Shown piece after piece: positions 1 through 64,000 of a stretch of DNA of 64,000 nucleotides. Each line of letters starts with the position of its first letter. Within the stretch, counting starts at the first letter, position 1. The notes under the pieces were generated by a model. That model did no database searches. It had not been told where the DNA came from and saw only the letters and a list, made by a program, of their open reading frames with translations. The translations under genes were made by a program, and so were the position numbers. Origin of the DNA: Streptomyces sp. NBC_00224. GTDB taxonomy: Bacteria > Actinomycetota > Actinomycetes > Streptomycetales > Streptomycetaceae. The DNA is taken from positions 1,984,001 to 2,048,000 of the forward strand of contig NZ_CP108106.1 in NCBI RefSeq assembly GCF_041435195.1, written 5' to 3'.

Positions 1-2295
1 CGCGGCCGGGCGCGCGGACGCCGCGACCGTGGCGGGCTCGGCAAGCCGGTCGGCGACGGCCGCCTCCTCGCGCTGCCACTCGTCGAGCCGGTGCTGGAGC
101 TCGCGCTGCTGCCGGTCGTCGAGGAAGGCCTCCGCCGCCGCCCGAGGGGTGTCGAAACCGGCCCGGAAGGCCGCCTCGGAGAGCCGCCCGTCCGCGTCCT
201 TGAGCCGCTGGGCGGTCGCCTCGACCTCACGGACGGCCTCGGCGGCCCCAGCGAGCAGACCGGCCCGGTGCTCAAGCAGGGCCGCCTGCTCGGCGACGCT
301 GCGCGCCTCGCCCCGGGCCACCGCCAACTCCCGCTCCAGGGAGGCCTGTTCCCGGTCGATCTCCTCGCGCCGTGCGGTACGGGCCGACACGCGCTTGTCC
401 GCCTCGCGCTGCTGCGCCAGGCGTCGCGCGTGCTCGCGCTCCGCGCTCTCGAAGGCCTCCCGGGCGGCGTGCAGCCCGGCGGCGAGCGCACGGCTCTCGC
501 CGTACTCGGCCCCCCACTCGCGCACTTGGCCGTCGAGCACGGCGAGGGTCTCCGTGCCCGCCTCCGCGCTCGCCGCCGCGAACCGCTCGCGTACGGAGGC
601 GAGGGCGCGCTCGGCTTCGGCGCGGGCCGCTTCGGCCTGCCGGTACGCCTCGTGGGCGGCCTCCTCCGTCGCACGGTCCACCTGGCCGGTCGTGGCGCGC
701 GCCGGTGCGGGGTGCTCGGACGAGCCGCAGACGGCGCACGCCTCGCCGTCCCGCAGCCCCGCGGCGAGCTCGGCCGCGATGCCGCGCAACCGCTCCTCGC
801 GCAGGGCGAGCCAGTGCTCATGGGCGGCGTTGGCCCGCTCCCGGGCGGTGCTCTGCCGCTCCTCGGCCTCGGCCACGCGCGCGTGGAGGGCGTCGCGCTC
901 GCGGGCCGCCGCCAGTCGGCGCCGGGCCGGTTCGAGCCGTCCCGCCAGCTGTTCGGTGCGGGTGGCGGCCTGGTGGGCGGCGTCGATGCGCTCCTGGTGG
1001 CGCCGGCGGTCGCCCTCCCAGGAGGCGAGCCAGCCGGCCGCGTCGAGGAGCAGCTGCTCGTCGGCCCTGGCCTGGCGGTCGAGCTCGGCGCGCTCGGCGG
1101 TGATCTCGGCGCTGCGGGCCTCGGCCCTGCGGGCGGCGTCGAGCGCGCCCAGCTCCTGGCGCATCTGCCGCTCCAGCGCGCCGAGTTGGTCCGCCCCGGC
1201 CTCGGCCAGATCGGGGGGCAGCAGCGCACGGGAGCGCTCGCGGGCCGTGGCCGCCGTGTGGTGCTCGCGCTCGGTCTCCGCGCGCAGCGCGAGGGCGGGG
1301 GCGACGAGGTCGGCCTTGCGGGCCCGGTCGAGCCGGTCCCGTACGGCGGCGCGGCGGGGCCCGGCGGCGGCAAGCTCGTCGGCGCGGCGGCGGGCGTCCG
1401 CGTACCGGCCCTGCAGCTCGGCGAGGCGGCGCTCGTCGTCGAGCGCGATACGGGCGGCGGCCTGCCGGCTCTCGGCGGCGGTGGCGGCGCACTCCGCGAC
1501 GGCGAGGCGCTCGCGGGCCCCGGCGCGCGCGACAGCGGCCCACTCCAGGACGGCCTCGGCGAGCCCGGGCTCCCCGGGGCGGTGGTCGGGCAGCGGCCAG
1601 TCGCGCGCGTCCGCGCCGTCCCCGGCGGCCTGCGCCATCCGCTGGGCGAGCGCGATCAGTCGCTCGTCACCGGCCCTGACCTGCTGTTCGGCGGCGCGGC
1701 GCAGCTCGGCAAGACGCTCTTCGACGGCGGCGAAGCGGCCGGTGTCGAAGAGCCGCCCGAGCAGCTTGCCGCGCGCCTCGGCGTCGGACCGCAGGAACTT
1801 GGCGAAGTCGCCCTGCGGCAGCAGGACGACCTGGCAGAACTGCTCGCGGCTCATACCGACGAGCTGCCCGATCTCCTCCCCCACCTCCTGGTGGGAGCGG
1901 CTGAGCGCCTGCCAGACGGCGTCCCGCGCGTCGTACTCGCGCAGCCAGGTCTGCGCCTTCTCGGAGGTGAAGCCGGTGCCGCGCTTCTTCGGCCGGTTCT
2001 GCTGGGGCCGCCGGGTGATCTCCAACCGCCGTTCCCCGACGGTCAGGTCGAGCAGGACCTCGGTGACGGTGTCGGGCGCGGCGTGGTCGCTGCGCAGGGT
2101 TGCGCCGGGGCTCTGGCGGGCGCCGGGCACCGCCCCGTAGAGCGCGTAGCAGACGGCGTCCAGGACGGAGGTCTTGCCCGCGCCGGTCGCCCCGTGGAGC
2201 AGGAAGAGCCCGGCGGCCGAGAGCGCGTCGAAGTCGACTTCCTGGGTGCCGCCGAAGGGGCCGAAGGCGGTGACGCGCAGCCGGTGCAGCCTCAT
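1..2295 (-). CDS. sbcC: SbcC-type nuclease subunit, C-terminus cut by the window edge
   Basis: Large subunit of the SbcCD (Rad50/Mre11-like) complex, which opens DNA hairpins and processes double-strand ends. 765 codons are visible, starting MRLHRLRVTAFGPFGG. The Walker A motif GATGAGKTS lies near residue 35. A CAVC zinc-hook motif sits at residues 520-523, in the middle of a long Ala/Glu/Arg-rich coiled coil, as expected for a Rad50 hook. The C-terminal half, with Walker B and the signature motif, lies outside the window. The ATG overlaps the sbcD stop by 4 nt (ATGA), so the two are translationally coupled. The long plus-strand ORFs here are shadows of the coiled coil. Confidence 0.93.
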   Translation of the reverse strand, partial: MRLHRLRVTAFGPFGGTQEVDFDALSAAGLFLLHGATGAGKTSVLDAVCYALYGAVPGARQSPGATLRSDHAAPDTVTEVLLDLTVGERRLEITRRPQQNRPKKRGTGFTSEKAQTWLREYDARDAVWQALSRSHQEVGEEIGQLVGMSREQFCQVVLLPQGDFAKFLRSDAEARGKLLGRLFDTGRFAAVEERLAELRRAAEQQVRAGDERLIALAQRMAQAAGDGADARDWPLPDHRPGEPGLAEAVLEWAAVARAGARERLAVAECAATAAESRQAAARIALDDERRLAELQGRYADARRRADELAAAGPRRAAVRDRLDRARKADLVAPALALRAETEREHHTAATARERSRALLPPDLAEAGADQLGALERQMRQELGALDAARRAEARSAEITAERAELDRQARADEQLLLDAAGWLASWEGDRRRHQERIDAAHQAATRTEQLAGRLEPARRRLAAARERDALHARVAEAEERQSTARERANAAHEHWLALREERLRGIAAELAAGLRDGEACAVCGSSEHPAPARATTGQVDRATEEAAHEAYRQAEAARAEAERALASVRERFAAASAEAGTETLAVLDGQVREWGAEYGESRALAAGLHAAREAFESAEREHARRLAQQREADKRVSARTARREEIDREQASLERELAVARGEARSVAEQAALLEHRAGLLAGAAEAVREVEATAQRLKDADGRLSEAAFRAGFDTPRAAAEAFLDDRQQRELQHRLDEWQREEAAVADRLAEPATVAASARPAA

Positions 2296-3473
2296 CGGGC
2301 TCCCTCGCGCGCGTGGTCCTGGGTGAGCGCCGACTCGACCCGTACGTCGTCGAAGGCGCCGCGCAGCACCGTCCGCTCCCGCTCGTCCGGGCCGCTGCCG
2401 CCGCGCACATGGGCCACGAAGTCCTCCGCGATCTCCTGGTCGCTGCGGCCCTGGAGGCGTCGCGCGTACGAGGCGAGCGGGTCCTCGGGGGCCCCGTCCG
2501 GCTCGAAGACGAGGCTCAGCGTGTGCGGGAAGCGGGCGGCGACTCGGGCCATCGCGTCGTCGGGGCGGACCGGGTCGGTGAGCGTCGCCTCGACCCAAGC
2601 GCCCTCGTGACGCTCAAGGGCGGGATCTTCGAGCAGGTCGTCGAGCCGGCCCCGGACGCGGGCGAGCGGGCGCGGGACCGGGCAGTCGATCCGCTCGGCG
2701 GCGACTGATCCGTCGGCGGCCAGGTCGACGAGCCACATCGACTTTCGGTGGGTGGTCTCGGAGAACGAGTACGCCAGCGGGGAGCCCGAGTAGCGCACGC
2801 GGTCGGAGAGGCTCTGGCTGCCGTGCAGATGGCCGAGCGCCACATAGTCGACGCCGTCGAAGACTCCCGCGGGCACGGCGGCGACCCCGCCGACCGTGAT
2901 GTCCCGCTCGCTGTCGCTGGGCTCCCCGCCCGCCACGAAGGCGTGGGCGAGGACGACGGAGCGGGTGCCTCGCACGCGCGTGGCGAGATCCGCCCGGACG
3001 CGCTCCATGGCCGCGGCCAGCACCTGCTCGTGTCCGGCCTTGGCGGTCTTGAACTCGTCGCGGACCAGGGCCGGTTCGAGGTAGGGCAGCCCGTAGAAGG
3101 CCACTTCACCGTGGGCGTCGGACAGCAGCACCGGGGTGCCGCACCCGGCCGGGTCGGTGCGCAGATGGATGCCCGCCCGCTCGATGAGGCCCGCGCCGAC
3201 GCCGAGTCGCCGGGCCGAGTCGTGGTTCCCGGAGATCATGACCGTCGGCACGCCCTCCTCGGCGAGCCGGTGGATGGCGCGGTCGAAGAGCTCCACGGCC
3301 GCGAGCGGCGGCACGGCCCGGTCGTAGACATCCCCTGCCACGAGGACCGCGTCCACGTCGTGCTCGCGCACCGTCGCCACCAGGTGGTCGAGGAACGCTG
3401 CCTGGGCGTCGAGCAGGGCGACCCGGTGGAACGACCGTCCCAGGTGCCAGTCCGACGTGTGCAGGAATCTCAT
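2292..3473 (-). CDS. sbcD: Exonuclease SbcD
   Basis: Mre11-like Mn-dependent nuclease subunit of SbcCD, 393 aa, a normal length. The metallophosphoesterase motifs are in order: FLHTSDWHLGR (D-x-H), VLVAGDVYDR (GD), ISGNHDS (GNHD), then VVLAHAFV and YVALGHLHGSQ (GHxH). The C-terminal capping region ends in a basic tail. The ATG is the first start in frame and follows no strong Shine-Dalgarno site. It is the promoter-proximal gene of the sbcDC operon, reading left. Confidence 0.95.
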   Translation of the reverse strand: MRFLHTSDWHLGRSFHRVALLDAQAAFLDHLVATVREHDVDAVLVAGDVYDRAVPPLAAVELFDRAIHRLAEEGVPTVMISGNHDSARRLGVGAGLIERAGIHLRTDPAGCGTPVLLSDAHGEVAFYGLPYLEPALVRDEFKTAKAGHEQVLAAAMERVRADLATRVRGTRSVVLAHAFVAGGEPSDSERDITVGGVAAVPAGVFDGVDYVALGHLHGSQSLSDRVRYSGSPLAYSFSETTHRKSMWLVDLAADGSVAAERIDCPVPRPLARVRGRLDDLLEDPALERHEGAWVEATLTDPVRPDDAMARVAARFPHTLSLVFEPDGAPEDPLASYARRLQGRSDQEIAEDFVAHVRGGSGPDERERTVLRGAFDDVRVESALTQDHAREGAR

Positions 3474-3543
3474 GATCCCCGAGGGTAACGGTGGGGTCGG
3501 ACATCCCGGGCGGCAACTGCCTTACCGGTACGGCGCAGAGCTG

Positions 3544-4170
3544 TCACGCGTCCCCGTACGCCTCTCCGCCGAGCTCCAGCGTCGCGCTGCCCGCGGTGAC
3601 GTCCGCGAGCCAGCGCCGCAGGGACTCCACGTCCGCCTCCGGGATGCCGATCTCGATGGTCACGGCCTCGGCGTAGCGCACCTCGCGCACCGCGCGGCCG
3701 GTGGCCCGCAGGTCGTTCTCCAGCTTGCCCGCGCGCTGGTGGTCGACGGTGACGGTGGCGAGGCGGAACCGCTGGCGCACCACGGTGCCGAGCGCGTCGA
3801 GGGCTTCGCCGACCGCTCCCCCGTACGCACGGATGAGCCCGCCGGCGCCGAGCTTCACACCGCCGTAGTAGCGGGTGACGACGGCGACGGCGTAACGCAC
3901 CTCGCGGCGGGTCAGCATCTGGAGCATCGGGACTCCGGCGGTACCGCCCGGCTCACCGTCGTCGCTCGCCTTCTGTACCGAGGCGTCGGCCCCGATGACG
4001 TACGCGAAGCAGTTGTGGGTCGCCGTCGGGTGCTCCCTGCGGACGCGCGCGACGAAGTCCTGCGCCTCCTGCTCGGTCGCGGCGGGCGCGAGCGCGCAGA
4101 GGAACCGCGATCGGTTGACCTCGGTCTCGTGCACGCCCTCGCGGGCGATCGTCCGGTACTGCTCCTGCAT
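3544..4170 (-). CDS. YigZ/IMPACT family protein
   Basis: 208 aa member of the YigZ/IMPACT (UPF0029) family, whose eukaryotic relative acts in GCN2 regulation; the bacterial role is poorly defined. The family signature is clear: NRSRFLCALAP, HNCFAYVIG, SDDGEPGGTAGVPML and VTRYYGGVKLGAGGLIRAYG. The C-terminal third is the usual ferredoxin-like DUF1949 region. The start ATG has no Shine-Dalgarno site, but the minus-strand hexamer TAGGGT lies 6 nt upstream, which fits a leaderless transcript. Confidence 0.9.
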   Translation of the reverse strand: MQEQYRTIAREGVHETEVNRSRFLCALAPAATEQEAQDFVARVRREHPTATHNCFAYVIGADASVQKASDDGEPGGTAGVPMLQMLTRREVRYAVAVVTRYYGGVKLGAGGLIRAYGGAVGEALDALGTVVRQRFRLATVTVDHQRAGKLENDLRATGRAVREVRYAEAVTIEIGIPEADVESLRRWLADVTAGSATLELGGEAYGDA

Positions 4171-4474
4171 ACGGCCACCCTATGCGGTGCCGCGCCGCTG
4201 ACCTGCTGGTCGCCCTGGCGCCCCGGAGCTGGAGACCGAGATCCCCGGTCCGCCGCAGGGGTACGGGGTGACCGATGTCACCCGGCCCGGCGCGACGGCA
4301 CGCCTGGGCGGACGTCCGTCGGCACACGCGGGCCACGGCCGGGTGGACGTCAGTTGAACCTTCACCTGCTCCTCCCCCTTGATCCTCAACTCTCCCTATA
4401 GCCACCTCCCCCAGGCTGCGGGGAGGAGTCGTGCCACAGCAGAGAGTGCGCCGGTTCGTAAGGAGCAACCCGAT
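4171..4474. other. Divergent intergenic region upstream of the biosynthetic operon
   Basis: About 300 nt without a convincing gene, lying between the YigZ gene (minus) and the first gene of the plus-strand operon. The minus-strand TAGGGT hexamer at 4177-4182 is a candidate -10 for YigZ. On the plus side there are TTGAAC (4354-4359), TTGATC (4379-4384) and TATAGC (4397-4402), but no pair has correct spacing, so I do not call a promoter. An AAGGAG ribosome site at 4459-4464 belongs to the next gene. A TTG/ATG-started in-frame extension from 4379 exists but lacks a ribosome site. Confidence 0.4.
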
Positions 4475-5125
4475 ATGTCATCAAACCTCCCGTTATTCTC
4501 CGTCCTCCTGGGAGGCGATTACGCGGGCAAGTCATCGGCGATGTCCCGGCTCGCGGGAGACCCGGAGCCAGTCCGGGTCGTCTCGGTCGACGATCACTTC
4601 CTCACCGACCGGCACGCGCTGATCGGCCGGCTGCGGCGCGACGTGGTCAAGGACGTCGCCGCCCCGGACGGCGCCTACTCGCCGGACTTCATGGCCAGCA
4701 TGCTCCAGACCGCCGTGGTGCACCTGCGCGACCAGCTCCTCACGGCCGCGGACGCCGCCGACGGACAGCCGCTCCTCGTGGACTCGTACTACTACAAGAT
4801 CCTCGCGAAGTGCCGCCTCGCGGGAGTGCGCGAGAACCCCATGTACGACTGGTGGCGCTCGTTCCCGCAGCCGCGCCACGTCGTCTACCTCAAGGTCTCG
4901 CCGCACGAGGCCTGGCGCCGCAGCCGCCGCGGGACCCGGCTCAACTCCCTCGAACACTACGGCGAGCGGCCGAACCGGACGTCGTTCGAGCGGTACCAGA
5001 CCGACCTGGAGAAGCTGATGTGGGACGAGATCCGGTATCTCCCGGTGACAGTCGTGGAGCAGCAGAACTCCCCCGAGCGGACCGCCGACGCCGTACGGGA
5101 GGCGGTCTGTCATGACTACGTCTGA
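4475..5125 (+). CDS. P-loop kinase-like protein, first gene of the biosynthetic operon
   Basis: 216 aa with an N-terminal Walker A motif GGDYAGKSS (residues 9-17), followed by VRVVSVDDHFL and a central DSYYYK segment. The layout resembles thymidylate-kinase-like small-molecule kinases, including an Arg-rich lid region (EAWRRSRRGTRLN) and a C-terminal TFERYQ helix. The substrate cannot be read from sequence. I chose the ATG preceded by AAGGAG with 10 nt spacing over the longer frame. The downstream GH3 gene starts inside its last codons, so the two are coupled. A role in phosphorylating a pathway intermediate or in self-resistance is inference only. Confidence 0.8.
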   Translation: MSSNLPLFSVLLGGDYAGKSSAMSRLAGDPEPVRVVSVDDHFLTDRHALIGRLRRDVVKDVAAPDGAYSPDFMASMLQTAVVHLRDQLLTAADAADGQPLLVDSYYYKILAKCRLAGVRENPMYDWWRSFPQPRHVVYLKVSPHEAWRRSRRGTRLNSLEHYGERPNRTSFERYQTDLEKLMWDEIRYLPVTVVEQQNSPERTADAVREAVCHDYV

Positions 5126-6812
5126 GACTCGACAGGACGGCCTGTCCTGGGCCGATCCGGAGCGGATCGAGCGGTACCGGTCGCGGGTGTTCACCGAGCG
5201 GGCCCGGCTGCGGGCCGCGTTCGCGGACCCGGCCGGACATCAGCGGCGGGTCCTGGAGGACCTGCTCGCCTTCAACGCCGACACCGCCTACGGGCGCGCC
5301 CACGGCTTCGCCCGGATCCGCACGCTGGACGACTGGCGCAAGGCCGTACCCGTCCAGGACTACAGCGGCCTCGCCCCCTGGATCGAACGGGCCGCGGCAG
5401 GCGAGGACAACGTCCTCACCGCCGACAAACCCACCGTCTTCTTCACCAGCAGCGGCAGCACCGGCGCCCACAAGAAGATCCCCGTCACCCCGCAGTTCAT
5501 GGGCACCACCTTCTTCCCGTTCTACTACGCCGCCTGGGCGCCGCTCATCGAGCACTTTCCCGACGTCCTCGCGCGCCCGGACGCGGTACTGAACCTCAAG
5601 CACGACCCGATCGCCGCGCCGCCGACCACGGCCTCCGGCAAGCCCCATGTGGGGGCCAGCCAGGTCGACTTCGGTGCCAGGTTCGGCGAGCCGCTCTCGG
5701 CGGAGCCCGGCACGAGTGCCCCTTGGGCCACCCTTCCGGTGCCGGTGGCGGCCGACGCGCATCTGGAGAAGATGTATCTGCGGCTGCGCCTGGCCGTCGA
5801 GAGCGATGTGCGCTGTGTCATCGGGATCAACCCGGCGATGGTCGCCGCCCTGCCGTACCAGTTGAACCTGTGGTGGGAGCGCATCGTCCAAGAAGTGCGC
5901 GACGGCACCCTGGGCGGGCACCCCTACCGCTCCCCCAACCCTGATCGCGCCCGCGAACTCGACCGCCTCGCCGCGCACTTCGGGCGGGTCCGGCCCGCCC
6001 ACATCTGGCCGCGGATGCGGGCCCTGTTCTGCTGGACCACCGGCCTCGCCTCGCTCTATCTGCCGCGGCTGCGCGAGGAGTTCGGGCCGGGGGTCACCCT
6101 GCTCCCCGCCCCGGTCGCCGCATCGGAGGGCCCCACGGGCGTCGCCCTCGACCGGCACCCGACCGCCGGAAGCCTCGTCGTCACCGCCTCCGTCTACGAG
6201 TTCGCCGACGCCGACACCGACCTCACTCCGGACACACCCACCCTCCAGCCCCACGAGCTTGAGGTGGGCCGCGACTACCACACCGTCTTCAGCCACATCG
6301 GCGGCCTCTACCGCTACGCCGTCGGCGATGTCGTACGGGTCGTCGACCGCGAGGAAGGCGTACCCCGCCTCGAATACACCGGCCGCAGCAGCCTCTCCGA
6401 CGCCGTCGGGGAACGTCTGCGCGACGCCCACGTCCTGCGCGCCCTCAGCACCGCCCTGGCCGCAGGCGGCCTCGAACTGCGCAACACCGCCTGCCGCTTC
6501 ACCCACGACCAACATGGCACCCCCGCCTACCAGTTCGCCCTCGCCTCAGCCACCCCGTGGAGCGGAGACGAAACCGAAGCGTTCCTGAAGCGCCTCGACC
6601 ACGCCCTCGCCCACGAATCCCCCGGCTATCGCCACGCCCGCACCCAGCACCGCCTGGGCGCCCCCACCGGCCTCCATCTGCATCCCGACGCCTTCCTCGA
6701 CGACTGGCACGCCGCCGTCGCCACCGGCGTCCGCCCCACCCAGGTCAAAGACCGGCTCTTCCGCCAAGACCCGGCGCAATGGCAACGACTCACCGACGGG
6801 AACGGTTCCTGA
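5112..6812 (+). CDS. GH3 family acyl-adenylating amide synthetase
   Basis: 566 aa, full length for the GH3 (auxin-responsive/JAR1) family of the ANL superfamily. These enzymes activate a carboxylate with ATP and couple it to an amino acid or amine. The phosphate-binding loop FFTSSGSTGAHKKIPV is near residues 112-127. A second nucleotide motif lies in APVAASEGPTG, and the C-terminal LYRYAVGDVVRV corresponds to the family YRxGD motif. It overlaps the upstream gene by 14 nt. In a cluster with two methyltransferases and a monooxygenase it is a likely amide- or ester-forming step. Acid and amine substrates are unknown. Plant hormone metabolism is not implied. Confidence 0.88.
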   Translation: MTTSETRQDGLSWADPERIERYRSRVFTERARLRAAFADPAGHQRRVLEDLLAFNADTAYGRAHGFARIRTLDDWRKAVPVQDYSGLAPWIERAAAGEDNVLTADKPTVFFTSSGSTGAHKKIPVTPQFMGTTFFPFYYAAWAPLIEHFPDVLARPDAVLNLKHDPIAAPPTTASGKPHVGASQVDFGARFGEPLSAEPGTSAPWATLPVPVAADAHLEKMYLRLRLAVESDVRCVIGINPAMVAALPYQLNLWWERIVQEVRDGTLGGHPYRSPNPDRARELDRLAAHFGRVRPAHIWPRMRALFCWTTGLASLYLPRLREEFGPGVTLLPAPVAASEGPTGVALDRHPTAGSLVVTASVYEFADADTDLTPDTPTLQPHELEVGRDYHTVFSHIGGLYRYAVGDVVRVVDREEGVPRLEYTGRSSLSDAVGERLRDAHVLRALSTALAAGGLELRNTACRFTHDQHGTPAYQFALASATPWSGDETEAFLKRLDHALAHESPGYRHARTQHRLGAPTGLHLHPDAFLDDWHAAVATGVRPTQVKDRLFRQDPAQWQRLTDGNGS

Positions 6813-6891
6813 CCGGCACTCCTCCAGGCGCGGCCGCACCCCACTGCGGGCCCCGCACTCCACCCATCCGACCGAAGGAGACGAGAACCCC

Positions 6892-7749
6892 GTGACCGAG
6901 TTGCTCGACGCCGTCGAACGCACCGCCCTGCTCACCGCTGCCCTGCGTGCCGCGGAGACGCGTCGGCCCGACCGCATCTACCAGGATCCGTACGCGGACG
7001 CGCTCTGCGGTGAGATCGGGCCGGAGCTGCTCGCGGAGATCCGGCAGGCGACGTTCCCGGCGGACGCCTCGCGTACGCTCCCCAGCACCCCCGACTACAA
7101 CGCCATCCGCACCCGGTTCTTCGACGACTACCTCCAGGAGGCCGCCCGCGAGCCCGGGATGCGGCAGATCGTGCTCGCCCCGGCCGGGATGGACTCGCGC
7201 GCCTACCGGCTGGACTGGCCCGAGGGGCTGCGCTACTACGAGGTCGACCGGCCCGCGGTGCTCGCGCACAAGAAGGACCGGCTGGAGGGCGTCAGCCCGC
7301 GGACCGACCACCGTACGGTCGCCGTGGACCTCACCTCTCCCGACTGGGAGGACGACCTCCAGGAGGCGGGGTACGACCCGGCCCTGCCGTCCACCTGGCT
7401 GCTCGAAGGGCTGCTGTACTACATCCCCGAGCAGGACACCCACCGCATCCTGCGCCGCGTCGCCGACTTCTCGGCGCCCGGCAGCCGGATCGCCGCCGAC
7501 CTGGTCAACTCCGCCGCTCTGACGCTCCCTCATATGCGCGGTCTGCTGGACATCTTCGCCGGCTGGGGCTGCCCCTGGCTGTTCGGTACCGACGAGCCCG
7601 AGGCGCTCTTCGACAGCTTCGGGTTCTCCGTCGAGGCGCTGCAACCCGGCGAACCAGGCGCGGACTTCGGCCGCTGGCCGGACCCGGTGCCGCCGCGGCA
7701 CGAGGCGAACGTGCGCCGGGTGTTCTTCATCCACGGTCGGCGGCGCTGA
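6892..7749 (+). CDS. SAM-dependent O-methyltransferase of the leucine carboxyl methyltransferase type
   Basis: 285 aa, similar in plan to the actinobacterial TIGR00027/Ppm1-like methyltransferases. Its start resembles that family (VERTALLTAALRAAET, then RIYQDPYADAL), it has RFFDDYL, and the SAM-binding segment QIVLAPAGMDSRAYRLDW stands where the family has a GxGxDxRAxRL motif. YYEVDRP and WLLEGLLYYIPEQ follow, as in the family. The GTG start has an AAGGAG site upstream. The next ORF begins 1 nt after the stop. It probably methylates a carboxylate or hydroxyl of the cluster product. Confidence 0.87.
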   Translation: MTELLDAVERTALLTAALRAAETRRPDRIYQDPYADALCGEIGPELLAEIRQATFPADASRTLPSTPDYNAIRTRFFDDYLQEAAREPGMRQIVLAPAGMDSRAYRLDWPEGLRYYEVDRPAVLAHKKDRLEGVSPRTDHRTVAVDLTSPDWEDDLQEAGYDPALPSTWLLEGLLYYIPEQDTHRILRRVADFSAPGSRIAADLVNSAALTLPHMRGLLDIFAGWGCPWLFGTDEPEALFDSFGFSVEALQPGEPGADFGRWPDPVPPRHEANVRRVFFIHGRRR

Positions 7750-7750
7750 G

Positions 7751-9175
7751 ATGTCGACAGCTTTGGTCGTGGGAGGCAGTGTCGCGGGTCTGGCCTCCGC
7801 GCTCGCGCTGGCCGGTTCCGGTCGGCAGGTCGTCGTCCTGGAGCGCTCCGCCCCACCGCCCCGGGGCGCGATGGCCGACCTGCACAGCCGCTGGCAGCGG
7901 CCGACCGTGCCGCAGGCCCAGCAGTCCCACACGCTGACCTCGCTCGGCGTGCGCACGCTGCGCACGCGCGCGCCCGAGGTCCTGGAGCGGCTGCTCGCCG
8001 CCGGTGCCCCACTGTTCGACCTCACGCGCGCGTTGCCGCAGGGTGCGACCGACCGGGCGCGCGAGGTGGGCGACGACGAACTGGTCGCGCTGGGCTGCCG
8101 CCGCACCACGCTCGAACTCGTCCTGTACCGGACGGTCGAGGCCTTGCCGCAGGTGGAGATCCGGCACGGCACGACGGTACGCGGGCTGCGGCTGAGCCCC
8201 GACCGGCAGTCCGTGCGCGGCGTGGTCACGACGGACGGCGCGCACCTGCCCGCCGATGTGGTCGTGGACGCCACCGGCCGCCGCGCGGCCGCCCGCGGCT
8301 GGCTCACGGATGCCGGGGTTCCGGTGGCGGGGGATCTGACCAGCCCGTCCGGACTGCGCGGCTTCACCCGGTTCTACCGGCTCAGAAGCAGTTCCCTGCC
8401 CGGGCCGCTCAACCGGGGCCACGCCGCCGGGGACATCTGGGACCACTACGCGGGCGTGCTGCACCCCGGCGACGCGGGCACCTTCGCGATCGCCCTGGGC
8501 ACGCTGCCCGGCGACACGGAACTGGACCGGCTGCGGCACGCCGAGGACTTCACCGCCGTCGCGCGCGCCACTCCGGGCCTCACCGGCTGGCTCGACGACG
8601 CCGTCAGCGCGCCCATCTCCGCCGTCCATGTGATCGGCAGCCCGGCCAACGCGCTGCGCGCCACCGCCGTGCACCCGCCCGTGGCGGGCCTGTTCCCGGT
8701 CGGGGACGCCGCCTGTGTCACCAACCCGCTCTACGGGCGCGGAATGTCGCTGGCGCTCGCGCAGGCCTTCGGCCTCGCCGACGCGCTGGCCGCACGCCCC
8801 GCGACGAGACGGACCGAGGCCGCCGCCGGGTTCGCCGACGCGTTCCTGCGGCCGTGGTACGAGCACGCGGCGAGCACCGACCGGGAGCGGATCGGGCGCT
8901 GGAGCGCCGTCGTGCACGGCCGGCCCCTGCCGCCCGCCTACGCCGGCTGCCCCGACACGTCCATACGGGCGGCCGCCGCCCAGGACGGCACGGTGTGGCG
9001 CGGGCTGATGCGGGTCCTGATGGGACTGAGCACTCCGGACGAGGTGTTCGGGGACGAGAAGTTCCGGCACCGCGTGGCCCAGGCGCCCCGTGGCGCGGTC
9101 CCGGAGAGCACCGCGACCATGCCCCGCCAGAAGCTCCTCGGTGCCCTCGTGGCGGCCGAAGGAGGCCGGTCGTGA
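7751..9175 (+). CDS. FAD-dependent monooxygenase/epoxidase-like oxidoreductase
   Basis: 474 aa flavoprotein with an N-terminal Rossmann motif VVGGSVAGLASALALAGSG and the acidic strand end VVVLERS, then a central VVVDATGRRAA (DG-type motif) and the C-terminal GDAACVTNPLYGRGMSLAL flavin-binding segment (GD motif). This is the p-hydroxybenzoate-hydroxylase fold. The QSHTLTSLG stretch after the first domain is typical of Streptomyces epoxidase/hydroxylase relatives. No membrane segment is seen. It lies directly after the methyltransferase, and its end is followed by a short coupled ORF leading to the synthetase-like gene. The oxidised substrate is unknown. Confidence 0.88.
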   Translation: MSTALVVGGSVAGLASALALAGSGRQVVVLERSAPPPRGAMADLHSRWQRPTVPQAQQSHTLTSLGVRTLRTRAPEVLERLLAAGAPLFDLTRALPQGATDRAREVGDDELVALGCRRTTLELVLYRTVEALPQVEIRHGTTVRGLRLSPDRQSVRGVVTTDGAHLPADVVVDATGRRAAARGWLTDAGVPVAGDLTSPSGLRGFTRFYRLRSSSLPGPLNRGHAAGDIWDHYAGVLHPGDAGTFAIALGTLPGDTELDRLRHAEDFTAVARATPGLTGWLDDAVSAPISAVHVIGSPANALRATAVHPPVAGLFPVGDAACVTNPLYGRGMSLALAQAFGLADALAARPATRRTEAAAGFADAFLRPWYEHAASTDRERIGRWSAVVHGRPLPPAYAGCPDTSIRAAAAQDGTVWRGLMRVLMGLSTPDEVFGDEKFRHRVAQAPRGAVPESTATMPRQKLLGALVAAEGGRS

Positions 9176-9198
9176 CGCCGTGCGGAAGGAGATCCGTC

Positions 9199-9252
9199 GT
9201 GACACCGTCCTGTCGCCGTGCCCCTTCCTCGGTGGAAGGAGCGCGCCCGTGA
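9199..9252 (+). CDS. Possible 17-codon coupling ORF
   Basis: GTG-started mini-ORF reading VTPSCRRAPSSVEGARP, preceded by a clear GGAAGGAG ribosome site. It ends in a TGA that overlaps the GTG of the next gene (GTGA). It fills most of the gap between the monooxygenase and the synthetase-like gene. It could be a translational relay, a relic of a longer N-terminus, or chance. Confidence 0.25.
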   Translation: MTPSCRRAPSSVEGARP

Positions 9253-10415
9253 CCGCCCCTGCCGTCGTCTCCACGCCCCGGCCCCGGCCGGTGGCGGGAG
9301 CGCGCCGCCGGGTGCTGCTGGCTCCGATCACGGTCACCCCCTCCAAACCGCTCGCCCCGTCCCACCTCAAGGGTCTGCTCTGGACGGACGTGATGTACCG
9401 GGCGACCGCGTGTCTGGCGGATGTCGACTACCGCTACAGCCACACGACGTACCACCTCACCGAACAGACCCTGGGGTTCTGGGAGTTCCTCGACCGCACG
9501 CACGGGGACACCGGCTACGCGGAACTGACCGAGGACGACATCGGCTCGCTGTACGTGCGTCACCGCGCTGCGGCGGACCGGGTCCCGGCGGCCGCGTTAC
9601 GCCCGTACGCCGACGCCGTCGAGCACCACGGCTGGGTGCACCCGGCCGCCACCCGGGTCCTCGAACTGTGGCGGGGGCACTACGCCCGGCTCGGCCTGTA
9701 CGACCCCGGGCTCCTCGCCCACCAGCCGCCCGGCCTCGGCCTGGAGGAGATGCTGGAGCGGCTACGCGCGCGTGGCCTGTGCCTGGACCACCGGGGGCTC
9801 GGCGGCCCGGTCTACCTCGATCTGACGCGGCACGGCCTGCCGCTGCGGCAGATCGTCACCGCCGACAGCCGCCCCAACTACCTCGCCTGCGCACTGCGCG
9901 AACTCCTGCCGCTCGCGCCGCACTACGACGAGGTGGTGTTCCTGTACGACCGTGAGCTCGACCCGGACTACCAGCTCCTCGCGCGCGTGCTCGCGCCGCT
10001 GGGGCCGGTCGTGCACCGGGTTCCGGTCGGGCGCGTCCCGGTGGACGGCGAGATCCGCTCGGCCCGCGAAGGCGGCTGGCGGGGCCTGGACGCGGCCGCG
10101 CTGATCGAGGCGGCGTCCGCCGACCACGACGAGGCGGCGATCCGGCTCGGCATGCGGCTCTACTTCATCGCGACGCTCGGACCCGGCCAGGCCCAGTCCC
10201 ATCGGTCCGAACTGCTGCACCAGTGTCTGAAGCGCGCCGGCCGCCTGCTGGCCGGCGCGCCCGCCACCGCCGAGCCGGGTCTGCCCGAACGGCTCGGCGT
10301 CCACCGCCGCGACCACACCTATGTGGACCCGTACCGGCTCACCACGAGCCTGCTCGCCCGGCGCCGCGCCGCGCCCGCGCGCGATCTGCTGGCGGAGGTG
10401 TTCCTGTGTCCCTGA
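9249..10415 (+). CDS. Putative class I aminoacyl-tRNA-synthetase-like enzyme of the cluster
   Basis: 388 aa. I do not recognise a named family, but the N-terminus looks like a class I synthetase nucleotide-binding core: a beta strand (RVLLAPITV) is followed by PSKPLAPSHLKG and WTDVMYRATA. The spacing from His39 to Asp47, with DVxxR after it, matches the second His of HIGH and the DVxxR helix of methionyl-tRNA synthetase. The first HIGH His is Ala36. Near residues 265-276 the segment VDGEIRSAREGG stands where VxGxKMSKSxGN would be, followed by a helix and RLGMRLYFIATLG, as in the stem-contact region. No anticodon-binding domain is visible. The GTG is chosen because AAGGAG lies 8 nt upstream. 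A role in ATP-dependent amino acid activation (as in MshC) is inferred. Confidence 0.6.
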   Translation: MTAPAVVSTPRPRPVAGARRRVLLAPITVTPSKPLAPSHLKGLLWTDVMYRATACLADVDYRYSHTTYHLTEQTLGFWEFLDRTHGDTGYAELTEDDIGSLYVRHRAAADRVPAAALRPYADAVEHHGWVHPAATRVLELWRGHYARLGLYDPGLLAHQPPGLGLEEMLERLRARGLCLDHRGLGGPVYLDLTRHGLPLRQIVTADSRPNYLACALRELLPLAPHYDEVVFLYDRELDPDYQLLARVLAPLGPVVHRVPVGRVPVDGEIRSAREGGWRGLDAAALIEAASADHDEAAIRLGMRLYFIATLGPGQAQSHRSELLHQCLKRAGRLLAGAPATAEPGLPERLGVHRRDHTYVDPYRLTTSLLARRRAAPARDLLAEVFLCP

Positions 10416-10498
10416 CCGGGCAACTGCTCCCCTCAGCAGGCGTTCCCGCGCCCCCGAGCGGGCAACGGCCGCCCTCGGAGGTGGTCCCGTGCCGCTGA
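10406..10498 (+). CDS. Possible 30-codon coupling ORF
   Basis: GTG-started ORF reading VSLTGQLLPSAGV and then a Pro-rich tail ending in PCR. It has a GGAGG site 7 nt upstream, inside the end of the synthetase-like gene. It starts 10 nt before that gene's stop and ends 10 nt after the next gene's GTG, so ribosomes could pass through all three frames. No homologue is recognised. It may only be a relay. Confidence 0.22.
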   Translation: MSLTGQLLPSAGVPAPPSGQRPPSEVVPCR

Positions 10499-11340
10499 CC
10501 CAGCGACGGCTGCACGACGAGGCGTTCCGGCGGTTGCGGGAGGTGCGGCCCGAACTGGCCGACGCCGAGGGCGAGTCGGATCTCGCCGCGCTGCTGGCGG
10601 CGCGCACCCGGGTCGCCGAGCGGCCGGATGCCGACGCCGTCCAGGCGGTGGCGGTCGTGCGCCACTTCGACCCCGCGGCCTGGATCCGTGACGCGTCCGC
10701 CTTCGCGCTCGGGCTCGCGCCCGAGACGGCGGCGGCCTGGCGGCGCTCATTCACCCGAACGGTGTTCCTGGCCGGGAACCCCGCGAACCTGCTGGGCCGT
10801 TACTCATTCGACTGCCTGGCCGAGGACGGGTCGGTCGGCTGGTGCGGACCGGCACCGGCCGAGAGCAGCGCGGGGCTGCGCCGCCTGCTCAAGCTGTTCC
10901 TGTCCACAGCCGCGTTCCCGGTGGGCCCGCCGCGAACGGTCACGGTCCCGTCCCCGACCGCCAGTCGGGGTGACTCCGGGGCGGGGCGGCAGGCCCCGAC
11001 ACCGGGGCCCGGCGCCGGACCGCTGCCGCGCGGCGCCGCCCCGCCGCGATCCTCCACGCCGCGACCCGGCCCCCCGCCGAGGGCCGGGGTCCACCGCGAC
11101 CTCTATGTGGCCGCTTCGGGTGTTCCCGTGCCCGAGGCGCTCGTCCACCTCAACCACCTGGTGGTCGAGGCGGCTCTGGACGGCCTGATCACGCCGGGAG
11201 ACCGGCTGACCCTGCGCTCCGTCCCGAGCCTGACCGGCGCCACCGCGCCCTTCGCCGCGCTCCGCGTCGATGTCGACCGCACCCGTCCCGACCGGCTGCG
11301 CGCCTTTGCCGCACTGACCGAGGAGACTCCCGATGACTGA
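10489..11340 (+). CDS. Cluster protein of unknown family
   Basis: 283 aa, family not recognised. An N-terminal helical part (residues 1-60) leads to a compact alpha/beta region with FTRTVFLAGNPANLLGRYSFDCL. Residues about 160-200 form a Pro/Gly/Arg-rich low-complexity linker. The C-terminal part resumes as HRDLYVAASGVPVPEALVHLNHLVVEAALDG and ends EETPDD. No membrane segment, metal motif or cofactor motif is evident. The GTG start has GGAGGTGG upstream. Its end overlaps the next ATG by 8 nt (ATGACTGA). Its position directly after the synthetase-like gene suggests a partner in the same step, but that is a guess. Confidence 0.65.
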   Translation: MPLTQRRLHDEAFRRLREVRPELADAEGESDLAALLAARTRVAERPDADAVQAVAVVRHFDPAAWIRDASAFALGLAPETAAAWRRSFTRTVFLAGNPANLLGRYSFDCLAEDGSVGWCGPAPAESSAGLRRLLKLFLSTAAFPVGPPRTVTVPSPTASRGDSGAGRQAPTPGPGAGPLPRGAAPPRSSTPRPGPPPRAGVHRDLYVAASGVPVPEALVHLNHLVVEAALDGLITPGDRLTLRSVPSLTGATAPFAALRVDVDRTRPDRLRAFAALTEETPDD

Positions 11341-11986
11341 CCGCACCACCCTTCCCACCGGCAGCGTCCCGGGCCCGCCGCCCGTCCGCCTGGGCATCCA
11401 CGGCTCGCCCGATCTCGCCGCCGCGATCATCCGCGCGGCGGGCCGCGACGAGAGCGAGGTCGAGCTGGTCGGGTACGACGTGGCCGACCCGTTCCACGGG
11501 CTGCGGGCCAAGGAACTGGACGTCATGATCGTCAAGTACGGGCTGCGGGAGCCGGACCTCGCGGTGAGCCGCCCCGTCGCCCTCGACCCGCGCGCGGTGA
11601 TCGTCGGCGCCCACCACCCGCTCGCCACGCACACGTCCGTGTCGGTGGAGGAGGTGGCCGCCTACGAGGGGTTCCGCTGCCCCGGCTCCTTCCCGGAGTA
11701 CGTGTGGGACGACGTGGTGCCGCCCCGCACCCCGAAGGGCCGCAGGATCCGGCGCGCGTACGACATGGGCACGGTGAAGGGCCTGATGGGGACGCTCTCC
11801 GGGACCGACGCCGTCCATCTGACGTTCCAGTCCCTGGAGGCCATCGCGCCGGCCCGGATGAAGGTGATCCCGATCTCCGATCTGCCGCCCGCGCCGGTCG
11901 CCCTGGCCTGGCTGCGGGACCCCGAACCGGCCGCGCACACCGCCAGGTTCATCGCGGACGCCGAGAGCGGGAGCACGGCGCGATGA
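11333..11986 (+). CDS. Orphan LysR-type effector-binding domain without helix-turn-helix
   Basis: 217 aa that reads as a LysR substrate-binding domain: VRLGIHGSPDLAAAIIRAAG at the start, then LRAKELDVMIVKYGL, PLATHTSVSVEEVAAYEGF and a TVKGLMGTLSGTDAVHLTF hinge-like segment. The N-terminal 18 residues are a Pro/Thr-rich tail, and no winged helix is encoded in frame upstream. It cannot bind DNA as a normal LysR regulator. It may sense an intermediate, act with another regulator, or be a recruited binding protein. It is coupled on both sides: an 8 nt overlap upstream and ATGA with the hydrolase downstream. Confidence 0.75.
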   Translation: MTDRTTLPTGSVPGPPPVRLGIHGSPDLAAAIIRAAGRDESEVELVGYDVADPFHGLRAKELDVMIVKYGLREPDLAVSRPVALDPRAVIVGAHHPLATHTSVSVEEVAAYEGFRCPGSFPEYVWDDVVPPRTPKGRRIRRAYDMGTVKGLMGTLSGTDAVHLTFQSLEAIAPARMKVIPISDLPPAPVALAWLRDPEPAAHTARFIADAESGSTAR

Positions 11987-12777
11987 CGGCGGCGACGAAC
12001 GGCCGGGTCCCCGTGGTCCTGCTGCACGCGCTCTCCCTCGACTCGTCGATGTGGGACACGCACCGGGAGGCTCTGGAGGGGCGCGGCCACCTGGTCGTCG
12101 CGCCCGACCAGCGCGGCTTCGGGGCCACGCCACTCGGCAACGAGCCGCCGTCGCTGGACACGGTCGCGGACGACCTGGCCCGCGAGCTGGACGCGCGGGG
12201 CATCGAGCGCGCGGTGCTGGTCGGGGTGTCGATGGGCGGCTATGCGGCGATGGCGTTCCTGCGCCGGCATCCCGGTCGGGCGCTGGCGCTCGCCCTGCTG
12301 TCCACGCGGGCGGACATGGACGACGAGGCCGCGCGCACGGCGCGGGAGGGGTTTCTGGCCCTCATCGAGGACCCGGTGAAGGGCCCGGCGGTCATCGAGT
12401 CGACCGCGCCCCGACTGGTCGGCGCCACCACGCGCGCCGAGCGCCCGCAGGTGCTGGCCCGGCTCCGTACCGTCGCGGCCGGAGCCTCTCCCGCGTCGCT
12501 GGCCTGGGCCCAGCGGGCGATCGCGGCGCGGCCGGACGCCCTGGACGTCCTGCGGGCCACCGACATCCCGGCCGTGGTGATCGTCGGAGAGGAGGACGAG
12601 CTGGTGTCGCAGGCGGACACGCGCGCGATGGTCGAGGCCCTGCCCCGGGGGCGCCTCGTGGTCGTCCCGGGCTCGGGACATCTGCCGCCGCTGGAGGCAC
12701 CGGAAGTGATCCAGGACGAACTCGACGCCCTCCTGGCCGAACTGGACGCGCTCACGGCCGAGGTGGATTCGCACTGA
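11983..12777 (+). CDS. Alpha/beta hydrolase of the cluster
   Basis: 264 aa alpha/beta hydrolase resembling 3-oxoadipate enol-lactonases and haloperoxidase-type hydrolases. The oxyanion region is VVLLHALSLDSSMW, the nucleophile elbow is GVSMGGYAA (Ser), the acid lies in VIVGEEDELV, and the His in GSGHLPPLE. The start ATG overlaps the upstream stop (ATGA), and the stop overlaps the next ATG (TGATG). It could release, lactonise or cleave a product ester; the substrate is unknown. Confidence 0.87.
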   Translation: MTAATNGRVPVVLLHALSLDSSMWDTHREALEGRGHLVVAPDQRGFGATPLGNEPPSLDTVADDLARELDARGIERAVLVGVSMGGYAAMAFLRRHPGRALALALLSTRADMDDEAARTAREGFLALIEDPVKGPAVIESTAPRLVGATTRAERPQVLARLRTVAAGASPASLAWAQRAIAARPDALDVLRATDIPAVVIVGEEDELVSQADTRAMVEALPRGRLVVVPGSGHLPPLEAPEVIQDELDALLAELDALTAEVDSH

Positions 12778-13673
12778 TGCTGACCGAAGACCACCGGGCC
12801 TGGGGGTTCACCACCTCCACCGGCCTCGGTTTCACCCACCACACCATCGTCGACGCGCACTTCGACGCGTGCCGGGACGCCTATCTCGGCCTGCTCGGAC
12901 AGGCGGGCATACAGCCCGGCGCGCACGTCCTGGACGCGGGCTGCGGCGGCGGGGACTTCCTGCCGTGGCTGGCCGACCTGGTCGGCCCGCAGGGCCGCGT
13001 CTCGGCGGTGGACCTGGCCGAGGAGAACGCCGCGCTGGCCACCGAACGGCTGGCGCGGTGGTCCCCCGCCTGCCCGGTGGACGTCCGCCGCGCCGATCTG
13101 CTGGAACTCCCCTTCGCGGACGCCACGTTCGACGCCGTCTGGTGCGCGAACACCGTTCAGTACCTGAGCGACTCCGAACTGGCCCTCGCGCTGCGGGAGC
13201 TGCGGCGGGTGGTGCGGCCCGGCGGCACGATAGCGGTGAAGGACCTGGACGCCCAGCTGATCACGGCCCGGCCGACGGACCCGTATCTCTTCGCGGACTT
13301 CTTCCGCGCGGCCGGGCGGACTCCCGGCTATGCGGCCCAGCTCCTGCGCACCCGTGATCTGTACCGCCATCTGAAGGCCGCGGGCCTGACCGACGTGCGT
13401 CAACGGACCGTCCTGATCGAGCACTTCGCCCCGCTCACCCCGCAGGCCAGGGCGTTCTACGCCCCGACCTGTGCCCGGCTCGCGGAACAGGCCCTGGCGC
13501 TCGGGCTGAGCGAGGAATGGCGCCGCTTCGCGGACCCGGACGCCGCGGACCATCCGCTCGACGGGCCCGACGGATACATCAGCGAGGGCAATGTGCTGGC
13601 CGTCGGCGCCGTGCCCGGCGAGCGGGAATTCCAGGGGCCGGTCACTCGTTCTGCGGGAGAGGAGCACATCTAA
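12777..13673 (+). CDS. Class I SAM-dependent methyltransferase
   Basis: 298 aa. The SAM motif HVLDAGCGGGDFLPWLADL (motif I) is followed by VSAVDLAEENA, then RADLLELPFADATFDAVWCANTVQYL and LRELRRVVRPGGTIAVKDLD, a standard Methyltransf_11/25 layout. The C-terminal part is a substrate lid. The ATG shares its first base with the upstream stop codon, so translation is coupled. It is the last clear member of the operon and a second methyltransferase beside the one at 6892, which implies a doubly methylated product or two separate sites. Confidence 0.88.
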   Translation: MLTEDHRAWGFTTSTGLGFTHHTIVDAHFDACRDAYLGLLGQAGIQPGAHVLDAGCGGGDFLPWLADLVGPQGRVSAVDLAEENAALATERLARWSPACPVDVRRADLLELPFADATFDAVWCANTVQYLSDSELALALRELRRVVRPGGTIAVKDLDAQLITARPTDPYLFADFFRAAGRTPGYAAQLLRTRDLYRHLKAAGLTDVRQRTVLIEHFAPLTPQARAFYAPTCARLAEQALALGLSEEWRRFADPDAADHPLDGPDGYISEGNVLAVGAVPGEREFQGPVTRSAGEEHI

Positions 13674-13701
13674 CGGACCTGCGGTCCGCAGGAGGCACGG
13701 A

Positions 13702-14109
13702 GTGAACAGCGAGCAGGACACCATCCGCAGGATCCTGACCGGGACCGGGGACACCTGGGCGGTCGTGGGTCTGTCGTCCAACGAGCGCCGCGCGGCGTAC
13801 GGGGTGGCGGCGGTGCTGCAGCGGTACGGGAAGCGGATCGTGCCCGTGCACCCCAAGGCCGAGACGGTCCACGGCGAGCAGGGGTATCCGTCGCTGGACG
13901 CGATTCCGTTCAAGGTCGACGTGGTGGATGTGTTCGTGAACAGCGAGCTGGCCGGGGACGTGGCCGACCAGGCCGTGGCGGCCGGGGCCAAGGCGGTCTG
14001 GTTCCAGCTCGGGGTGATCGACGACGCGGCGTACGAGCGGACGCGGGCGGCGGGGCTGGACATGGTCATGGACCGGTGCCCGGCGATCGAGATACCCCAG
14101 CTGGGCTGA
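13702..14109 (+). CDS. CoA-binding domain protein (YccU type)
   Basis: 135 aa single-domain protein of the CoA-binding Rossmann family. It has TWAVVGLSSNERRAAYGVAAVLQRYG (nucleotide-binding start), IVPVHPKAETVHGEQGYPSL and VDVVDVFVNSELAGDVADQAV. The GTG start has GGAGG 7 nt upstream. It lies 28 nt after the methyltransferase and may ride on the same transcript, but the family is widespread and housekeeping-like, so membership in the pathway is uncertain. Confidence 0.87.
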   Translation: MNSEQDTIRRILTGTGDTWAVVGLSSNERRAAYGVAAVLQRYGKRIVPVHPKAETVHGEQGYPSLDAIPFKVDVVDVFVNSELAGDVADQAVAAGAKAVWFQLGVIDDAAYERTRAAGLDMVMDRCPAIEIPQLG

Positions 14110-14285
14110 AGCCCGCCCGGGGGCACGGAGGCCCGCACCCCGCGCACTACCAGCCGTGCCGCCGCACCACCGTCGGGTCGTACCCGACCTCCCGTCACAC
14201 CCCGTCGTCCGCTGTACCGGCCGCCCCGGCGCGCTCATACTGGCGCCAACCCCCAGCCCCCGAACGGACCCACGGGAGGCGCGCC

Positions 14286-15152
14286 TTGCCGCAGCTCATC
14301 CGTACCCCGGACGGCCGGAACCTGGCCGTCGAGAGCCGGGGGCACCCCCTGGGCAGGCCGGTGTTCCTGCTGCACGGCACGCCGGGGAGCCGGCACGGCC
14401 CGGCTCCCCGCAGCACCGTGCTCTACCGGATGGGCGTCCGCCTCATCACCTTCGACCGGCCGGGGTACGGGGACTCCGACCGGCGGCCGGGGCGCCGGGT
14501 GGTGCACGCGGCCCAGGACGTGGCGGCGATCGCCGACGCCCTGGGTATAGGCGAGTTCGCCGTGGTGGGGCGCTCCGGCGGCGCGCCGCACGCGCTGTCG
14601 TGTGCCGCGCGGCTTCCGGGGCGTACGGCCAGGGCGGTGGCGCTGGTACCGCTCGCGCCGCGCGACGCGGACGGCCTGGACTGGTTCGACGGCATGACCG
14701 AGGACAACGTCCGGGCGTACACGATCGCGGCGGGCGGCCCGGAGGCGGTGACGGCCGCTCTTGAGGTGCGGGCGGAGGAGATACGAGCGGATCCGAGGGC
14801 GACGGTCACCGCGATGCACGGCATGGTGCCGGAGCCGGACCGGGAGGTGCTGACCGACGCCGCGATCCGGGCGCTGCTCGTCCGCAACTTCGCGGAGGGG
14901 CTGCGCTGTTCGGCCGACGGATGGGTCGACGACGTGCTGGCGCTGAGCTCGCCCTGGGAGTTCCGGCCGGAGGAGATCCGTACGCCGGTGCTGCTGTGGC
15001 ACGGCGAGCAGGACGTCTTCGCACCCGCGCAGCACACCCGGTGGCTGGCCGAGCGGATCCCCGGGGCGCGCCTGGAAGTACCCCCGGACGCCGCGCACTT
15101 CGGCGCGCTCGCGGTGTTCACCCGCGCCCTGAGCTGGGCGGCCCGCACCTAG
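14286..15152 (+). CDS. Alpha/beta hydrolase
   Basis: 288 aa. Motifs: VFLLHGTPGSRHG (oxyanion hole), FDRPGYGDSDRRPG, VGRSGGAPHAL (nucleophile Ser in GRSGG), LLWHGEQDVFAP (acid) and PPDAAHFGAL (His). This is the proline-iminopeptidase/epoxide-hydrolase-like branch common in Streptomyces. I chose the TTG because GGGAGG lies 6 nt upstream; the longer frame has no ribosome site and an unlike composition. It converges with the fxsT gene and is separated from the preceding operon by about 175 nt. Confidence 0.85.
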   Translation: MPQLIRTPDGRNLAVESRGHPLGRPVFLLHGTPGSRHGPAPRSTVLYRMGVRLITFDRPGYGDSDRRPGRRVVHAAQDVAAIADALGIGEFAVVGRSGGAPHALSCAARLPGRTARAVALVPLAPRDADGLDWFDGMTEDNVRAYTIAAGGPEAVTAALEVRAEEIRADPRATVTAMHGMVPEPDREVLTDAAIRALLVRNFAEGLRCSADGWVDDVLALSSPWEFRPEEIRTPVLLWHGEQDVFAPAQHTRWLAERIPGARLEVPPDAAHFGALAVFTRALSWAART

Positions 15153-15208
15153 ACCGGCCGATCACGCGAGGTACCGGGCACGGCACCCCGGGCGTGGGCC
15201 GTCCGTCC

Positions 15209-18200
15209 CTAGACCGGCTGGATTTCGATGTCCCGGTCCAGCCGCTGCCAGGAGCGGGCCGCCTCCGCGATCGGGTGGTCCACGCCCAGGCGTTCGGCGG
15301 CCGGTTCGATCACCGCCGCGCGCATTCCGGCCGCGTCGTCGCCCCGGTCCGCCGCCCGCAGGGTGACCGCCAGGTTCGACCGGCAGACCAGCACGTCCGG
15401 ATGCCACGGGCCGAGCTTGTCGAGCAGCCCCTCCAGCGCGGTGTACTCCCACCGCTCGGCGAGGTCCAGCCGGCCCAGGTCTCCGTACACGTTCGCCAGA
15501 TTGACCGCCGCGCACAGCGCGAAGGGGTGCTGGGGGCCGAGCGCCTGCTCCAGCCGCTCGCGTACCTCCTCGGCGTCCGCGACCGCCTCCTCGGCGCCTC
15601 CGGTCGCCCGCAGATAGACGACCGCGTTGGCCCGGCACGCCAGGCTGTACGGGTGGGACTCACCCAGCGTCCCCCGGTATCCGTGCAGCATCTGCCGCGC
15701 CAGGTCGAGGGCGTGCGCCGGGTCGCCGGTGGCCGCGAGGTCGGCGGCCAGACCGACCCCGCAGGCGAGGGTGTCGGGCGAGGCGGGCCCGTACCGGTCG
15801 CGGAACCGCTCGTACGTCTCCCCCGTCAGCCGCATCGCCTCGTGCGGATGCCCGGCCCTGCGCAGCGAGACCGCCAGGCTCTTGGCGGCGCGCAGCACCT
15901 CGGGCGCGTGCGGGTCCAGGACCCGGCGCAGAGCGTCCACGACCTCCCGCAGGACCTCCACCGACACCGCGTACTCACCGGTCTCCCGCAGGTCCCCGGC
16001 GAGGTTCATCTTGGTGACCAGGGTGTAGGGATGGTCGTCGCCGAGCAGCATGCCGCGCCGCTCCACGGTCCGCTCGTCGAGCCGCCGCGCGGCCTCGCTG
16101 TCCCCGGTCAGCCGGTAGTCGATCGCGAGGTTGTGCGCGGCGATCAGGGTGCGCCGGTGGGCCTCGCCGAAGAGGCGGCGCATGCCCCGGTAGACCCACA
16201 GGTCGCGTTCGAGCGCCTCGGTGAACCTGCCGACGGCGCGCAGATCGGCGGCCAGGCTGCCGGTGACGATCAGCACGCTGGGGTGGTCGTCGGCGGGATG
16301 GTCGGCGTGGAAGAGCCGCAGCTGGCGGGCGAGGGTGTCCTCGTCCATCGTCAGCGCGTCCTGGTAACGGCCCTGCGCCCGCAGGGCGTTGGCCAGTTCG
16401 AAGCGGATGTTGAGGGTCTGCAGCGCGTCCTCGCCGAGCCGGCTGGTCCAGATCCGGTCCAGCTGGGCGCCGAAGACCCGGGCGCTCTCCAGTTCGCCGC
16501 GCCGCAGGAGGTAGCGGATCCGGTCGACCATCAGCTCACGGGCCTTGGCGTCGTCGCTGTCCGCGATGCCGGAGGCGTTCAGATGCGGCCAGATCAGCTC
16601 GAAGGCGGGCCAGCTCTTGGGGTCGTTCACCGGGTCGTCCCGGTCGACGCCCTCGGTCGGCCGCGCCTGCGCCAGGATGCGGTGGACCACGCTCTTGGTC
16701 TCGGCCTGCTCCTCGGCGCTGAGCGCGTCGCGCACGGCCGCCTGGACCAGGCGGTGCACCTGGATGCTGCTGTCCGCCGGGTCCACCTTGGCGAGGGCGA
16801 ACCGGTTCAGCGTCTGGATGACCCGGCCCAGCATGTACCGCTCGCGCAGATCGGCGTCGTACGGGAGCAGCGCGTCGAACATCGCGTCGCTGCCGATGAG
16901 CCGCATGGAGACGGGTTCGGCGGAGAAGAACGAGCAGATCTCCAGGAGGCGCACCGCGGCGCTCGACTCCTCGCGCAGCCTGCGGATGGAGATGGCCCAG
17001 GTCGCCCCGAACCTCAGCCCGTACCCCTCCGGTGTGCCGAGCGAGAGGACCGTGGTGCTCTGCTCCGCGAGCTGGCGCAGATAGGCGTCCACCGGCGTCG
17101 CCGTCTCGGCGAGCCAGGCCGCCGCCACCTCCACGGCCAGCGGCAGGTCGCCCACCGCGTCGGCGACCAGGTCGGCGTCCTCGGGCGGCAGTCCCGCCAC
17201 CCGCCAGGTCAGGTGCTCCACGCTCTCGAACCGGGTGAAGACCTCGACCTGGGTGGTCTCCACCCGGTTGGTGGCCGGTTTGTTGCGGCAGGTGGCGAGC
17301 AGATGCCCGTAGACGGGGCCGGGCAGCGGCCCGATGGGCGGGGGCAGCCGGTGCAGCGCCTCGTCCGGGTCCTCCACGTTGTCGAAGATCAGCAGCCAGC
17401 GCGGGTAGCGCTCGCCGCGCCACAGCTCCTGGAGGGCCGCCATGGCCGCCTCGGCCACCACGTCCCCCGTCCGCAGGCCCATCTCGGCGGCGAGCTGCGC
17501 CAGCGAGGCCACCACCAGGTCGGGCCGCTCCGCCTCGATCCACCACACCAGGTCGTAGTCGGCCCGGAAGCGGTGCGCGTACTCAAGCGCGACCTGTGTC
17601 TTGCCCACGCCGCCGAGTCCGTACAGGACCTGCGGCAGGCGCTGTGCGGAGCGGCTGTCGCCGCGCAGCTGGTCGCGCACCCGGTCGAGGAGGTCGGTGC
17701 GGCCGGTGAACCAGCTGTTGCGCGGCCGTACGTTCCAGATCCGGGGCACGTTCCCGGGGAAGCGGGGCCGGTCGGGGGCGCACGGGAGCGCGGCGGCGGC
17801 CTCGCTCCGGCCCAGCGCGCCGAGCAGCGCGGCCGCCGCCTCGGCCTCGTCCACGCGCACCAGGTCGACCGCGCGCAAGCCGCCCGGCGGCGGTGTGAGC
17901 CGTACGTCGCCGACGCGCACGGGCAGCACCTGACGGCGGCCGCCGGCCCGGTCCGGGGCGGGTCCGCTGTCCCACAGTCCGCGTCCCGCACGGGACTTGA
18001 GGTAGGGCGGGGAGGCGATGTGCAGGACGCGGTGGGCGCCGTCCTCGCCGGACTCCGGCACCGTCAGGTCGGACCGGGGGTCGCGGACGTCCACCGGGAA
18101 AGTGCGGAAGCCCGCGGCGCCGAGCACGGCGGACAGCCAGTCCACCCACATCCGGTCCTCGGACACGTGGTTGAGCACGATGTTCGCGGGCGAGGTGGGC

Positions 18201-19183
18201 CTGCGCCGGGTGAAGGCGGCGACATGGGCGAGCCGCAGCGACTCGTCGATCGGCGGCAGCCCGGTGACCTGCCCGTGGGTGAGCACCGAGGTGAGCCGCT
18301 CGCAGGCGGCGAGCAGGGAGCTGCCGAGGTTGGGCGGGTCGCCGAAGGTCGCCAGGACCTCCTCGTAGGCGTAGAAGGGCCGGTACGGGATCTCCACCGT
18401 GCCCCAGTAGTTGTCGGCGGCCTCGCCCGTCAGACCGCTGGGGAGGCCTTCGAAGCACTCCCTGGCGAGCGCCCGCCCGGCGTCGGCCTTCTCCTTCTCG
18501 CCCTCGTCGATACGGGTCGGCACGGGCAGGATGCGGATGTTCCGCTCCTGGTAGCGCTCCTCGATGTACCGGGCGACGGCCGAGGCGCCGTCGATGCTCT
18601 GGTCGCTCAGGGTGAAGCAGACGACGAGGACCTGGGGCATCTGGACCGTGCAGATGTCGGCGATGTCGCTGAGTCCGGTCCGGCTGTCGATCAGGGTGAA
18701 GTCGTAGTGGCGGCGCATGTCGTCGCCCATGGCGTCGAAGAACTGGCCGCCGCCGGAGTGCTCGTAGAAGTGGTCCCAGTCCATCCGGCCCACGACGGAG
18801 GAGTAGTCGCGGTTGCGGCGGCCCGCCGAGAGGAAGTCCAGGCTGCCGCCGCTGGGGAAGGACCAGTCGAGGGTGACGGAGTGCGGGCGGACGCGCGCGT
18901 AGGCGCGGTGCCAGTCCGGGGTGCGCTCGCCGGGCCGCCGGGCCTCCTCCTGGTACTCGGTGATCAGGTTGATCAGGCCCGGAGTGGCCTCCAGATCACG
19001 CAGGTTGAGGAAGGGGTGGAAGAACCGGTGCAGGCCCGGCGCCTCCAGGTCCCAGTCGACGGCGAGCACCCGGTAGCCGTTGGCCGCCAGGATCCAGGCG
19101 CAGTTGGCGAGCGCCATCGTGCGTCCGGTGCCGCCCTTGTACGAGTAGAACGTGATGACGGTCCCGTCACGGTTCTCGGCCAT
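15209..19183 (-). CDS. fxsT: FxsT: MinD-like/NB-ARC/TPR protein of the FxSxx-COOH system
   Basis: 1324 aa multidomain protein. The N-terminus is a ParA/MinD-like ATPase with a deviant Walker A (YSYKGGTGRTMALAN, residues 13-27) and VLAVDWDLEAPGLHRFF. A toll-like or linker region follows at about residues 330-430. An NB-ARC STAND ATPase domain has its P-loop GLGGVGKTQVALEYAHRF near residue 520 and LLIFDNVEDPDEAL as Walker B. The C-terminal 450 residues are tetratricopeptide repeats of the NLR-associated type (ALRAQGRYQDALTMDEDTL and similar). The order matches FxsT of the radical-SAM FxsA/B/C loci. Its start overlaps the end of fxsC by 17 nt. Its role is unknown; signalling or assembly is likely. 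Confidence 0.88.
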   Translation of the reverse strand: MAENRDGTVITFYSYKGGTGRTMALANCAWILAANGYRVLAVDWDLEAPGLHRFFHPFLNLRDLEATPGLINLITEYQEEARRPGERTPDWHRAYARVRPHSVTLDWSFPSGGSLDFLSAGRRNRDYSSVVGRMDWDHFYEHSGGGQFFDAMGDDMRRHYDFTLIDSRTGLSDIADICTVQMPQVLVVCFTLSDQSIDGASAVARYIEERYQERNIRILPVPTRIDEGEKEKADAGRALARECFEGLPSGLTGEAADNYWGTVEIPYRPFYAYEEVLATFGDPPNLGSSLLAACERLTSVLTHGQVTGLPPIDESLRLAHVAAFTRRRPTSPANIVLNHVSEDRMWVDWLSAVLGAAGFRTFPVDVRDPRSDLTVPESGEDGAHRVLHIASPPYLKSRAGRGLWDSGPAPDRAGGRRQVLPVRVGDVRLTPPPGGLRAVDLVRVDEAEAAAALLGALGRSEAAAALPCAPDRPRFPGNVPRIWNVRPRNSWFTGRTDLLDRVRDQLRGDSRSAQRLPQVLYGLGGVGKTQVALEYAHRFRADYDLVWWIEAERPDLVVASLAQLAAEMGLRTGDVVAEAAMAALQELWRGERYPRWLLIFDNVEDPDEALHRLPPPIGPLPGPVYGHLLATCRNKPATNRVETTQVEVFTRFESVEHLTWRVAGLPPEDADLVADAVGDLPLAVEVAAAWLAETATPVDAYLRQLAEQSTTVLSLGTPEGYGLRFGATWAISIRRLREESSAAVRLLEICSFFSAEPVSMRLIGSDAMFDALLPYDADLRERYMLGRVIQTLNRFALAKVDPADSSIQVHRLVQAAVRDALSAEEQAETKSVVHRILAQARPTEGVDRDDPVNDPKSWPAFELIWPHLNASGIADSDDAKARELMVDRIRYLLRRGELESARVFGAQLDRIWTSRLGEDALQTLNIRFELANALRAQGRYQDALTMDEDTLARQLRLFHADHPADDHPSVLIVTGSLAADLRAVGRFTEALERDLWVYRGMRRLFGEAHRRTLIAAHNLAIDYRLTGDSEAARRLDERTVERRGMLLGDDHPYTLVTKMNLAGDLRETGEYAVSVEVLREVVDALRRVLDPHAPEVLRAAKSLAVSLRRAGHPHEAMRLTGETYERFRDRYGPASPDTLACGVGLAADLAATGDPAHALDLARQMLHGYRGTLGESHPYSLACRANAVVYLRATGGAEEAVADAEEVRERLEQALGPQHPFALCAAVNLANVYGDLGRLDLAERWEYTALEGLLDKLGPWHPDVLVCRSNLAVTLRAADRGDDAAGMRAAVIEPAAERLGVDHPIAEAARSWQRLDRDIEIQPV

Positions 19184-20531
19184 CTGGGGGGCCCTCCACC
19201 TGCTCGGCCTTGCTCTTCCCGGCGGCGCGCTGTTCTCGCTGGTCCCCGGTGCGGCCGCGGGCCGGCCGGCCGAGCCCGACGCCGTCCGGCAGGACGTGGG
19301 GCAGCGGGCTGCCGGGCCCGGCCGGCCTGCCCGTGCGCGCGGCGCTCTCGTAGTGCCTGACCGCCGACCGGACCGCCCTGGGGAGTTCCTGGCTGAAGGC
19401 TTCCAGAGTAGGCAGCCCGCCGCCCTGCGTCAGGTGGCCGGGGCTCTGCCGCAGCCGCCTCGCGAGCACTTCGTCCGCGACATGGCGCAACTCGGCCTCG
19501 CGCGGGGGCGATTCGGGGTCGGCGCGGTTCCAGGGAACCATCACGCTGAGCCACGGGCGGGGCTCGGCGCAGAGCAGCCGCACCAGCTCCCGGTGGCGGG
19601 GCGAGTCCAGCGCCCAGCGGTCGAGCAGCAGCAGTCCGGGGGCGTCGGGCGGCCCCGGGCGCAGCAGCCGGTCGGCGCGGTCCTCGAACTCGGCGAGGCG
19701 CACCGCGTAGTTGAGGTTGACGACGAGGTCGGCGGTGTGGCGGGCGAGCGGCCGCGCGGACAGCGGGTGGTACGGATTCCAGTCGCTGGGCCGGGGGCCG
19801 TAGCAGTCGGGGCCGCGCCCGCGCGGCAGGCCGTCGCGGGAGCAGGCGAGGACAGTCACCTCCAGGTCGCGCCCGGGCCCGGGGGCCGCCCCGAAGGCGG
19901 AGGTGAGCGTCGCGTAGTCCTGGAGCGGGTCGCCGTCGGCCACCCGGGTCCGCTCCGCGACGCTGACGATGCGCTTGGCGAGCTGGTACACGGCGTGTTC
20001 GTAGTGGTCGCGCAGATAGCTGAGCTTGATCATCCCGTAGAAGCCCTCGTCGGCGTAGTCGTCGCCGAAGTCCGCGTGGTCGAACTTCAACCTGCGGGCG
20101 GGCTCGGGCAGTTGGTGCGGCAGTACGGGGATCCAGAGCGCGGGGATGATCGCCGGGGGCGAGCGGTGCTCGCTGCGCGACTGGTGGAGGGTGTCGCGCC
20201 CGGCGAACGCGAACCACTCCCGGCCGCACTGCTCGCTGAGGAAGTAGCGCGGCGAGTAGAGCGGTACGAAGACGCGGCAGTGCGCCAGCGCCTCGGTGAT
20301 CTGCCCCTGCCAGTCCTCGCCCGGGCGCACGTGCTGGTCCATGAACCCGGCGGGCACCCCGGCCGGGAGCGCGGTCAGCTGCATCACGTGCGCGGACAGG
20401 TCGCGGAAGAAGCGCTGCACCCAGAGGTCGGGGTCCTTGTCCCGGGGATCGTTCTTCGGCGTGTGCGCGTAGCTCAGGAAGAAGTACGGCCTCGGCTCGT
20501 GCCCCCCGCCCCGCGCGGCTCCGTGCGGCAC
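19167..20531 (-). CDS. fxsC: FxsC: TIR-like protein of the FxSxx-COOH system
   Basis: 454 aa. The N-terminal part is TIR-like: PYFFLSYAHTPKND, DLWVQRFFRDLSAHV, then a conserved EALAHCRVFVPLYSPRYFLSEQCGREWFAF block typical of TIR folds. The C-terminal part (FxsC C-terminal domain) contains LLLLDRWALDSPRHRELVRLL and WLSVMVPWNR. A GTG start is used. It lies between fxsB and fxsT in one transcript. Whether the TIR domain has NADase activity is not decidable by eye; a Glu is present in the SEQCGREW region. Confidence 0.85.
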   Translation of the reverse strand: MPHGAARGGGHEPRPYFFLSYAHTPKNDPRDKDPDLWVQRFFRDLSAHVMQLTALPAGVPAGFMDQHVRPGEDWQGQITEALAHCRVFVPLYSPRYFLSEQCGREWFAFAGRDTLHQSRSEHRSPPAIIPALWIPVLPHQLPEPARRLKFDHADFGDDYADEGFYGMIKLSYLRDHYEHAVYQLAKRIVSVAERTRVADGDPLQDYATLTSAFGAAPGPGRDLEVTVLACSRDGLPRGRGPDCYGPRPSDWNPYHPLSARPLARHTADLVVNLNYAVRLAEFEDRADRLLRPGPPDAPGLLLLDRWALDSPRHRELVRLLCAEPRPWLSVMVPWNRADPESPPREAELRHVADEVLARRLRQSPGHLTQGGGLPTLEAFSQELPRAVRSAVRHYESAARTGRPAGPGSPLPHVLPDGVGLGRPARGRTGDQREQRAAGKSKAEQVEGPPDGREP

Positions 20532-20625
20532 CGCTCCCTCCCGGTCCGAGTGGGTGGGTCCTCAGTGTAGAAAGCGAGCGATCCACGGCGGAACCGCTTG
20601 TACGCGCCGATTCGGGGGCGGTCGG

Positions 20626-23076
20626 TCACCCGCGCGGCGCATTGCGGGCCCGCCAGGCGTCCCGGTGGCGCCGGGCGGAGTTCGTGGCCGCGGTGAGCGC
20701 CTCGGGTGCGACCCGCTCCTCCCGCCAGGCCGCGGCGGTCTCCCCCATCCCGGCGACGAAGCGTTTGCCCGGGCCGGTGAGCGCGCCGCAGCGGGCGAGC
20801 GTGTCGATCGCCTCCGACGTCTGCCGGCGCCAGCGCGCGAACTCCGCCTCGGCCCTGCCGCGCGCCGCCGGGGTGTCCGCGGTGGTGCGCCGCACCCGCC
20901 AGAAGTCGGTGACCGCCAGATGCGCGTACGCGCCTTGCAGCAGGGCGCCCAGGGGTCTCGGGTCGTCGCGCCAGGGCGCGTAGTAGCGGCCGGTGTCCTC
21001 CGGGTCGTACAGGTCGCAGCTGTCGAGCACCGCGCCCAGCTTCACGTGCTGGAACTCGTGGACGATCAGGAGCGCGAGCAGGGCCGGGGCGGACGGGCGG
21101 GCGGCGCCCACGGCCCCGAAGGCGTCCCGGCAGGTGGCGCTGGTGTCGCCGCCCGCCCGGGGGCTCAGCGGGGTGATGGACCGCAGCCCGGCGGCGATTC
21201 CCGGTGCGTACGCCGGCAGATGACGCTGGATCAGGGACCAGGCGCCGGCGAGCGCGTCGGCCCAGGCGCGCGCCCCGGACGCCGGCAGCCGCTCCTCGGC
21301 CGGCCAGGGGTAGCGGTCGCGCAGCGGGTCGGTGTCCTCCAGGGCGACGGTCCAGCCGCTCGCCTCGAAGAGCCGTACGGGCTGCCAGTGCGGGGTGCGG
21401 CCGTCCAGACCCTCGCCCCAGCCCATCTCGATCCTGCGGCCCCCGGCCCGTACGGTGAACCCGTAAGGCTGCGCGGTGAGTTCGGCCTCCTCGGCGCCGC
21501 CCGGCAGCAGGGCCCGGCCGATGCCGGGCAGCCGCAGGGTGCCGTCGCGCAGCGGCACGACGACGGTGTCGGCGCGCCTGGCCCGCAGCGCCGCCGACGC
21601 CGCGAGCTCCGCCAGACCGCCCGCGAGCGCGCCGGGTTCACGGCCGCCCAGGACGCCGAGCGCCCATGGCCGGAAGTAGGGGTGGGCGAGGGCGGCCTCC
21701 AGGGCGTGCGGCGCCGCCGCGTCCAGGTCGAGCAGCAGCTCCCAGGCGGCGGCCGCCCGGTGGTCCGCCGGGTCCGCCCGGCCGCCGAGGGCGGCGAGCA
21801 GTCCGCGGTTGAGGTCGAGCTGGGCGAGGGCGAGGCGGGCGACGGCTTCGGCGCCGCCGAGCCCGGCGGCCAGCTCCTCGAAGTCGGCCGGTTCCAGGGC
21901 CTGTTCGGTCTCGGGCCGGGTGGTGGGCTCACCGGCCCGGGCGTGCGCCGGGTGTTCGGGGAGCGACTCGTGCGTGCGGATGTTCATGATCAGCGCCATC
22001 AGGTCGGGGCAGAACACGGACGGATTGTCGAAGCCGGTTCCGGTCCGGTAGCGGTGGGCGTAGAGGCCGCCGCCGCAGGACGCGACCACGGGACAGGCGG
22101 TGCACTGGGCGCACAGCGCCTCGATCCCCTTCTGGCGGGCCAGCATCCCGGGGTGGGTGAGCACGTCGTCGATGCTGTGCTCGAAGACGTTCATCCCGGT
22201 GGCCGGGGCTCCGTCGTAGGACGTCTTGAGGCTGTCCGCCTGTTCGAAGGTGCCGTCGGTCTCGACGACCACCAGGTCGGCCGGGGCGAGCCCCAGGGAC
22301 TCGGTGAGGCTGGTGCCGCCGCGCAGGGTGCGCCGGACGGATTCGAAGAGCCGTACGGGAACCGGGCGCCCCTGCCCGTCCCAGCGCCGGTACACGGCGT
22401 CCAGCCAGTCCGCGTACGGCGTCGGCGAGCCCTGGGGGCGCGGCGGCGGGTGGTCCCAGGTGGCGTGCGGCAGCAGGAAGTCGATGCGCGGCGGGGCCAG
22501 TTCGGCCAGCGCGTCGTACACCGCGACCGGGTCGTTCTCCAGGTCGATGGTGCACAGCAGCCCGGCGAACAGCTCCCGGTAGCGGGGGCGGCCGAGCAGG
22601 GCGATCGCGTCGAGGACCCGGGCGTGGCTGCTGCGGCCGTCGGCGTAGCGGCGATGGCGGTCGTTGGCCGCCCGGTCGCCGTCGAGCGAGATGCCGACGT
22701 GGACGCCGAGTTCACGGAAGAGCTCGCAGAACTCCTCGTCGAGCAGGACCCCATTGGTGTGGATGCGCAGATCGAGGGCGCTGACGCCACGCAGGGCGCG
22801 GTGCAGCTCCTCGGCGGCGCGTCTCAGGAGCGCGGGCCCGGCCAGCAGCGGCTCGCCGCCGTGCAGCACCACATGGACGGCGGGCAGCCGGTGGGCCCGG
22901 GCGTGGGCGGCGATCCCGGCCGCCGTGGCGGCCAGGATCTCGTGCGAGACCGCCCTGGGCCGGCCGCGCCAGCTGGTGTCGGCGTGTTCGTACACATAGC
23001 AGTGGTCACACGCCAGGTCGCAGCGGCTGTGCATCTTCAGTACGACCTGCGACACCACCGGAGGCGACCGGTCCAT
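20626..23076 (-). CDS. fxsB: FxsB: radical SAM/SPASM cyclophane-forming maturase with HEXXH extension
   Basis: 816 aa. The radical SAM cluster motif CDLACDHC (Cys19, Cys23, Cys26) is followed by the GGEPLL SAM-binding motif and HTNGVLLD. A SPASM region with CAQCTACPVVASC and a later FCPDL lies at about residues 320-360. The C-terminal half is a second domain with HEFQH at residues 673-677, the HEXXH metal-site pattern linked to this system. Known FxsB enzymes join Phe and Ser side chains in an F-x-S motif into a cyclophane. The ATG has GGAGG 10 nt upstream. It lies 16 nt downstream of the precursor gene, which ends in the matching substrate motif. Confidence 0.92.
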   Translation of the reverse strand: MDRSPPVVSQVVLKMHSRCDLACDHCYVYEHADTSWRGRPRAVSHEILAATAAGIAAHARAHRLPAVHVVLHGGEPLLAGPALLRRAAEELHRALRGVSALDLRIHTNGVLLDEEFCELFRELGVHVGISLDGDRAANDRHRRYADGRSSHARVLDAIALLGRPRYRELFAGLLCTIDLENDPVAVYDALAELAPPRIDFLLPHATWDHPPPRPQGSPTPYADWLDAVYRRWDGQGRPVPVRLFESVRRTLRGGTSLTESLGLAPADLVVVETDGTFEQADSLKTSYDGAPATGMNVFEHSIDDVLTHPGMLARQKGIEALCAQCTACPVVASCGGGLYAHRYRTGTGFDNPSVFCPDLMALIMNIRTHESLPEHPAHARAGEPTTRPETEQALEPADFEELAAGLGGAEAVARLALAQLDLNRGLLAALGGRADPADHRAAAAWELLLDLDAAAPHALEAALAHPYFRPWALGVLGGREPGALAGGLAELAASAALRARRADTVVVPLRDGTLRLPGIGRALLPGGAEEAELTAQPYGFTVRAGGRRIEMGWGEGLDGRTPHWQPVRLFEASGWTVALEDTDPLRDRYPWPAEERLPASGARAWADALAGAWSLIQRHLPAYAPGIAAGLRSITPLSPRAGGDTSATCRDAFGAVGAARPSAPALLALLIVHEFQHVKLGAVLDSCDLYDPEDTGRYYAPWRDDPRPLGALLQGAYAHLAVTDFWRVRRTTADTPAARGRAEAEFARWRRQTSEAIDTLARCGALTGPGKRFVAGMGETAAAWREERVAPEALTAATNSARRHRDAWRARNAPRG

Positions 23077-23092
23077 GGTGCGGGGCCTCCGG

Positions 23093-23278
23093 CTAGAGCG
23101 CCGACTGGAAGGCGGCGACCGGAACCGTCGAGGCGTTCTCGGCGATCAGGCGCTGAATCTCCGCGGGGAGTTCCCCGCCGCGCGCCTTGGCGGCCTGTGT
23201 GTGCAGTGATGGCCGTTCACGGCCCTGACGGTCGGGCGCCGGACAAGGTCGTTCGGCGGCCGTGACGAGATGTCCCAT
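23093..23278 (-). CDS. fxsA: FxsA: FxSxx-COOH precursor peptide
   Basis: 61 aa precursor. The tail reads ENASTVPVAAFQSAL-COOH, with Phe-Gln-Ser exactly at the end, the hallmark of the family and substrate of FxsB. The middle (GGELPAEIQRLIAE) is a probable leader helix for recognition by the maturase. I chose the ATG with a GGGGGG stretch 4 nt upstream. Longer in-frame starts upstream lack ribosome sites and have random-looking composition. It is the first gene of the fxsABCT transcript, reading left. Confidence 0.88.
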   Translation of the reverse strand: MGHLVTAAERPCPAPDRQGRERPSLHTQAAKARGGELPAEIQRLIAENASTVPVAAFQSAL

Positions 23279-23483
23279 AAATCCCCCCACCGGCGGGCGT
23301 GCATCGTTGCGGGAGGGCTTTTGCCCTCTCCGCACTTGTCTTCCCCGCATCGGCCACTCTCGCACAGGACCGCGCCGATCGGTCCGACTCCCGCGCATGG
23401 ATGGCCAGTTCGCACCACTCGACGGATTCCGACGGCACGGACCCCGGGCCCCTCCTGCACCACGGGCCACCGCGCCGGAGGTA
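23279..23483. promoter_or_regulatory. Upstream region of the fxsABCT operon
   Basis: 205 nt between fxsA and the end of the XRE regulator gene, both on the minus strand. It should hold the fxs promoter. Its composition is less GC-rich than that of the neighbouring genes. I see no clear -35/-10 pair and no strong hairpin, so the promoter position is inferred from gene order only. Confidence 0.4.
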
Positions 23484-24056
23484 TCAGCGTTCGAACGGGA
23501 CCGAGATCGCCATGGTCATCTCCACCGGCTCGGTGCCGTCGTTGCGGTAGGTGTGGCTCGTGGCGGCCTCGAAGGAGACCGAGTGGCCCGCCGGGACGGG
23601 GTGTTCGGCGCCGCCCACCACGAGGGTGAGGGTGCCCGCGGTGACGTGGATGAGCTCGAAGGTGCCCACCGGGTGCGGGTCGGAGGAGCTGCCGTCGCCG
23701 GGCATCAGGTGCCACTGCCACATCTCCAGCGGGCCGGGGGCCTCGGTGCCCGCGAGCAGCGTGCTGGAGCTTCCCCGCTCGGTGGACCAGAGGCGGACGG
23801 CCTGCTCCGGCGGCACGATCCGCACGCTGGGCCCGCTCTCGTAGTCGAGCAGGGTCGTGATGCTCACGCCGAGGGCGTCGGCGATCTTCACCACGGTGCC
23901 GACGCTGGGGTTGGTCCGGGCCTGCTCGATCTGGATGAGCATGCCGCGGCTGACTCCCGCGCGGGAGGCGAGCGCCTCCAGGGTGAAGCCGCGCTCGCTG
24001 CGCCAGCGCTTGACGTTGCGGGCCAGGGACTGGGTCAGCAGGTCGAGGTCCGACAC
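23484..24056 (-). CDS. XRE-family regulator with C-terminal cupin domain
   Basis: 190 aa. The N-terminal helix-turn-helix is RWRSERGFTLEALASRAGVSRGMLIQIEQARTNPS, then an XRE-typical VGTVVKIADALGVSITTLL. The C-terminal cupin_2 domain has WQWHLMPGDGSSSDPHPVGTFELIHVTAGTL and HPVPAGHSVSFEAATSHTY. This is the SutR/PuuR-like architecture, in which a small ligand binds the cupin. A GTG start is used. It is divergent from the DMT exporter gene across a 122 nt region with inverted repeats, so it probably controls that exporter and itself. Confidence 0.92.
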   Translation of the reverse strand: MSDLDLLTQSLARNVKRWRSERGFTLEALASRAGVSRGMLIQIEQARTNPSVGTVVKIADALGVSITTLLDYESGPSVRIVPPEQAVRLWSTERGSSSTLLAGTEAPGPLEMWQWHLMPGDGSSSDPHPVGTFELIHVTAGTLTLVVGGAEHPVPAGHSVSFEAATSHTYRNDGTEPVEMTMAISVPFER

Positions 24057-24111
24057 ATTCCGTCCATGATGGGGGCCGCCGAGGGCGGCAGGCTAATATT
24101 TTGGATGACAA

Positions 24112-24127
24112 GTTCAGCATAGTGAAC
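24112..24127. promoter_or_regulatory. Inverted repeat GTTCA-N6-TGAAC, candidate operator
   Basis: Two 5 nt arms separated by 6 nt in the divergent region between the XRE-cupin regulator and the DMT transporter. Placement and symmetry suit a dimeric HTH operator. Confidence 0.45.
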
Positions 24128-24130
24128 TAC

Positions 24131-24148
24131 GGTCCGGTGCACCGAACC
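24131..24148. promoter_or_regulatory. 18-bp near-perfect palindrome, candidate operator
   Basis: GGTCCGGTGCACCGAACC is symmetric except for one base pair. It lies 30 nt before the DMT transporter start and 75 nt from the regulator start, next to the shorter inverted repeat at 24112. Confidence 0.45.
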
Positions 24149-24178
24149 GTTCACCGCACTGTACTGCGAGGCACTCCC

Positions 24179-25042
24179 ATGACGGCACTCTTCGCCCTGG
24201 CCACCAGCCTCCTGTGGGGGCTGGCCGACTTCGGCGGCGGGCTGCTCACCCGGCGTACGCCCGCGCTGACCGTGGTCGTCGTCTCACAGTCCATCGCGGT
24301 GGCCGTCCTGGGCGCGGTCGTCGTGGCCACCGGCGGGTGGCACGAGGCCGGGCCCCAGCTCTGGTTCGCGGTGGCGGCGGGCGCCGTCGGCCCGGTCGCG
24401 ATGCTCAGCTTCTACAAGGCGCTGGCGCTCGGCCCGATGGGTGTGGTCTCCCCGCTCGGCTCGCTGGGAGTGGCCGTGCCGGTCGGGGCCGGCCTGGTCC
24501 TCGGCGAGCGGCCCGGCGTGCTCCAGTTCGCCGGGATCGCCGTCGCGGTGGCGGGCATCCTCATGGCGGGCGGCCCGGAGCTGCGGGGCGCACCGGTCCA
24601 GCGGCAGGCGATCGTGCTCACACTGCTCGCCGCGTTCGGCTTCGGCGCGGTGATGGCGCTGATCGCGGAGGCGTCGACCACCATCACCGGCCTGTTCCTC
24701 GCGCTCTTCGTCCAGCGCGTCACCAATGTCGCCGTCGGCGGGACGGCGTTGTACGTGTCCGTGAAGCGCGGCGGCGAGGCGCTGCCGGAGGGCGGGGTGA
24801 GCGTGGTCCGCGCCGCGCTGCCCGCGCTCGCCTTCGTCGGCCTGGCCGATGTGGCCGCCAACGGCACGTACTCCATCGCCGCGCAGCAGGGGCCGGTCAC
24901 CGTGGCGGCCGTGCTCGCCTCGCTCTACCCGGTGGTGACCGCGCTGGCCGCGCGGGGTGTGCTCAAGGAGCGGTTGCGCGGGGTGCAGGCGGCGGGGGCG
25001 GGGATCGCGTTGGTGGGGACGTTGCTGTTGGCGACGGGTTGA
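24179..25042 (+). CDS. EamA/DMT-superfamily transporter
   Basis: 287 aa integral membrane protein with about ten hydrophobic helices in two EamA repeats: one starts LFALATSLLWGLADFGGG, the second AIVLTLLAAFGFGAVMALI. The motif ALALGPMGVVSPLGSLGVAVPVG is typical of the family. Substrate unknown. I chose the ATG rather than the upstream in-frame TTG at 24101, because that extension would run through the candidate operators. It is probably controlled by the divergent XRE-cupin regulator. Confidence 0.9.
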   Translation: MTALFALATSLLWGLADFGGGLLTRRTPALTVVVVSQSIAVAVLGAVVVATGGWHEAGPQLWFAVAAGAVGPVAMLSFYKALALGPMGVVSPLGSLGVAVPVGAGLVLGERPGVLQFAGIAVAVAGILMAGGPELRGAPVQRQAIVLTLLAAFGFGAVMALIAEASTTITGLFLALFVQRVTNVAVGGTALYVSVKRGGEALPEGGVSVVRAALPALAFVGLADVAANGTYSIAAQQGPVTVAAVLASLYPVVTALAARGVLKERLRGVQAAGAGIALVGTLLLATG

Positions 25043-25056
25043 CCGGGCAGGGGTTT

Positions 25057-25136
25057 GTCTGCGGACCGGTGGAGGCTGAGCGCGCCCACGCGGCGGAGCC
25101 GCACCATGCCACAGCCCCGCACCCCTTAAGGGGCGC
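25057..25136. repeat. Dispersed Streptomyces intergenic repeat with hairpins
   Basis: Sequence between convergent genes of the type often found scattered in Streptomyces genomes. It runs from GTCTGCGGACCGGT through CGCGCCCACGCGGCGGAGCCGCA to CCCCGCACCCCTTAAGGGGCG. It contains the hairpin GCGGC-GGA-GCCGC (25090-25102) and the palindrome CCCCTTAAGGGG (25122-25133). It probably acts as a bidirectional terminator for the DMT transporter and the acyltransferase. Recognition as a dispersed repeat is from memory of the pattern. Confidence 0.55.
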
Positions 25137-25886
25137 CTACACCTCGTCCGCCGTCAACTCCGCCACCGCCAGCAGCTGTTCCGGCGTCACGCCCTCCGGG
25201 ATCGGCACCGGGGCCGGTGTGCGCAGCGGCGGCTGCCAGCCGTTCTCGCGGTCCCAGGTCCGTACGACCCGGGCGGGCGCCCCGGCCACCACGGCGTGGT
25301 CGGCCACCTCGCCCCGCACCACCGCGCCCGCCGCGACCACCACATTGCGGCCGAGCCGGGCGCCGGGCAGCACCACGGCGCCGGTGCCGAGCCAGCAGCC
25401 CGGCCCGATCTCCACCGGCTCCATCCGCGGCCACTGCTTGCCCACGGGCTGGTGCGGGTCGTCGTAGCTGTGGTTGGTGGAGGTGATGTAGACGTACGGG
25501 CCGCAGTACGTGTTCGAGCCGATGGCCACCGTCGTGTCCGCGATGACATGGCTGCCCCGGCCGAGCACCACACCGTCCCCGAGCGTCAGGATCGGCTCGG
25601 AGCCGAGGTCGAGGCCCGGCATCATCCCGGCCGTCAGCGTGACCTGTTCGCCGATGATGCAGTGGTCGCCGAGCTCGATCCACGGCTCGCCGAAGACCGT
25701 GCCCTGCGGGAACGCGAGCCGGGTGCCGGAGCCGATCCGGCGGAACCGCAGCCGCCCGGGGTGCTCGGCGGTGATCGCCCCCGCCTGCTGCGCCCACTGC
25801 CAGCCGCGCTGGACCGCACCCGCGGCCAGCCGGCGCCGCCAGGCGGTCAGCGATGAGAACGTGTTTCTGTTCTTCGGCACCCGCAC
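25137..25886 (-). CDS. Hexapeptide-repeat acyltransferase
   Basis: 249 aa left-handed beta-helix protein of the CatB/maltose-acetyltransferase group. Hexapeptide repeats run from about residue 75 to 210 (IELGDHCIIGEQVTL, LTLGDGVVLGRGSHV, VEIGPGCWLGTGAVVLPGARLG, VVVAAGAVV). The loop NHSYDDPHQP carries the catalytic-type His. The ending VVAGAPARVVR is typical. The N-terminal 60 residues are a basic helical extension. Acceptor unknown; sugar or exopolysaccharide acetylation is possible. Confidence 0.86.
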   Translation of the reverse strand: MRVPKNRNTFSSLTAWRRRLAAGAVQRGWQWAQQAGAITAEHPGRLRFRRIGSGTRLAFPQGTVFGEPWIELGDHCIIGEQVTLTAGMMPGLDLGSEPILTLGDGVVLGRGSHVIADTTVAIGSNTYCGPYVYITSTNHSYDDPHQPVGKQWPRMEPVEIGPGCWLGTGAVVLPGARLGRNVVVAAGAVVRGEVADHAVVAGAPARVVRTWDRENGWQPPLRTPAPVPIPEGVTPEQLLAVAELTADEV

Positions 25887-25958
25887 ACGGTACTCACCGC
25901 CGACTCCGCTGGTCAGCGCCGGGACCTGTGATCTTCCGCTCAGCCCGGGCCCGGGAGG

Positions 25959-26489
25959 TCAGCCGCCGTGCGCCTCCCGGTGGTCCCTGGCCAGGCCCAG
26001 ATACATCAGCGCGTTGACCTTGATGCCCTCGCGCTCCTCCTCGGTGAGCTCGCGCCTGACCTTGGCGGGCACGCCCGCGACGAGCGAGCCGGGCGGTACG
26101 ACCATCCCCTGCGGCACCAGCGCCTGCGCGGCGACCAGCGAACCGGCGCCGATCACGGCCCCGTTGAGGACGGTCGCCCCCATGCCGACGAGCACGTCGT
26201 CCTCGACCGTGCAGCCGTGCAGCACGGCGTTGTGCCCGACCGAGACGCGCTCGCCGACCGTCACCGGGAAGCCGGGGTCCACATGGACCGTGCAGTTGTC
26301 CTGGATGTTGCTGTCGGCGCCGAGCACGATCGGGCCGCAGTCGGCCCGCAGCACCGTGTGGTACCAGACGCTCGCCCCGGCGGCCAGGGTCACCTCGCCG
26401 AGCACCACGGCGGTGGGGGCGGTGAACGCCGCCGGATCGACCTGCGGCTTCTTCCCGCCCACAGCCACGACCAACGCCTGCTCTGCCAT
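25959..26489 (-). CDS. Gamma-carbonic-anhydrase-like hexapeptide protein
   Basis: 176 aa of the YrdA/PaaY/gamma-CA family. A VVLGEVTLAAGASVWYHTVLRAD start leads into beta-helix repeats, with the metal-type residues in NIQDNCTVHVDPG and SVGHNAVLHGCTVED (the His residues that bind zinc in the family). The ending is GSLVAGVPAKVRREL. The ATG has AAGGAG 6 nt upstream. Enzymatic activity is often absent in these relatives, so carbonic anhydrase function is uncertain. Confidence 0.9.
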   Translation of the reverse strand: MAEQALVVAVGGKKPQVDPAAFTAPTAVVLGEVTLAAGASVWYHTVLRADCGPIVLGADSNIQDNCTVHVDPGFPVTVGERVSVGHNAVLHGCTVEDDVLVGMGATVLNGAVIGAGSLVAAQALVPQGMVVPPGSLVAGVPAKVRRELTEEEREGIKVNALMYLGLARDHREAHGG

Positions 26490-26583
26490 GCGCCACTCCT
26501 TCGTACGGATCTCATCGCACCCAGGGGCACGGTAGGCGACGGATCGCCGCGGTGTGCGCCCGGGTGGTCCGTACGATCGCCGG

Positions 26584-27030
26584 ATGGCACTCTTCCGGAT
26601 CGACCGGCGTACGGAGGCGGACCCCGCCGAGGTCTGGCGGCGGCTCACCGACTGGGCCCGCCACTCGGGGAGCGTCCCGCTGACCCGGATCACCGTCACC
26701 ACTCCCGCGCCCACCGGCGTAGGCACGGTCTTCGTGGCCCGCACGGGCATCGGGCGCCTCGCGTTCGAGGACCCGATGGAGGTCGTGGTGTGGGAGCCGC
26801 CCGAGCGGGGACGGCCGGGGCGCTGCCGTATGGAGAAGCGCGGGCGGGTGGTCACCGGCTGGGCCGAGATCGAGGTGCGCCCCGGCCCCCGGGGATCCGC
26901 GGGTGGGGCGCTGCTCGTGTGGCGGGAGGACCTGCGGGTGTGGCGGCTGCCGCGCGCCCTCGACCCGGTGGTGTCGCGCGCGGGCCGATACGTGTTCGGC
27001 CGCGCGCTCACGGTCCTGCTCGGGAGGTGA
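26584..27030 (+). CDS. SRPBCC (START-like) family protein
   Basis: 148 aa. RIDRRTEADPAEVWRRLTDWARHSGSVP is the usual first strand and helix of a polyketide-cyclase/START-like fold, followed by GVGTVFVARTGIGRLAFEDPMEVVVWEPPER. The ATG is preceded by TACGAT with 6 nt between and no Shine-Dalgarno site, suggesting a leaderless mRNA. It is convergent with the DedA gene, with only 1 nt between the stops. Ligand unknown. Confidence 0.85.
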   Translation: MALFRIDRRTEADPAEVWRRLTDWARHSGSVPLTRITVTTPAPTGVGTVFVARTGIGRLAFEDPMEVVVWEPPERGRPGRCRMEKRGRVVTGWAEIEVRPGPRGSAGGALLVWREDLRVWRLPRALDPVVSRAGRYVFGRALTVLLGR

Positions 27031-27031
27031 G

Positions 27032-27682
27032 TCAGTCGACGGCGGGCACGTTCTCGGCCTTGGCCGACTCGATCTCGGCCGACGCCTTCTTCGCGCGGTT
27101 CTTGACGACCAGCATCGAGACGACGCCCAGCACGGCCGCGAGGCCCAGACCCACGTACGAGAAGTTCTTCAGCCACGACTCGGCGACCACGCCGATGTAG
27201 TAGATCGCGGCCGTCGTGCCGCCCGCCCAGCAGATGCCGCCGAGCACGTTGGCGATGAGGAACTTCCAGTACGGCATGTGCAGCACACCCGCCAGCGGGC
27301 CCGCGAAGATGCGCAGCAGCGCGATGAAGCGGCCGAAGAAGACCGCCCACATGCCCCACTTCTTGAAGGACTTCTCGGCCATGGCGACATGGCCCTCGCT
27401 GAAGTGCTTGGGGAACTTGGCGCCGAGCCAGGCGAGCAGCGGCCTGCCGCCCTTGCGGCCGATCGCGTAGCCGATCGAGTCACCGACGACCGCGCCCACC
27501 ACTGCGGCGGCGCCGAGGATCACCGGGTTGATGTGACCCTCCTGGGACGCCAGCAGCGCGGAGCTGACGAGGACGATCTCGCCCGGCAGCGGAATGCCGA
27601 GGCTCTCCAAGCCGATGACCAGCCCCACCAGGAGGTAGACACTGACGGCGGGGATGTTCTCCAGCCACTCCTGGATGTGCAA
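27032..27682 (-). CDS. DedA family membrane protein
   Basis: 216 aa inner-membrane protein of the DedA/SNARE-associated (VTT) family, involved in lipid scrambling and membrane homeostasis. Motifs: LESLGIPLPGEIVLVSSALLA, GAVVGDSIGYAIGRKGG and FFGRFIALLRIFAGPLAGVLHMPYWKF. A C-terminal helix precedes a charged tail (KNRAKKASAEIESAKAE). It starts at TTG, the first plausible start. Confidence 0.93.
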   Translation of the reverse strand: MHIQEWLENIPAVSVYLLVGLVIGLESLGIPLPGEIVLVSSALLASQEGHINPVILGAAAVVGAVVGDSIGYAIGRKGGRPLLAWLGAKFPKHFSEGHVAMAEKSFKKWGMWAVFFGRFIALLRIFAGPLAGVLHMPYWKFLIANVLGGICWAGGTTAAIYYIGVVAESWLKNFSYVGLGLAAVLGVVSMLVVKNRAKKASAEIESAKAENVPAVD

Positions 27683-27759
27683 GGCCCGTTTCCTCCCGAT
27701 CGCGACGGGCCGACGCCCGGCGTGCGCCCCCCTTGGCGCACGCCGGGAAGCCTACCCGC

Positions 27760-29376
27760 TCATACCGCGTCGACGGCGTCCCAGAAGCCGCACCGATGCG
27801 CGCGGGCGACCGTGGTGACCACGGCGTTACCGTCCGCCGCGGCCGTGCGCAGCCGCAGCACCCGGCCCGGGGAGCCGTCGCCGGGCCACTCCGGCATGGC
27901 GGGCTGCCCGGCCGCCCGGGGCGGGTTCCCGTGCAGGAAGGAGCCCCAGTACGCGGTCATCTGCCGGGCCAGCGCCCGCTGTTCGCGGTCGAACGGCGCC
28001 TCCAGGCCGAAGTGGCGGAAGAGGTACTGGACCTCGTTGACATGCGTGGCCCCGAAGTCGAAGTCGGTGTGCAGGGCGCGCAGCGAGGCGAAGGGCGGCG
28101 AGGTGCGGTCGGCGAACTCGTACGCGTAGACCGGCCCCCGGGCCGCCAGCGCCCGGTCGAGCCGCAGCGCGGGGCAGGCCATCAGCTGGTCCCCGACGGC
28201 GGTGGCGTAGGCGAGCGTGGCCGAGGGGAAGGCGCTCAGCGGATAGTGCGCGAGGACCTCCGGGGCGCGGGCCGCGCCGAAGTACGCGGCGACCGCCTCG
28301 GGGTAGTCGGCCGCCGCGAGCGGGTAACGGGAGAAGGCGAACAGCCGCCCCTCGTCCTCGTTGGCCCCGTTGAGTACGGGCACGCGGGCGGACCGGCCGG
28401 TCGCGAACGCGCTGGCGGGCTGCTCGGGCAGGAAGGCGCCGCCGGTGACCGGGCCCCAGTCGAGGCCGGACTGCGCGGCGAGCAGCTCGGCGGCGGACCT
28501 GCGGCGCAGACAGGCGAGGACGGTGGCCGGCTCACCGCACCCGGCCCTGCGGGCGAAGGCGGCGCCGTCGGTGGCCGCCCGCGAACGGGTCCTGGCCGCG
28601 CAGTCACCGTACGCGCCGCTCTGGATCACGGCGGCGCGGAACAGGCCCCGGGCGGTGGGCGAGGCGAGCTGGGTGCAGACCGAGCGGCCGCCGGCCGACT
28701 CCCCGGCGACGGTCACCCGGCCCGGGTCGCCGCCGAAGGCGCCGATCTCGGAGCGCACCCAGCGCAGCGCGGCCTGCTGGTCGAGCATGCCGTAGTTGCC
28801 CGAGACGCCGTCCCTGGCCTCCGCGTCCAGGCCGGGCAGGGCCAGGAAGCCGAGGGCGCCGAGGCGGTAGTTGACGGTGACGACGACGGAGTCGGTGCTG
28901 CGGGCGAACGCGTCCGGGACGACGTCGGAACCCGCGCCCGCGGTGAGCCCGCCCCCGTGCAGCCAGACGAGGACCGGCAGCGCACCAGGCCGGTGTGCGG
29001 GCACGTACACGTTGAGGGCGAGGCAGTCCTCGGTGTGGGTGGCCCGCTCGTATCCGGGGTCCCAACTGGCGCCCTGGACACAGCGGTCGGCGAACCGCGT
29101 CGCGTCCCGTACGCCCCGCCAGGGCGCGGCCGGGCGCGGCGCCGTCCAGCGCAGCGCGCCGACCGGCTGCTCGGCGTAGGGAATTCCCAGGAACTGCCGC
29201 CCCTCGCCGGTCGTTTCCCCTTCGAGCAGACCGGAGTGGGTGCGTACGAGGGTGGGGCCGGGGGTGTGCGCCCCGGCCGGGACGGGGGTGAGCAGGGCCG
29301 CCGCGCAGGCGGTCGTGAGGAGCAGAGCCGTGCGGATCCGCGCCGCGAGCCGGACCCGTATCCCGCCGTCGCTCAT
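27760..29376 (-). CDS. Secreted type B carboxylesterase
   Basis: 538 aa. An N-terminal signal peptide (basic RVRLAARIR, then a hydrophobic Ala/Leu stretch and AGAHT) points to secretion. The family marks are FLGIPYAEQPVGALRW, EDCLALNVYVP, VLVWLHGGGLTAG (oxyanion hole) and the nucleophile in VAGESAGGRSV. The acid lies in NEDEGRLF and the His in GATHVNEVQYLF. The ATG overlaps the stop of the upstream glycoside hydrolase gene by 4 nt (ATGA), so the two exported enzymes are made together; they may act jointly on acylated plant glycosides. Confidence 0.92.
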   Translation of the reverse strand: MSDGGIRVRLAARIRTALLLTTACAAALLTPVPAGAHTPGPTLVRTHSGLLEGETTGEGRQFLGIPYAEQPVGALRWTAPRPAAPWRGVRDATRFADRCVQGASWDPGYERATHTEDCLALNVYVPAHRPGALPVLVWLHGGGLTAGAGSDVVPDAFARSTDSVVVTVNYRLGALGFLALPGLDAEARDGVSGNYGMLDQQAALRWVRSEIGAFGGDPGRVTVAGESAGGRSVCTQLASPTARGLFRAAVIQSGAYGDCAARTRSRAATDGAAFARRAGCGEPATVLACLRRRSAAELLAAQSGLDWGPVTGGAFLPEQPASAFATGRSARVPVLNGANEDEGRLFAFSRYPLAAADYPEAVAAYFGAARAPEVLAHYPLSAFPSATLAYATAVGDQLMACPALRLDRALAARGPVYAYEFADRTSPPFASLRALHTDFDFGATHVNEVQYLFRHFGLEAPFDREQRALARQMTAYWGSFLHGNPPRAAGQPAMPEWPGDGSPGRVLRLRTAAADGNAVVTTVARAHRCGFWDAVDAV

Positions 29377-31871
29377 CGCCGGACCTCCCCGTGGCCGGTG
29401 AGCCGGATGTCGCGCGCGGAGGCGCCCACCTCCACGCGGCGGCGGCCGGTGCCCAGGACCCAGCCGTGCCGGGCCGGGTCCCAGGACGAGAGCGTGCGGG
29501 CGGGGAGCGTGACGGTGACCCGGCGCGTGCCGCCCGGGGGCAGCTCCAGGCGCCGGTAGCCCGCGAGCGCGCGCTCGGCCTGGTCGAGGCGGAGGTGCGG
29601 CGAGCGGCCGACGTAGACCTGCGCGACCGTGGTGCCGGTGCGGCGGCCGGTGTTGCGGACGGTGAAGGTCACCGCAAGCCCCCCGTGCTCGGCGCGCACG
29701 GACAGGTCGTCGTAGACGAAGGCCGTGTACGAGAGGCCATGTCCGAACGGGAAGAGCGGTGCGACGCCCGCCTGGTCGTACCAGCGGTAGCCGAGGTGGA
29801 TGCCCTCGCTGTACTCCTCGACGCCGTCGACGCCCGGGTAGCGGCGCGGGTCGCCCGCCACCGGGTGGCGCTCGTCGGAGACCGGGAAGGACTGGGTGAG
29901 CCGCCCGCCCGGGTCGCAGTCACCGAAGAGCACCTCGGCCGTGGCCGCCGCGCCCTCCTGGCCGGGGTAGTACATCTGGAGCACCGCGGCGGTCCGCTCC
30001 AGCCAGGGCATGGTGGTGCTGGAGGAGGTGTTGAGGACCACGGTGGTACGGGAGTTGACGGCGGCGACCGCGTCGATCAGCGCGTTCTGGTGGCCCGGGA
30101 GCGCGAGGGTGGTGCGGTCGGCGCCCTCGGTGGCGTCCTCGTACGCAAAGAGGACCACGCTCTCGGCCGCGCGCGCCACGCGCACCGCCTCGGCGACGTC
30201 GGCGGCCCGGGTCGCCCCGGTGATCCGGCGCAGCCGGAACAGCTGCCCGTCGGCGCCGCCCTTCGCGGTGATCTTCAGCGTGTGCGGACCGGCCTTGAGC
30301 CGCACGGTGGCCCGGCGCACGGAGAGCCCGTCGGGGGCGGCGCTGACCAGGCCGCCCGCGAAGTACTCGCCGTAGCCCGGGGTGAGCGGGAAGAGCTCGG
30401 TGCCGTCGAGGTGGACGACGGGCCGCTCACGCCCGGAGTAGTGGATGACCAGGGTCCACTCGTCGGCCTCGGCGGCGGTGAGGGTGCCGTCGTACGTCCA
30501 GGTCGCGCCCGGGGCGACGTGCCGGCCCTCGAAGTCGGCGCCGGGCGAGACGGCTCCGGCGGGCAGGGCCCGGCCGAACAGGTCCTCGCCGAGGGCGTAG
30601 CGCACCCGGGCGCCCTTGCCCGCCCGTTCCCTGATGGCGTCCAGGGGGCTCGCGGCCCGGTCCGGCACCACATGGGCGCTGCCGCCGCCGCTGACGAAGG
30701 GGAGCGAGCCGGTCGGGCCGATCACCGCGAGGGAGCGGGCGGCGGCGCCGGTGAGCGGCAGGGCGCGGTGCTCGTTGCGCAGCAGCGTGGCCCCGGCCTT
30801 GGCGACCTTGAGCGCGGTGCGGGCACCGGCGGCCGGGTCGCGGTCGGGGCGGGCCGGAGCGCTGCCGTCGAGCAGCCCGAAGCGCTCCATGACGGTCAGG
30901 ACGCGGCGCACCGAGCGGTCCACCAGCGCCTGGGGGACGCTGCCGTCCCGGACCGCCTGCTTGAGGGCGGCGCCGAAGTGGGTGCCGTCGGGCATCTCCA
31001 TGTCGAGCCCGGCGCGGATCGAGGCGACCGTGGAGTGGGCGGCGAACCAGTCGGTCATCACCCACCCGTCGAAGCCCCAGGTGTCCCGCAGCACCCCGGT
31101 GAGCAGGTCCGCGCTCTCGCAGGCGAAGGTGGAGTCGACCTTGTTGTACGCGCCCATGACGGCCCCGGCGCGGGCGGCGACCGCCGCCTCGAAGCCGCGC
31201 AGCTCCGCCTCGTGCATGGTCTGCTCGTCGGCCCGTACGTCGACGGACATACGGTCCTTCTCCTGGTTGTTCAGGGCGAAGTGCTTGACCGTGGCGATCA
31301 GGCCCTGCGCCTGGATGCCGCTCACCTCCTCGGCGACGAGGTCGGCGGAGAGCAGCGGGTCCTCGGAGAAGGTCTCGAAGTTGCGGCCCGCGTACGGGGT
31401 GCGGATCAGGTTGACCATGGGTGAGAGCAGCACGTCCTGGCCGAGCGCGCGTCCCTCGCGGCCGATGACCTCGCCGTACTCCCGGGCGAGCGCGGGGTCG
31501 AAGGCGGCGGCGAGCAGCACCGGGGCGGGCAGCGCGGTCGCGTGCTTCGTGACGCGGACCCCGGCGGGCCCGTCCGCGAGCCGCAGGGGCGGGATGCCGA
31601 GCCGGGGCACGCCGGGGACGTAGCCGGCCTGGCCGAGGCTCTGGGGGTCGTCGGCGCCGTGCAGGAGGGTCAGCTTCTCGCCGAGGGTGAGGCGGCGGAT
31701 CAGCGACTCGACGCGGGGGCTGGCGGCGGGGGCGGCGGCTGCTGCGGTTCCGGCGGCGCGGGGCCCGGCGGCCCGGGCGGGCAGGGCGCTCCAGCCGGTC
31801 GCGGCCGCGGCGACCGTGACGGCGCCGCCGAGCAGCCACAGGGCGGACCTGCGGGAAACGGTGTCGGACAT
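29373..31871 (-). CDS. Tat-exported glycoside hydrolase family 3 beta-glucosidase-like enzyme
   Basis: 832 aa. It starts with a twin-arginine signal (SRRSALWLLGGAVTVAAAATG) ending near APARA. The GH3 N-terminal barrel contains GRNFETFSEDPLLSADL, VKHFALNNQE and the nucleophile Asp in WVMTDWFAAH. The GH3 C-terminal domain follows (RNEHRALPLTG), interrupted by a PA14-like beta insert (WTLVIHYSGRERPVVHLDG). A fibronectin-III-like end (VTFTVRNTGRRTGTTVAQVYVG) completes it. I chose the start just before the Tat motif; the longer frame adds non-signal sequence. First gene of a two-gene operon. Confidence 0.93.
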   Translation of the reverse strand: MSDTVSRRSALWLLGGAVTVAAAATGWSALPARAAGPRAAGTAAAAAPAASPRVESLIRRLTLGEKLTLLHGADDPQSLGQAGYVPGVPRLGIPPLRLADGPAGVRVTKHATALPAPVLLAAAFDPALAREYGEVIGREGRALGQDVLLSPMVNLIRTPYAGRNFETFSEDPLLSADLVAEEVSGIQAQGLIATVKHFALNNQEKDRMSVDVRADEQTMHEAELRGFEAAVAARAGAVMGAYNKVDSTFACESADLLTGVLRDTWGFDGWVMTDWFAAHSTVASIRAGLDMEMPDGTHFGAALKQAVRDGSVPQALVDRSVRRVLTVMERFGLLDGSAPARPDRDPAAGARTALKVAKAGATLLRNEHRALPLTGAAARSLAVIGPTGSLPFVSGGGSAHVVPDRAASPLDAIRERAGKGARVRYALGEDLFGRALPAGAVSPGADFEGRHVAPGATWTYDGTLTAAEADEWTLVIHYSGRERPVVHLDGTELFPLTPGYGEYFAGGLVSAAPDGLSVRRATVRLKAGPHTLKITAKGGADGQLFRLRRITGATRAADVAEAVRVARAAESVVLFAYEDATEGADRTTLALPGHQNALIDAVAAVNSRTTVVLNTSSSTTMPWLERTAAVLQMYYPGQEGAAATAEVLFGDCDPGGRLTQSFPVSDERHPVAGDPRRYPGVDGVEEYSEGIHLGYRWYDQAGVAPLFPFGHGLSYTAFVYDDLSVRAEHGGLAVTFTVRNTGRRTGTTVAQVYVGRSPHLRLDQAERALAGYRRLELPPGGTRRVTVTLPARTLSSWDPARHGWVLGTGRRRVEVGASARDIRLTGHGEVRR

Positions 31872-32044
31872 GACCGTCACTCCTTTGTGTGCGGGCACGG
31901 CGAGGTGACACGTGCAAACGACAGGGCGTGCTTCGGCTTCTGAACACACCATGCGCCAGAACCCTGTTGACGCACCGTCAGACGCCTCGTGTTGTCCGAG
32001 AAAGCTAGGACCGGCCCGGAAAGGAGTCAATAAGTTGAACAAGA

Positions 32045-32089
32045 AACGGATCCGGCCCCGAGTGCAGGGCACTCGGGGCCGGATCCGTT
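32045..32089. terminator. Strong hairpin with 21-bp perfect stem
   Basis: A perfect 21-bp stem with a 3-nt AGG loop, centred on CCCCGAGTGC-AGG-GCACTCGGGG. It lies 16 nt past the stop of the minus-strand thioesterase gene and upstream of the glycoside hydrolase start, so it most likely ends the thioesterase transcript before it runs into the next operon. Confidence 0.8.
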
Positions 32090-32104
32090 CGGGAACCGCG
32101 TGGA

Positions 32105-32557
32105 TCAGCTGTGCGGGCGCAGGGTCCAGACGACGGTCATCTCGCCGGTGACGGCGCCGTCCTCGCGGGTGATCGCGATGGCGACCGGGAACTCGGGGCG
32201 CTCCCCCGCGTCCAGCTCCGCGACGACGTCCGCGATCGGGCGGCCCAGCGTGGCCGTGGCGGTGACCACGCCCATGGCGAGCTTCTTGTAGCCGATCTCC
32301 GCCTTGACGGCGAGCGGCACGGCACGGTTCATCTGGTCGCCGAAGGCGGCGATCACGATGGCACCGCTGGCGGACTCGGCGAGCGTGAACATCGCGCCGG
32401 CGTGCGGTCCGCCCACGTGGTTGTGGTAGTCGGGCTGGTCGGGCAACCGGACCACGGCCCGCTCGGGGGTGGTCTCCAGGAACTCCAGGTTGAGGGTCCT
32501 GGCCATGGGAACGGTCGCGGCGAGCATCTCGCCGACGGACATCTGATCAGCGCTCAT
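32105..32557 (-). CDS. Hotdog-fold thioesterase-like protein
   Basis: 150 aa, DUF4442/PaaI-type hotdog fold. RAVVRLPDQPDYHNHVGGPHAGAMFTLAESASGAIVI corresponds to the family core, with the long helix following the HxGxxHxG-like region. AIGYKK-type and AIAITREDGAVTGEMTVVW strands follow. The ATG start is preceded on its strand by TAACAT with 8 nt between. An in-frame ATG 39 nt upstream is possible but its GAGGGG touches the codon. Substrate unknown. Confidence 0.82.
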   Translation of the reverse strand: MSADQMSVGEMLAATVPMARTLNLEFLETTPERAVVRLPDQPDYHNHVGGPHAGAMFTLAESASGAIVIAAFGDQMNRAVPLAVKAEIGYKKLAMGVVTATATLGRPIADVVAELDAGERPEFPVAIAITREDGAVTGEMTVVWTLRPHS

Positions 32558-32652
32558 GGCATCGGATGTTACCCGTGAGTAGTAGACCTTGACCATCCCC
32601 TCACGGGGGCGGACGTTGGAGCCGCGACCCGTCCCCTCTATGGTTACTCGCC

Positions 32653-33735
32653 ATGTGGCAAGGACAGCAGCCGCCCGGGGGCGAGCAGAATCCGCAGGAC
32701 CCGAACCAGAACCCGTACCAGCAGCCGGGGTACCAACAGCCCAACCCGTACCAACAGCCGACGCAGCCGGGGTACCAGGCACCGCCGCCCCAGGCACCGC
32801 CCGGCGGCCACCAGCAGCCGGGATACGGATATCCGCAGCAGCCCAACCCGTACCAGCAGCCGACCGTGCCGCAGTACCCGGTGGGGGCGCCGCCCGGACC
32901 GCCGATGCCGCCGCAGAACGACGACGGCGGCAAGAAGAAGACGACCCTGATCGCCATCGTCGCGGCGACCGCGGTCGTGGTCGCGGCGGTCGTCACCGGC
33001 GTCGTCGTCATGAAGGACGACGGCAAGAAGGACGACAAGGCCGACGACAAGAAGCCCTCGAAGAGCTCCTCGGCTCCGGCGCAGGCGTCGCCCACCGCCC
33101 AGCCCAATCCGCGCGGCGACTCCACCCAGGACATGAAGCCGACCATCGAGGGCTGGAAGGTCATCACCAACCCCAAGTGGGGCACGGCCTTCGACGTCCC
33201 GTCGGACTGGGAGTTCAAGGGCCCGAGCTGGGCCGGTGGCTTCGAGGACCACGCCAACCCGACCGGGAAGCCGATCATCATGCAGTCGGCGCCCGCGTAC
33301 TACAAGCCCAAGTGGTGCACGGAGGACTCCAACCACGACGGCAACACCGAGGACACCGAGCTCGCGGGCACCGGCACCAAGGGCGCCGACGGCGCGAAGA
33401 ACACCGACGAGGTGGCCGAGAACCAGGTGCCGTGGTGGGTGTACGGCGCGTACACCCAGCCGGACAAGAACATCATCAAGATGGTCAAGCCCGTCCCGTA
33501 CACCACCAAGTCGGGCATCGTCGGCAGTCTCGCCCGCGCCTCGGCGACCGGGGTCAAGAAGACCAGCAAGTGCGACACCGACGGCAAGGCGGTCACCTTC
33601 GGCTTCAAGAACGCCAAGGGCGACTTCGTGGCGTGGAGCCTCTACTCGGCCACCGGGGTCAGCGGCGCGGTCACCGACGAGACGATCGACAAGATCCTCA
33701 GCACGGTCCGTCTCGCCGGTCAGCCCACCGGCTGA
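32653..33735 (+). CDS. Membrane-anchored protein with Pro/Gln/Tyr-rich N-terminus
   Basis: 360 aa. Residues 1-95 are low-complexity repeats of NPYQQP and PGY type. A single membrane helix follows a KKK stop signal (TLIAIVAATAVVVAAVVTGVVVM). A Lys/Asp/Ser-rich linker (about 115-150) then leads to an extracellular domain of about 200 residues (GWKVITNPKWGTAFDVPSDWEF to STVRLAGQPTG). No known enzyme motif is seen. Two Cys in the outer domain (PKWCTED and TSKCDTD) could form a disulfide. The architecture is common for Streptomyces cell-envelope proteins of unknown role. The TATGGT hexamer 8 nt before the ATG suggests a leaderless transcript. Confidence 0.85.
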   Translation: MWQGQQPPGGEQNPQDPNQNPYQQPGYQQPNPYQQPTQPGYQAPPPQAPPGGHQQPGYGYPQQPNPYQQPTVPQYPVGAPPGPPMPPQNDDGGKKKTTLIAIVAATAVVVAAVVTGVVVMKDDGKKDDKADDKKPSKSSSAPAQASPTAQPNPRGDSTQDMKPTIEGWKVITNPKWGTAFDVPSDWEFKGPSWAGGFEDHANPTGKPIIMQSAPAYYKPKWCTEDSNHDGNTEDTELAGTGTKGADGAKNTDEVAENQVPWWVYGAYTQPDKNIIKMVKPVPYTTKSGIVGSLARASATGVKKTSKCDTDGKAVTFGFKNAKGDFVAWSLYSATGVSGAVTDETIDKILSTVRLAGQPTG

Positions 33736-33742
33736 CGCCCGT

Positions 33743-33776
33743 CCGTACGCGGTGACACCCCCGGCACCGCGTACGG
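33743..33776. terminator. Hairpin terminator after the Pro/Gln-rich membrane protein
   Basis: 12-bp perfect stem (CCGTACGCGGTG with CACCGCGTACGG) and a 10-nt loop, starting 8 nt after the stop codon. Factor-independent in shape but without a T-run, as usual in Streptomyces. Confidence 0.65.
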
Positions 33777-33789
33777 CACGGCAATCGGT

Positions 33790-33820
33790 TTGGCACATCG
33801 AGGCGGCGACGGCGATAGTC
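33790..33820 (+). promoter_or_regulatory. Candidate leaderless promoter for the MFS gene
   Basis: TTGGCA (33790-33795) and TAGTCC (33815-33820) lie at about -36 and -11 relative to the GTG at 33826. No Shine-Dalgarno site precedes that GTG. The 19-nt spacing is slightly long. Confidence 0.35.
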
Positions 33821-33825
33821 CACAG

Positions 33826-35145
33826 GTGACATCTGCCGCCGCCGTCTCCCGTTTCCGCCGTCCCACCTGGGCGGGCCGCAACTACTCGCTGCTGACCGCC
33901 GCCGCGATCGTGACCAACCTGGGCAGTCAGGGCGCCCTGATCGCCTCGGCGTTCGCGGTGCTGCAGGCGGGCGGCGACGGCGGCGACGTGGGCCTGGTCG
34001 CGGCGGCCCGGACCGTGCCGCTCGTCCTCTTCCTGCTCGTCGGCGGCGCGCTCGCGGACCGAATACCCCGGCACCGGGTGATGGTCGCCGCCAACAGCCT
34101 CAACTTCCTCTCCCAGGGCGCCTTCGCGCTGCTCGTGCTGACCGGCACGCCGCAGCTGTGGCAGATGCTGGCGCTCAGCGCCCTTGGCGGCGTGGGCCAG
34201 GCGTTCTTCGGCCCCGCCTCCGAGGGCATGCTGATGTCCAGCGTGGAGGGCGAGGAGGCCGGGCGCGCCTTCGCGTTGTACCGGATGGCGATGCAGGGCG
34301 CGGGCATCGGCGGCGCCGCCCTCGGCGGGGCGCTGATCGCCGCCGTCGGACCCGGCTGGGTGCTCGCCGTCGACGCGGTCGCCTTCGCCGTGGCGGGCGC
34401 GCTGCGCGCCTTCATCGACGTACGTCACATCCCGCCGCGCGAGCCCGGCGGCGGCATCGTCGCCGATCTGCGCGACGGCTGGCGGGAGTTCATCGGCCGC
34501 CCCTGGCTCTGGGCGATCGTGGCGCAGTTCTCGATCGTCAACGCCGTCGTGGTGGCCGCCGACGCGGTGTACGGGCCGCTGGTCGCCCGGGACCACCTGG
34601 GCGGGCCGGGGCCGTGGGGCCTGGCGCTCGCCGCGTTCGGGGCGGGCACGGTCGGCGGCGCCCTGGTGATGATGCGCTGGAAGCCGCGCCGGCTGCTGTT
34701 CGTCGGCTCGCTCTGCGTCTTCCCCCTCGCACTGCCCTCCGCCGCGCTCGCCGTGCCGGCGCCGATCGGGGTGCTGGTCGCGGTGATGTTCGTGACCGGT
34801 GTGTCGATCGAGGTGTTCGGCGTCTCCTGGATGACCGCGATGCACCAGGAGATACCCGAGGAGAAGCTGTCGCGGGTCTCCGCGTACGACTGGCTGGGCT
34901 CGCTCGCCGTGGTACCGCTGGCCACCGCCCTCGCGGGCCCCGCCGAGAGCGCCGTCGGCCGGACCTCCGCGCTGTGGGGCTGCGCGGTGGTGATCGTCGT
35001 CCTGACGGCGGCGGTGCTCACGGTCCCGGACGTACGCAACCTGACGCGCCGCACCGCGCCGGTCGCCGGGGGGCCGCCCGCGCCGGACACGGCCGCGGCT
35101 CCCGTCTCAGCCGATGCCGAACGCCCCCTCGGGGGGCTCGGGTGA
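33826..35145 (+). CDS. MFS transporter
   Basis: 439 aa, about twelve membrane helices, MFS_3 (enterobactin-exporter-like) type. LLVGGALADRIPRHRVMVAAN is the loop 2-3 signature, and GQAFFGPASEGMLMSSVEGEEAGRAFALYRM the motif C/loop region of this group. FGVSWMTAMHQEIPEEKLSRVSAYDWLGS is also typical. The C-terminus is an Ala/Pro-rich tail overlapping the end of the convergent minus-strand gene by 39 nt. Substrate unknown; drug or siderophore-type efflux is likely. Confidence 0.88.
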   Translation: MTSAAAVSRFRRPTWAGRNYSLLTAAAIVTNLGSQGALIASAFAVLQAGGDGGDVGLVAAARTVPLVLFLLVGGALADRIPRHRVMVAANSLNFLSQGAFALLVLTGTPQLWQMLALSALGGVGQAFFGPASEGMLMSSVEGEEAGRAFALYRMAMQGAGIGGAALGGALIAAVGPGWVLAVDAVAFAVAGALRAFIDVRHIPPREPGGGIVADLRDGWREFIGRPWLWAIVAQFSIVNAVVVAADAVYGPLVARDHLGGPGPWGLALAAFGAGTVGGALVMMRWKPRRLLFVGSLCVFPLALPSAALAVPAPIGVLVAVMFVTGVSIEVFGVSWMTAMHQEIPEEKLSRVSAYDWLGSLAVVPLATALAGPAESAVGRTSALWGCAVVIVVLTAAVLTVPDVRNLTRRTAPVAGGPPAPDTAAAPVSADAERPLGGLG

Positions 35146-35952
35146 CGGCATCGCCTCGCTGTCCGGTACGGGCGTCGCGCCGCCGGTGAACCGCCGCAGC
35201 GCGTCGCCGTGCTCGACCCGGGCGGGAAAAGCGTCCCCGGCGGTCAGCCGGGCGAGGGAGGCGATCGGCAGCGGCCCGTGCGAGGCGAGCAGCACCACGT
35301 TGCCGAACCGCCGCCCGCGCAGCACCGAGGGCTCCGCGATCAGCGCGACCTGCTCGAACACCGCCCGGAAGGTGGCCAGCTGGGGGCGGAGGAAGTCGAA
35401 GGGCGCGCCGTCGGCGAGGTTGGCCGCGTAGAGCCCGCCGGGCCGCAGCACCCGCTCGGCGGTCCGCGCGTACTCGACCGAGGTGAGGTGCGCGGGCACC
35501 CGGGAGCCGCCGAACACGTCCGCGACGAGCAGATCGGCCGAGTCCGCCGGCGCGGCCTCGGTCCAGGCGCGGGCGTCGGCCGCGTGCACCCGGATCCCAC
35601 AGCCGTCGGGCAGCGGCAGATGCTCGGTGACCAGGGCGAGCAGCCCGCGGTCGGCCTCCACGACGTCCTGGCGCGAGCCCGGCCGGCTCGCCGCCAGATA
35701 GCGCGGCAGGGTGAGCCCGCCGCCGCCGAGGTGGATCACGTCGAGCGGTGCGCCCGGCTCCCCCGCGCAGTCGACGACATGGGCGAGCCTGCGGGTGTAC
35801 TCGAACTCGATGTACGTCGGGTCGTCGAGGTCGACGTACGACTGGGGCGCACCGTTCACGGTGAGCAGCCAGGCCCGCTCCCGGTCCACGTCGGGCATCA
35901 GCTTGGCGGTGCCCCAGTCCACTGTCCGGCTGACCGGTATCGGCTCGTTCAC
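35107..35952 (-). CDS. Spermidine-synthase-like methyltransferase-fold protein
   Basis: 281 aa. DVIHLGGGGLTLPRYLAASRPGSRQDVVEADRGLLAL is the SAM/dcSAM-binding core, followed by ADLLVADVFGGSRVPAHLTSVEYARTAERVLRPGGLYAANL, as in SpeE relatives. The gate residues of genuine spermidine synthases are not obvious, so polyamine synthesis is not certain; many actinobacterial members are of unknown function. A GTG start is used. The last 39 nt overlap the convergent MFS gene. Confidence 0.82.
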   Translation of the reverse strand: MNEPIPVSRTVDWGTAKLMPDVDRERAWLLTVNGAPQSYVDLDDPTYIEFEYTRRLAHVVDCAGEPGAPLDVIHLGGGGLTLPRYLAASRPGSRQDVVEADRGLLALVTEHLPLPDGCGIRVHAADARAWTEAAPADSADLLVADVFGGSRVPAHLTSVEYARTAERVLRPGGLYAANLADGAPFDFLRPQLATFRAVFEQVALIAEPSVLRGRRFGNVVLLASHGPLPIASLARLTAGDAFPARVEHGDALRRFTGGATPVPDSEAMPSPEPPEGAFGIG

Positions 35953-36041
35953 CGTCCCATTGTGCGGGACGCTCCGCGGGGAGCCCCCGGTAGGGACGCG
36001 GTACCGCAGCCGGCCTCCACACGTTCGCGCCCCTGATGGGA

Positions 36042-36881
36042 CTACGCCCAGAGCTCTGCCACGGCCGCCGCGTGGGCGGCTGCCTGGGTGCGGCCGGCGC
36101 GGGCGGCCGGGGCGCGGCGGGACGGCTCCAGGGAGTTGCGGCCGAAGGCGCGGCGGGCGGCGGAGTCCGGGGTGATGAGCTCGACGCGCGCCCCCGCGGC
36201 GGCCAGCTCGGCCACCTGGGTGCGCGGCGAGTCCAGCGGGCCGCCGCCGAGCGCCAGCGGCGCGAGGACCAGCACCCGGTCGTATCCGGCGGCGAGCTGG
36301 GCGTTGGCCGGGGAGTGCACTCCCCCGTCGATCCAGCGGCGGCCCTCGACGGTGACGGCGGGCCACACCCCGGGCACCGCGCAGCTGGCGGCGACCGCGT
36401 CCACCAGCTCCACGCCGCTCTCCCGGTCGAAGATCCGCAGTTCGCCGCTGTCCGCCGCGACCGCCGTGATCCGCAGCCGCCGCGCCGGCCACTCGTGCGC
36501 GACCAGCCGTCCGGCGATCACCTTGCGCCGGGCCGCCTCCTGGCCCGTGCCACCGGCGAGCGCCACCCGGCCCAGCTTTCTGCCGTACTCCTCGGGGGTA
36601 CGGGAGGTCAGCGCCGCGCGGGCGAACCGGAACAGCGCGGCCGGGCCCAGATTCGCCGGGACCTCGCCGTCGGGCCGGGCGAGCTGACGCTCATACAGCT
36701 GCGGCAACCCGATCCGCCCCGAGGTGATCTGCGCGGCGACCACCGAGCCCGCCGAGCTGCCGACCACCAGCTCGGCGCCGGTCACGTCGACGCCCGCCTC
36801 GGCGAGCCCGTACAGCATGCCGATCTCCCAGCCCACGCCGGTGATTCCGCCCGCGCCGAGCACCAGTGCCGTCTCTGCCAT
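36042..36881 (-). CDS. Patatin-like phospholipase
   Basis: 279 aa. LVLGAGGITGVGWEIGML is the oxyanion-hole region, ELVVGSSAGSVVA contains the nucleophile Ser (GSSAGS), and RRWIDGGVHSPANAQLA holds the Asp of the Ser-Asp dyad (DGG). The length matches small cytoplasmic bacterial patatins. The ending is Ala/Arg-rich. Single gene; no signal peptide. Lipid substrate not known. Confidence 0.92.
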   Translation of the reverse strand: MAETALVLGAGGITGVGWEIGMLYGLAEAGVDVTGAELVVGSSAGSVVAAQITSGRIGLPQLYERQLARPDGEVPANLGPAALFRFARAALTSRTPEEYGRKLGRVALAGGTGQEAARRKVIAGRLVAHEWPARRLRITAVAADSGELRIFDRESGVELVDAVAASCAVPGVWPAVTVEGRRWIDGGVHSPANAQLAAGYDRVLVLAPLALGGGPLDSPRTQVAELAAAGARVELITPDSAARRAFGRNSLEPSRRAPAARAGRTQAAAHAAAVAELWA

Positions 36882-36975
36882 GCCCGAAGCATGGCGGAAG
36901 GCGCGGGGCCCGCCTCCGCCGGGGGTGCCGGAGGAGGCGGGCCCGTTCGGCCGCGGGTCGGGGTTCGGCCGCCGG

Positions 36976-38145
36976 TCAGAGGAGGCCGGTGATCGTCCCG
37001 GCGCCGACCGTGCGTCCGCCCTCGCGGATCGCGAAGCCGAGCCCGGGCTCCAGCGGAGTGTCCCGGCCCAGCTCGACGGTCATGGTGACCGTGTCGCCGG
37101 GGCGCGCCACCGCCGCCTCGCCGAGGTCGACGTCCCCGACCACGTCCGCGGTACGGATGTAGAACTGCGGGCGGTAGCCGGTGGCGACCGGGGTGGTCCG
37201 CCCGCCCTCGCGCGCCGACAGGACGTACACCCGCGCGGTGAAGCGGCGGCTCGGCGTGACGCTGCCCGGCGCCGCGACCACATGGCCGCGCCGCACCGCG
37301 TCGCGGGGCACCCCGCGCAGCAGCAGCGCCACGTTGTCCCCGGCCTCGGCGGACTCCATCGGCTTGCCGAAGGTCTCCAGACCGGTGACGACCGTCTCCA
37401 AGTCCGCGCCGAGCACCTCGACCCGGTCGCCGACGCGGACCGTGCCGCGCTCCACGGCGCCGGTGACGACCGTGCCGCGGCCGGTGATGGTCAGCACGTT
37501 CTCCACCGGCAGCAGGAACGGTACGTCGGTGTAGCGGACCGGCATCGGCACATAGGTGTCGACCGCGTCGAGCAGCGCCTCGATCGCCGCCGTCCAGCGC
37601 GGGTCGCCCTCCAGCGCCTTCAGCCCGGAGACCCGGACGACGGGCACCGAGTCGCCCCCGTACCCGTGCGCCGAGAGCAGGTCGCGGACCTCCAGCTCGA
37701 CCAGGTCGGTCAGCTCCTCGTCACCCGCGTCGGCCTTGTTGAGCGCGACCACGATGTGGTCGACGCCGACCTGGCGGGCGAGCAGGACGTGCTCGGCGGT
37801 CTGCGGCATGATCCCGTCGAGCGCGGAGACGACGAGGATCGCCCCGTCCAGCTGGGCGGCGCCGGTGACCATGTTCTTGACGTAGTCGGCGTGCCCGGGC
37901 ATGTCGACGTGGGCGTAGTGGCGGGTGTCGGTCTCGTACTCGACGTGCGCGATGTTGATGGTGATGCCCCGCGCGGCCTCCTCCGGCGCCCGGTCGATCC
38001 GGTCGAACGGGACGAACGTGCCGGTGCCGCGCGCGGCGAGGACCTTGGTGATGGCGGCGGTCAACGTGGTCTTGCCGTGGTCGACATGACCCATCGTGCC
38101 GATGTTGAGGTGGGGCTTGGTGCGTACGTATGCCGTCTTGGACAT
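36976..38145 (-). CDS. tuf3: Divergent elongation factor Tu (tuf3 type)
   Basis: 389 aa EF-Tu with all GTPase motifs: G1 GHVDHGKT, switch [16 protein letters not shown]3 [12 protein letters not shown] and G4 NKAD. Domains 2 and 3 are complete to [13 protein letters not shown]. It differs widely from the standard streptomycete EF-Tu1 (for example DMPGH instead of DCPGH, altered domain 2 loops) and stands alone, not in a str operon, so I assign it to the tuf3 class. S. coelicolor Tuf3 is inessential and reported to be under stringent control. The ATG has GAGGGA 6 nt upstream. Confidence 0.88.
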
Positions 38146-38686
38146 GGCTGTGTCCCTCAAATACCGAATGGCTCGAAGCTGCGACGGGACCCCTGGATCC
38201 GGCCGACCCTCCCCCTGCGGGGTCCGCCGGTCTCTCCGGGAAGGGTCAGCTTCGGGCGCCGCCGAGGGGCGCCGCGTCAGCGGCGACTGCCGCGATGGCG
38301 GCGATCGCCGCTGCGGCGAGGGCAGCCTTCGGCGCGTCCGCGACTGCGGACGGCGCTGCGGGGAAGGCGTGCCGGAACATGCTGCCGATCATTCCCCGGC
38401 GGGGGGCGGGCGTCGAATGGTTTTCGGTGGTGGGGAGTTGGGGCGGGGCTTGGAGGCGGGGCCTTGGCGGGCGGTGCCGCTTCCGGCACCCGCGTCTTCC
38501 GGCGAGCGCACGGCCGGGCCGCCCGTGTCGCGGCGCCGTGGCGTGCCCGGCGCGTGGGCGGAGCTCGCCGCAGGCGTTCCCGGCGGGGCTCATCCCTCTC
38601 GGATCCGGACGGCGTTCGCCCCGCCTACGGCCATAAGGCGACGCCCGTTACGGCGATCACATGCCCCGGTCGGTTACTCTCCCCGG
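38146..38686. other. 540-nt divergent intergenic region between tuf3 and the TVP38 gene
   Basis: No convincing long gene. The part next to tuf3 carries its ribosome site and must hold its promoter. The middle is dense in short GC palindromes (such as GGCGGCGATCGCCGC near 38295). A 48-codon Ala-rich minus-strand ORF is listed separately. At the right end TACTCT (38675-38680) lies 6 nt before the TVP38 ATG and may be a leaderless -10. Confidence 0.45.
38246..38392 (-). CDS. Possible 48-aa Ala-rich small protein
   Basis: [21 protein letters not shown] and a following run of Ala with Ile/Val, ending PLGGARS. Codons end mainly in G or C, and a weak GGGGA precedes the ATG. It could be a small membrane-active peptide or simply a chance frame in palindromic GC-rich DNA. 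Confidence 0.2.
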
Positions 38687-39502
38687 ATGCTCGACGACCT
38701 AGTCGCCCGACCGTCCGCCGGGCTCGCCGTGCGCTGCACCAGGGCCCTGCTCTCGCCCTGGACGCGGCTGGCCCTCCTGGTGCTGGTGCTCGCGGCGGCC
38801 GCCACGACCGTGCTGCTCCTCGAACCGCAGCGGCTGCTCGCCGACGGCTGGCCGCACCGGCTGAGCGGCGGCGCCGCGGTGGTCCTGTTCGGTGTGGCGT
38901 ACGGCCTGTGCACCGCGGCGTTCGTACCGCGCCCGCTGCTCAACCTGGCCGCGGGCGCGATCTTCGGGTCGCAGGCGGGCCTGGCGTCCGCGCTCGCCGG
39001 GACGGTGCTCGGCGCCGGGATCTCGTTCGGTCTCGGCCGGGTGCTCGGCCAGGACGCGCTGCGGCCGCTGCTGCGGGGCCGCTGGCTCAAGGCGGCGGAC
39101 GGCCAGCTCAGCAGGCACGGATTCCGGTCGATGATGGCGATCCGGCTCTTCCCCGGCGTGCCGTTCGCGGCGGCCAACTACTGCGCGGCGGTCTCCCGGA
39201 TGGGCTGGCTGCCGTTCCTGCTCGCCACGGGCCTCGGTTCGGTGCCGAACACGGCGGCGTACGTGGTCGCGGGCAGCCGGGCCGCCTCCCCGACCTCGCC
39301 GGTCTTCCTGATCGCGATGGCGTTCATCGCGGTGTCGGGCCTGGGCGCGGCGGCGGTGGCGTGGCGAAAGCGGCACCGGTTGAGCGGGCGGGCGGAGACG
39401 CCGGGGGCATCCTTGTCCGGGGCACCCGCCGGGCCGGAGGCACCCACCCCCGCCACCACGCAGGCGCCCGTCGCCCCGCCCGCGCCCGACCGGACCGCAT
39501 AA
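38687..39502 (+). CDS. TVP38/TMEM64 family membrane protein
   Basis: 271 aa. About six membrane helices with a VTT/SNARE-associated core: FVPRPLLNLAAGAIFGSQAGLASALAGTVLGAGISFGLGRVLG, then RLFPGVPFAAANYCAAVSRMGWLPFLLATGLGSVPNTAAYVVAG. The C-terminal 45 residues are an Ala/Pro-rich tail. A role in lipid handling similar to DedA is likely from the fold. No Shine-Dalgarno site; TACTCT 6 nt upstream suggests leaderless expression. Confidence 0.88.
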   Translation: MLDDLVARPSAGLAVRCTRALLSPWTRLALLVLVLAAAATTVLLLEPQRLLADGWPHRLSGGAAVVLFGVAYGLCTAAFVPRPLLNLAAGAIFGSQAGLASALAGTVLGAGISFGLGRVLGQDALRPLLRGRWLKAADGQLSRHGFRSMMAIRLFPGVPFAAANYCAAVSRMGWLPFLLATGLGSVPNTAAYVVAGSRAASPTSPVFLIAMAFIAVSGLGAAAVAWRKRHRLSGRAETPGASLSGAPAGPEAPTPATTQAPVAPPAPDRTA

Positions 39503-39622
39503 CTCCCGCTTCATCTCCGGCCTGTACGCTGCCCTCCGACCGGCCGTCGATCACACCATCACACCGACCGTCGGATCGTCGCGCCCGCAACCGTCTTCAG
39601 CACCCGGGATGGCCCACGCCCC

Positions 39623-40501
39623 ATGTCTTGGTTCGAATCGTTCATACTCGGGCTCGTCCAGGGGCTGACGGAGTTCCTGCCGATCTCCTCCAGCGCGCAC
39701 CTCCGCCTCACCGCGGCCTTCGCCGACTGGCAGGACCCGGGACCGGCGTTCACCGCGATCACGCAGATCGGCACCGAGACGGCCGTCCTCATCTACTTCC
39801 GCAAGGACATCGTCCGGATCATCTCGGCGTGGTTCCGCTCGCTCACCGACCGGCGGATGCGCGGCGACCAGGACGCCCGGATGGGCTGGCTGGTCATCGT
39901 CGGCTCGATCCCGATCGGTGTGCTCGGCATCGTCCTCAAGGACCAGATCGACACCACTTTCCGCGATCTGCGGGTCATCGCCACCACGCTGGTCGTGATG
40001 GGCGTCGTCCTCGGCATCGCCGACCGCCGCGCCGCCCGGGACGAGGCGGGCGGCCGCCACCGCGCGGCCACGCAGCGCAAGTCGCTCCAGGACCTGAGCG
40101 TCAAGGACGGCCTGGTCTACGGCCTGTGCCAGGCCATGGCCCTGATCCCGGGCGTCTCCCGCTCGGGCGCCACCATCAGCGGCGGCCTGCTGATGGGCTA
40201 CACCCGTGAGTCCGCGGCCCGCTACTCCTTCCTGCTCGCCATCCCGGCGGTACTGGCGTCCGGCGTCTTCGAACTCAAGGACGCGGGCGGCGAAGGCCAG
40301 GCCCCGATGGCCGAGACGCTCTTCGCGACGGTGATCGCGTTCGGCGTCGGATACGTCGTCATCGCCTGGTTCATGAAGTTCATCTCCAGCAAGAGCTTCA
40401 TGCCGTTCGTCGTCTACCGCATCCTGCTCGGCATCGTCCTCTTCGCCCTGGTCGGAGCCGATGTCCTCAGCCCGCACGCGGGGGAGGTCTCGGGCGGCTG
40501 A
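39623..40501 (+). CDS. uppP: Undecaprenyl-diphosphatase UppP (BacA type)
   Basis: 292 aa polytopic enzyme that recycles the undecaprenyl pyrophosphate carrier in cell-wall synthesis; its overproduction is linked to bacitracin resistance. LGLVQGLTEFLPISSSAHLRL is the BacA signature, with the catalytic Glu in QGxTE, and GLCQAMALIPGVSRSGATISGG is the second conserved motif. Eight or so membrane helices follow in order. The ATG is the first with family-like sequence. It lies 120 nt downstream of the TVP38 gene on the same strand. Confidence 0.95.
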   Translation: MSWFESFILGLVQGLTEFLPISSSAHLRLTAAFADWQDPGPAFTAITQIGTETAVLIYFRKDIVRIISAWFRSLTDRRMRGDQDARMGWLVIVGSIPIGVLGIVLKDQIDTTFRDLRVIATTLVVMGVVLGIADRRAARDEAGGRHRAATQRKSLQDLSVKDGLVYGLCQAMALIPGVSRSGATISGGLLMGYTRESAARYSFLLAIPAVLASGVFELKDAGGEGQAPMAETLFATVIAFGVGYVVIAWFMKFISSKSFMPFVVYRILLGIVLFALVGADVLSPHAGEVSGG

Positions 40502-40523
40502 CACGGGCCCGGGGAGGCGTACC

Positions 40524-41321
40524 TCACTCCCCGAACACCCCATGCCGCCCCGCACCCCCCGCGAACCGGGCCGCCCCCTCCCCCGCCCGCTCCAGCGACC
40601 GTATGCCGTGGGCCAGTTCGTTGCGCAGGGCCTCCGGCTCGGGCAGGGGCTCCTGTTCCAGGAGGGAGAGGCGGTCCTCGCGGAGGCAGAGTTGGGGGAA
40701 GGCCGCGATCTCCGACGCCAGCTTCTCGGCCGCCGCGCGGGCCGTGCCGTTCGGCACCACCCGGTCGGCGAGGCCGATCGAGAGCGCCTCGGCCGCGTCG
40801 ACCGGGCGGCCGGTGAGGACCAGGTCCATCGCGCGGCCCGCGCCGATCAGCCGAGGCAGCCGTACCGTACCGCCGTCGATCAGCGGGACGCCCCAGCGGC
40901 GGCAGAAGACGCCGAAGACCGCGTCCTGTTCGGCCACCCGCAGATCGCACCAGAGCGCCAGCTCCAGGCCGCCCGCCACGGCGTGTCCGGAGATCGCCGC
41001 GATCACCGGCTTGGTCAGGCGCATCCGGGTCGGGCCCATCGGGCCGTCGCCGTCCTCGGTCACCGCGTTGCCGTGCTCGGTGCCGATGGCCTTGAGGTCG
41101 GCGCCCGCGCAGAACGTGCCGCCCTCGCCCCAGAGCACCGCGACCGCCGCCTCGTCGTCGGCCTCGAAGGCGCGGAAGGCGTCGGCGAGCTCGCGGGCGG
41201 TGGGCCCGTCCACGGCGTTGCGCGCGTGGGGGCGGGAGAGCACCACGGTCGTGACGGGGCCGCTGCGCTCGCTGCGGACGCAGGCACGGGCGGAGGCGGC
41301 GGATTCGCTCGGTACGGTCAT
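40524..41321 (-). CDS. Enoyl-CoA hydratase/isomerase family protein
   Basis: 265 aa crotonase-fold enzyme. VVLSRPHARNAVDGPTARELADAF is the typical start, GGTFCAGADLKAIG forms the oxyanion hole, HAVAGGLELALWCDLRVA is the second conserved block, and VFCRRWGVPLIDGGTVRLPRLIG the third. The hydratase Glu pair is not complete by eye, so isomerase or hydratase activity cannot be decided. Single gene convergent with uppP (22 nt between stops). Confidence 0.9.
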   Translation of the reverse strand: MTVPSESAASARACVRSERSGPVTTVVLSRPHARNAVDGPTARELADAFRAFEADDEAAVAVLWGEGGTFCAGADLKAIGTEHGNAVTEDGDGPMGPTRMRLTKPVIAAISGHAVAGGLELALWCDLRVAEQDAVFGVFCRRWGVPLIDGGTVRLPRLIGAGRAMDLVLTGRPVDAAEALSIGLADRVVPNGTARAAAEKLASEIAAFPQLCLREDRLSLLEQEPLPEPEALRNELAHGIRSLERAGEGAARFAGGAGRHGVFGE

Positions 41322-41430
41322 GGCGCCCACCGGTAGCACGCGCCTCCCGGCGCCCACAAGAGCGGGGCCGTCCAGGTTGTCGGCCGTCGGGGCCCTTGGC
41401 CCCCCGCGCCCGCTGCCGGAGACTGTGGCG

Positions 41431-41916
41431 ATGACCCAGCGTGTGGAACTCTCGACCGTGATGGACCGGCTCGCCATCGATGAACTCGTCACGGGCTACG
41501 CGGCCGCCGTCGACGACGCCGACTGGTCCGCGTACGGGGAGCTGTTCACTCCGGACGGGCGCGCCGACTACCGGATGGCGGGCGGTGTGGAGGGGCCGGC
41601 GGCCGAGGTCGCGGCCTGGCTCGCGGAGACCATGCGGCTCTTCCCGGTCCGCCAGCACCTGATCGTCAACCGGCTGCTCACCCTCCAGGACCTCGGCGGC
41701 TATCCCGGCGACCGGGCTCAGGTGCGGGCCGACTACCTCAATCCGATGCGGTTCGGCGCGCAGGACGACGGCGACGGCGGGCCGGTGGAGCCCAACTTCG
41801 TCTCCGGCGGCCGGTACGCGTTCTCGGTGCTGCGCACCGACGCGGGCTGGCGGCTGCGCGAGGTGACCGTGCACGAGAAGTGGCGGCATGTGTCGGGGGC
41901 GCTCGGCACGGACTGA
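41431..41916 (+). CDS. SnoaL-like (NTF2-fold) protein
   Basis: 161 aa with a first helix MDRLAIDELVTGYAAAVDDADWSAYGELFTPDGRADYRMAGG, typical of the SnoaL_4/NTF2-like group. A RYAFSVLRTDAGWRLREVTVHEKW ending strand pair follows. Such proteins are cyclases, isomerases or ring-hydroxylation subunits, or have no known activity. A GTG two codons upstream is also possible. Divergent from the enoyl-CoA hydratase gene. Confidence 0.8.
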   Translation: MTQRVELSTVMDRLAIDELVTGYAAAVDDADWSAYGELFTPDGRADYRMAGGVEGPAAEVAAWLAETMRLFPVRQHLIVNRLLTLQDLGGYPGDRAQVRADYLNPMRFGAQDDGDGGPVEPNFVSGGRYAFSVLRTDAGWRLREVTVHEKWRHVSGALGTD

Positions 41917-42064
41917 ACGGGGCGTACGGGCGCACGACGGGGCGGACTCGCCGGGCGCGCGGGCCATCTGGGCGCGGCCGCCCCGCTGCCGCACACTGAG
42001 GGCGCACACTGGGGACACGCCCGGGCGGAAGCCACCGCTCATGGGCGGGGCGAGGAGGCGTGGC

Positions 42065-43669
42065 ATGCGGGTTCCGGTCGGGCTGCGGCACGCTCTCACG
42101 GGGCTGCGCCACCGTCTGATGGTGTCGCGGTGGTGGCGGGGCACGGCGGCGCTGCTCGCCGGCGCGCTCCCGGCCCTGGCGTTCCCGGCGCCGGGCCTGT
42201 GGTGGTTCGCGTACGTCGCGCTGGTGCCGTGGCTGCTGCTGATCCGCTCGGCCCGCGACGGGCGGCGGGCCGCGCTCGACGGCTGGCTGGGCGGCACCGG
42301 GTTCATGCTCGCGGTGCACCACTGGCTGATGCCGAGCCTGACCGTCTTCATCGTCGTCCTGGCCGCGCTCCTGGGGCTGCTGTGGGCGCCGTGGGGCGTC
42401 CTCGTGCGCTCGACGCTCGGCGGTCCCGGCGCGGGCAGGCCCTCGCCGCTGCGCGCGACGGCCGCGCTCGCGGTGCTGCCCTCGGGCTGGCTGATGGTCG
42501 AACTGGTCCGCTCCTGGCAGGGGTTGGGCGGCCCGTGGGGGGTGCTCGGCTCCAGCCAGTGGCAAGTGGCTCCGGCGCTGCGCCTCGCCTCGGTCGGCGG
42601 GGTCTGGCTGGTGAGCCTGTTCGTGGTGGCCGCCAACGTCGCGGTGACGGTGCTGCTCGTCTCCCGCCCGGCGCGTACGCCCGTGGTGGCCGCGGTGCTC
42701 GCCGGGGCCGTCGCCGCCGGGGCCGTGTGGGCATGGGCGCCGCGTCCCGAACGGGCGGGCCGGGTGCGGGTGGCCGTCGTCCAGCCGGGCATGTACGAGA
42801 GCGGCGGCTCCCGCTTCGCCCGCAGCGAGGCCCTGACCCGGGAACTGGCGGGGCGGGACGTGGACCTGGTGGTGTGGGGCGAGAGCAGCGTCGGCTCCGA
42901 CCTGACGGCCCGGCCGGACCTCGCGGCCAGGATCACCGCGCTCTCGCGGGCGGTGGGCGCGGACATCCTGGTGAACGTGGACGCCCGCCGCGCCGACCGG
43001 CCGGGGATCTTCAAGAGCTCGGTCCTGGTCGGGCCGGACGGGCCGACGGGCGACCGCTACGACAAGATGCGGCTGGTGCCGTTCGGCGAGTACATCCCGG
43101 CCCGCTCGCTGCTCGGCTGGGCCACCTCCGTCGGCAAGGCCGCGGGCGAGGACCGGCGCCGGGGCTCGACGCCGGTGGTGATGACGCTGCCGGACGGGCT
43201 GCGGATCGGTCCGGTGATCTGCTTCGAGTCGGCGTTCCCGGACATGAGCCGCCATCTGGTGCGCGAGGGCGCCCGGTTGATCGTCGCCCAGTCGTCGACG
43301 TCGTCGTTCCAGCACAGCTGGGCGCCCGCGCAGCACGCCTCGCTCGCCGCGCTGCGCGCCGCCGAGACGGGCCGCCCGGCCGTGCACGCCACGCTCACCG
43401 GGATCAGCGCGGTGTACGGCCCGGACGGCCGGCGGATCGGCCACTGGCTCGGCACCACAAGCAGCACGGCCGGGGTCTACGACGTGCCGCTCGCCGACGG
43501 CACCACCCTCTACGTCCGGTTCGGCGACTGGGCGGTGTACGCGGCGCTGCTGGTCCTCGCCGCGTACTGCGCCTTCACGGGGCGGCGCTCGCTCAGGAGG
43601 CCTGCTCCAGAGCCTCCCGTACCACCCGCTCGCACAGCTCGTGCGTCGCAAGAGCGTCCCGTGCACTGA
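42065..43669 (+). CDS. lnt: Apolipoprotein N-acyltransferase
   Basis: 534 aa membrane enzyme that adds the third acyl chain to lipoproteins. The N-terminal half has about seven hydrophobic helices, with the GxLxGxG-like GWLMVELVRSWQGLGGPWGVLGSSQW. The C-terminal half is a nitrilase domain with the Glu in VVWGESS, the Lys in YDKMRLVPFGEY and the Cys in VICFESAFPD, so the Glu-Lys-Cys triad is complete. The start ATG has GAGGAGG upstream. The last 77 nt overlap the convergent oxidoreductase gene; its Pro/Ala tail is dispensable-looking. Confidence 0.93.
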   Translation: MRVPVGLRHALTGLRHRLMVSRWWRGTAALLAGALPALAFPAPGLWWFAYVALVPWLLLIRSARDGRRAALDGWLGGTGFMLAVHHWLMPSLTVFIVVLAALLGLLWAPWGVLVRSTLGGPGAGRPSPLRATAALAVLPSGWLMVELVRSWQGLGGPWGVLGSSQWQVAPALRLASVGGVWLVSLFVVAANVAVTVLLVSRPARTPVVAAVLAGAVAAGAVWAWAPRPERAGRVRVAVVQPGMYESGGSRFARSEALTRELAGRDVDLVVWGESSVGSDLTARPDLAARITALSRAVGADILVNVDARRADRPGIFKSSVLVGPDGPTGDRYDKMRLVPFGEYIPARSLLGWATSVGKAAGEDRRRGSTPVVMTLPDGLRIGPVICFESAFPDMSRHLVREGARLIVAQSSTSSFQHSWAPAQHASLAALRAAETGRPAVHATLTGISAVYGPDGRRIGHWLGTTSSTAGVYDVPLADGTTLYVRFGDWAVYAALLVLAAYCAFTGRRSLRRPAPEPPVPPARTARASQERPVH

Positions 43670-44498
43670 CCAGCTTCCCGGCCCGTACGGCGTCGAGGAA
43701 GGAGTGCACGGCCTGCTCGATGCCGCGCTGGCGGGCCACCGGAACCCAGTCGCCGCGCCGGCGCACGGTCGGCTGGCCCTTGTGGTCGACGACGTCGGCC
43801 AGATTGAGCACCTGCCGCTTGGTGTCCTGTCCGGAGACCTCCAGGATCTCCTCGGTGGAGCCGTTCATCCGGTTCATCGTGCCGATGGCGGTGAAGCCGT
43901 CGCCGGAGAGCTGGAGGACGACGTGCTCCATCAGTCCCTCGCGCACCCGGGCTCGTACGACCGTGTGCTCGACGGGCCCCGGCGCCAAAAAGCGCAGGGT
44001 GTCCACGACGTGGATGAAGTCGTCCAGGACCAGCGTGCGCGGGTCCTCGGGGAGCCCGACGCGGTTCTTCTGCATCAGGATGAGCTCGCGCGGGTGCTCG
44101 GCGCACTGCGCGTAGCCGGGCGCGAGCCGCCGGTTGAAGCCGACGGTCAGGCTCACACCGCGCTCCTCGGCGAGCTCCACGAGCCGCTGGGAGTCGGCGA
44201 GTTCGTACGCCAGCGGCTTGTCGACGTAGGTCGCCACGCCCGCTTCGAGCAGCCGGGTCACGATCGTCGGGTGCACGGCGGTCGGCGCGTGCACGAAGGC
44301 CGCGTCGAGGCCCTGCGCGAGGAGCGCGTCGAGCTCGGTGTGGCGCTGCGCGAGTGGGACGTGGTGGGTGTCGGCGACCCGCGCGAGAGTGGCGGGGGTG
44401 CGGGTCTGCAGATGCAGCTCCACCCCCGGCAGGGTGGTCAGGACCGGCAGATAGGCCTTCTGCGCGATGTCCCCGAGTCCGATGCAGCCGACCTTCAC
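43593..44498 (-). CDS. Gfo/Idh/MocA family oxidoreductase
   Basis: 301 aa. The N-terminal Rossmann fold (VGCIGLGDIAQKAYLPVL) is followed by the family active-site Lys in YVDKPLAYELADSQRL and by GFNRRLAPGY. The C-terminal alpha/beta domain carries IHVVDTLRFLAPG (His of the catalytic triad). Substrate is probably a sugar or cyclitol, not known. A GTG start is used, with AGGAGA 6 nt upstream. The 3' end overlaps lnt. Confidence 0.9.
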   Translation of the reverse strand: MKVGCIGLGDIAQKAYLPVLTTLPGVELHLQTRTPATLARVADTHHVPLAQRHTELDALLAQGLDAAFVHAPTAVHPTIVTRLLEAGVATYVDKPLAYELADSQRLVELAEERGVSLTVGFNRRLAPGYAQCAEHPRELILMQKNRVGLPEDPRTLVLDDFIHVVDTLRFLAPGPVEHTVVRARVREGLMEHVVLQLSGDGFTAIGTMNRMNGSTEEILEVSGQDTKRQVLNLADVVDHKGQPTVRRRGDWVPVARQRGIEQAVHSFLDAVRAGKLVSARDALATHELCERVVREALEQAS

Positions 44499-44634
44499 GA
44501 AGTCTCCTGTCGCCGTCCGGTTTCCTGCTTCCTTGCCTGGTCAGCATACGTGGGGCGGAACGGCTGCCGGACGGCGCGGAACGGCGCCCGATATCCCGTG
44601 GCGGTGGCGGGGGCGATCCGTGAGGATGGCCGCC

Positions 44635-45156
44635 ATGACGACGACCGAGACGCCCGAACGCCAGGAACCCGCCCTCGACGCCGACGAGCTGTCGATGCTC
44701 GTGGGCTGGCTGGAGTACCACCGCGAGACCCTCGCCCTGAAGTGTGCGGGGCTCACCGACGAGCAGCTCAGGACGGCTTCGATGCCGCCCTCCGGGCTCA
44801 CCCTGATGGGCCTGATGCGGCATATGTCCGAGGTCGAACAGCACTGGTTCAGCAATGTCTTCGGCGGCGAGCAGGGCGCGCCGCACTACTACACCGACGA
44901 GGACCCGGACGGCGACTTCCACCCCGGCCCCGAGGACACCTTCGAGGAGGCGCTCGCCACCTGGCGCGGCGAGATCGCCAAGGCCCGCGCCCACGCCGAG
45001 GGGCACACGCTCGACGACCTGAGCGCCGGCACCTCGCGCGGCGGGCAGCACTTCAACCTGCGCTGGGTCTACACCCACATGATCGAGGAGTACGCGCGCC
45101 ACAACGGCCACGCCGACCTGCTGCGCGAGGGCGTCGACGGCACGACCGGCGACTGA
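44635..45156 (+). CDS. DinB family protein (mycothiol-S-transferase fold)
   Basis: 173 aa four-helix DinB_2/DUF664 protein. The metal-binding pattern is visible as MRHMSEVEQHWF (first His region) and THMIEEYARHNGHADLLRE (later His pair). Actinobacterial members include mycothiol-dependent transferases. The ATG is chosen because GAGG lies 9 nt upstream; another ATG 9 nt upstream is possible. Confidence 0.87.
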   Translation: MTTTETPERQEPALDADELSMLVGWLEYHRETLALKCAGLTDEQLRTASMPPSGLTLMGLMRHMSEVEQHWFSNVFGGEQGAPHYYTDEDPDGDFHPGPEDTFEEALATWRGEIAKARAHAEGHTLDDLSAGTSRGGQHFNLRWVYTHMIEEYARHNGHADLLREGVDGTTGD

Positions 45157-45264
45157 CCCAGCGCCGACGGCGCCGTCCGCCGTCACCCTCCGCCGTCACT
45201 CGTGCGGGCCAATCCCGGCCCGCACGCGCGCACAACGGGCCCCGCACCCAGCAGAGTTGAGCGG

Positions 45265-45708
45265 GTGCACCGAACACGAACCACAGCGAGGCTTCTCGTC
45301 GGGGTGGCCGCCCTGGCCGTTTCCGGATGTGTCAGCGTCCCGCACGGTCCCGCCCCGGGACCGCCCGCGGCGCCCGAGCGCCGGACCAGCGAGCAGGCCG
45401 ACCGGAACGTCCGGCCCCAGATCGTCCAGGCCCCCGCCCGCGAGGCACTGGAGGCGGCACTGCCGCCCGCCCCGGAGCCCCGGGCCCCGGCCGCGCATCC
45501 CGCCCCCGCCCCGCATCCGCACCCGCGCGCCCACCCGGCGCCGCCGCGCCCGCACCCCGCACCACACCCGGCCGTGCCGCATGTGCCGCACGTGCCGAAG
45601 CCCGCGCCGATCATCGGGGACGACGTCTGCGACCTGGGCAGGTCACTGGGCGGCTGGCGTCCGGACAGCCCTGAAGCACGCATCTGCGAGGGGGCGTACG
45701 GGAAGTAG
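45265..45708 (+). CDS. Small Pro/His-rich lipoprotein
   Basis: 147 aa. The N-terminus RTRTTARLLVGVAALAVSGC ends in a lipobox (VSGC), so it should be lipidated. The mature part is a long Pro/Ala/His-rich spacer (many HP and APH units) with two Cys near the end (VCDLGRSLGGW and ARICEGAYGK). It could be an anchored wall-associated protein. The His-rich stretch may bind metal, an inference only. GTG start, with the hydrophobic signal starting directly after. Confidence 0.72.
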   Translation: MHRTRTTARLLVGVAALAVSGCVSVPHGPAPGPPAAPERRTSEQADRNVRPQIVQAPAREALEAALPPAPEPRAPAAHPAPAPHPHPRAHPAPPRPHPAPHPAVPHVPHVPKPAPIIGDDVCDLGRSLGGWRPDSPEARICEGAYGK

Positions 45709-45846
45709 GGGAACGAGCGAGAAGTAGCGGCGGGCCCCGGCACGTCCGCGACAGGCCCGGGGGCCGCGCCGAAGCCCGATTGTCGGTGCGGGCGGCTAGC
45801 GTCAAGGCGACCGGATGCGTACGCAAGGCTCGCGGAGGCCGCAGTG

Positions 45847-46317
45847 ATGGAGCAGCAGGAGGCGTCGGAGGACGTCGTCATGACCCGGATCGGCCAGGCG
45901 CTGATGCTCCTGCACGGCGGCGACCGGGAGGAGGCGCGCAACCGCTTCGGCGTCATCTGGGCGGAGATCGGCGAGCACGGCGATCCGCTGCACCGCTGCA
46001 CGCTGGCGCACTACATGGCGGACGCACAGGACGACGCGGGCGACGAACTGGCCTGGGACCTGCGGGCGTTGGCCGCCGCCGACGGGCTCGGCCAGGACCG
46101 GCTCGACGCACACCACGCCTCGCTCGCGGTCCGGGCCTTCTACCCGTCGCTGCATCTGAACCTGGCGGCGGACTATGTGAAGCTGCACCGCCCGGACGCC
46201 GCCCGCATCCATCTGGACCGGGCGCACGCCGCCCTGGACGCGCTCGCGGACGACGCGTACGGAAACGGGATCCGGGCGGCGCTCGACCGGCTGGAGCTGC
46301 GGCTCGACGGCATCTGA
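45847..46317 (+). CDS. TPR-like helical protein
   Basis: 156 aa all-helical protein. RIGQALMLLHGGDREEARNRFGVIW and LHLNLAADYVKLHRPDAARIHLDRAHAAL look like two degenerate TPR-type units. No catalytic motif is seen. Similar short proteins are common in Streptomyces and unnamed. GGAGG (45834-45838) lies 8 nt before the ATG; a GTG directly upstream is an alternative start. Confidence 0.78.
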   Translation: MEQQEASEDVVMTRIGQALMLLHGGDREEARNRFGVIWAEIGEHGDPLHRCTLAHYMADAQDDAGDELAWDLRALAAADGLGQDRLDAHHASLAVRAFYPSLHLNLAADYVKLHRPDAARIHLDRAHAALDALADDAYGNGIRAALDRLELRLDGI

Positions 46318-46325
46318 GTGCCTGA

Positions 46326-46346
46326 GCGCCCGCGGCCGACGGGCGC
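46326..46346. terminator. Small hairpin between convergent genes
   Basis: GCGCCCG and CGGGCGC arms with a 7-nt loop, just after the TPR-like gene and before the end of ung. Probably a terminator; stem short. Confidence 0.4.
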
Positions 46347-46381
46347 CCGCGGGTCCCGCCGCGCAGGCGCCCCGAGGCGGG

Positions 46382-47065
46382 TCAGCCCAGGTCGGGGATG
46401 CGCCAGTCGATCGGCTCGTGGCCCTGCGCCGCGACCGCCTCGTCGATCTGGGTGAAGGGCCGCGAGCCGAAGAACCGCTTGGCCGACAGCGGCGAGGGGT
46501 GGGCACCCTTCACCACGATGTGCCGCTCCTCGTCGATCAGGGGGAGCTTCTTCTGCGCGTAGTTCCCCCACAGCACGAAGACCGCCGGGTCCGGGCGGGT
46601 GGCGACCGCGCGGATCACCGCGTCGGTGAACTTCTCCCAGCCCTTGCCCTTGTGGGAGTTGGCCTCGCCCTCGCGGACGGTCAGCACCGCGTTGAGCAGC
46701 AGGACACCCTGCTCGGCCCACGGCATCAGATAGCCGTTGTCCGGCACCGGGTGGCCGAGCTCCTCCTTCATCTCCTTGTAGATGTTCCGCAGCGACGGCG
46801 GCGTCCTGACGCCCGGCCGCACCGAGAAGCACAGCCCGTGGCCCTGGCCCGCGCCGTGGTACGGGTCCTGGCCGAGGACCAGGACCTTCACCTTGTCGTA
46901 CGGAGTCGCGTCCAGGGCGGCGAAGACCTCCTCGCGCGGCGGATAGACGGGACCCTTCGCCCGCTCCTCCTCGATGAAGTCGGTGAGCTCCTTGAAGTAC
47001 GGCTTCTGGAGCTCCTCGCCGAGGACGCCGCGCCAGGACTCGGGCAGCATGGCGATGTCGGTCAC
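46382..47065 (-). CDS. ung: Uracil-DNA glycosylase
   Basis: 227 aa family 1 uracil-DNA glycosylase. The water-activating loop VLGQDPYHGAGQ, the LLLNAVLTVREGEANSHKGKGWEKF block, the uracil-binding FVLWGNYAQKK and the Leu-intercalation loop GAHPSPLSAKRFFG are all intact. GTG start with GGAGG upstream. Removes uracil from DNA in base-excision repair. Confidence 0.97.
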   Translation of the reverse strand: MTDIAMLPESWRGVLGEELQKPYFKELTDFIEEERAKGPVYPPREEVFAALDATPYDKVKVLVLGQDPYHGAGQGHGLCFSVRPGVRTPPSLRNIYKEMKEELGHPVPDNGYLMPWAEQGVLLLNAVLTVREGEANSHKGKGWEKFTDAVIRAVATRPDPAVFVLWGNYAQKKLPLIDEERHIVVKGAHPSPLSAKRFFGSRPFTQIDEAVAAQGHEPIDWRIPDLG

Positions 47066-47174
47066 GTCAACAACCTCCGTGGGACGTTCGGTTCCCGCAC
47101 CCTGCGGTGCGAGGTACCGAAAAACCTACCGGCCGCCACTGACAACGCCTGCCGCGCCCGTCCCGCCGGGCCTC

Positions 47175-48767
47175 CTACCAGCTGGTCTTGCGGTGCAGCT
47201 CCCACATGCACATGACCGTCTGGGGGTCGATGGCGCGCTCGCCGCCGGCGATCTCCTCGCTGGCCGCGACATAGAGCTTGCCCTGCCACAGCGGCAGCAG
47301 CCGCACATCGTCGGAGAGCACGTCCTGGGCCCGCTCGAACTTCTTGCTGACCGCGCCCCGGTCGGAGACCTCGCGGGTCTGCGGGATCAGCTGATCGACG
47401 ATCTCCTTGGGCTCGTACGAGGTGCCGACCGCGTTCTCCTTGCCGACGAACGGCGCGATGAAGTTGTCCGGGTCCGGGAAGTCGGGGAACCAGCCGCGCC
47501 CGAAGACGGGGTACTCACCGGCCTGCATCCCCTGGGTGTACGCCTTCCAGGGGCGGCTCTGCAGGGTCACCTGGAACAGCCCGGAGGCCTCCAGCTGCCG
47601 CTTGATCTCGGCGAACTCCAGCGCCGTGGACGAGCCGTACCGGTCGGTCGTGTACCAGAGGGTGAGCGGCACCGGGTCGGTGATCCCGGCCTTGCGCAGG
47701 ATGGACTTGGCCTTGGGGACGCTGGGGGCGCCGAAGGTGTCGAAGAAGCTCACCGTGTGCCCGGCCACACCCTTGGGCACCATCGAGAACAGCGGCTCGG
47801 CCGTGCCCTTGTAGACCTTGGCGACCAGCGCCTCCCGGTCGACGAGCTGGGCGACGGCCCTGCGTACGGCCGGATTGGCGGCGAGCGGGTCCTTGGGGTT
47901 GAAGACCAGGAAGCGGATCTCCGTGCCGACCGTCTCGACCAGCTGGAGCTCCTTGCCGGCGGCCTTCTCGTTCTGGACGTCCACGACCTCGTCGGCGGTC
48001 AGGCCCCGGTAGGTGACGTCGATCTGCTTCTTCTTGAGGGAGTCCACCATGGCGGCGGAGTCCTTGAAGTAGCGGATCGAGACGGCGTCGTTCTTGAGCT
48101 GCGCGAACCCGGCGTAGTGGGAGTTCTTCTTCAGCTCGGCCCGGTCGCCCGCCCGGTACGACTCCAGGGTGTACGGGCCGGAGCCGGTGAGCCCGCCGTC
48201 GTCGCGGAGCGCGTTCGCCGGGTAGGACTTGGGGTCCACGATGGACATGGCGGGCGCGCCGAGCACGAAGGGGAAGGTCGCGTCCGGCTTGTTCAGATGG
48301 AAGGTGACCGTCCGCTCGTCGTCGGCGGTGACCCGGTCCAGGCTGGTGAGCAGGCCCTTGGGGCCCGCCTTCACATTGATCTTCACAATGCGGTCGATCG
48401 AGTACTTCACGGCCGCGGCGTCGATCTTGTCGCCGTTGGAGAACTCCAGGCCCTTGCGCAGCGTGCACTGGTACGTACGGCTGCCGGCGCCCTTGAACTG
48501 GCAGTTCTCCGCCGCGTCCGGCTGCGGCGCGTTGCTGCCGGTCGGGAAGGACAGCAACGTCTGGAAGACGTTACGGAAGAGTTCCCAGGAGCCGTCCCAG
48601 GAAGCGGCCGGATCGAGGGTGCTCGGCTCGCTCACCGTGCCGACCTTGATCGTCTGTTCGGTATCCGAACCGCTCCCCGAGAGCAGTCCGCAGCCGCTCA
48701 GCAGGGACATCGCCGATATGGACGCAAGGGCCGCGGTGGTGCGCAGGCATATGGTCCGGTTGAACAC
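47175..48767 (-). CDS. Peptide/nickel-type ABC transporter substrate-binding lipoprotein
   Basis: 530 aa, SBP_bac_5 family. A lipobox is present in LLSGCGLLSG. The mature protein starts with VGTVSEPSTLDPAASWDGSWELFRNVFQTLLSF and has LRKGLEFSNGDKIDAAAVKYSIDRI, both typical. It has no permease or ATPase genes beside it, so it is either an orphan receptor or uses a distant transporter. I prefer the second in-frame GTG, 7 nt after GAGGAG, to the first GTG, which touches that site. Confidence 0.9.
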   Translation of the reverse strand: MFNRTICLRTTAALASISAMSLLSGCGLLSGSGSDTEQTIKVGTVSEPSTLDPAASWDGSWELFRNVFQTLLSFPTGSNAPQPDAAENCQFKGAGSRTYQCTLRKGLEFSNGDKIDAAAVKYSIDRIVKINVKAGPKGLLTSLDRVTADDERTVTFHLNKPDATFPFVLGAPAMSIVDPKSYPANALRDDGGLTGSGPYTLESYRAGDRAELKKNSHYAGFAQLKNDAVSIRYFKDSAAMVDSLKKKQIDVTYRGLTADEVVDVQNEKAAGKELQLVETVGTEIRFLVFNPKDPLAANPAVRRAVAQLVDREALVAKVYKGTAEPLFSMVPKGVAGHTVSFFDTFGAPSVPKAKSILRKAGITDPVPLTLWYTTDRYGSSTALEFAEIKRQLEASGLFQVTLQSRPWKAYTQGMQAGEYPVFGRGWFPDFPDPDNFIAPFVGKENAVGTSYEPKEIVDQLIPQTREVSDRGAVSKKFERAQDVLSDDVRLLPLWQGKLYVAASEEIAGGERAIDPQTVMCMWELHRKTSW

Positions 48768-48945
48768 GTGCACGCTCCTCGTTCCGCCATGAGTCGGCAG
48801 ACCATACCGCAGCGCCCCGCCCGGTCAACTGAATGACCAGACGGGGCACTTGGGGTATTGAGGGGCAAACCGGGCGACTACTCACCGGTATCAAGATCAC
48901 CCTACGCGACGCACGCGCGCGTACGCGCGTCGGCGCACCCGCGCG

Positions 48946-49713
48946 TCAGTGCACGCCCGCGCCGAGGAACAGCCCTCCGTCGACCACCAGCGTCTGCCCG
49001 GTCACCCAGGCCGACTGCTCGGAGGTGAGGAACGCGACCGCGCCCCCGATGTCGGAGGGCACCCCGAGGCGCTTGAGGGGGTAGGCCGCGGCGGCCTCCT
49101 CCTCGCGGCCCTCGTAGAGCGCCTGCGCGAACTTGGTCTTGACCACCGCCGGGGCGATGGCGTTGACCCGCACGTCCGGCGCGAACTCGTGCGCCAGCTG
49201 GAGGGTCAGATTGACCATGGCCGCCTTGCTCATCCCGTACGCGCCGATGAAGGGCGAGGGGGCGAGGCCGGCGACGGACGCGATGTTCACGATCGCGCCG
49301 CCGTTCTCCTTCTGCCAGGCCTTCCAGGTCTGCTGGGCGAAGCCGAGCGCGGAGATCACATTGGTCTCGTACACCTTGCGCGCCACGTTCAGGTCGAGCT
49401 CCGCCATCGGGGAGTAGACCGGGTTGGTGCCCGCGTTGTTGACCAGGAAGTCGACCCGGCCGAAGGCCTCCATGGCGCGCTCCACCGCGACGGCCTGGTG
49501 GGCCTCGTCATGAGCCTTCCCGGCGACGCCGATGACCCGGTCCGCGCCGAGCCGCTCGACGGCCTCCTTGAGGGCGTCCTCGCCCCGGCCGGTGATGCAG
49601 ACGCGGTCGCCGCGGGCGACCAGCGCCTCGGCGACGCCGTAGCCGATGCCCCGGCTGGCGCCGGTGACCAGGGCGACCCTGCCGGAGAGCTCGGGGAGCT
49701 GAATGTCCGTCAT
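48946..49713 (-). CDS. SDR-family 3-oxoacyl reductase-like protein
   Basis: 255 aa short-chain dehydrogenase. VALVTGASRGIGYGVAEAL is the cofactor motif, LVNNAGTNP the NAG motif, VNIASVAG the Ser strand, and YGMSKAA the Tyr-x-x-x-Lys pair. The ending VTGQTLVVDGGLFLG is the FabG type. It lies in tandem with a second SDR gene just upstream (17 nt apart), reading left. Substrate not known; fatty acyl or CoA-linked keto groups likely. Confidence 0.92.
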   Translation of the reverse strand: MTDIQLPELSGRVALVTGASRGIGYGVAEALVARGDRVCITGRGEDALKEAVERLGADRVIGVAGKAHDEAHQAVAVERAMEAFGRVDFLVNNAGTNPVYSPMAELDLNVARKVYETNVISALGFAQQTWKAWQKENGGAIVNIASVAGLAPSPFIGAYGMSKAAMVNLTLQLAHEFAPDVRVNAIAPAVVKTKFAQALYEGREEEAAAAYPLKRLGVPSDIGGAVAFLTSEQSAWVTGQTLVVDGGLFLGAGVH

Positions 49714-49730
49714 GATGTGTTCTCCCGGCT

Positions 49731-50492
49731 TCAGTTGAGGGGTCCGCCGGCCACGTACAGCACCTGGCCGGAGACGAAGCCCGCGTCGTCGCCGGTGAAG
49801 AAGGCGATGGCGTTGGCGATGTCCTCGGGCCTGCCGACGCGCTGCACGGGGATCTGGGTGGCGGCCGCGGCCTGGAAGTCCTCGAAGCCCATGCCGACCC
49901 GGGCGGCGGTCTGCGCGGTCATCTCGGTGACGATGAAGCCGGGGGCGACGGCGTTGGCGGTGACGCCGAACTTGCCGAGCTCCTTGGCGAGGGTCTTGGT
50001 GAAGCCCTGGAGGCCGGCCTTGACCGCGGAGTAGTTGGCCTGGCCGCGGTTGCCGAGCGCGGAGGACGAGGAGAGCGAGACGATACGGCCCCAGGCGGCG
50101 TCCACCATGTGCTTCTGGACGGCCTTGGCCATCAGGAACGCGCCCTTGAGGTGCACGTTCATCACGAGGTCCCAGTCGGACTCGCTCATCTTGAAGAGCA
50201 GGTTGTCACGCAGGACGCCCGCGTTGTTGACGAGGATGGTGGGCGCCCCGAGCTCGGCGGCGACGCGCGCCACGGCGGCCTCCACCTGGGCGCTGTCGGA
50301 GACGTCGCAGCCGACGGCGATCGCCCTGCCGCCCGCCGCCGTGATCTTCTCGACGGTGTCCTTGCAGGCCGCCTCGTCGAGGTCGAGTACGGCGACCGCG
50401 CGGCCCTCGGCCGCGAGCCGGACGGCGGTCGCGGCGCCGATGCCCCGGGCCGCCCCGGTCACGATGGCTACGCGCTGCTCGGTGGTGGACAT
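49731..50492 (-). CDS. FabG-type 3-oxoacyl-ACP/CoA reductase
   Basis: 253 aa. VAIVTGAARGIGAATAVRLAAEG, TILVNNAGVLRDNLLFKM, VSLSSSSALGNRGQANYSAVKAGL (Ser, then Tyr-x-x-x-Lys) and FVSGQVLYVAGGPLN are all present, as in FabG homologues used for 3-hydroxyacyl-CoA oxidation. It is the promoter-proximal gene of the SDR pair. The ATG has GAGGAG upstream. A degenerate AGCAACCGCTTAGT element upstream may be a TetR-type operator, unproven. Confidence 0.92.
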   Translation of the reverse strand: MSTTEQRVAIVTGAARGIGAATAVRLAAEGRAVAVLDLDEAACKDTVEKITAAGGRAIAVGCDVSDSAQVEAAVARVAAELGAPTILVNNAGVLRDNLLFKMSESDWDLVMNVHLKGAFLMAKAVQKHMVDAAWGRIVSLSSSSALGNRGQANYSAVKAGLQGFTKTLAKELGKFGVTANAVAPGFIVTEMTAQTAARVGMGFEDFQAAAATQIPVQRVGRPEDIANAIAFFTGDDAGFVSGQVLYVAGGPLN

Positions 50493-50673
50493 GCTGTTCT
50501 CCTCGCCCTGGGGATCCGCGGCTCCTCGTCCCTGAGCAACCGCTTAGTAGCTTCAGCAGACGAGACGCTAGAAGCCCTGGCACCCGGTGTCAACGGCCCA
50601 CGGATCCCCCGGCGAAGGTCACACCCGCGCGGCCCGCCCTCCGGGCGGACGACGGGGGTTCGAAGACAGGCCC

Positions 50674-51057
50674 TCAGTGGACGAGCAGGTCGAGCAACCG
50701 CTCGGTCTCGGCCGCCGGATCCATGGTGAGCCCGGTGTGCACCGGCCCCGGCTGCACCACCGTCGACCGCGGGGCGATCAGCCAGCGGAACCGGCGCCCG
50801 GCGTCGTCGCCCGCCGCCTGCCCGGCCGCCTCGCCGCCGCCGCAGACCCCCTCGACGGCCCGCAGCGCCGCCCGCACCCCCACCACGTCCGCGTGCGGGT
50901 CGAGCGCCTTCAGCTTGGCCTCGTCCAGATGTGTACGGGCCGCGACGAACGACTTGGCCCGGCAGTAGACCAGCACTCCGGCGTTGAAGTACTCCCCGCG
51001 CTCGACGCGCGGCACCACGCGCAGCAGCGCGTACTCGAAGACATCGCGGTCGCTCAC
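50674..51057 (-). CDS. DUF3037 protein
   Basis: 127 aa. RDVFEYALLRVVPRVERGEYFNAGVLVYCRAKSFV is the DUF3037 core. The C-terminal part contains WLIAPRSTVVQPGPVHTGLTMDP. It is coupled to the HipA-like gene by a GTGA overlap, a pair seen repeatedly in actinobacteria. Function unknown; a partner or regulator of the kinase-like protein is likely. Confidence 0.85.
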   Translation of the reverse strand: MSDRDVFEYALLRVVPRVERGEYFNAGVLVYCRAKSFVAARTHLDEAKLKALDPHADVVGVRAALRAVEGVCGGGEAAGQAAGDDAGRRFRWLIAPRSTVVQPGPVHTGLTMDPAAETERLLDLLVH

Positions 51058-51932
51058 TTGCCGTCCTTCTCGCCGGGCGCCGCGGATTCTGCGGGCTTGC
51101 TGTCCTTGGTGGGGTGCGGCCAGGGCTTGAGGTGGTCGGTGAGCCAGCCAGGGGCCTGCGACGGAGCCGCCTTGGCGGGCGCGTCCAGCGTGATCCGCTC
51201 GTGGATGTCGGCGGCGCGGGCGAGCAGCGGCGCCACGTACGCCCGGCGCAGCGCGTCCGTCGTGTCGAAGCCGGGCTCGTCCACCAGCCACTCGTCGGGC
51301 ACCAGCGCGGTGACCTCGGTCAGCAGCTCCTCGGTCACCAGCGGCGCCAACTCGGCGGCGGCGGAGGCCACATCGGGCCCGAACGGGGCGAGGGCGTGGT
51401 CCGAGGCGTTGTAGGGCTTGGCGGCCGAGGCCTGCGCGCCCGGCCAGTTGTGGTGCCAGATCATCGTGGCGCCGTGGTCGATGAGCCAGAGATCGCCGTG
51501 CCAGACGAGCATGTTAGGGTTCCGCCACGAACGGTCGACGTTGTTGATCAACGCGTCGAACCAGACGACCTTGCCCGCCTCCGCCGAGCTCACTTGGTAG
51601 GCGAGCGGGTCGAACCCGATCGACCCGGGCAAGTAGTCCATTCCGAGATTCAGCCCGCCGCTCGCCTTCAGCAGCTCCTGCACCTCCTGGTCCGGCTCCG
51701 AGAGCCCGATGACGGGGTCGAGCTGAATGGTGACCAGTTCGGGGACGCGCAGAGCGAGCCGTCTGGCGAGCTCCCCGCAGATCACCTCCGCCACCAGGGT
51801 CTTGCGGCCCTGCCCGGCGCCGGTGAACTTCATTACGTACGTACCGAGATCGTCGGCCTCGACGATCCCCGGGAGCGAGCCGCCCTCACGCAAAGGCGTG
51901 ACATAGCGGGTCGCTGTCACTTCATTGAGCAT
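51054..51932 (-). CDS. HipA-like kinase-fold protein
   Basis: 292 aa. YVMKFTGAGQGRKTLVAEVICGELARRLALRVPEL corresponds to the ATP-binding Lys and helix of HipA-type kinases. WFDALINNVDRSWRNPNMLVWHGDLWLIDHG matches the catalytic Asp-Asn loop and the metal-binding Asp. The helix-turn-helix antitoxin HipB is absent; instead DUF3037 is paired. TAGCCT 6 nt before the ATG on its strand, with no Shine-Dalgarno site, suggests leaderless expression. Not assumed to be a toxin. Confidence 0.85.
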   Translation of the reverse strand: MLNEVTATRYVTPLREGGSLPGIVEADDLGTYVMKFTGAGQGRKTLVAEVICGELARRLALRVPELVTIQLDPVIGLSEPDQEVQELLKASGGLNLGMDYLPGSIGFDPLAYQVSSAEAGKVVWFDALINNVDRSWRNPNMLVWHGDLWLIDHGATMIWHHNWPGAQASAAKPYNASDHALAPFGPDVASAAAELAPLVTEELLTEVTALVPDEWLVDEPGFDTTDALRRAYVAPLLARAADIHERITLDAPAKAAPSQAPGWLTDHLKPWPHPTKDSKPAESAAPGEKDGK

Positions 51933-51996
51933 CTGCCCAGGCTACTGGGACGGATGCGACTGTTCGATCACTCAAACCCCGAAGGGACGCTTCGCC

Positions 51997-54090
51997 ATGC
52001 CCACCGAAGAGAAGACCGCCCAGGCCCAGGCCACCGAGGACTTCCCCCTCCAGTTCGCGCGCACCAGGCGCTTCTCGCTCGGCGCGCCCCGGAGCCTCAC
52101 CGTCTCCCCCGACGGCGACCGGGTGCTGTTCGTGCGCACCGCCGACGGGCGCTCCCCGCTCAGCTCGCTGTGGCTGTTCGAGAACGGCCGGGAGCGCGTC
52201 CTCGTCGACCCGCTCGCGCTCGGCGAGGAGGACGAGGTGCCGCAGGCGGAGTTGATCCGCCGCGAGCGGGCGCGCGAGACCAGCGGCGGCATCGTCGGAT
52301 ACGCCACCGACGCGGCCGTCCGCACGGTCGTCTTCGCCCTCTCCGGCGCGCTCTGGCTGGCCGGGACGGACGGGAGCGCGCCGCGCCGGCTCCCGACCGC
52401 GGGCCCGGCCGTCGACCCGCGCCTCTCCCCCGACGGCACGCTCGTCTCGTACGTGACGGGGCGCGCCCTGCACGTCGTACGCGCCGACGGCACCGGCGAC
52501 CGGCAACTGGCCGCACCGGAGGGGCCGGACGTGTCCTACGGGCTGTCCGACCACGTGTCGGCCGAGTCCATCGGCCGCGCGCGCAGCTCCTGGTGGTCGC
52601 CGGACGGCTCCGCGCTCCTGGTCGTCCGCGTGGACAACTCGCCGGTCCAGCGGTGGTACCTCAGTGATCCCTCGGACCCGGCGAAGGCCCCTCGCGCACT
52701 GCCGTACCCGGCGGCGGGCACCCCCAACGCGGAGGTGTCACTGGTCGTCGTCCGCGTCGACGGCGAACGGGTCCCGGTGCGGCTGCCCCGGTCGGCGGAC
52801 GCCGCGTCGCACCCGGCCGGCGTCTGGACCGACCCGGCCTTCGAATACCTGGTGGAGGGCGGCTGGGACGGGGCGGGCGCGTTCGCCACCGTCCAGACCC
52901 GGGACCAGCGCACCGCGTACCGCCTCGCCATCGACCCGGCGAGCGGCGCGACCGAAGTGACGAATCGTCACCATGACGACCACTGGCTGGAGTTCACACC
53001 GGGAGCGACGGCGCTCGCCCGATCCGGGGCCGCCCTGGGAGAGGGACTTCCCGCCGGTCTGGAAGTGCGCGCGATACTCGGCTCGGCCGGTGACACGGTC
53101 TACTTCGCGGCGAGCGACGAGCCGACCGAGACCCACGTCTGGGCGTACGCACCCGAGTCCGGCTTCACCCGTGTCACCGAGGAGCCCGGGGTGCACACCG
53201 CGGCCCTCGGCGGCGACACCCTCGTCCTCGACAGCCGCACCCTGCACGAGCACACCGTCACCGTCCTGCGCGACGGCAAGCCGACGGGCCGGATCGGCGT
53301 GCTGACCGAGCGGCCGGCGGTGACGCCGAGGCCGGTGTTCCTGTCGCTGGGCGAGCGCGAACTGCGCACCGCGCTCTATCTGCCCTCCTGGCACCGCGAG
53401 GGCGCGGCCAGGCTGCCGGTCGTCGTCCACTCGTACGGCGGCCCCGGCACCCAGACCGTCGTACGGGCCAACGGCTGGCACCACGCGGTGAACCAGTGGT
53501 TCGCCGAGCAGGGGTTCGCCGTCCTGTCCGTCGACGGGCGCGGCACTCCGGGGCGCGGCGAGGCATGGCGTACGTCCATCCACGGCGACCAGCTCACCCC
53601 GGTCCTGGAGGACCAGGCCGACGCGGTGCGGGCGGCCGCCGAGCGCTACCCCGATCTGGACACGGGCCGGGTGGGCATCCGGGGCTGGTCGTTCGGCGGG
53701 TATCTGGCGGCGGCCGCCGTGCTGCACCGGCCCGATGTGTTCCACGCGGCCGTGGCGGGCGCGGCCCCGACCGATCTCACGCTCTACGACACCCACTGGA
53801 AGGAGCGCTATCTCGGCCACCCGGACGTGCAGCCGGAGAACTACGAGCGCTGTTCGCTGGTCGCGCACGCCCACAAGCTGACCCGGCCCCTGATGCTCGT
53901 CCACGGGATGGCGGACGACAATGTGGTGCCCGCACACATGCTGCGGTTCTCGCAGGCGCTGGTCGCGGCGGGCAAGCTGCACAGCGTGGTTCCGCTGGTG
54001 GGCGAGAGCCACTTGGTCACCAAGGAAGGTGTGGCCGACACCCTGCTGTGGCTCAATCTCGACTTCCTCAAGAAATCCTTGAACGTCTGA
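51997..54090 (+). CDS. S9 family prolyl oligopeptidase/dipeptidyl peptidase IV-like
   Basis: 697 aa. The N-terminal beta-propeller (residues 30-430, repeats with SPDG blocks) is followed by the alpha/beta-hydrolase domain. It has VVVHSYGGPGTQ (oxyanion), GIRGWSFGGYLAA (nucleophile Ser in GWSFGGY), MLVHGMADDNVVPAHM (Asp) and GESHLVT (His). No signal peptide, so cytoplasmic. The ATG is chosen because GGGA precedes it and the sequence becomes family-like there. Confidence 0.92.
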   Translation: MPTEEKTAQAQATEDFPLQFARTRRFSLGAPRSLTVSPDGDRVLFVRTADGRSPLSSLWLFENGRERVLVDPLALGEEDEVPQAELIRRERARETSGGIVGYATDAAVRTVVFALSGALWLAGTDGSAPRRLPTAGPAVDPRLSPDGTLVSYVTGRALHVVRADGTGDRQLAAPEGPDVSYGLSDHVSAESIGRARSSWWSPDGSALLVVRVDNSPVQRWYLSDPSDPAKAPRALPYPAAGTPNAEVSLVVVRVDGERVPVRLPRSADAASHPAGVWTDPAFEYLVEGGWDGAGAFATVQTRDQRTAYRLAIDPASGATEVTNRHHDDHWLEFTPGATALARSGAALGEGLPAGLEVRAILGSAGDTVYFAASDEPTETHVWAYAPESGFTRVTEEPGVHTAALGGDTLVLDSRTLHEHTVTVLRDGKPTGRIGVLTERPAVTPRPVFLSLGERELRTALYLPSWHREGAARLPVVVHSYGGPGTQTVVRANGWHHAVNQWFAEQGFAVLSVDGRGTPGRGEAWRTSIHGDQLTPVLEDQADAVRAAAERYPDLDTGRVGIRGWSFGGYLAAAAVLHRPDVFHAAVAGAAPTDLTLYDTHWKERYLGHPDVQPENYERCSLVAHAHKLTRPLMLVHGMADDNVVPAHMLRFSQALVAAGKLHSVVPLVGESHLVTKEGVADTLLWLNLDFLKKSLNV

Positions 54091-54114
54091 ACAAGCGACA
54101 ACGCCCGGCCGTAT

Positions 54115-54148
54115 CCCTTCACGCAGCCCCGTGTAGCAAGGTGAAGGG
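54115..54148 (+). promoter_or_regulatory. Inverted repeat overlapping the Rieske gene ribosome site
   Basis: CCCTTCAC and GTGAAGGG arms with an 18-nt loop. The right arm contains the AAGGG of the Shine-Dalgarno site for the ATG at 54158, so a hairpin would hide it. Confidence 0.4.
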
Positions 54149-54157
54149 AAAGCCAGT

Positions 54158-54646
54158 ATGAGCACCCAAGCTCTTCCGTCCGAGCCGGGCCCGGCCCGCC
54201 GTACCGTCGTCGCGGCGGTCGGCGGCGTCGGGCTCGCGGCCGCGCTCGCCGCCTGCGGCGACTCGGACAAGTCCGGCGACGCCGCCAAGTCCTCCGGTGA
54301 CGGGGGTACGGGAGGAACGGGCGGCAGCGCCGGAGGGGGCGACGCCGGGTCGGCCGGCGGCGGGGTGCTGGCGAAGACCGCCGACATCCCGAAGGGCGGC
54401 GGCAAGGTCTTCCCCGACCAGGGCGTGGTGGTGACCCAGCCGACGGCGGGCACCTTCAAGGCGTTCTCGGCCACCTGCACCCACCAGGGCTGCACGGTGA
54501 AAGATGTCGTCGGCGGCACCATCAACTGCCCTTGCCACGGCAGCAAGTACGACTCGGCGACGGGCAGTGTCATGGGCGGCCCGGCGCCGCGGCCGCTCCC
54601 CACAAAGGCGATCAAGGTGGAGGGAGACTCGATCAAGCTGGCGTGA
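54158..54646 (+). CDS. Rieske [2Fe-2S] lipoprotein
   Basis: 162 aa. The N-terminus [23 protein letters not shown] combines a twin-arginine-like RRT with a lipobox-type AAC, so the protein is probably Tat-exported and lipid-anchored. A Ser/Gly linker (30-70) follows. The Rieske domain has its cluster ligands in [13 protein letters not shown] and [14 protein letters not shown]. No other respiratory gene is adjacent, so the electron partner is unknown. Confidence 0.92.
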
Positions 54647-54666
54647 CGGGCGGCCGTGCGGGCGGG

Positions 54667-55341
54667 TCACGCCCGTACGACCCGACGCGGCCCTTTCCAA
54701 CAGGCCACGATGTCGTCGGTGGTGGCGATGGTGGCGACCAGGGCCAGCGTGTTGCGGATCATCGCGGGGGTGTACTCGGCGGGCACCCCCGCGATTGCGT
54801 CCGCGGGCACCACGGCGGTGTAGCCGAGGTTGACGGCGTCGAACACGGCGTTCGGAATGGCCACGTTCGCCGAGACACCGCTGACGATCAGCGTGCGGCA
54901 GCCGAGATTGCGCAGCAGCGGGTCGACATCCGTCCCCGCGATCGGCGAGAGGCCGTGCAGTCTGCGGACCACGAGGTCCTCGTCCGCCACGTCGATGCCC
55001 TCGACGATCCGCACCGCCGTGGTGCCGGAGTACTGCTGTACGGGCAGGCGTTCGGCGGCCCGGAAGAGGCGGGCGTTGCGGTTCGCGCCGCGCCCGTCCG
55101 GCCGCCGCTCGGCCACCGCGTGCAGGACCTGGACGCCGGTCTCGTGCGCGGCGGCGACGAGCCGGGCGATGTTGTGCAGGGCGCCCGACGACCGTGCCAC
55201 CTTGGCGAGTTCGGGCAGCGCGCTGTCGAGGCCGACGACGCCCTGCTGGCACTCCACGGTCATCAGCACGGTGGAGGCGGGATCCAGTTGCCCGGCCAGC
55301 CGTTCGTTCGGTCGCTCGTTCAGTCGTTCGTTCGTCGCCAT
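54667..55341 (-). CDS. Isochorismatase-fold protein lacking the usual catalytic residues
   Basis: 224 aa. The fold is recognisable: STVLMTVECQQGVVG, LHAVAERRPDGRG and the TLIVSGVSANVAIPNAVFDAVNLGYTAVVPADA strand-loop-helix. Where family cysteine hydrolases have Asp, Lys and Cys, this protein has Glu (VECQ), Arg (VVRRLHG) and Ala (NVAIPN). It may be inactive or have another chemistry. The N-terminus is a short repeat NERLNERPNERLA from tandem CGTTCGTT-type DNA. It is divergent from the split-barrel gene. Confidence 0.85.
   Translation of the reverse strand: MATNERLNERPNERLAGQLDPASTVLMTVECQQGVVGLDSALPELAKVARSSGALHNIARLVAAAHETGVQVLHAVAERRPDGRGANRNARLFRAAERLPVQQYSGTTAVRIVEGIDVADEDLVVRRLHGLSPIAGTDVDPLLRNLGCRTLIVSGVSANVAIPNAVFDAVNLGYTAVVPADAIAGVPAEYTPAMIRNTLALVATIATTDDIVACWKGPRRVVRA
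55306..55335. repeat. Short tandem repeat at the 5' end of the isochorismatase-fold gene
   Basis: Repeated CGTTCGTT/CGCTCGTT units that encode NER-L-NER-P-NER-L in the minus-strand gene. Possible site of slippage. Confidence 0.6.
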
Positions 55342-55428
55342 GGCGCGGGAGGCTAATGGGCATTGCGCGAGGGGGGAAGGGCGCGCCATGATTCCTGACA
55401 CTCAGTCAGCTCGCGGAAGGAACCGCCG

Positions 55429-55914
55429 ATGACCGCCACCCAGCGCCGGGGCCGCCGGATCATGATGACGGACGCCGAACGGGACGCGTTCCTCACGGAA
55501 CAGCGCACCTGCCGGGTCGCCACGGTCGCCCCCGACGGCCACCCGCACGTCGGCGCGCTCTGGTACGTCTGGGACGGAACCGCACTGTGGCTGTACTCGA
55601 TCACCCGCAGCCTGCGCTGGTCGCAGCTGCTCAAGGATCCCAGGATTGCGGTGGTGGTGGACGCGGGAGAGTCGTACGGGGAGCTGCGCGGCGTGGAGCT
55701 GCGGGGCAGCGCGGTCCCGGTCGGCGAGACCCCCCGCACGGGCGAGCCGTGCGCCGAACTGGACGCCCCGGAGCGGCAGTTCGCGAGCAAGAACTTCGGC
55801 CTGAAGGAAATGATCCACGACGGCAGCCACGCGTGGCTGCGCCTGACGCCGGAGACGATCGTGTCGTGGGACTTCAGAAAGCTGAACAACAAATTCAGCC
55901 CCTCCGGCGTTTGA
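55429..55914 (+). CDS. Pyridoxamine-phosphate-oxidase-like split-barrel flavoprotein
   Basis: 161 aa. RTCRVATVAPDGHPHVGALWYVWDGTALWLYS is the FMN/F420-binding split-barrel start. LKDPRIAVVVDAGESYGELRGVELRG follows. F420-dependent or flavin-dependent reductases of this group act on diverse substrates. The final residues (NKFSPSGV) are coded by a dispersed repeat that begins within the gene. Divergent from the isochorismatase-fold gene. Confidence 0.87.
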   Translation: MTATQRRGRRIMMTDAERDAFLTEQRTCRVATVAPDGHPHVGALWYVWDGTALWLYSITRSLRWSQLLKDPRIAVVVDAGESYGELRGVELRGSAVPVGETPRTGEPCAELDAPERQFASKNFGLKEMIHDGSHAWLRLTPETIVSWDFRKLNNKFSPSGV

Positions 55915-55970
55915 GGAGCGGGGTCCGGGGCGGAGCCCCGAAGCGGGGTGCAGGGGGCGCAGCCCCCGGG
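55892..55970. repeat. Dispersed Streptomyces 3'-end repeat with two hairpins
   Basis: It runs from TTCAGCCCCTCCGGCGTTTG through GAGGAGCGGGG and contains CGGGGC-GGA-GCCCCG (55926-55940) and GGGGGC-GCA-GCCCCC (55953-55967). This pattern occurs after many genes in Streptomyces, from memory. It supplies the stop codon of the split-barrel gene and probably ends transcription. Confidence 0.6.
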
Positions 55971-56002
55971 AAAACCACCTCCACCCACCCCCGCCCCCGC
56001 CC

Positions 56003-56908
56003 TCACCCGGCCAAATCAACCCCCGCCGAAACCAACGCCTCCACCGCCGCCCGGATCGAGGGCCGCCGATCCGCATCCGCACGCCACACCGCGTACACAT
56101 GCCGCCGCATCGCATCCCGCACCGGCACCACCCGTACCCCCTCGGGAACCGGCCCCCGCCCGAGCCGGGGCGCGACGCTCACGCCCAACCCGGCCTCCAC
56201 GAGGGCGAGCTGGGTGGCGTGCTCACGCGCCACGTGCCCGATGCGCGGCTCGACCCCCTTGCCCCGCAGCGTGAACATCAGCCACTCGTTGCAGAACTCA
56301 CCCTCGGGCCAGGTGACCCACTCGTCCGAGGCGAACTCCTCCAGGTCCACGGCCTCGCGCCCCGCGAGCCGGTGCCCCACCGGCATCGCCACATCCGCCA
56401 GGTCGTCGAGGAGCGACCGCTTCGCCAGCCCGTCGGGCAGCGGCAGCGGCTTGTTGTACCAGTCGAGGACGACCGCCAGGTCGAGGTCGCCGAGCAGCAC
56501 GCCCCGTACCGAGTCCTCCGCCTCCAACTCGTCGGAGCGGACGGCCAGTTGGGGGTGTGCGGCGCGCAGCGCGGCGAGCGCCGCCGGGAACAGGCCGCGC
56601 GCGGCCGTGGCGAAGCCCGCGATCCGCAGCTCGCCCACGACCCGGCCGCGCTGGGCCTCCAGATCGGCCTGGGCGATCTGGACCTGGGAGAGGATCCGCG
56701 CGGCGTGCTCGGCGAGCAGCCGGCCCGCGTCGGTGAGCCGCACGCCCCGCCCGTTCTTGGCGAGCAGCGGCTGCCCTGCCTCCCGTTCCAGCTTCGCGAG
56801 CTGCTGGGACACGGCCGAGGTCGTGACGTGCAGATTGTCGGCGGCACCGCCCACCGAGCCGTGGCGGGCCACCGCGTCGAGGGTCCGTAGGCGCTCCAAG
56901 TTCAACAT
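56003..56908 (-). CDS. LysR-type transcriptional regulator
   Basis: 301 aa, full length. The winged HTH is LERLRTLDAVARHGSVGGAADNLHVTTSAVSQQLAKLEREAG, then LLAKNGRGVRLTDAGRLL. The effector domain starts at about residue 90 (GELRIAGFATAARGLFPAAL). It is divergent from a DMT exporter across a 74 nt region with a perfect 13-bp palindrome, so it probably regulates that exporter. Confidence 0.93.
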   Translation of the reverse strand: MLNLERLRTLDAVARHGSVGGAADNLHVTTSAVSQQLAKLEREAGQPLLAKNGRGVRLTDAGRLLAEHAARILSQVQIAQADLEAQRGRVVGELRIAGFATAARGLFPAALAALRAAHPQLAVRSDELEAEDSVRGVLLGDLDLAVVLDWYNKPLPLPDGLAKRSLLDDLADVAMPVGHRLAGREAVDLEEFASDEWVTWPEGEFCNEWLMFTLRGKGVEPRIGHVAREHATQLALVEAGLGVSVAPRLGRGPVPEGVRVVPVRDAMRRHVYAVWRADADRRPSIRAAVEALVSAGVDLAG

Positions 56909-56964
56909 GTAAGCGATGCTAACTGAACCACTCCACTTTTTCTCGCTTGTGCTACGAGGTTGAA

Positions 56965-56977
56965 CAAGCCAGGCTTG
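56965..56977. promoter_or_regulatory. 13-bp palindrome CAAGCC-A-GGCTTG
   Basis: Perfect inverted repeat 5 nt before the DMT exporter ATG, in the divergent region shared with the LysR gene. Candidate operator; it would block translation or transcription start. Confidence 0.5.
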
Positions 56978-56982
56978 CCGCC

Positions 56983-57957
56983 ATGAGCACCGTCACCCCG
57001 CCCCGGTCCCTGTCGAGACCGTCCTCGTTCCTCTCCACCCGCCGCCCGGCCCTCGACTGGCGGGTCCGGTTCGCGGCGCTCTCGCTGGTCTGGGGGTTCA
57101 GCTTTCTCCTGATCAAGGTGGGTACGGACGGCTACGCCCCGTTCCAGGTCACCTTCGGGCGGCTCTTCTTCGGTACGGCGGTGCTCGCCGTCGCCATGGC
57201 CGTCAAGCGGGAGCGGCTGCCGCGCGGCGCCCGCACCTGGCTCCATCTGGCGGTGGCCGCACTGCTTCTGAACGCGTTGCCGTTCTCGCTCTTCGCGTAC
57301 TCCGAGCTGACGATCCCCTCGACCCTCGCCGGCATCTGCAACGCGACCTCCCCGCTGTGGGGCATGGCGCTGTCGCTGGTGGCGCTCTCCGAGGACCGGC
57401 CGACCCGGCGCCGGGTGGCGGGCCTCGGTCTCGGCTTCCTCGGGGTGCTCACGGTCCTGGGCGCCTGGCAGGGTTTCCACGGCCTGGATCTGACGGGCAC
57501 CGCGATGGCCCTGCTCGCCTCGCTCTGCTACCCGGTCGGCTGGATCTACGTCCGCCGTACGCTGGCGGGCAGCGGCCACTCGAACCTGTCACTGATCGGC
57601 TCCCAGCTGGGCCTGGCGACCGTTCAACTCGCCCTGGTCACCCCGGTGTTCGCCGGAGTCCCGACCTCGTTCCCGCTCGTCCCGCTGCTCGCCGTGGCCG
57701 CGCTCGGCGCCCTCGGCACCGGCTTCGCGGTGCTCGTCCAGTACGGCCTGGTCAACGAGGTGGGACCGACGACCGCGCAGATGGTCACGTACTTCATCCC
57801 GGTCATCGCCACCGCCGCCGGGGTGCTGGTCCTCGGCGAGAGCCTGAGCTGGAACACCCCGGTCGGCGCGGTGATCGTCCTCGCGGGCGCGGCCCTCACG
57901 CAGAGCCGCCCGAGGGCGACCCGGCAGCCCACCCCTGCGCCCGCCGACCAGCCGTAG
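56983..57957 (+). CDS. EamA/DMT-superfamily transporter
   Basis: 324 aa, ten membrane helices in two EamA units (VRFAALSLVWGFSFLLIKVGTDG and GTAMALLASLCYPVGWIYVRRTLAG). N-terminal 25 residues are a Ser/Pro tail and the C-terminus is an Arg/Pro tail. Substrate unknown, amino-acid or metabolite efflux likely. Probably controlled by the divergent LysR regulator. Confidence 0.92.
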   Translation: MSTVTPPRSLSRPSSFLSTRRPALDWRVRFAALSLVWGFSFLLIKVGTDGYAPFQVTFGRLFFGTAVLAVAMAVKRERLPRGARTWLHLAVAALLLNALPFSLFAYSELTIPSTLAGICNATSPLWGMALSLVALSEDRPTRRRVAGLGLGFLGVLTVLGAWQGFHGLDLTGTAMALLASLCYPVGWIYVRRTLAGSGHSNLSLIGSQLGLATVQLALVTPVFAGVPTSFPLVPLLAVAALGALGTGFAVLVQYGLVNEVGPTTAQMVTYFIPVIATAAGVLVLGESLSWNTPVGAVIVLAGAALTQSRPRATRQPTPAPADQP

Positions 57958-57986
57958 CGCCCGGCCATGGCTTCCGGCCGTACCGC

Positions 57987-59324
57987 CTAGTCGTACCGTC
58001 GCCCCGGCGCCGACCCCGTGGCCGCCGCCACCGCGTCGGCGGCGGGGCCGATGTCGGCCGGGGCGAGCGTGGAGACGGTGAGGCGGATGCCCGGCGGAGC
58101 CGCCATCCGGAAGCGCGCGCCCGGCGCCACCGCCCATCCGGCGTGCAGCAGCCGCGCCACCGCCGCCGTCTCGTCGGGCACCGGCACCCACACGCTGAAC
58201 CCGCTGCGGCCGTGCGCCGCGACGCCCCGCGAGCGCAGTGCGCGCACCAGGGTGTCGCGGCGCTCCCCGTAGGAGCGGGCCACGGCCGCCGGGTCGAGGA
58301 CGTCCGAGGTCCACAGGTGTACGACGGTTCGCTGGAGCAGCCGGCTGACCCAGCCGGGGCCGAGCCGCTGGCGCCCGCGCACCCGGTCGAGGGTCACCGC
58401 GTCTCCGGTGAGCACGGCGAGCCGCAGGTCGGGGCCGTACGCCTTGGCCACCGACCGTACGAACGCCCAGTGTTCGGTGGTCCGCGAGAGCGGGGAGAGC
58501 GGGACGTCGACCATGCCGTGGCCGTGGTCGTCCTCGATCAGCAGGACCGAGGGATGCGCGGACAGCACCTCGCGCAGCGCGCGGGCGCGGGCCGCGCTCA
58601 CGGCCGCGCCGGTCGGGTTCTGCGCGCGGCAGGTGACGACCAGCGCCTTGGCGCCCGCGGCGAGCGCGCTGTCGACCGCCCCGGGCAGCGGCCCCTCGTC
58701 GTCGAGCGCCACCGGCACCGGCCGCAGCCCGAGCGCCGGGACGAGGTCGAGCAGCGCGCCCCAGCCCGGGTCCTCGATGGCGACGGCGTCGCCGGGCCGC
58801 AGATGCGCGGCGAGCACCCGCTCGATCGCGTCGAGCGAGCCGGAGAAGACACCGACCGGGCCCGGCGGCACCCCGTCGGCGTCCAGGGCCGCGCGGGCCA
58901 GCCGCGCCAGCTCCGGGTCCACCGGGTCCTGCCCGTAGAGCGTGGGCCGCTCGGCGTGGTCGCGGGCGGCGGCCGCGAGCGCGTCGCCGAGCGGCGGCAG
59001 CAGGGCGGGGTCGGGGTTGCCGTCGGAGATGTTGCGCACGCCGACGGGCACGTCGATGCGCTGGGCGTCGCGGGCGGTACTGGCGGGGCGCGGACGCACC
59101 CGGCTGCCCCGGCGGCCGCCGGTCTCGATGACGCCCCGGTCCCGCAGGATCCGGTAGGCGGCCGCGACCGTATTGGGATTCACCCCGAGCTCGGTGGCCA
59201 ACTCCCGCAGCGGCGGCAGCACTTGCCCCGGCTCCAGCTCTCCGGCGCCCACCGCGCGCTCCACGTCGGCGGCGATCTCCGATGCGCGGCGCCCCACAAT
59301 CCGATACTCTCCTAGCACAAACAT
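57987..59324 (-). CDS. MocR/GntR-type regulator with aminotransferase domain
   Basis: 445 aa. The N-terminal winged HTH of GntR type (PLRELATELGVNPNTVAAAYRILRDRGVIETGGRRGSRV) is fused to a fold-I aminotransferase domain with IEDPGWGALLDLV, VTCRAQNPTGAAV and the PLP-binding Lys in RSVAKAYGPDLRLA. This is the MocR/PdxR architecture. It is divergent from a split-barrel flavoprotein gene related to PdxH, the classical neighbour pattern, so control of that gene in response to a B6 vitamer is likely. Confidence 0.93.
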   Translation of the reverse strand: MFVLGEYRIVGRRASEIAADVERAVGAGELEPGQVLPPLRELATELGVNPNTVAAAYRILRDRGVIETGGRRGSRVRPRPASTARDAQRIDVPVGVRNISDGNPDPALLPPLGDALAAAARDHAERPTLYGQDPVDPELARLARAALDADGVPPGPVGVFSGSLDAIERVLAAHLRPGDAVAIEDPGWGALLDLVPALGLRPVPVALDDEGPLPGAVDSALAAGAKALVVTCRAQNPTGAAVSAARARALREVLSAHPSVLLIEDDHGHGMVDVPLSPLSRTTEHWAFVRSVAKAYGPDLRLAVLTGDAVTLDRVRGRQRLGPGWVSRLLQRTVVHLWTSDVLDPAAVARSYGERRDTLVRALRSRGVAAHGRSGFSVWVPVPDETAAVARLLHAGWAVAPGARFRMAAPPGIRLTVSTLAPADIGPAADAVAAATGSAPGRRYD

Positions 59325-59330
59325 AACTAT

Positions 59331-59340
59331 GCACTAGTGC
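59331..59340. promoter_or_regulatory. Palindrome GCACTAGTGC, candidate MocR operator
   Basis: Perfect 10-bp inverted repeat between the MocR and split-barrel starts. TAGCAC at 59313-59318 resembles part of it, so two sites may be present. Confidence 0.4.
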
Positions 59341-59354
59341 AATGGAGAACGCAA

Positions 59355-60017
59355 ATGCCCGACACCGCTGCCTACGAGCCCACCGAGCGCACCGTGCCGA
59401 CCCGCTCGCGCGAGCGGGCCTCGTACGACCGCGAGCTGGTGCACGGGATACTCGACGAGGGATACGTCTGCCACCTCGGCTTCGTCCGCGACGGCGCCCC
59501 GGTCGTGCTGCCGACGCTGTACGGCCGGATCGGCGAGCGGCTGTACGTGCACGGCTCGACGGGTTCGCGGCCGCTGCGCATGGCCGGCAAGGCGGACCCG
59601 GGGCTCGCGGTCTGCCTCACCGTCACGCACGTCGACGGCCTGGTGCTGGCCCGCTCGGCCTTCCACCACTCGATCAACTACCGCTCGGTCGTGGTCCACG
59701 GCATCGCGTACGAGGTCACCGACCCCGAGGAGCGGCGCGGCGCCCTGGACGCGATGGTCGACCAGGTGGTGCCCGGCCGCTCCTACGACTCGCGGCAGGC
59801 CAACGCCAAGGAGCTCGCCGCGACCGCGGTGATCCGCCTCGACCTGAACGAGGTGTCGGCGAAGGTCCGCACCGGCGGCCCCAACGACGAGCCCGAGGAC
59901 AGCACCCTGCCGCACTGGACCGGTGTGCTCCCGGTCGTCCGGGGATACGGGACGCCGGTCCCGGCCGACGACCTGGACCCGTCGGTTCGGCTGCCGGAGT
60001 ACCTCGCGGCGCTGTGA
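59355..60017 (+). CDS. Split-barrel flavin-nucleotide-binding protein
   Basis: 220 aa of the Pyridox_ox_2 family. YDRELVHGILDEGYVCHLGFVRDGAPVVLPTLYGRIGERLYVHGSTGSRPLRM is the FMN-binding start. FHHSINYRSVVVHGIAYEVTDPEERRGALDAMVDQVVPGR follows, typical of this group. Likely target of the divergent MocR regulator. The ATG is chosen inside a 10 nt upstream AATGGAG element; an earlier ATG-like start 18 nt upstream is possible. Confidence 0.88.
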   Translation: MPDTAAYEPTERTVPTRSRERASYDRELVHGILDEGYVCHLGFVRDGAPVVLPTLYGRIGERLYVHGSTGSRPLRMAGKADPGLAVCLTVTHVDGLVLARSAFHHSINYRSVVVHGIAYEVTDPEERRGALDAMVDQVVPGRSYDSRQANAKELAATAVIRLDLNEVSAKVRTGGPNDEPEDSTLPHWTGVLPVVRGYGTPVPADDLDPSVRLPEYLAAL

Positions 60018-60020
60018 GGT

Positions 60021-60058
60021 GGCGGGGGCTTCCGGAGGCCTTCCGAAAGCCCCCCGCC
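60021..60058. terminator. Bidirectional hairpin between convergent genes
   Basis: GGCGGGGGCTT paired with AAGCCCCCCGCC (one bulged C) plus inner pairs, between the split-barrel stop and the end of the minus-strand DMT gene. Confidence 0.65.
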
Positions 60059-60061
60059 GGG

Positions 60062-61021
60062 TCAGGCGGGCACCACCTGCCGCCGGGCCCGCGCGGCGAG
60101 CCGCGCCTCGGCCCCGGCAAGCCCGACCACCGCGACCAGCAGCAACAACGTCCCCGCGACCGTGGCCGCGCTCAGCCGCTCACCCAGTACCGCGACCGCG
60201 AGCAGCGCCGCGCTCACCGGCTCCAGGAGCATGATCACGGAGACGGTGGTGGACCGGACGACGGCCGCGCCCGCGAAGTAGAGCGCGTACGCCAGCGCCG
60301 TGGGCACCGCCGCCACGTACAGCAGCAGCACGCCCACCCGCACCGGCTCGACGGTGTGCGGCACCATTCCTTCCGCCCCCGCCAGCGGCAGCAGCAGGAC
60401 CGAGGCCACCGCGAACGCCCAGGCCGTGGTGGCGGAGGGATCGGCGGCCGCGCCGTCCCGGCCGAGCCGCCGGGTGAGCAGCGTGATCGCCGCGTATCCG
60501 GCCGCCGACAGCAGCGCGAGCAGCACCCCGGCGGGGCGGACGGCGCCGCCGCCGTTGCCGAGGACCAGTACCGCCAGCCCGGCGAGCGCCCCGGTCACGG
60601 CGGTCAGCCCGGCGCCGCCGATCCGCTCGCCCATGGTGAGCCGGGCGCCGACGGCGATGAGCACGGGCCCGGCGCCGAGGGTGACCACGGTCGCCACGGC
60701 CAGGCCGGTCGAGGCGACGGCGGCGAAGTAGGCGCTCTGGAAGACCGCGAGGCCCACGCCGTTGCCGAGGATCCGCAGCAGCCGCGTGGCGCGCGGCTCG
60801 GCGGGCCTGCGCACCGGGCGCCGCCGCAGCGCGCGTGCGCCGAGCAGCAGGACGAGCCCGCCGACGCACCGCCAGAAGGAGAGGGCGAGCGGGCCGAGGT
60901 CGCTGGCGTCGAAGACCAGCGCGGCCGCGCCGCCCGCGGTGCCCCAGGCGACACCGGCGAAGACGAGATAGAGCAGGCCGCGCCCGACGGGCAGGCCGGA
61001 GGAAGAGGAAGCGTTCGACAC
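60062..61021 (-). CDS. EamA/DMT-superfamily transporter
   Basis: 319 aa. [23 protein letters not shown] starts the first EamA unit, with [31 protein letters not shown] in the middle and [33 protein letters not shown] at the end. Ten helices. GTG start. Separate from the next DMT gene by 161 nt; the two may be co-transcribed and are not closely similar. Confidence 0.9.
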
Positions 61022-61182
61022 GTACGTACTCCGAAGAGGAAGACGGGAAAGGTCGCATGCCTGGAGTACGCGGGCAGCGACGAGCCGCTCGGGGACTGCC
61101 CGAGCCCGGTCTTCGTCTGGAGTGCGGCCGCCCGCGCTACGCGGCGGGAGGCGGCAGAACGGTCGAATGCATGATCGTCACC

Positions 61183-62220
61183 CTACGGGGCGGCCCGGCC
61201 GGCCGACAACTCGCCCTCGGGCGCGGGCTCCTGCTGAGCGGGCGCCTCCTGAAGGGGCGTCTCCTGGACCGGCAGCGGATGCCCGTCCCCGGCCGCCACC
61301 GGCCCGGTGGGCTCCTTCGGCGCCGAGGACTGCGCGATGAAGGCACCGACCAGGACCACCGCGCCGCCCGCGATCTGCGGCGCGGAGAGGTGTTCGCCGA
61401 GCAGCACCCAGGCCAGGACGGTCGCGATGACCGCCTCCAGACAGGCGACCACCCCGGCCACCTGCGGCGAGAGCTTGCGCACCGAGATCACCCCGGTGAC
61501 GTACGCGATCACGGTCGCGATGAGCACGATCCAGCCGAGCAGCAGGGCCGCGGGCACGTCCGTGCCGTTCATGTCGGCGCTGCCGCCGAGCACCGACCAG
61601 TCCATCCCCCAGGGGCGGGCGACGAGCGTGAGCAGGACGGAGCCGATGAGCAGGCCGTACGCGATGACGCCGATCGGGTCGGGTGCGTCGTCCGCGTCGC
61701 CGCCCTGGTCGGACAGGACGAAGTAGCCCACCTGGCAGCAGGCGGCGCCGAGGGCGAGCACCAGACCGACGAGGTCGAAGCTCAGCCCGGACCAGATCTC
61801 GACGACGGAGGCGAGGCCGCCGACGGCGAGCACCACGCCGATGACCGCCGCCCGGGTCACGGGCCTGCGCTGGACGAACCGGACCCAGCCGAGGACGAGC
61901 GCGGGCGCCAGATATTCGACGAGCAGGGCGACGCCGACGGGGATGCGGGATATCGCCGCGAAGTAGCAGGCCTGGACACCGGCGACGGCGAGCAGGCCGA
62001 ACCCGGCGAGCAGCGCGGGCCGGCGCACCAGCAGGCTCCGGTGGCGCCAGGCCACGGGCAGCATGACGAGCGCGGCGCCCGTCACCCGCAGCCACACCAC
62101 GTGCAGCGGGTCAAGGCCCGCCTCGATCAGCGGCTTGGCCGCGACACCCGATCCACCGAATGAAAACGCCGAGGCCAGGGCCAGTCCCAGGCCGACGTTT
62201 CTCCCCTGAGACGCCTGCAT
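61183..62220 (-). CDS. EamA/DMT-superfamily transporter
   Basis: 345 aa. GLGLALASAFSFGGSGVAAKPLIEAGLDPLHVVWLRVTGAAL begins the first unit, and VRKLSPQVAGVVACLEAVIATVLAWVLLGEHLSAPQI is the characteristic end of the second. A Pro/Glu-rich cytoplasmic tail of about 40 residues follows. I chose the ATG after which membrane sequence starts; the longer frame is antisense-like. Confidence 0.9.
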   Translation of the reverse strand: MQASQGRNVGLGLALASAFSFGGSGVAAKPLIEAGLDPLHVVWLRVTGAALVMLPVAWRHRSLLVRRPALLAGFGLLAVAGVQACYFAAISRIPVGVALLVEYLAPALVLGWVRFVQRRPVTRAAVIGVVLAVGGLASVVEIWSGLSFDLVGLVLALGAACCQVGYFVLSDQGGDADDAPDPIGVIAYGLLIGSVLLTLVARPWGMDWSVLGGSADMNGTDVPAALLLGWIVLIATVIAYVTGVISVRKLSPQVAGVVACLEAVIATVLAWVLLGEHLSAPQIAGGAVVLVGAFIAQSSAPKEPTGPVAAGDGHPLPVQETPLQEAPAQQEPAPEGELSAGRAAP

Positions 62221-62251
62221 CGGCACATCATGACAGGAGAAGTCAGGACCG

Positions 62252-62794
62252 TCACCCCTGTGACACCTGTCGAGACGGCGGGGCCTCGACGAGCCGTGCC
62301 GCGAGCTCTCCGGCGTCGACTCCGGCGTGGTCGAGAACCTCCACGGCCCGGCACTCCGGGTCGCCCGCGAGCGCCGCGAGGAGGTCGGTGCCGCCCACCC
62401 GTGCGTCGCCCCGGGCACCGGCCCGGGCCAGGGCGCCCTCCATCGCGGTGACCGCGGCGGGCGACCAGCCGGGCTGGGCGAGCAGCGGCAGCGCCCCCGA
62501 GTCCTCCACCGACCCCTGCCAGCGCAGCCCGTACCCGATGGAGCGCTGGACGAGATAGCCGAGCACCCGCGCCACCTGCGGCGCACCGTCGAAGGCGGCC
62601 CGCACCTCCGGGTCCGTCTCCATCAGCGAGTGCAGCAGATGGGCGGTGTCGATCTGCCGGTCGCCGTCGCGCAGCGCCCTCCTGCGGGCACCCGCGACCA
62701 CCGAAGCCATCTCGTCGGTGAGCCGGGCTTCGAAGTCGGGGGCGGCGGGGACCGCAGCCGGGACGGCCGGGACCCGCGGGATCGGGAGGTGCAC
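62252..62794 (-). CDS. Clp N-terminal-domain protein without AAA+ modules
   Basis: 180 aa. FEARLTDEMASVVAGARRRALRDGDRQIDTAHLLHSLMETDPEVRAAFD is a Clp-N repeat (the substrate/adaptor-binding domain of ClpA/ClpC), and the second half (TDLLAALAGDPECRAVEVLDHAGVDAGELAARL) is another repeat. There is no ATPase domain. Such short proteins may modulate Clp-dependent proteolysis; unproven. GTG start with GTAGGAGA upstream. Confidence 0.85.
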   Translation of the reverse strand: MHLPIPRVPAVPAAVPAAPDFEARLTDEMASVVAGARRRALRDGDRQIDTAHLLHSLMETDPEVRAAFDGAPQVARVLGYLVQRSIGYGLRWQGSVEDSGALPLLAQPGWSPAAVTAMEGALARAGARGDARVGGTDLLAALAGDPECRAVEVLDHAGVDAGELAARLVEAPPSRQVSQG

Positions 62795-62918
62795 TCTCCT
62801 ACCCCATCAGGCACGCGGCCCAGAGACATCCCCGCCGGGAAGCATTCCGCATCCGACGTTGGGTGGGCACGGATGACCGGGTTCTCCTCCTTATGGATGA
62901 GATTTGCGGTTTACGCCT

Positions 62919-62951
62919 CGGGGGCGCGCACGGCCGGGCCGTACGCCCCCG
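62919..62951. other. Two-part hairpin in the region before the small TTA-containing ORF
   Basis: Outer arms CGGGGGC/GCCCCCG and inner arms ACGGCC/GGCCGT. It lies in the 230 nt between the Clp-N gene and the small ORF at 63026. No other feature is seen there. Confidence 0.35.
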
Positions 62952-63025
62952 CGCAACCACACCGCTGCCGGACACGTCCCCTCCCGTACGACACAGCCGC
63001 CCCGGCGACCGCGGGAGGGGGCCCG

Positions 63026-63223
63026 ATGTGCTGGATGGTCGCTCTGCTCGCCGAGGACGGGCTGCAGTACGTGTACCGCGTGTACGCCCCGGGGGACGCC
63101 CTGCGCGGCGATCTGTTCTGGGCCGCCTTCCACTGCCACGACGAGTCCTCGCGCCCGCGCGCGTCCGACCTCTTCGACTCGGCGCAGATATGGGCGTTAC
63201 CGGTGAGCGACGCACGGATCTGA
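63026..63223 (+). CDS. Small hypothetical protein with a TTA codon
   Basis: 65 aa, MCWMVALLAEDGLQYVYRVYAPGD and on to SDARI. Family not recognised. It is rich in aromatic residues and contains two Cys. Codons end in G/C as in real genes, and GGGAGGGGG lies upstream of the ATG. Codon 58 is TTA (63197-63199), the rare Leu codon read by the bldA tRNA, so translation may be growth-phase dependent. Confidence 0.45.
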   Translation: MCWMVALLAEDGLQYVYRVYAPGDALRGDLFWAAFHCHDESSRPRASDLFDSAQIWALPVSDARI

Positions 63224-63262
63224 CGGTTCATCAGTATTGAATGTTCACGACACCCCGGCTAC

Positions 63263-63317
63263 GTTCCGCGACACGTTCCCGATGCGCATTCCGTTTCGCG
63301 TTCCCGATTCGCGTTCC
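63263..63317. repeat. Degenerate 12-13 nt tandem repeats upstream of an SRPBCC gene
   Basis: GTTCC-type units begin at about 63263, 63275, 63288 (ATTCC), 63300 and 63313, at spacings of 12, 13, 12 and 13 nt. The array ends 20 nt before the ATG at 63338. Confidence 0.5.
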
Positions 63318-63337
63318 TTAGGTGAAGGGGTGGTCGC

Positions 63338-63766
63338 ATGGCCGAGGTCAGCGCGGAGGCGCGCCTGGAGGCTCCGGCGGAGAAGGTCTGGGCCCAGCTG
63401 ACGGACTTCACCGCGTACGGCGAGTGGAACGCCACCCACACGAGCTTCCCGCACGGCGGCCCCGAGAAGCTGGAGCTCGGCGCCACCTACGCCGAGAACA
63501 TGAAGCTCATGGGCTTCCCCGCCGAAGTCACCTGGACCGTGGACGAGTTCGAGGCGGGCCGGCTCCTCGGCATCAAGGGCAAGGGCCCGATGGGGGTGAG
63601 CGTCGGCAACCGCTACACACTCACGCCCGACGGGGACGCGACGGTGGTCCGCATCGAGGGCGAGTTCACCGGCGCCGCCGTCTCACTGATGGCGGGCAAG
63701 CTCAAGGACTCGGCGACGGCCGCGCTGAACGAGTCGCTGCGCAAGCTCGGCGGCCTGGTGACCTGA
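63338..63766 (+). CDS. SRPBCC family protein
   Basis: 142 aa. AEARLEAPAEKVWAQLTDFTAYGEWNATHTSFP is the usual start of the START/polyketide-cyclase-like CoxG-type fold, followed by TYAENMKLMGFPAEVTWTVDEFEAG and a long C-terminal helix (AGKLKDSATAALNESLRKLGGL). Ligand unknown. ATG preceded by GGTGAAGGGG. Confidence 0.9.
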   Translation: MAEVSAEARLEAPAEKVWAQLTDFTAYGEWNATHTSFPHGGPEKLELGATYAENMKLMGFPAEVTWTVDEFEAGRLLGIKGKGPMGVSVGNRYTLTPDGDATVVRIEGEFTGAAVSLMAGKLKDSATAALNESLRKLGGLVT

Positions 63767-63801
63767 CCGGCCTGGGCCTTCCCCACCGCCCGCACGCACG
63801 G

Positions 63802-63834
63802 GAAAGCCCCGCGACCGGCGGTCGCGGGGCTTTC
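63802..63834. terminator. Strong hairpin terminator
   Basis: Perfect 15-bp stem GAAAGCCCCGCGACC/GGTCGCGGGGCTTTC with a GGC loop, 35 nt after the SRPBCC stop and 15 nt before the end of the convergent minus-strand gene. Serves both. Confidence 0.85.
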
Positions 63835-63848
63835 GGTGGCCGACGGGG

Positions 63849-64000
63849 TCAGTCCTCGTCGGCCAGGATCAGATACAGCTTCTTACGGGCGTCGTTGATG
63901 ACCCCGAGCGCCTTCTGGCGCTGCTCGGCGGTGCCGGTCTTCCAGACCTGGCCGAACGCCTCCATCAGACCGAACCCGGCCTGGCGGATCTCGTTCATGC
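63849..64000 (-). CDS. C-terminus of an unfinished gene, possibly a PadR-type regulator
   Basis: 49 residues are visible, from MNEIRQAGFGLMEAFGQVW to KKLYLILADED, continuing beyond the window. The helical, charged C-terminus is compatible with the tail of a PadR-like regulator, but the assignment is weak. The Met at the edge is probably internal. Confidence 0.55.
   Translation of the reverse strand, partial: MNEIRQAGFGLMEAFGQVWKTGTAEQRQKALGVINDARKKLYLILADED

Follow-up and report, generated by a model that had tools for sequence, protein, structure and literature searches.

An arginyl-tRNA synthetase-like protein in a conserved gene cassette of Streptomyces

The window, a 64,000-nucleotide stretch of the Streptomyces sp. 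NBC_00224 genome, contains a run of same-strand genes from about 4.4 to 15.2 kb. Within this run, an intact open reading frame of 388 codons at 9249-10415 (+) encodes a 388-aa protein, here called X. It begins with GTG, and a Shine-Dalgarno-like GGAAGGAG can be read directly in the sequence at 9234-9241 (+), 7 nt 5' of this start. The closest homologue of X (92% identity, 389 aa) starts at about the same site. These features confirmed the gene placed here by an initial annotation of the sequence. As a single sequence, X had no match in Pfam, NCBIfam or PDB.

Scans with Pfam identified the other genes of the run, all on the forward strand. In order, they encode a P-loop (thymidylate-kinase-like) protein (4472-5125; E = 0.0038, below the Pfam cut-off), a GH3-family acyl-adenylate amide synthetase (5112-6812; E = 1.7e-46), an LCM/TIGR00027 SAM-dependent methyltransferase (6892-7749; Pfam and NCBIfam), an FAD-dependent oxidoreductase (7751-9175), X, a DUF6182 protein (PF19680; 10489-11340), a 217-aa LysR-substrate-domain protein (11333-11986), an alpha/beta hydrolase (11983-12777), a class I SAM methyltransferase (12774-13673), a CoA-binding protein (13591-14109) and a second alpha/beta hydrolase (14076-15152). 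The scan listed no helix-turn-helix family in the LysR-substrate-domain protein; instead of regulating, this protein may catalyse a reaction or bind a ligand. An FxSxx-COOH peptide system adjoins the cassette on the reverse strand (15209-23076), with genes for an FxSxx TPR/AAA protein (15209-19183), a TIR-like FxsC (19167-20531) and an FxsB radical SAM maturase (20626-23076).

The X gene was located at 71 loci in genome contigs, and the 58 with at least 4.9 kb before and at least 2.5 kb after X were judged for context. One locus that is a fragment (L078) was excluded from these counts, and one in which X is apparently truncated (L077) was kept among the 58. DUF6182 adjoins X in all 58. The other core partners are nearly as constant: GH3 is present in 57/58 loci, the LCM methyltransferase in 56/58 and the P-loop kinase-like protein in 55/58. 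The oxidoreductase and the LysR-substrate-domain protein (40/58 each) and the first hydrolase and class I methyltransferase (38/58 each) are accessory. Locus comparison marked the CoA-binding protein (1/58) and the second hydrolase (2/58) as local additions; one of the two hydrolase matches (L062) reflects cross-matching, at 28%, with the other hydrolase, and both genes also occur in L008, where the flank is too short for counting. At L018 and L021, the genes around the core look unrelated by eye.

More distant loci retain part of this arrangement. X, DUF6182 and GH3 stay together in L249 and L251-L254, and a DUF6182 profile located this partner in each of the eight distant loci examined (L199 and L248-L254). 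At L250, N fills most of the gene and BLAST consequently missed DUF6182, but the profile matched what can be read of it at E = 1.4e-12. The neighbors at these loci differ. A polyprenyl synthetase lies beside X-DUF6182-GH3 in L249. In L252 (3667-9351) and L253 (3833-8623), the three genes are followed by an HMG-CoA reductase/APH-type phosphotransferase fusion and a thymidylate-kinase-like protein, with domains checked in L252 and layout only compared in L253. Upstream of the kin, GH3, LCM and X genes of L250 (1786-10094), one gene encodes a DeoC-type aldolase and another a dehydroquinate synthase II, a pair known from 3-amino-4-hydroxybenzoate pathways. In L199 (9633-15501), which belongs to a separate clade, genes for a P-loop protein (44% identical), DUF6182, a HIT-like protein, X, an AfsA hotdog protein and an acyl carrier protein stand in a row, accompanied by ketosynthase-like and PPDK-like genes; the labels ketosynthase and HIT are our own, based on sequence, with no Pfam match for the HIT-like protein, and a UbiA label given by eye to a gene of L199 was not supported. 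Since L199 gave no GH3 match, a locus can contain the P-loop protein, DUF6182 and X but not GH3.

A protein database search returned 452 matches to X at E ≤ 0.001, 120 of which are the listed homologues. Searches with distant members gave 222 and 158 matches, with 120 listed from each, and X members from Bradyrhizobium, Variibacter, Rhodococcus and Nocardia were among the matches listed. Where the listed homologues of X carry a name, it is nearly always hypothetical or uncharacterized protein; the named exceptions are P0167 (A-factor hotdog domain, an AfsA fusion) and P0209 (DUF1800, one of two labels). Five of the 120 listed from one of the searches with distant members (P0167, P0179, P0185, P0186 and P0193) carry an AfsA domain fused to X. 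These homologues are about 710 aa long, and the fusions suggest that, in one clade, X works on an AfsA-type reaction or alongside one. With the window's own genome counted each time, X was present in 26 of the 391 genomes sampled from the order (E ≤ 1e-5); a narrower profile found it in 4 of 296 from the class (E ≤ 0.001). The cassette is widespread and conserved in soil bacteria.

For alignment, 231 length-filtered homologues were reduced to 142 by an 80%-identity filter, nine were dropped for brevity and P0235 and P0236 were added, giving 135 sequences with identities to X down to 38%. L006, L077 and L078 were excluded from protein alignments. The 20 invariant columns of this alignment indicate that X is not eroded. 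Two sub-families of 54 and 59 sequences account for 113 of the 135.

A profile made from the 135 sequences matched arginyl-tRNA synthetase (ArgRS), aligning SHLKGLLWTDVMYR of X to a 21-residue ArgRS stretch and rSARhGGWqG to FSGRKGTWVG. This match is weak alone, with E = 0.032 and unrelated proteins following at 0.040 and 0.054. Profile-profile comparison with 30 ArgRS sequences gave a score of 62.3 and a probability of 93% over 279 colinear columns (hhalign E-values refer to single comparisons). The sub-families each repeated the match, with scores of 53.5 and 47.3. The highest score from twenty column shuffles of X against ArgRS was 25.5, and the reversed profile scored 15.5. Seven unrelated families, used as controls, scored 22.0 or less. 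Scores for the other class I synthetases were 28.0 for CysRS (probability 2.7%; sub-families 1.0% and 0.5%), 28.4 for MetRS (2.8%; sub-families 0.7% and 4.2%) and 19.8 for GluRS. The profile comparison rules out a CysRS or MetRS kinship by sequence, although the folds match.

The structure of X was predicted from the same alignment that underlies the profile (Neff 2.9). The model has a class I HUP/Rossmann fold, and ArgRS was its top match both by Foldseek and by VIA. Residues 18-387 of the model align with residues 111-567 of ArgRS 6ao8, and the likeness to ArgRS spans 348 residues. Fold alone separates ArgRS from CysRS poorly, as ArgRS 1iq0 (19.2) and 5jld (17.5) scored lower than CysRS and MshC, and the Foldseek superpositions are loose (2zue: TMq 0.59, rmsd 9.1). 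Profile and predicted model together point to X being a cut-down, stand-alone ArgRS catalytic core that was captured into a small biosynthetic cassette. The initial annotation had proposed a degenerate class I synthetase-like enzyme, and both the profile match and the model bear this out. It had also compared X with MshC; the idea of a repurposed core is supported on its structural side, but X shows no CysRS ancestry (28.0 compared to 62.3 for ArgRS, the comparison being made with a CysRS rather than an MshC alignment).

Three segments were placed by alignment, all on the forward strand: a HIGH equivalent at residues 30-51 (T-P-S-K-P-L-A-P-S-H-L-K-G-L-L-W-T-D-V-M-Y-R; 9336-9401), an equivalent of the ArgRS amino-acid-binding helix at residues 206-218 (9864-9902) and a KMSKS equivalent at residues 270-279 (RSAREGGWRG; 10056-10085). 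The family consensus of the HIGH region is [TS]P[TS]KPLTP[ST]H. The first HIGH His is lost, being Thr in 125/135 sequences and Ala in X itself. The second, His39, is kept in 134/135, as is Lys33 just before HIGH, and Asp47 is kept in all 135. Arg273 and Gly275 of the KMSKS region are invariant and Ser271 is present in 123/135; Tyr211 is kept in 133/135. X shares the post-KMSKS helices with ArgRS. The second HIGH His, the segment in the KMSKS position and the helix after it had all been pointed out from the sequence initially, and each has a counterpart in the comparison with ArgRS. No recognisable counterpart of the ArgRS GxDH loop was found in the 135 sequences, in which D234 and D240 are invariant. 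Two further differences, seen by alignment only, concern the amino acid pocket: the first-strand acidic residue of ArgRS corresponds to Ala25 in 130/135 sequences, and the acidic (Asp) position of a later helix, residue 215, is A, T, L, V, M or F. In yeast ArgRS, the acidic residues equated with these positions bind the guanidinium of arginine. Because both residues equated with the guanidinium-binding acids are lost, arginine is an unlikely substrate of X.

Only 115 residues follow R273 in X. A low-threshold profile alignment nevertheless extends to ArgRS column 520 of 557. Given this alignment and the fold alignment to 6ao8, which reaches the ArgRS C-terminus, the C-terminal anticodon domain appears to be shortened and not cleanly removed. 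The claim that X has no anticodon-binding domain thus holds for the full domain, but the region is not wholly missing.

The constant partner, DUF6182, was also modeled. Its residues 49-137 tentatively resemble the peptidyl-tRNA-hydrolase-2 (Pth2) fold, with Foldseek E-values of 0.34-1.1. Against 19 actinobacterial PTH2 domains, its profile scored 14.2, within the range of 30 shuffles (maximum 21.5). PTH2 was absent from the 16 families matched by 56 DUF6182 members in a profile search, and no counterpart of the PTH2 signature G-K-x-x-x-Q-x-x-H was seen by eye in the DUF6182 consensus. A true Pth2 was rejected, as the profile comparisons gave no support. A hotdog protein was considered for its hotdog-like secondary structure and the X-AfsA fusions and was also rejected, on the PDB-comparison rows shown, which included Pth2-like entries and no hotdog. 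By profile, DUF6182 also weakly matched mitoribosomal mL65/MRPS30 (E = 0.016).

The cassette was described in 2021 in the rubiginone cluster of Streptomyces sp. CB02414 as rubM2-rubP4, with no function given in the available part of the paper (PMC8487521). The nine-gene order there (locus L041) is identical to that of the cassette. By gene order and position, size and strain, RubP2, called a 'hypothetical protein', equates with X, RubP1 with DUF6182 and RubP3 with GH3. A copy in S. hundungensis lies outside any recognisable cluster, and the authors propose an insertion. The same part of PMC8487521 contains no functional test of the rubM2-rubP4 genes that we could find. Among open-licence papers, a literature search for the ArgRS-like reading and for DUF6182 or GH3 cassettes returned only this report, for the cassette, and no earlier case of an ArgRS-derived biosynthetic ligase. 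A link to azoxy or valanimycin chemistry (a VlmA-like or seryl-tRNA-dependent pathway) was supported neither by a separate paper search nor by the Pfam scan.

The cassette probably makes a small molecule, with X activating an acid other than arginine. The chemical steps are ones that we infer from the fold, lineage, conserved residues and gene set. X would bind ATP between the HIGH-like segment (Lys33, His39) and the KMSKS-like segment (Arg273, Gly275), adenylate a carboxylic acid other than arginine and, aided by DUF6182, pass the acyl group on to an acceptor. A small molecule with an amine or hydroxyl group is the probable acceptor, by analogy with MshC and the MetRS-like hydrazine synthetases. 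GH3, where present, would form another amide independently. The P-loop protein would phosphorylate an intermediate or provide one in phosphorylated form, and a carboxylate would be capped by the LCM methyltransferase. We give this scheme of adenylation and acyl transfer, which rests on sequence and modeling, about an even chance of being right.

Another possibility is that X is tRNA-dependent, either charging an acceptor stem or taking an amino acid from a charged tRNA, while a Pth2-like DUF6182 binds or releases the acyl-RNA ester. The cassette would then draw a building block from translation. We regard this as rather unlikely: the anticodon domain is shortened, the comparisons of DUF6182 with PTH2 described above speak against it, and there is no tRNA gene in the 64-kb window and no conserved one near the cassette (a tRNA gene occurs in 6/60 loci, all different). 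It is more doubtful still that X no longer adenylates and has become a scaffold or binding protein, for instance one that senses an acyl group or a nucleotide or that partners GH3 or DUF6182 structurally. With its HIGH and GxD motifs weakened, X may have stopped using ATP, and its unfailing pairing with DUF6182 in the judged loci would suit such a role. However, K33, H39, D47, R273, G275, D234 and D240 are strict in nearly all 135 sequences, and this conservation in homologues as divergent as 38% identity makes an X without catalysis hard to explain. That X is a true but very divergent arginyl-tRNA synthetase, kept as a resistance copy or a spare, is highly improbable. ArgRS is indeed its closest relative by fold and profile, but X has no PF00750 match, the arginine-acid equivalents are gone in nearly all members, the protein is short with a reduced C-terminal domain and the host genome already has a normal ArgRS.

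In a bolder form of the acyl-transfer scheme, two parts taken from translation, an ArgRS core (X) and a Pth2-like partner (DUF6182), make up a single machine. It would work through an RNA- or adenylate-linked acyl ester and travel with GH3, kinase and methyltransferase as a portable cassette into different natural-product clusters. We hold this idea only tentatively and would sooner bet against it. If true, it would represent an ArgRS-derived biosynthetic ligase and a kind of cluster that current detection rules may miss. The X family has hundreds of members, and X lies beside another protein of uncharacterised function in every judged locus. The gene set provides a ready marker for pathway and product hunting, and the rubiginone strain CB02414, in which genes have already been inactivated, carries the cassette.

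Compared to known systems, X has in common with ArgRS (PF00750) the fold, the placement of HIGH and KMSKS, the post-KMSKS helices and the colinear profile match. It differs in the loss of the first HIGH His and the arginine-acid equivalents, in having no N-terminal domain and a shortened C-terminal domain (388 aa compared to 528-614 aa in the 30 trimmed ArgRS sequences used) and in its place in a biosynthetic cassette; an ordinary ArgRS is encoded separately in the host genome, at G000:C1:5274250-5275284. To our knowledge, few class I synthetases have turned biosynthetic, namely MshC from CysRS, the hydrazine synthetases from MetRS and SbzA from IleRS, and the chemistry was unexpected in each case. 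MshC, the mycothiol Cys:GlcN-Ins ligase, is related to CysRS, whereas X has no specific CysRS profile similarity. Hydrazine synthetases and SbzA are treated as repurposed synthetases in the available parts of PMC11705231 and PMC12945691. In the hydrazine synthetases PyrN and ForJ, a repurposed class I domain makes an aminoacyl-adenylate in natural-product pathways (PMC11705231), and the PyrN domain 9l8v was among the Foldseek matches of the X model. These enzymes combine a MetRS-like domain with a cupin domain, whereas X has no MetRS ancestry by profile and the ten cassette proteins scanned with Pfam gave no cupin match. X, likewise a repurposed class I core, adds the ArgRS lineage to the class I synthetases repurposed for biosynthesis.
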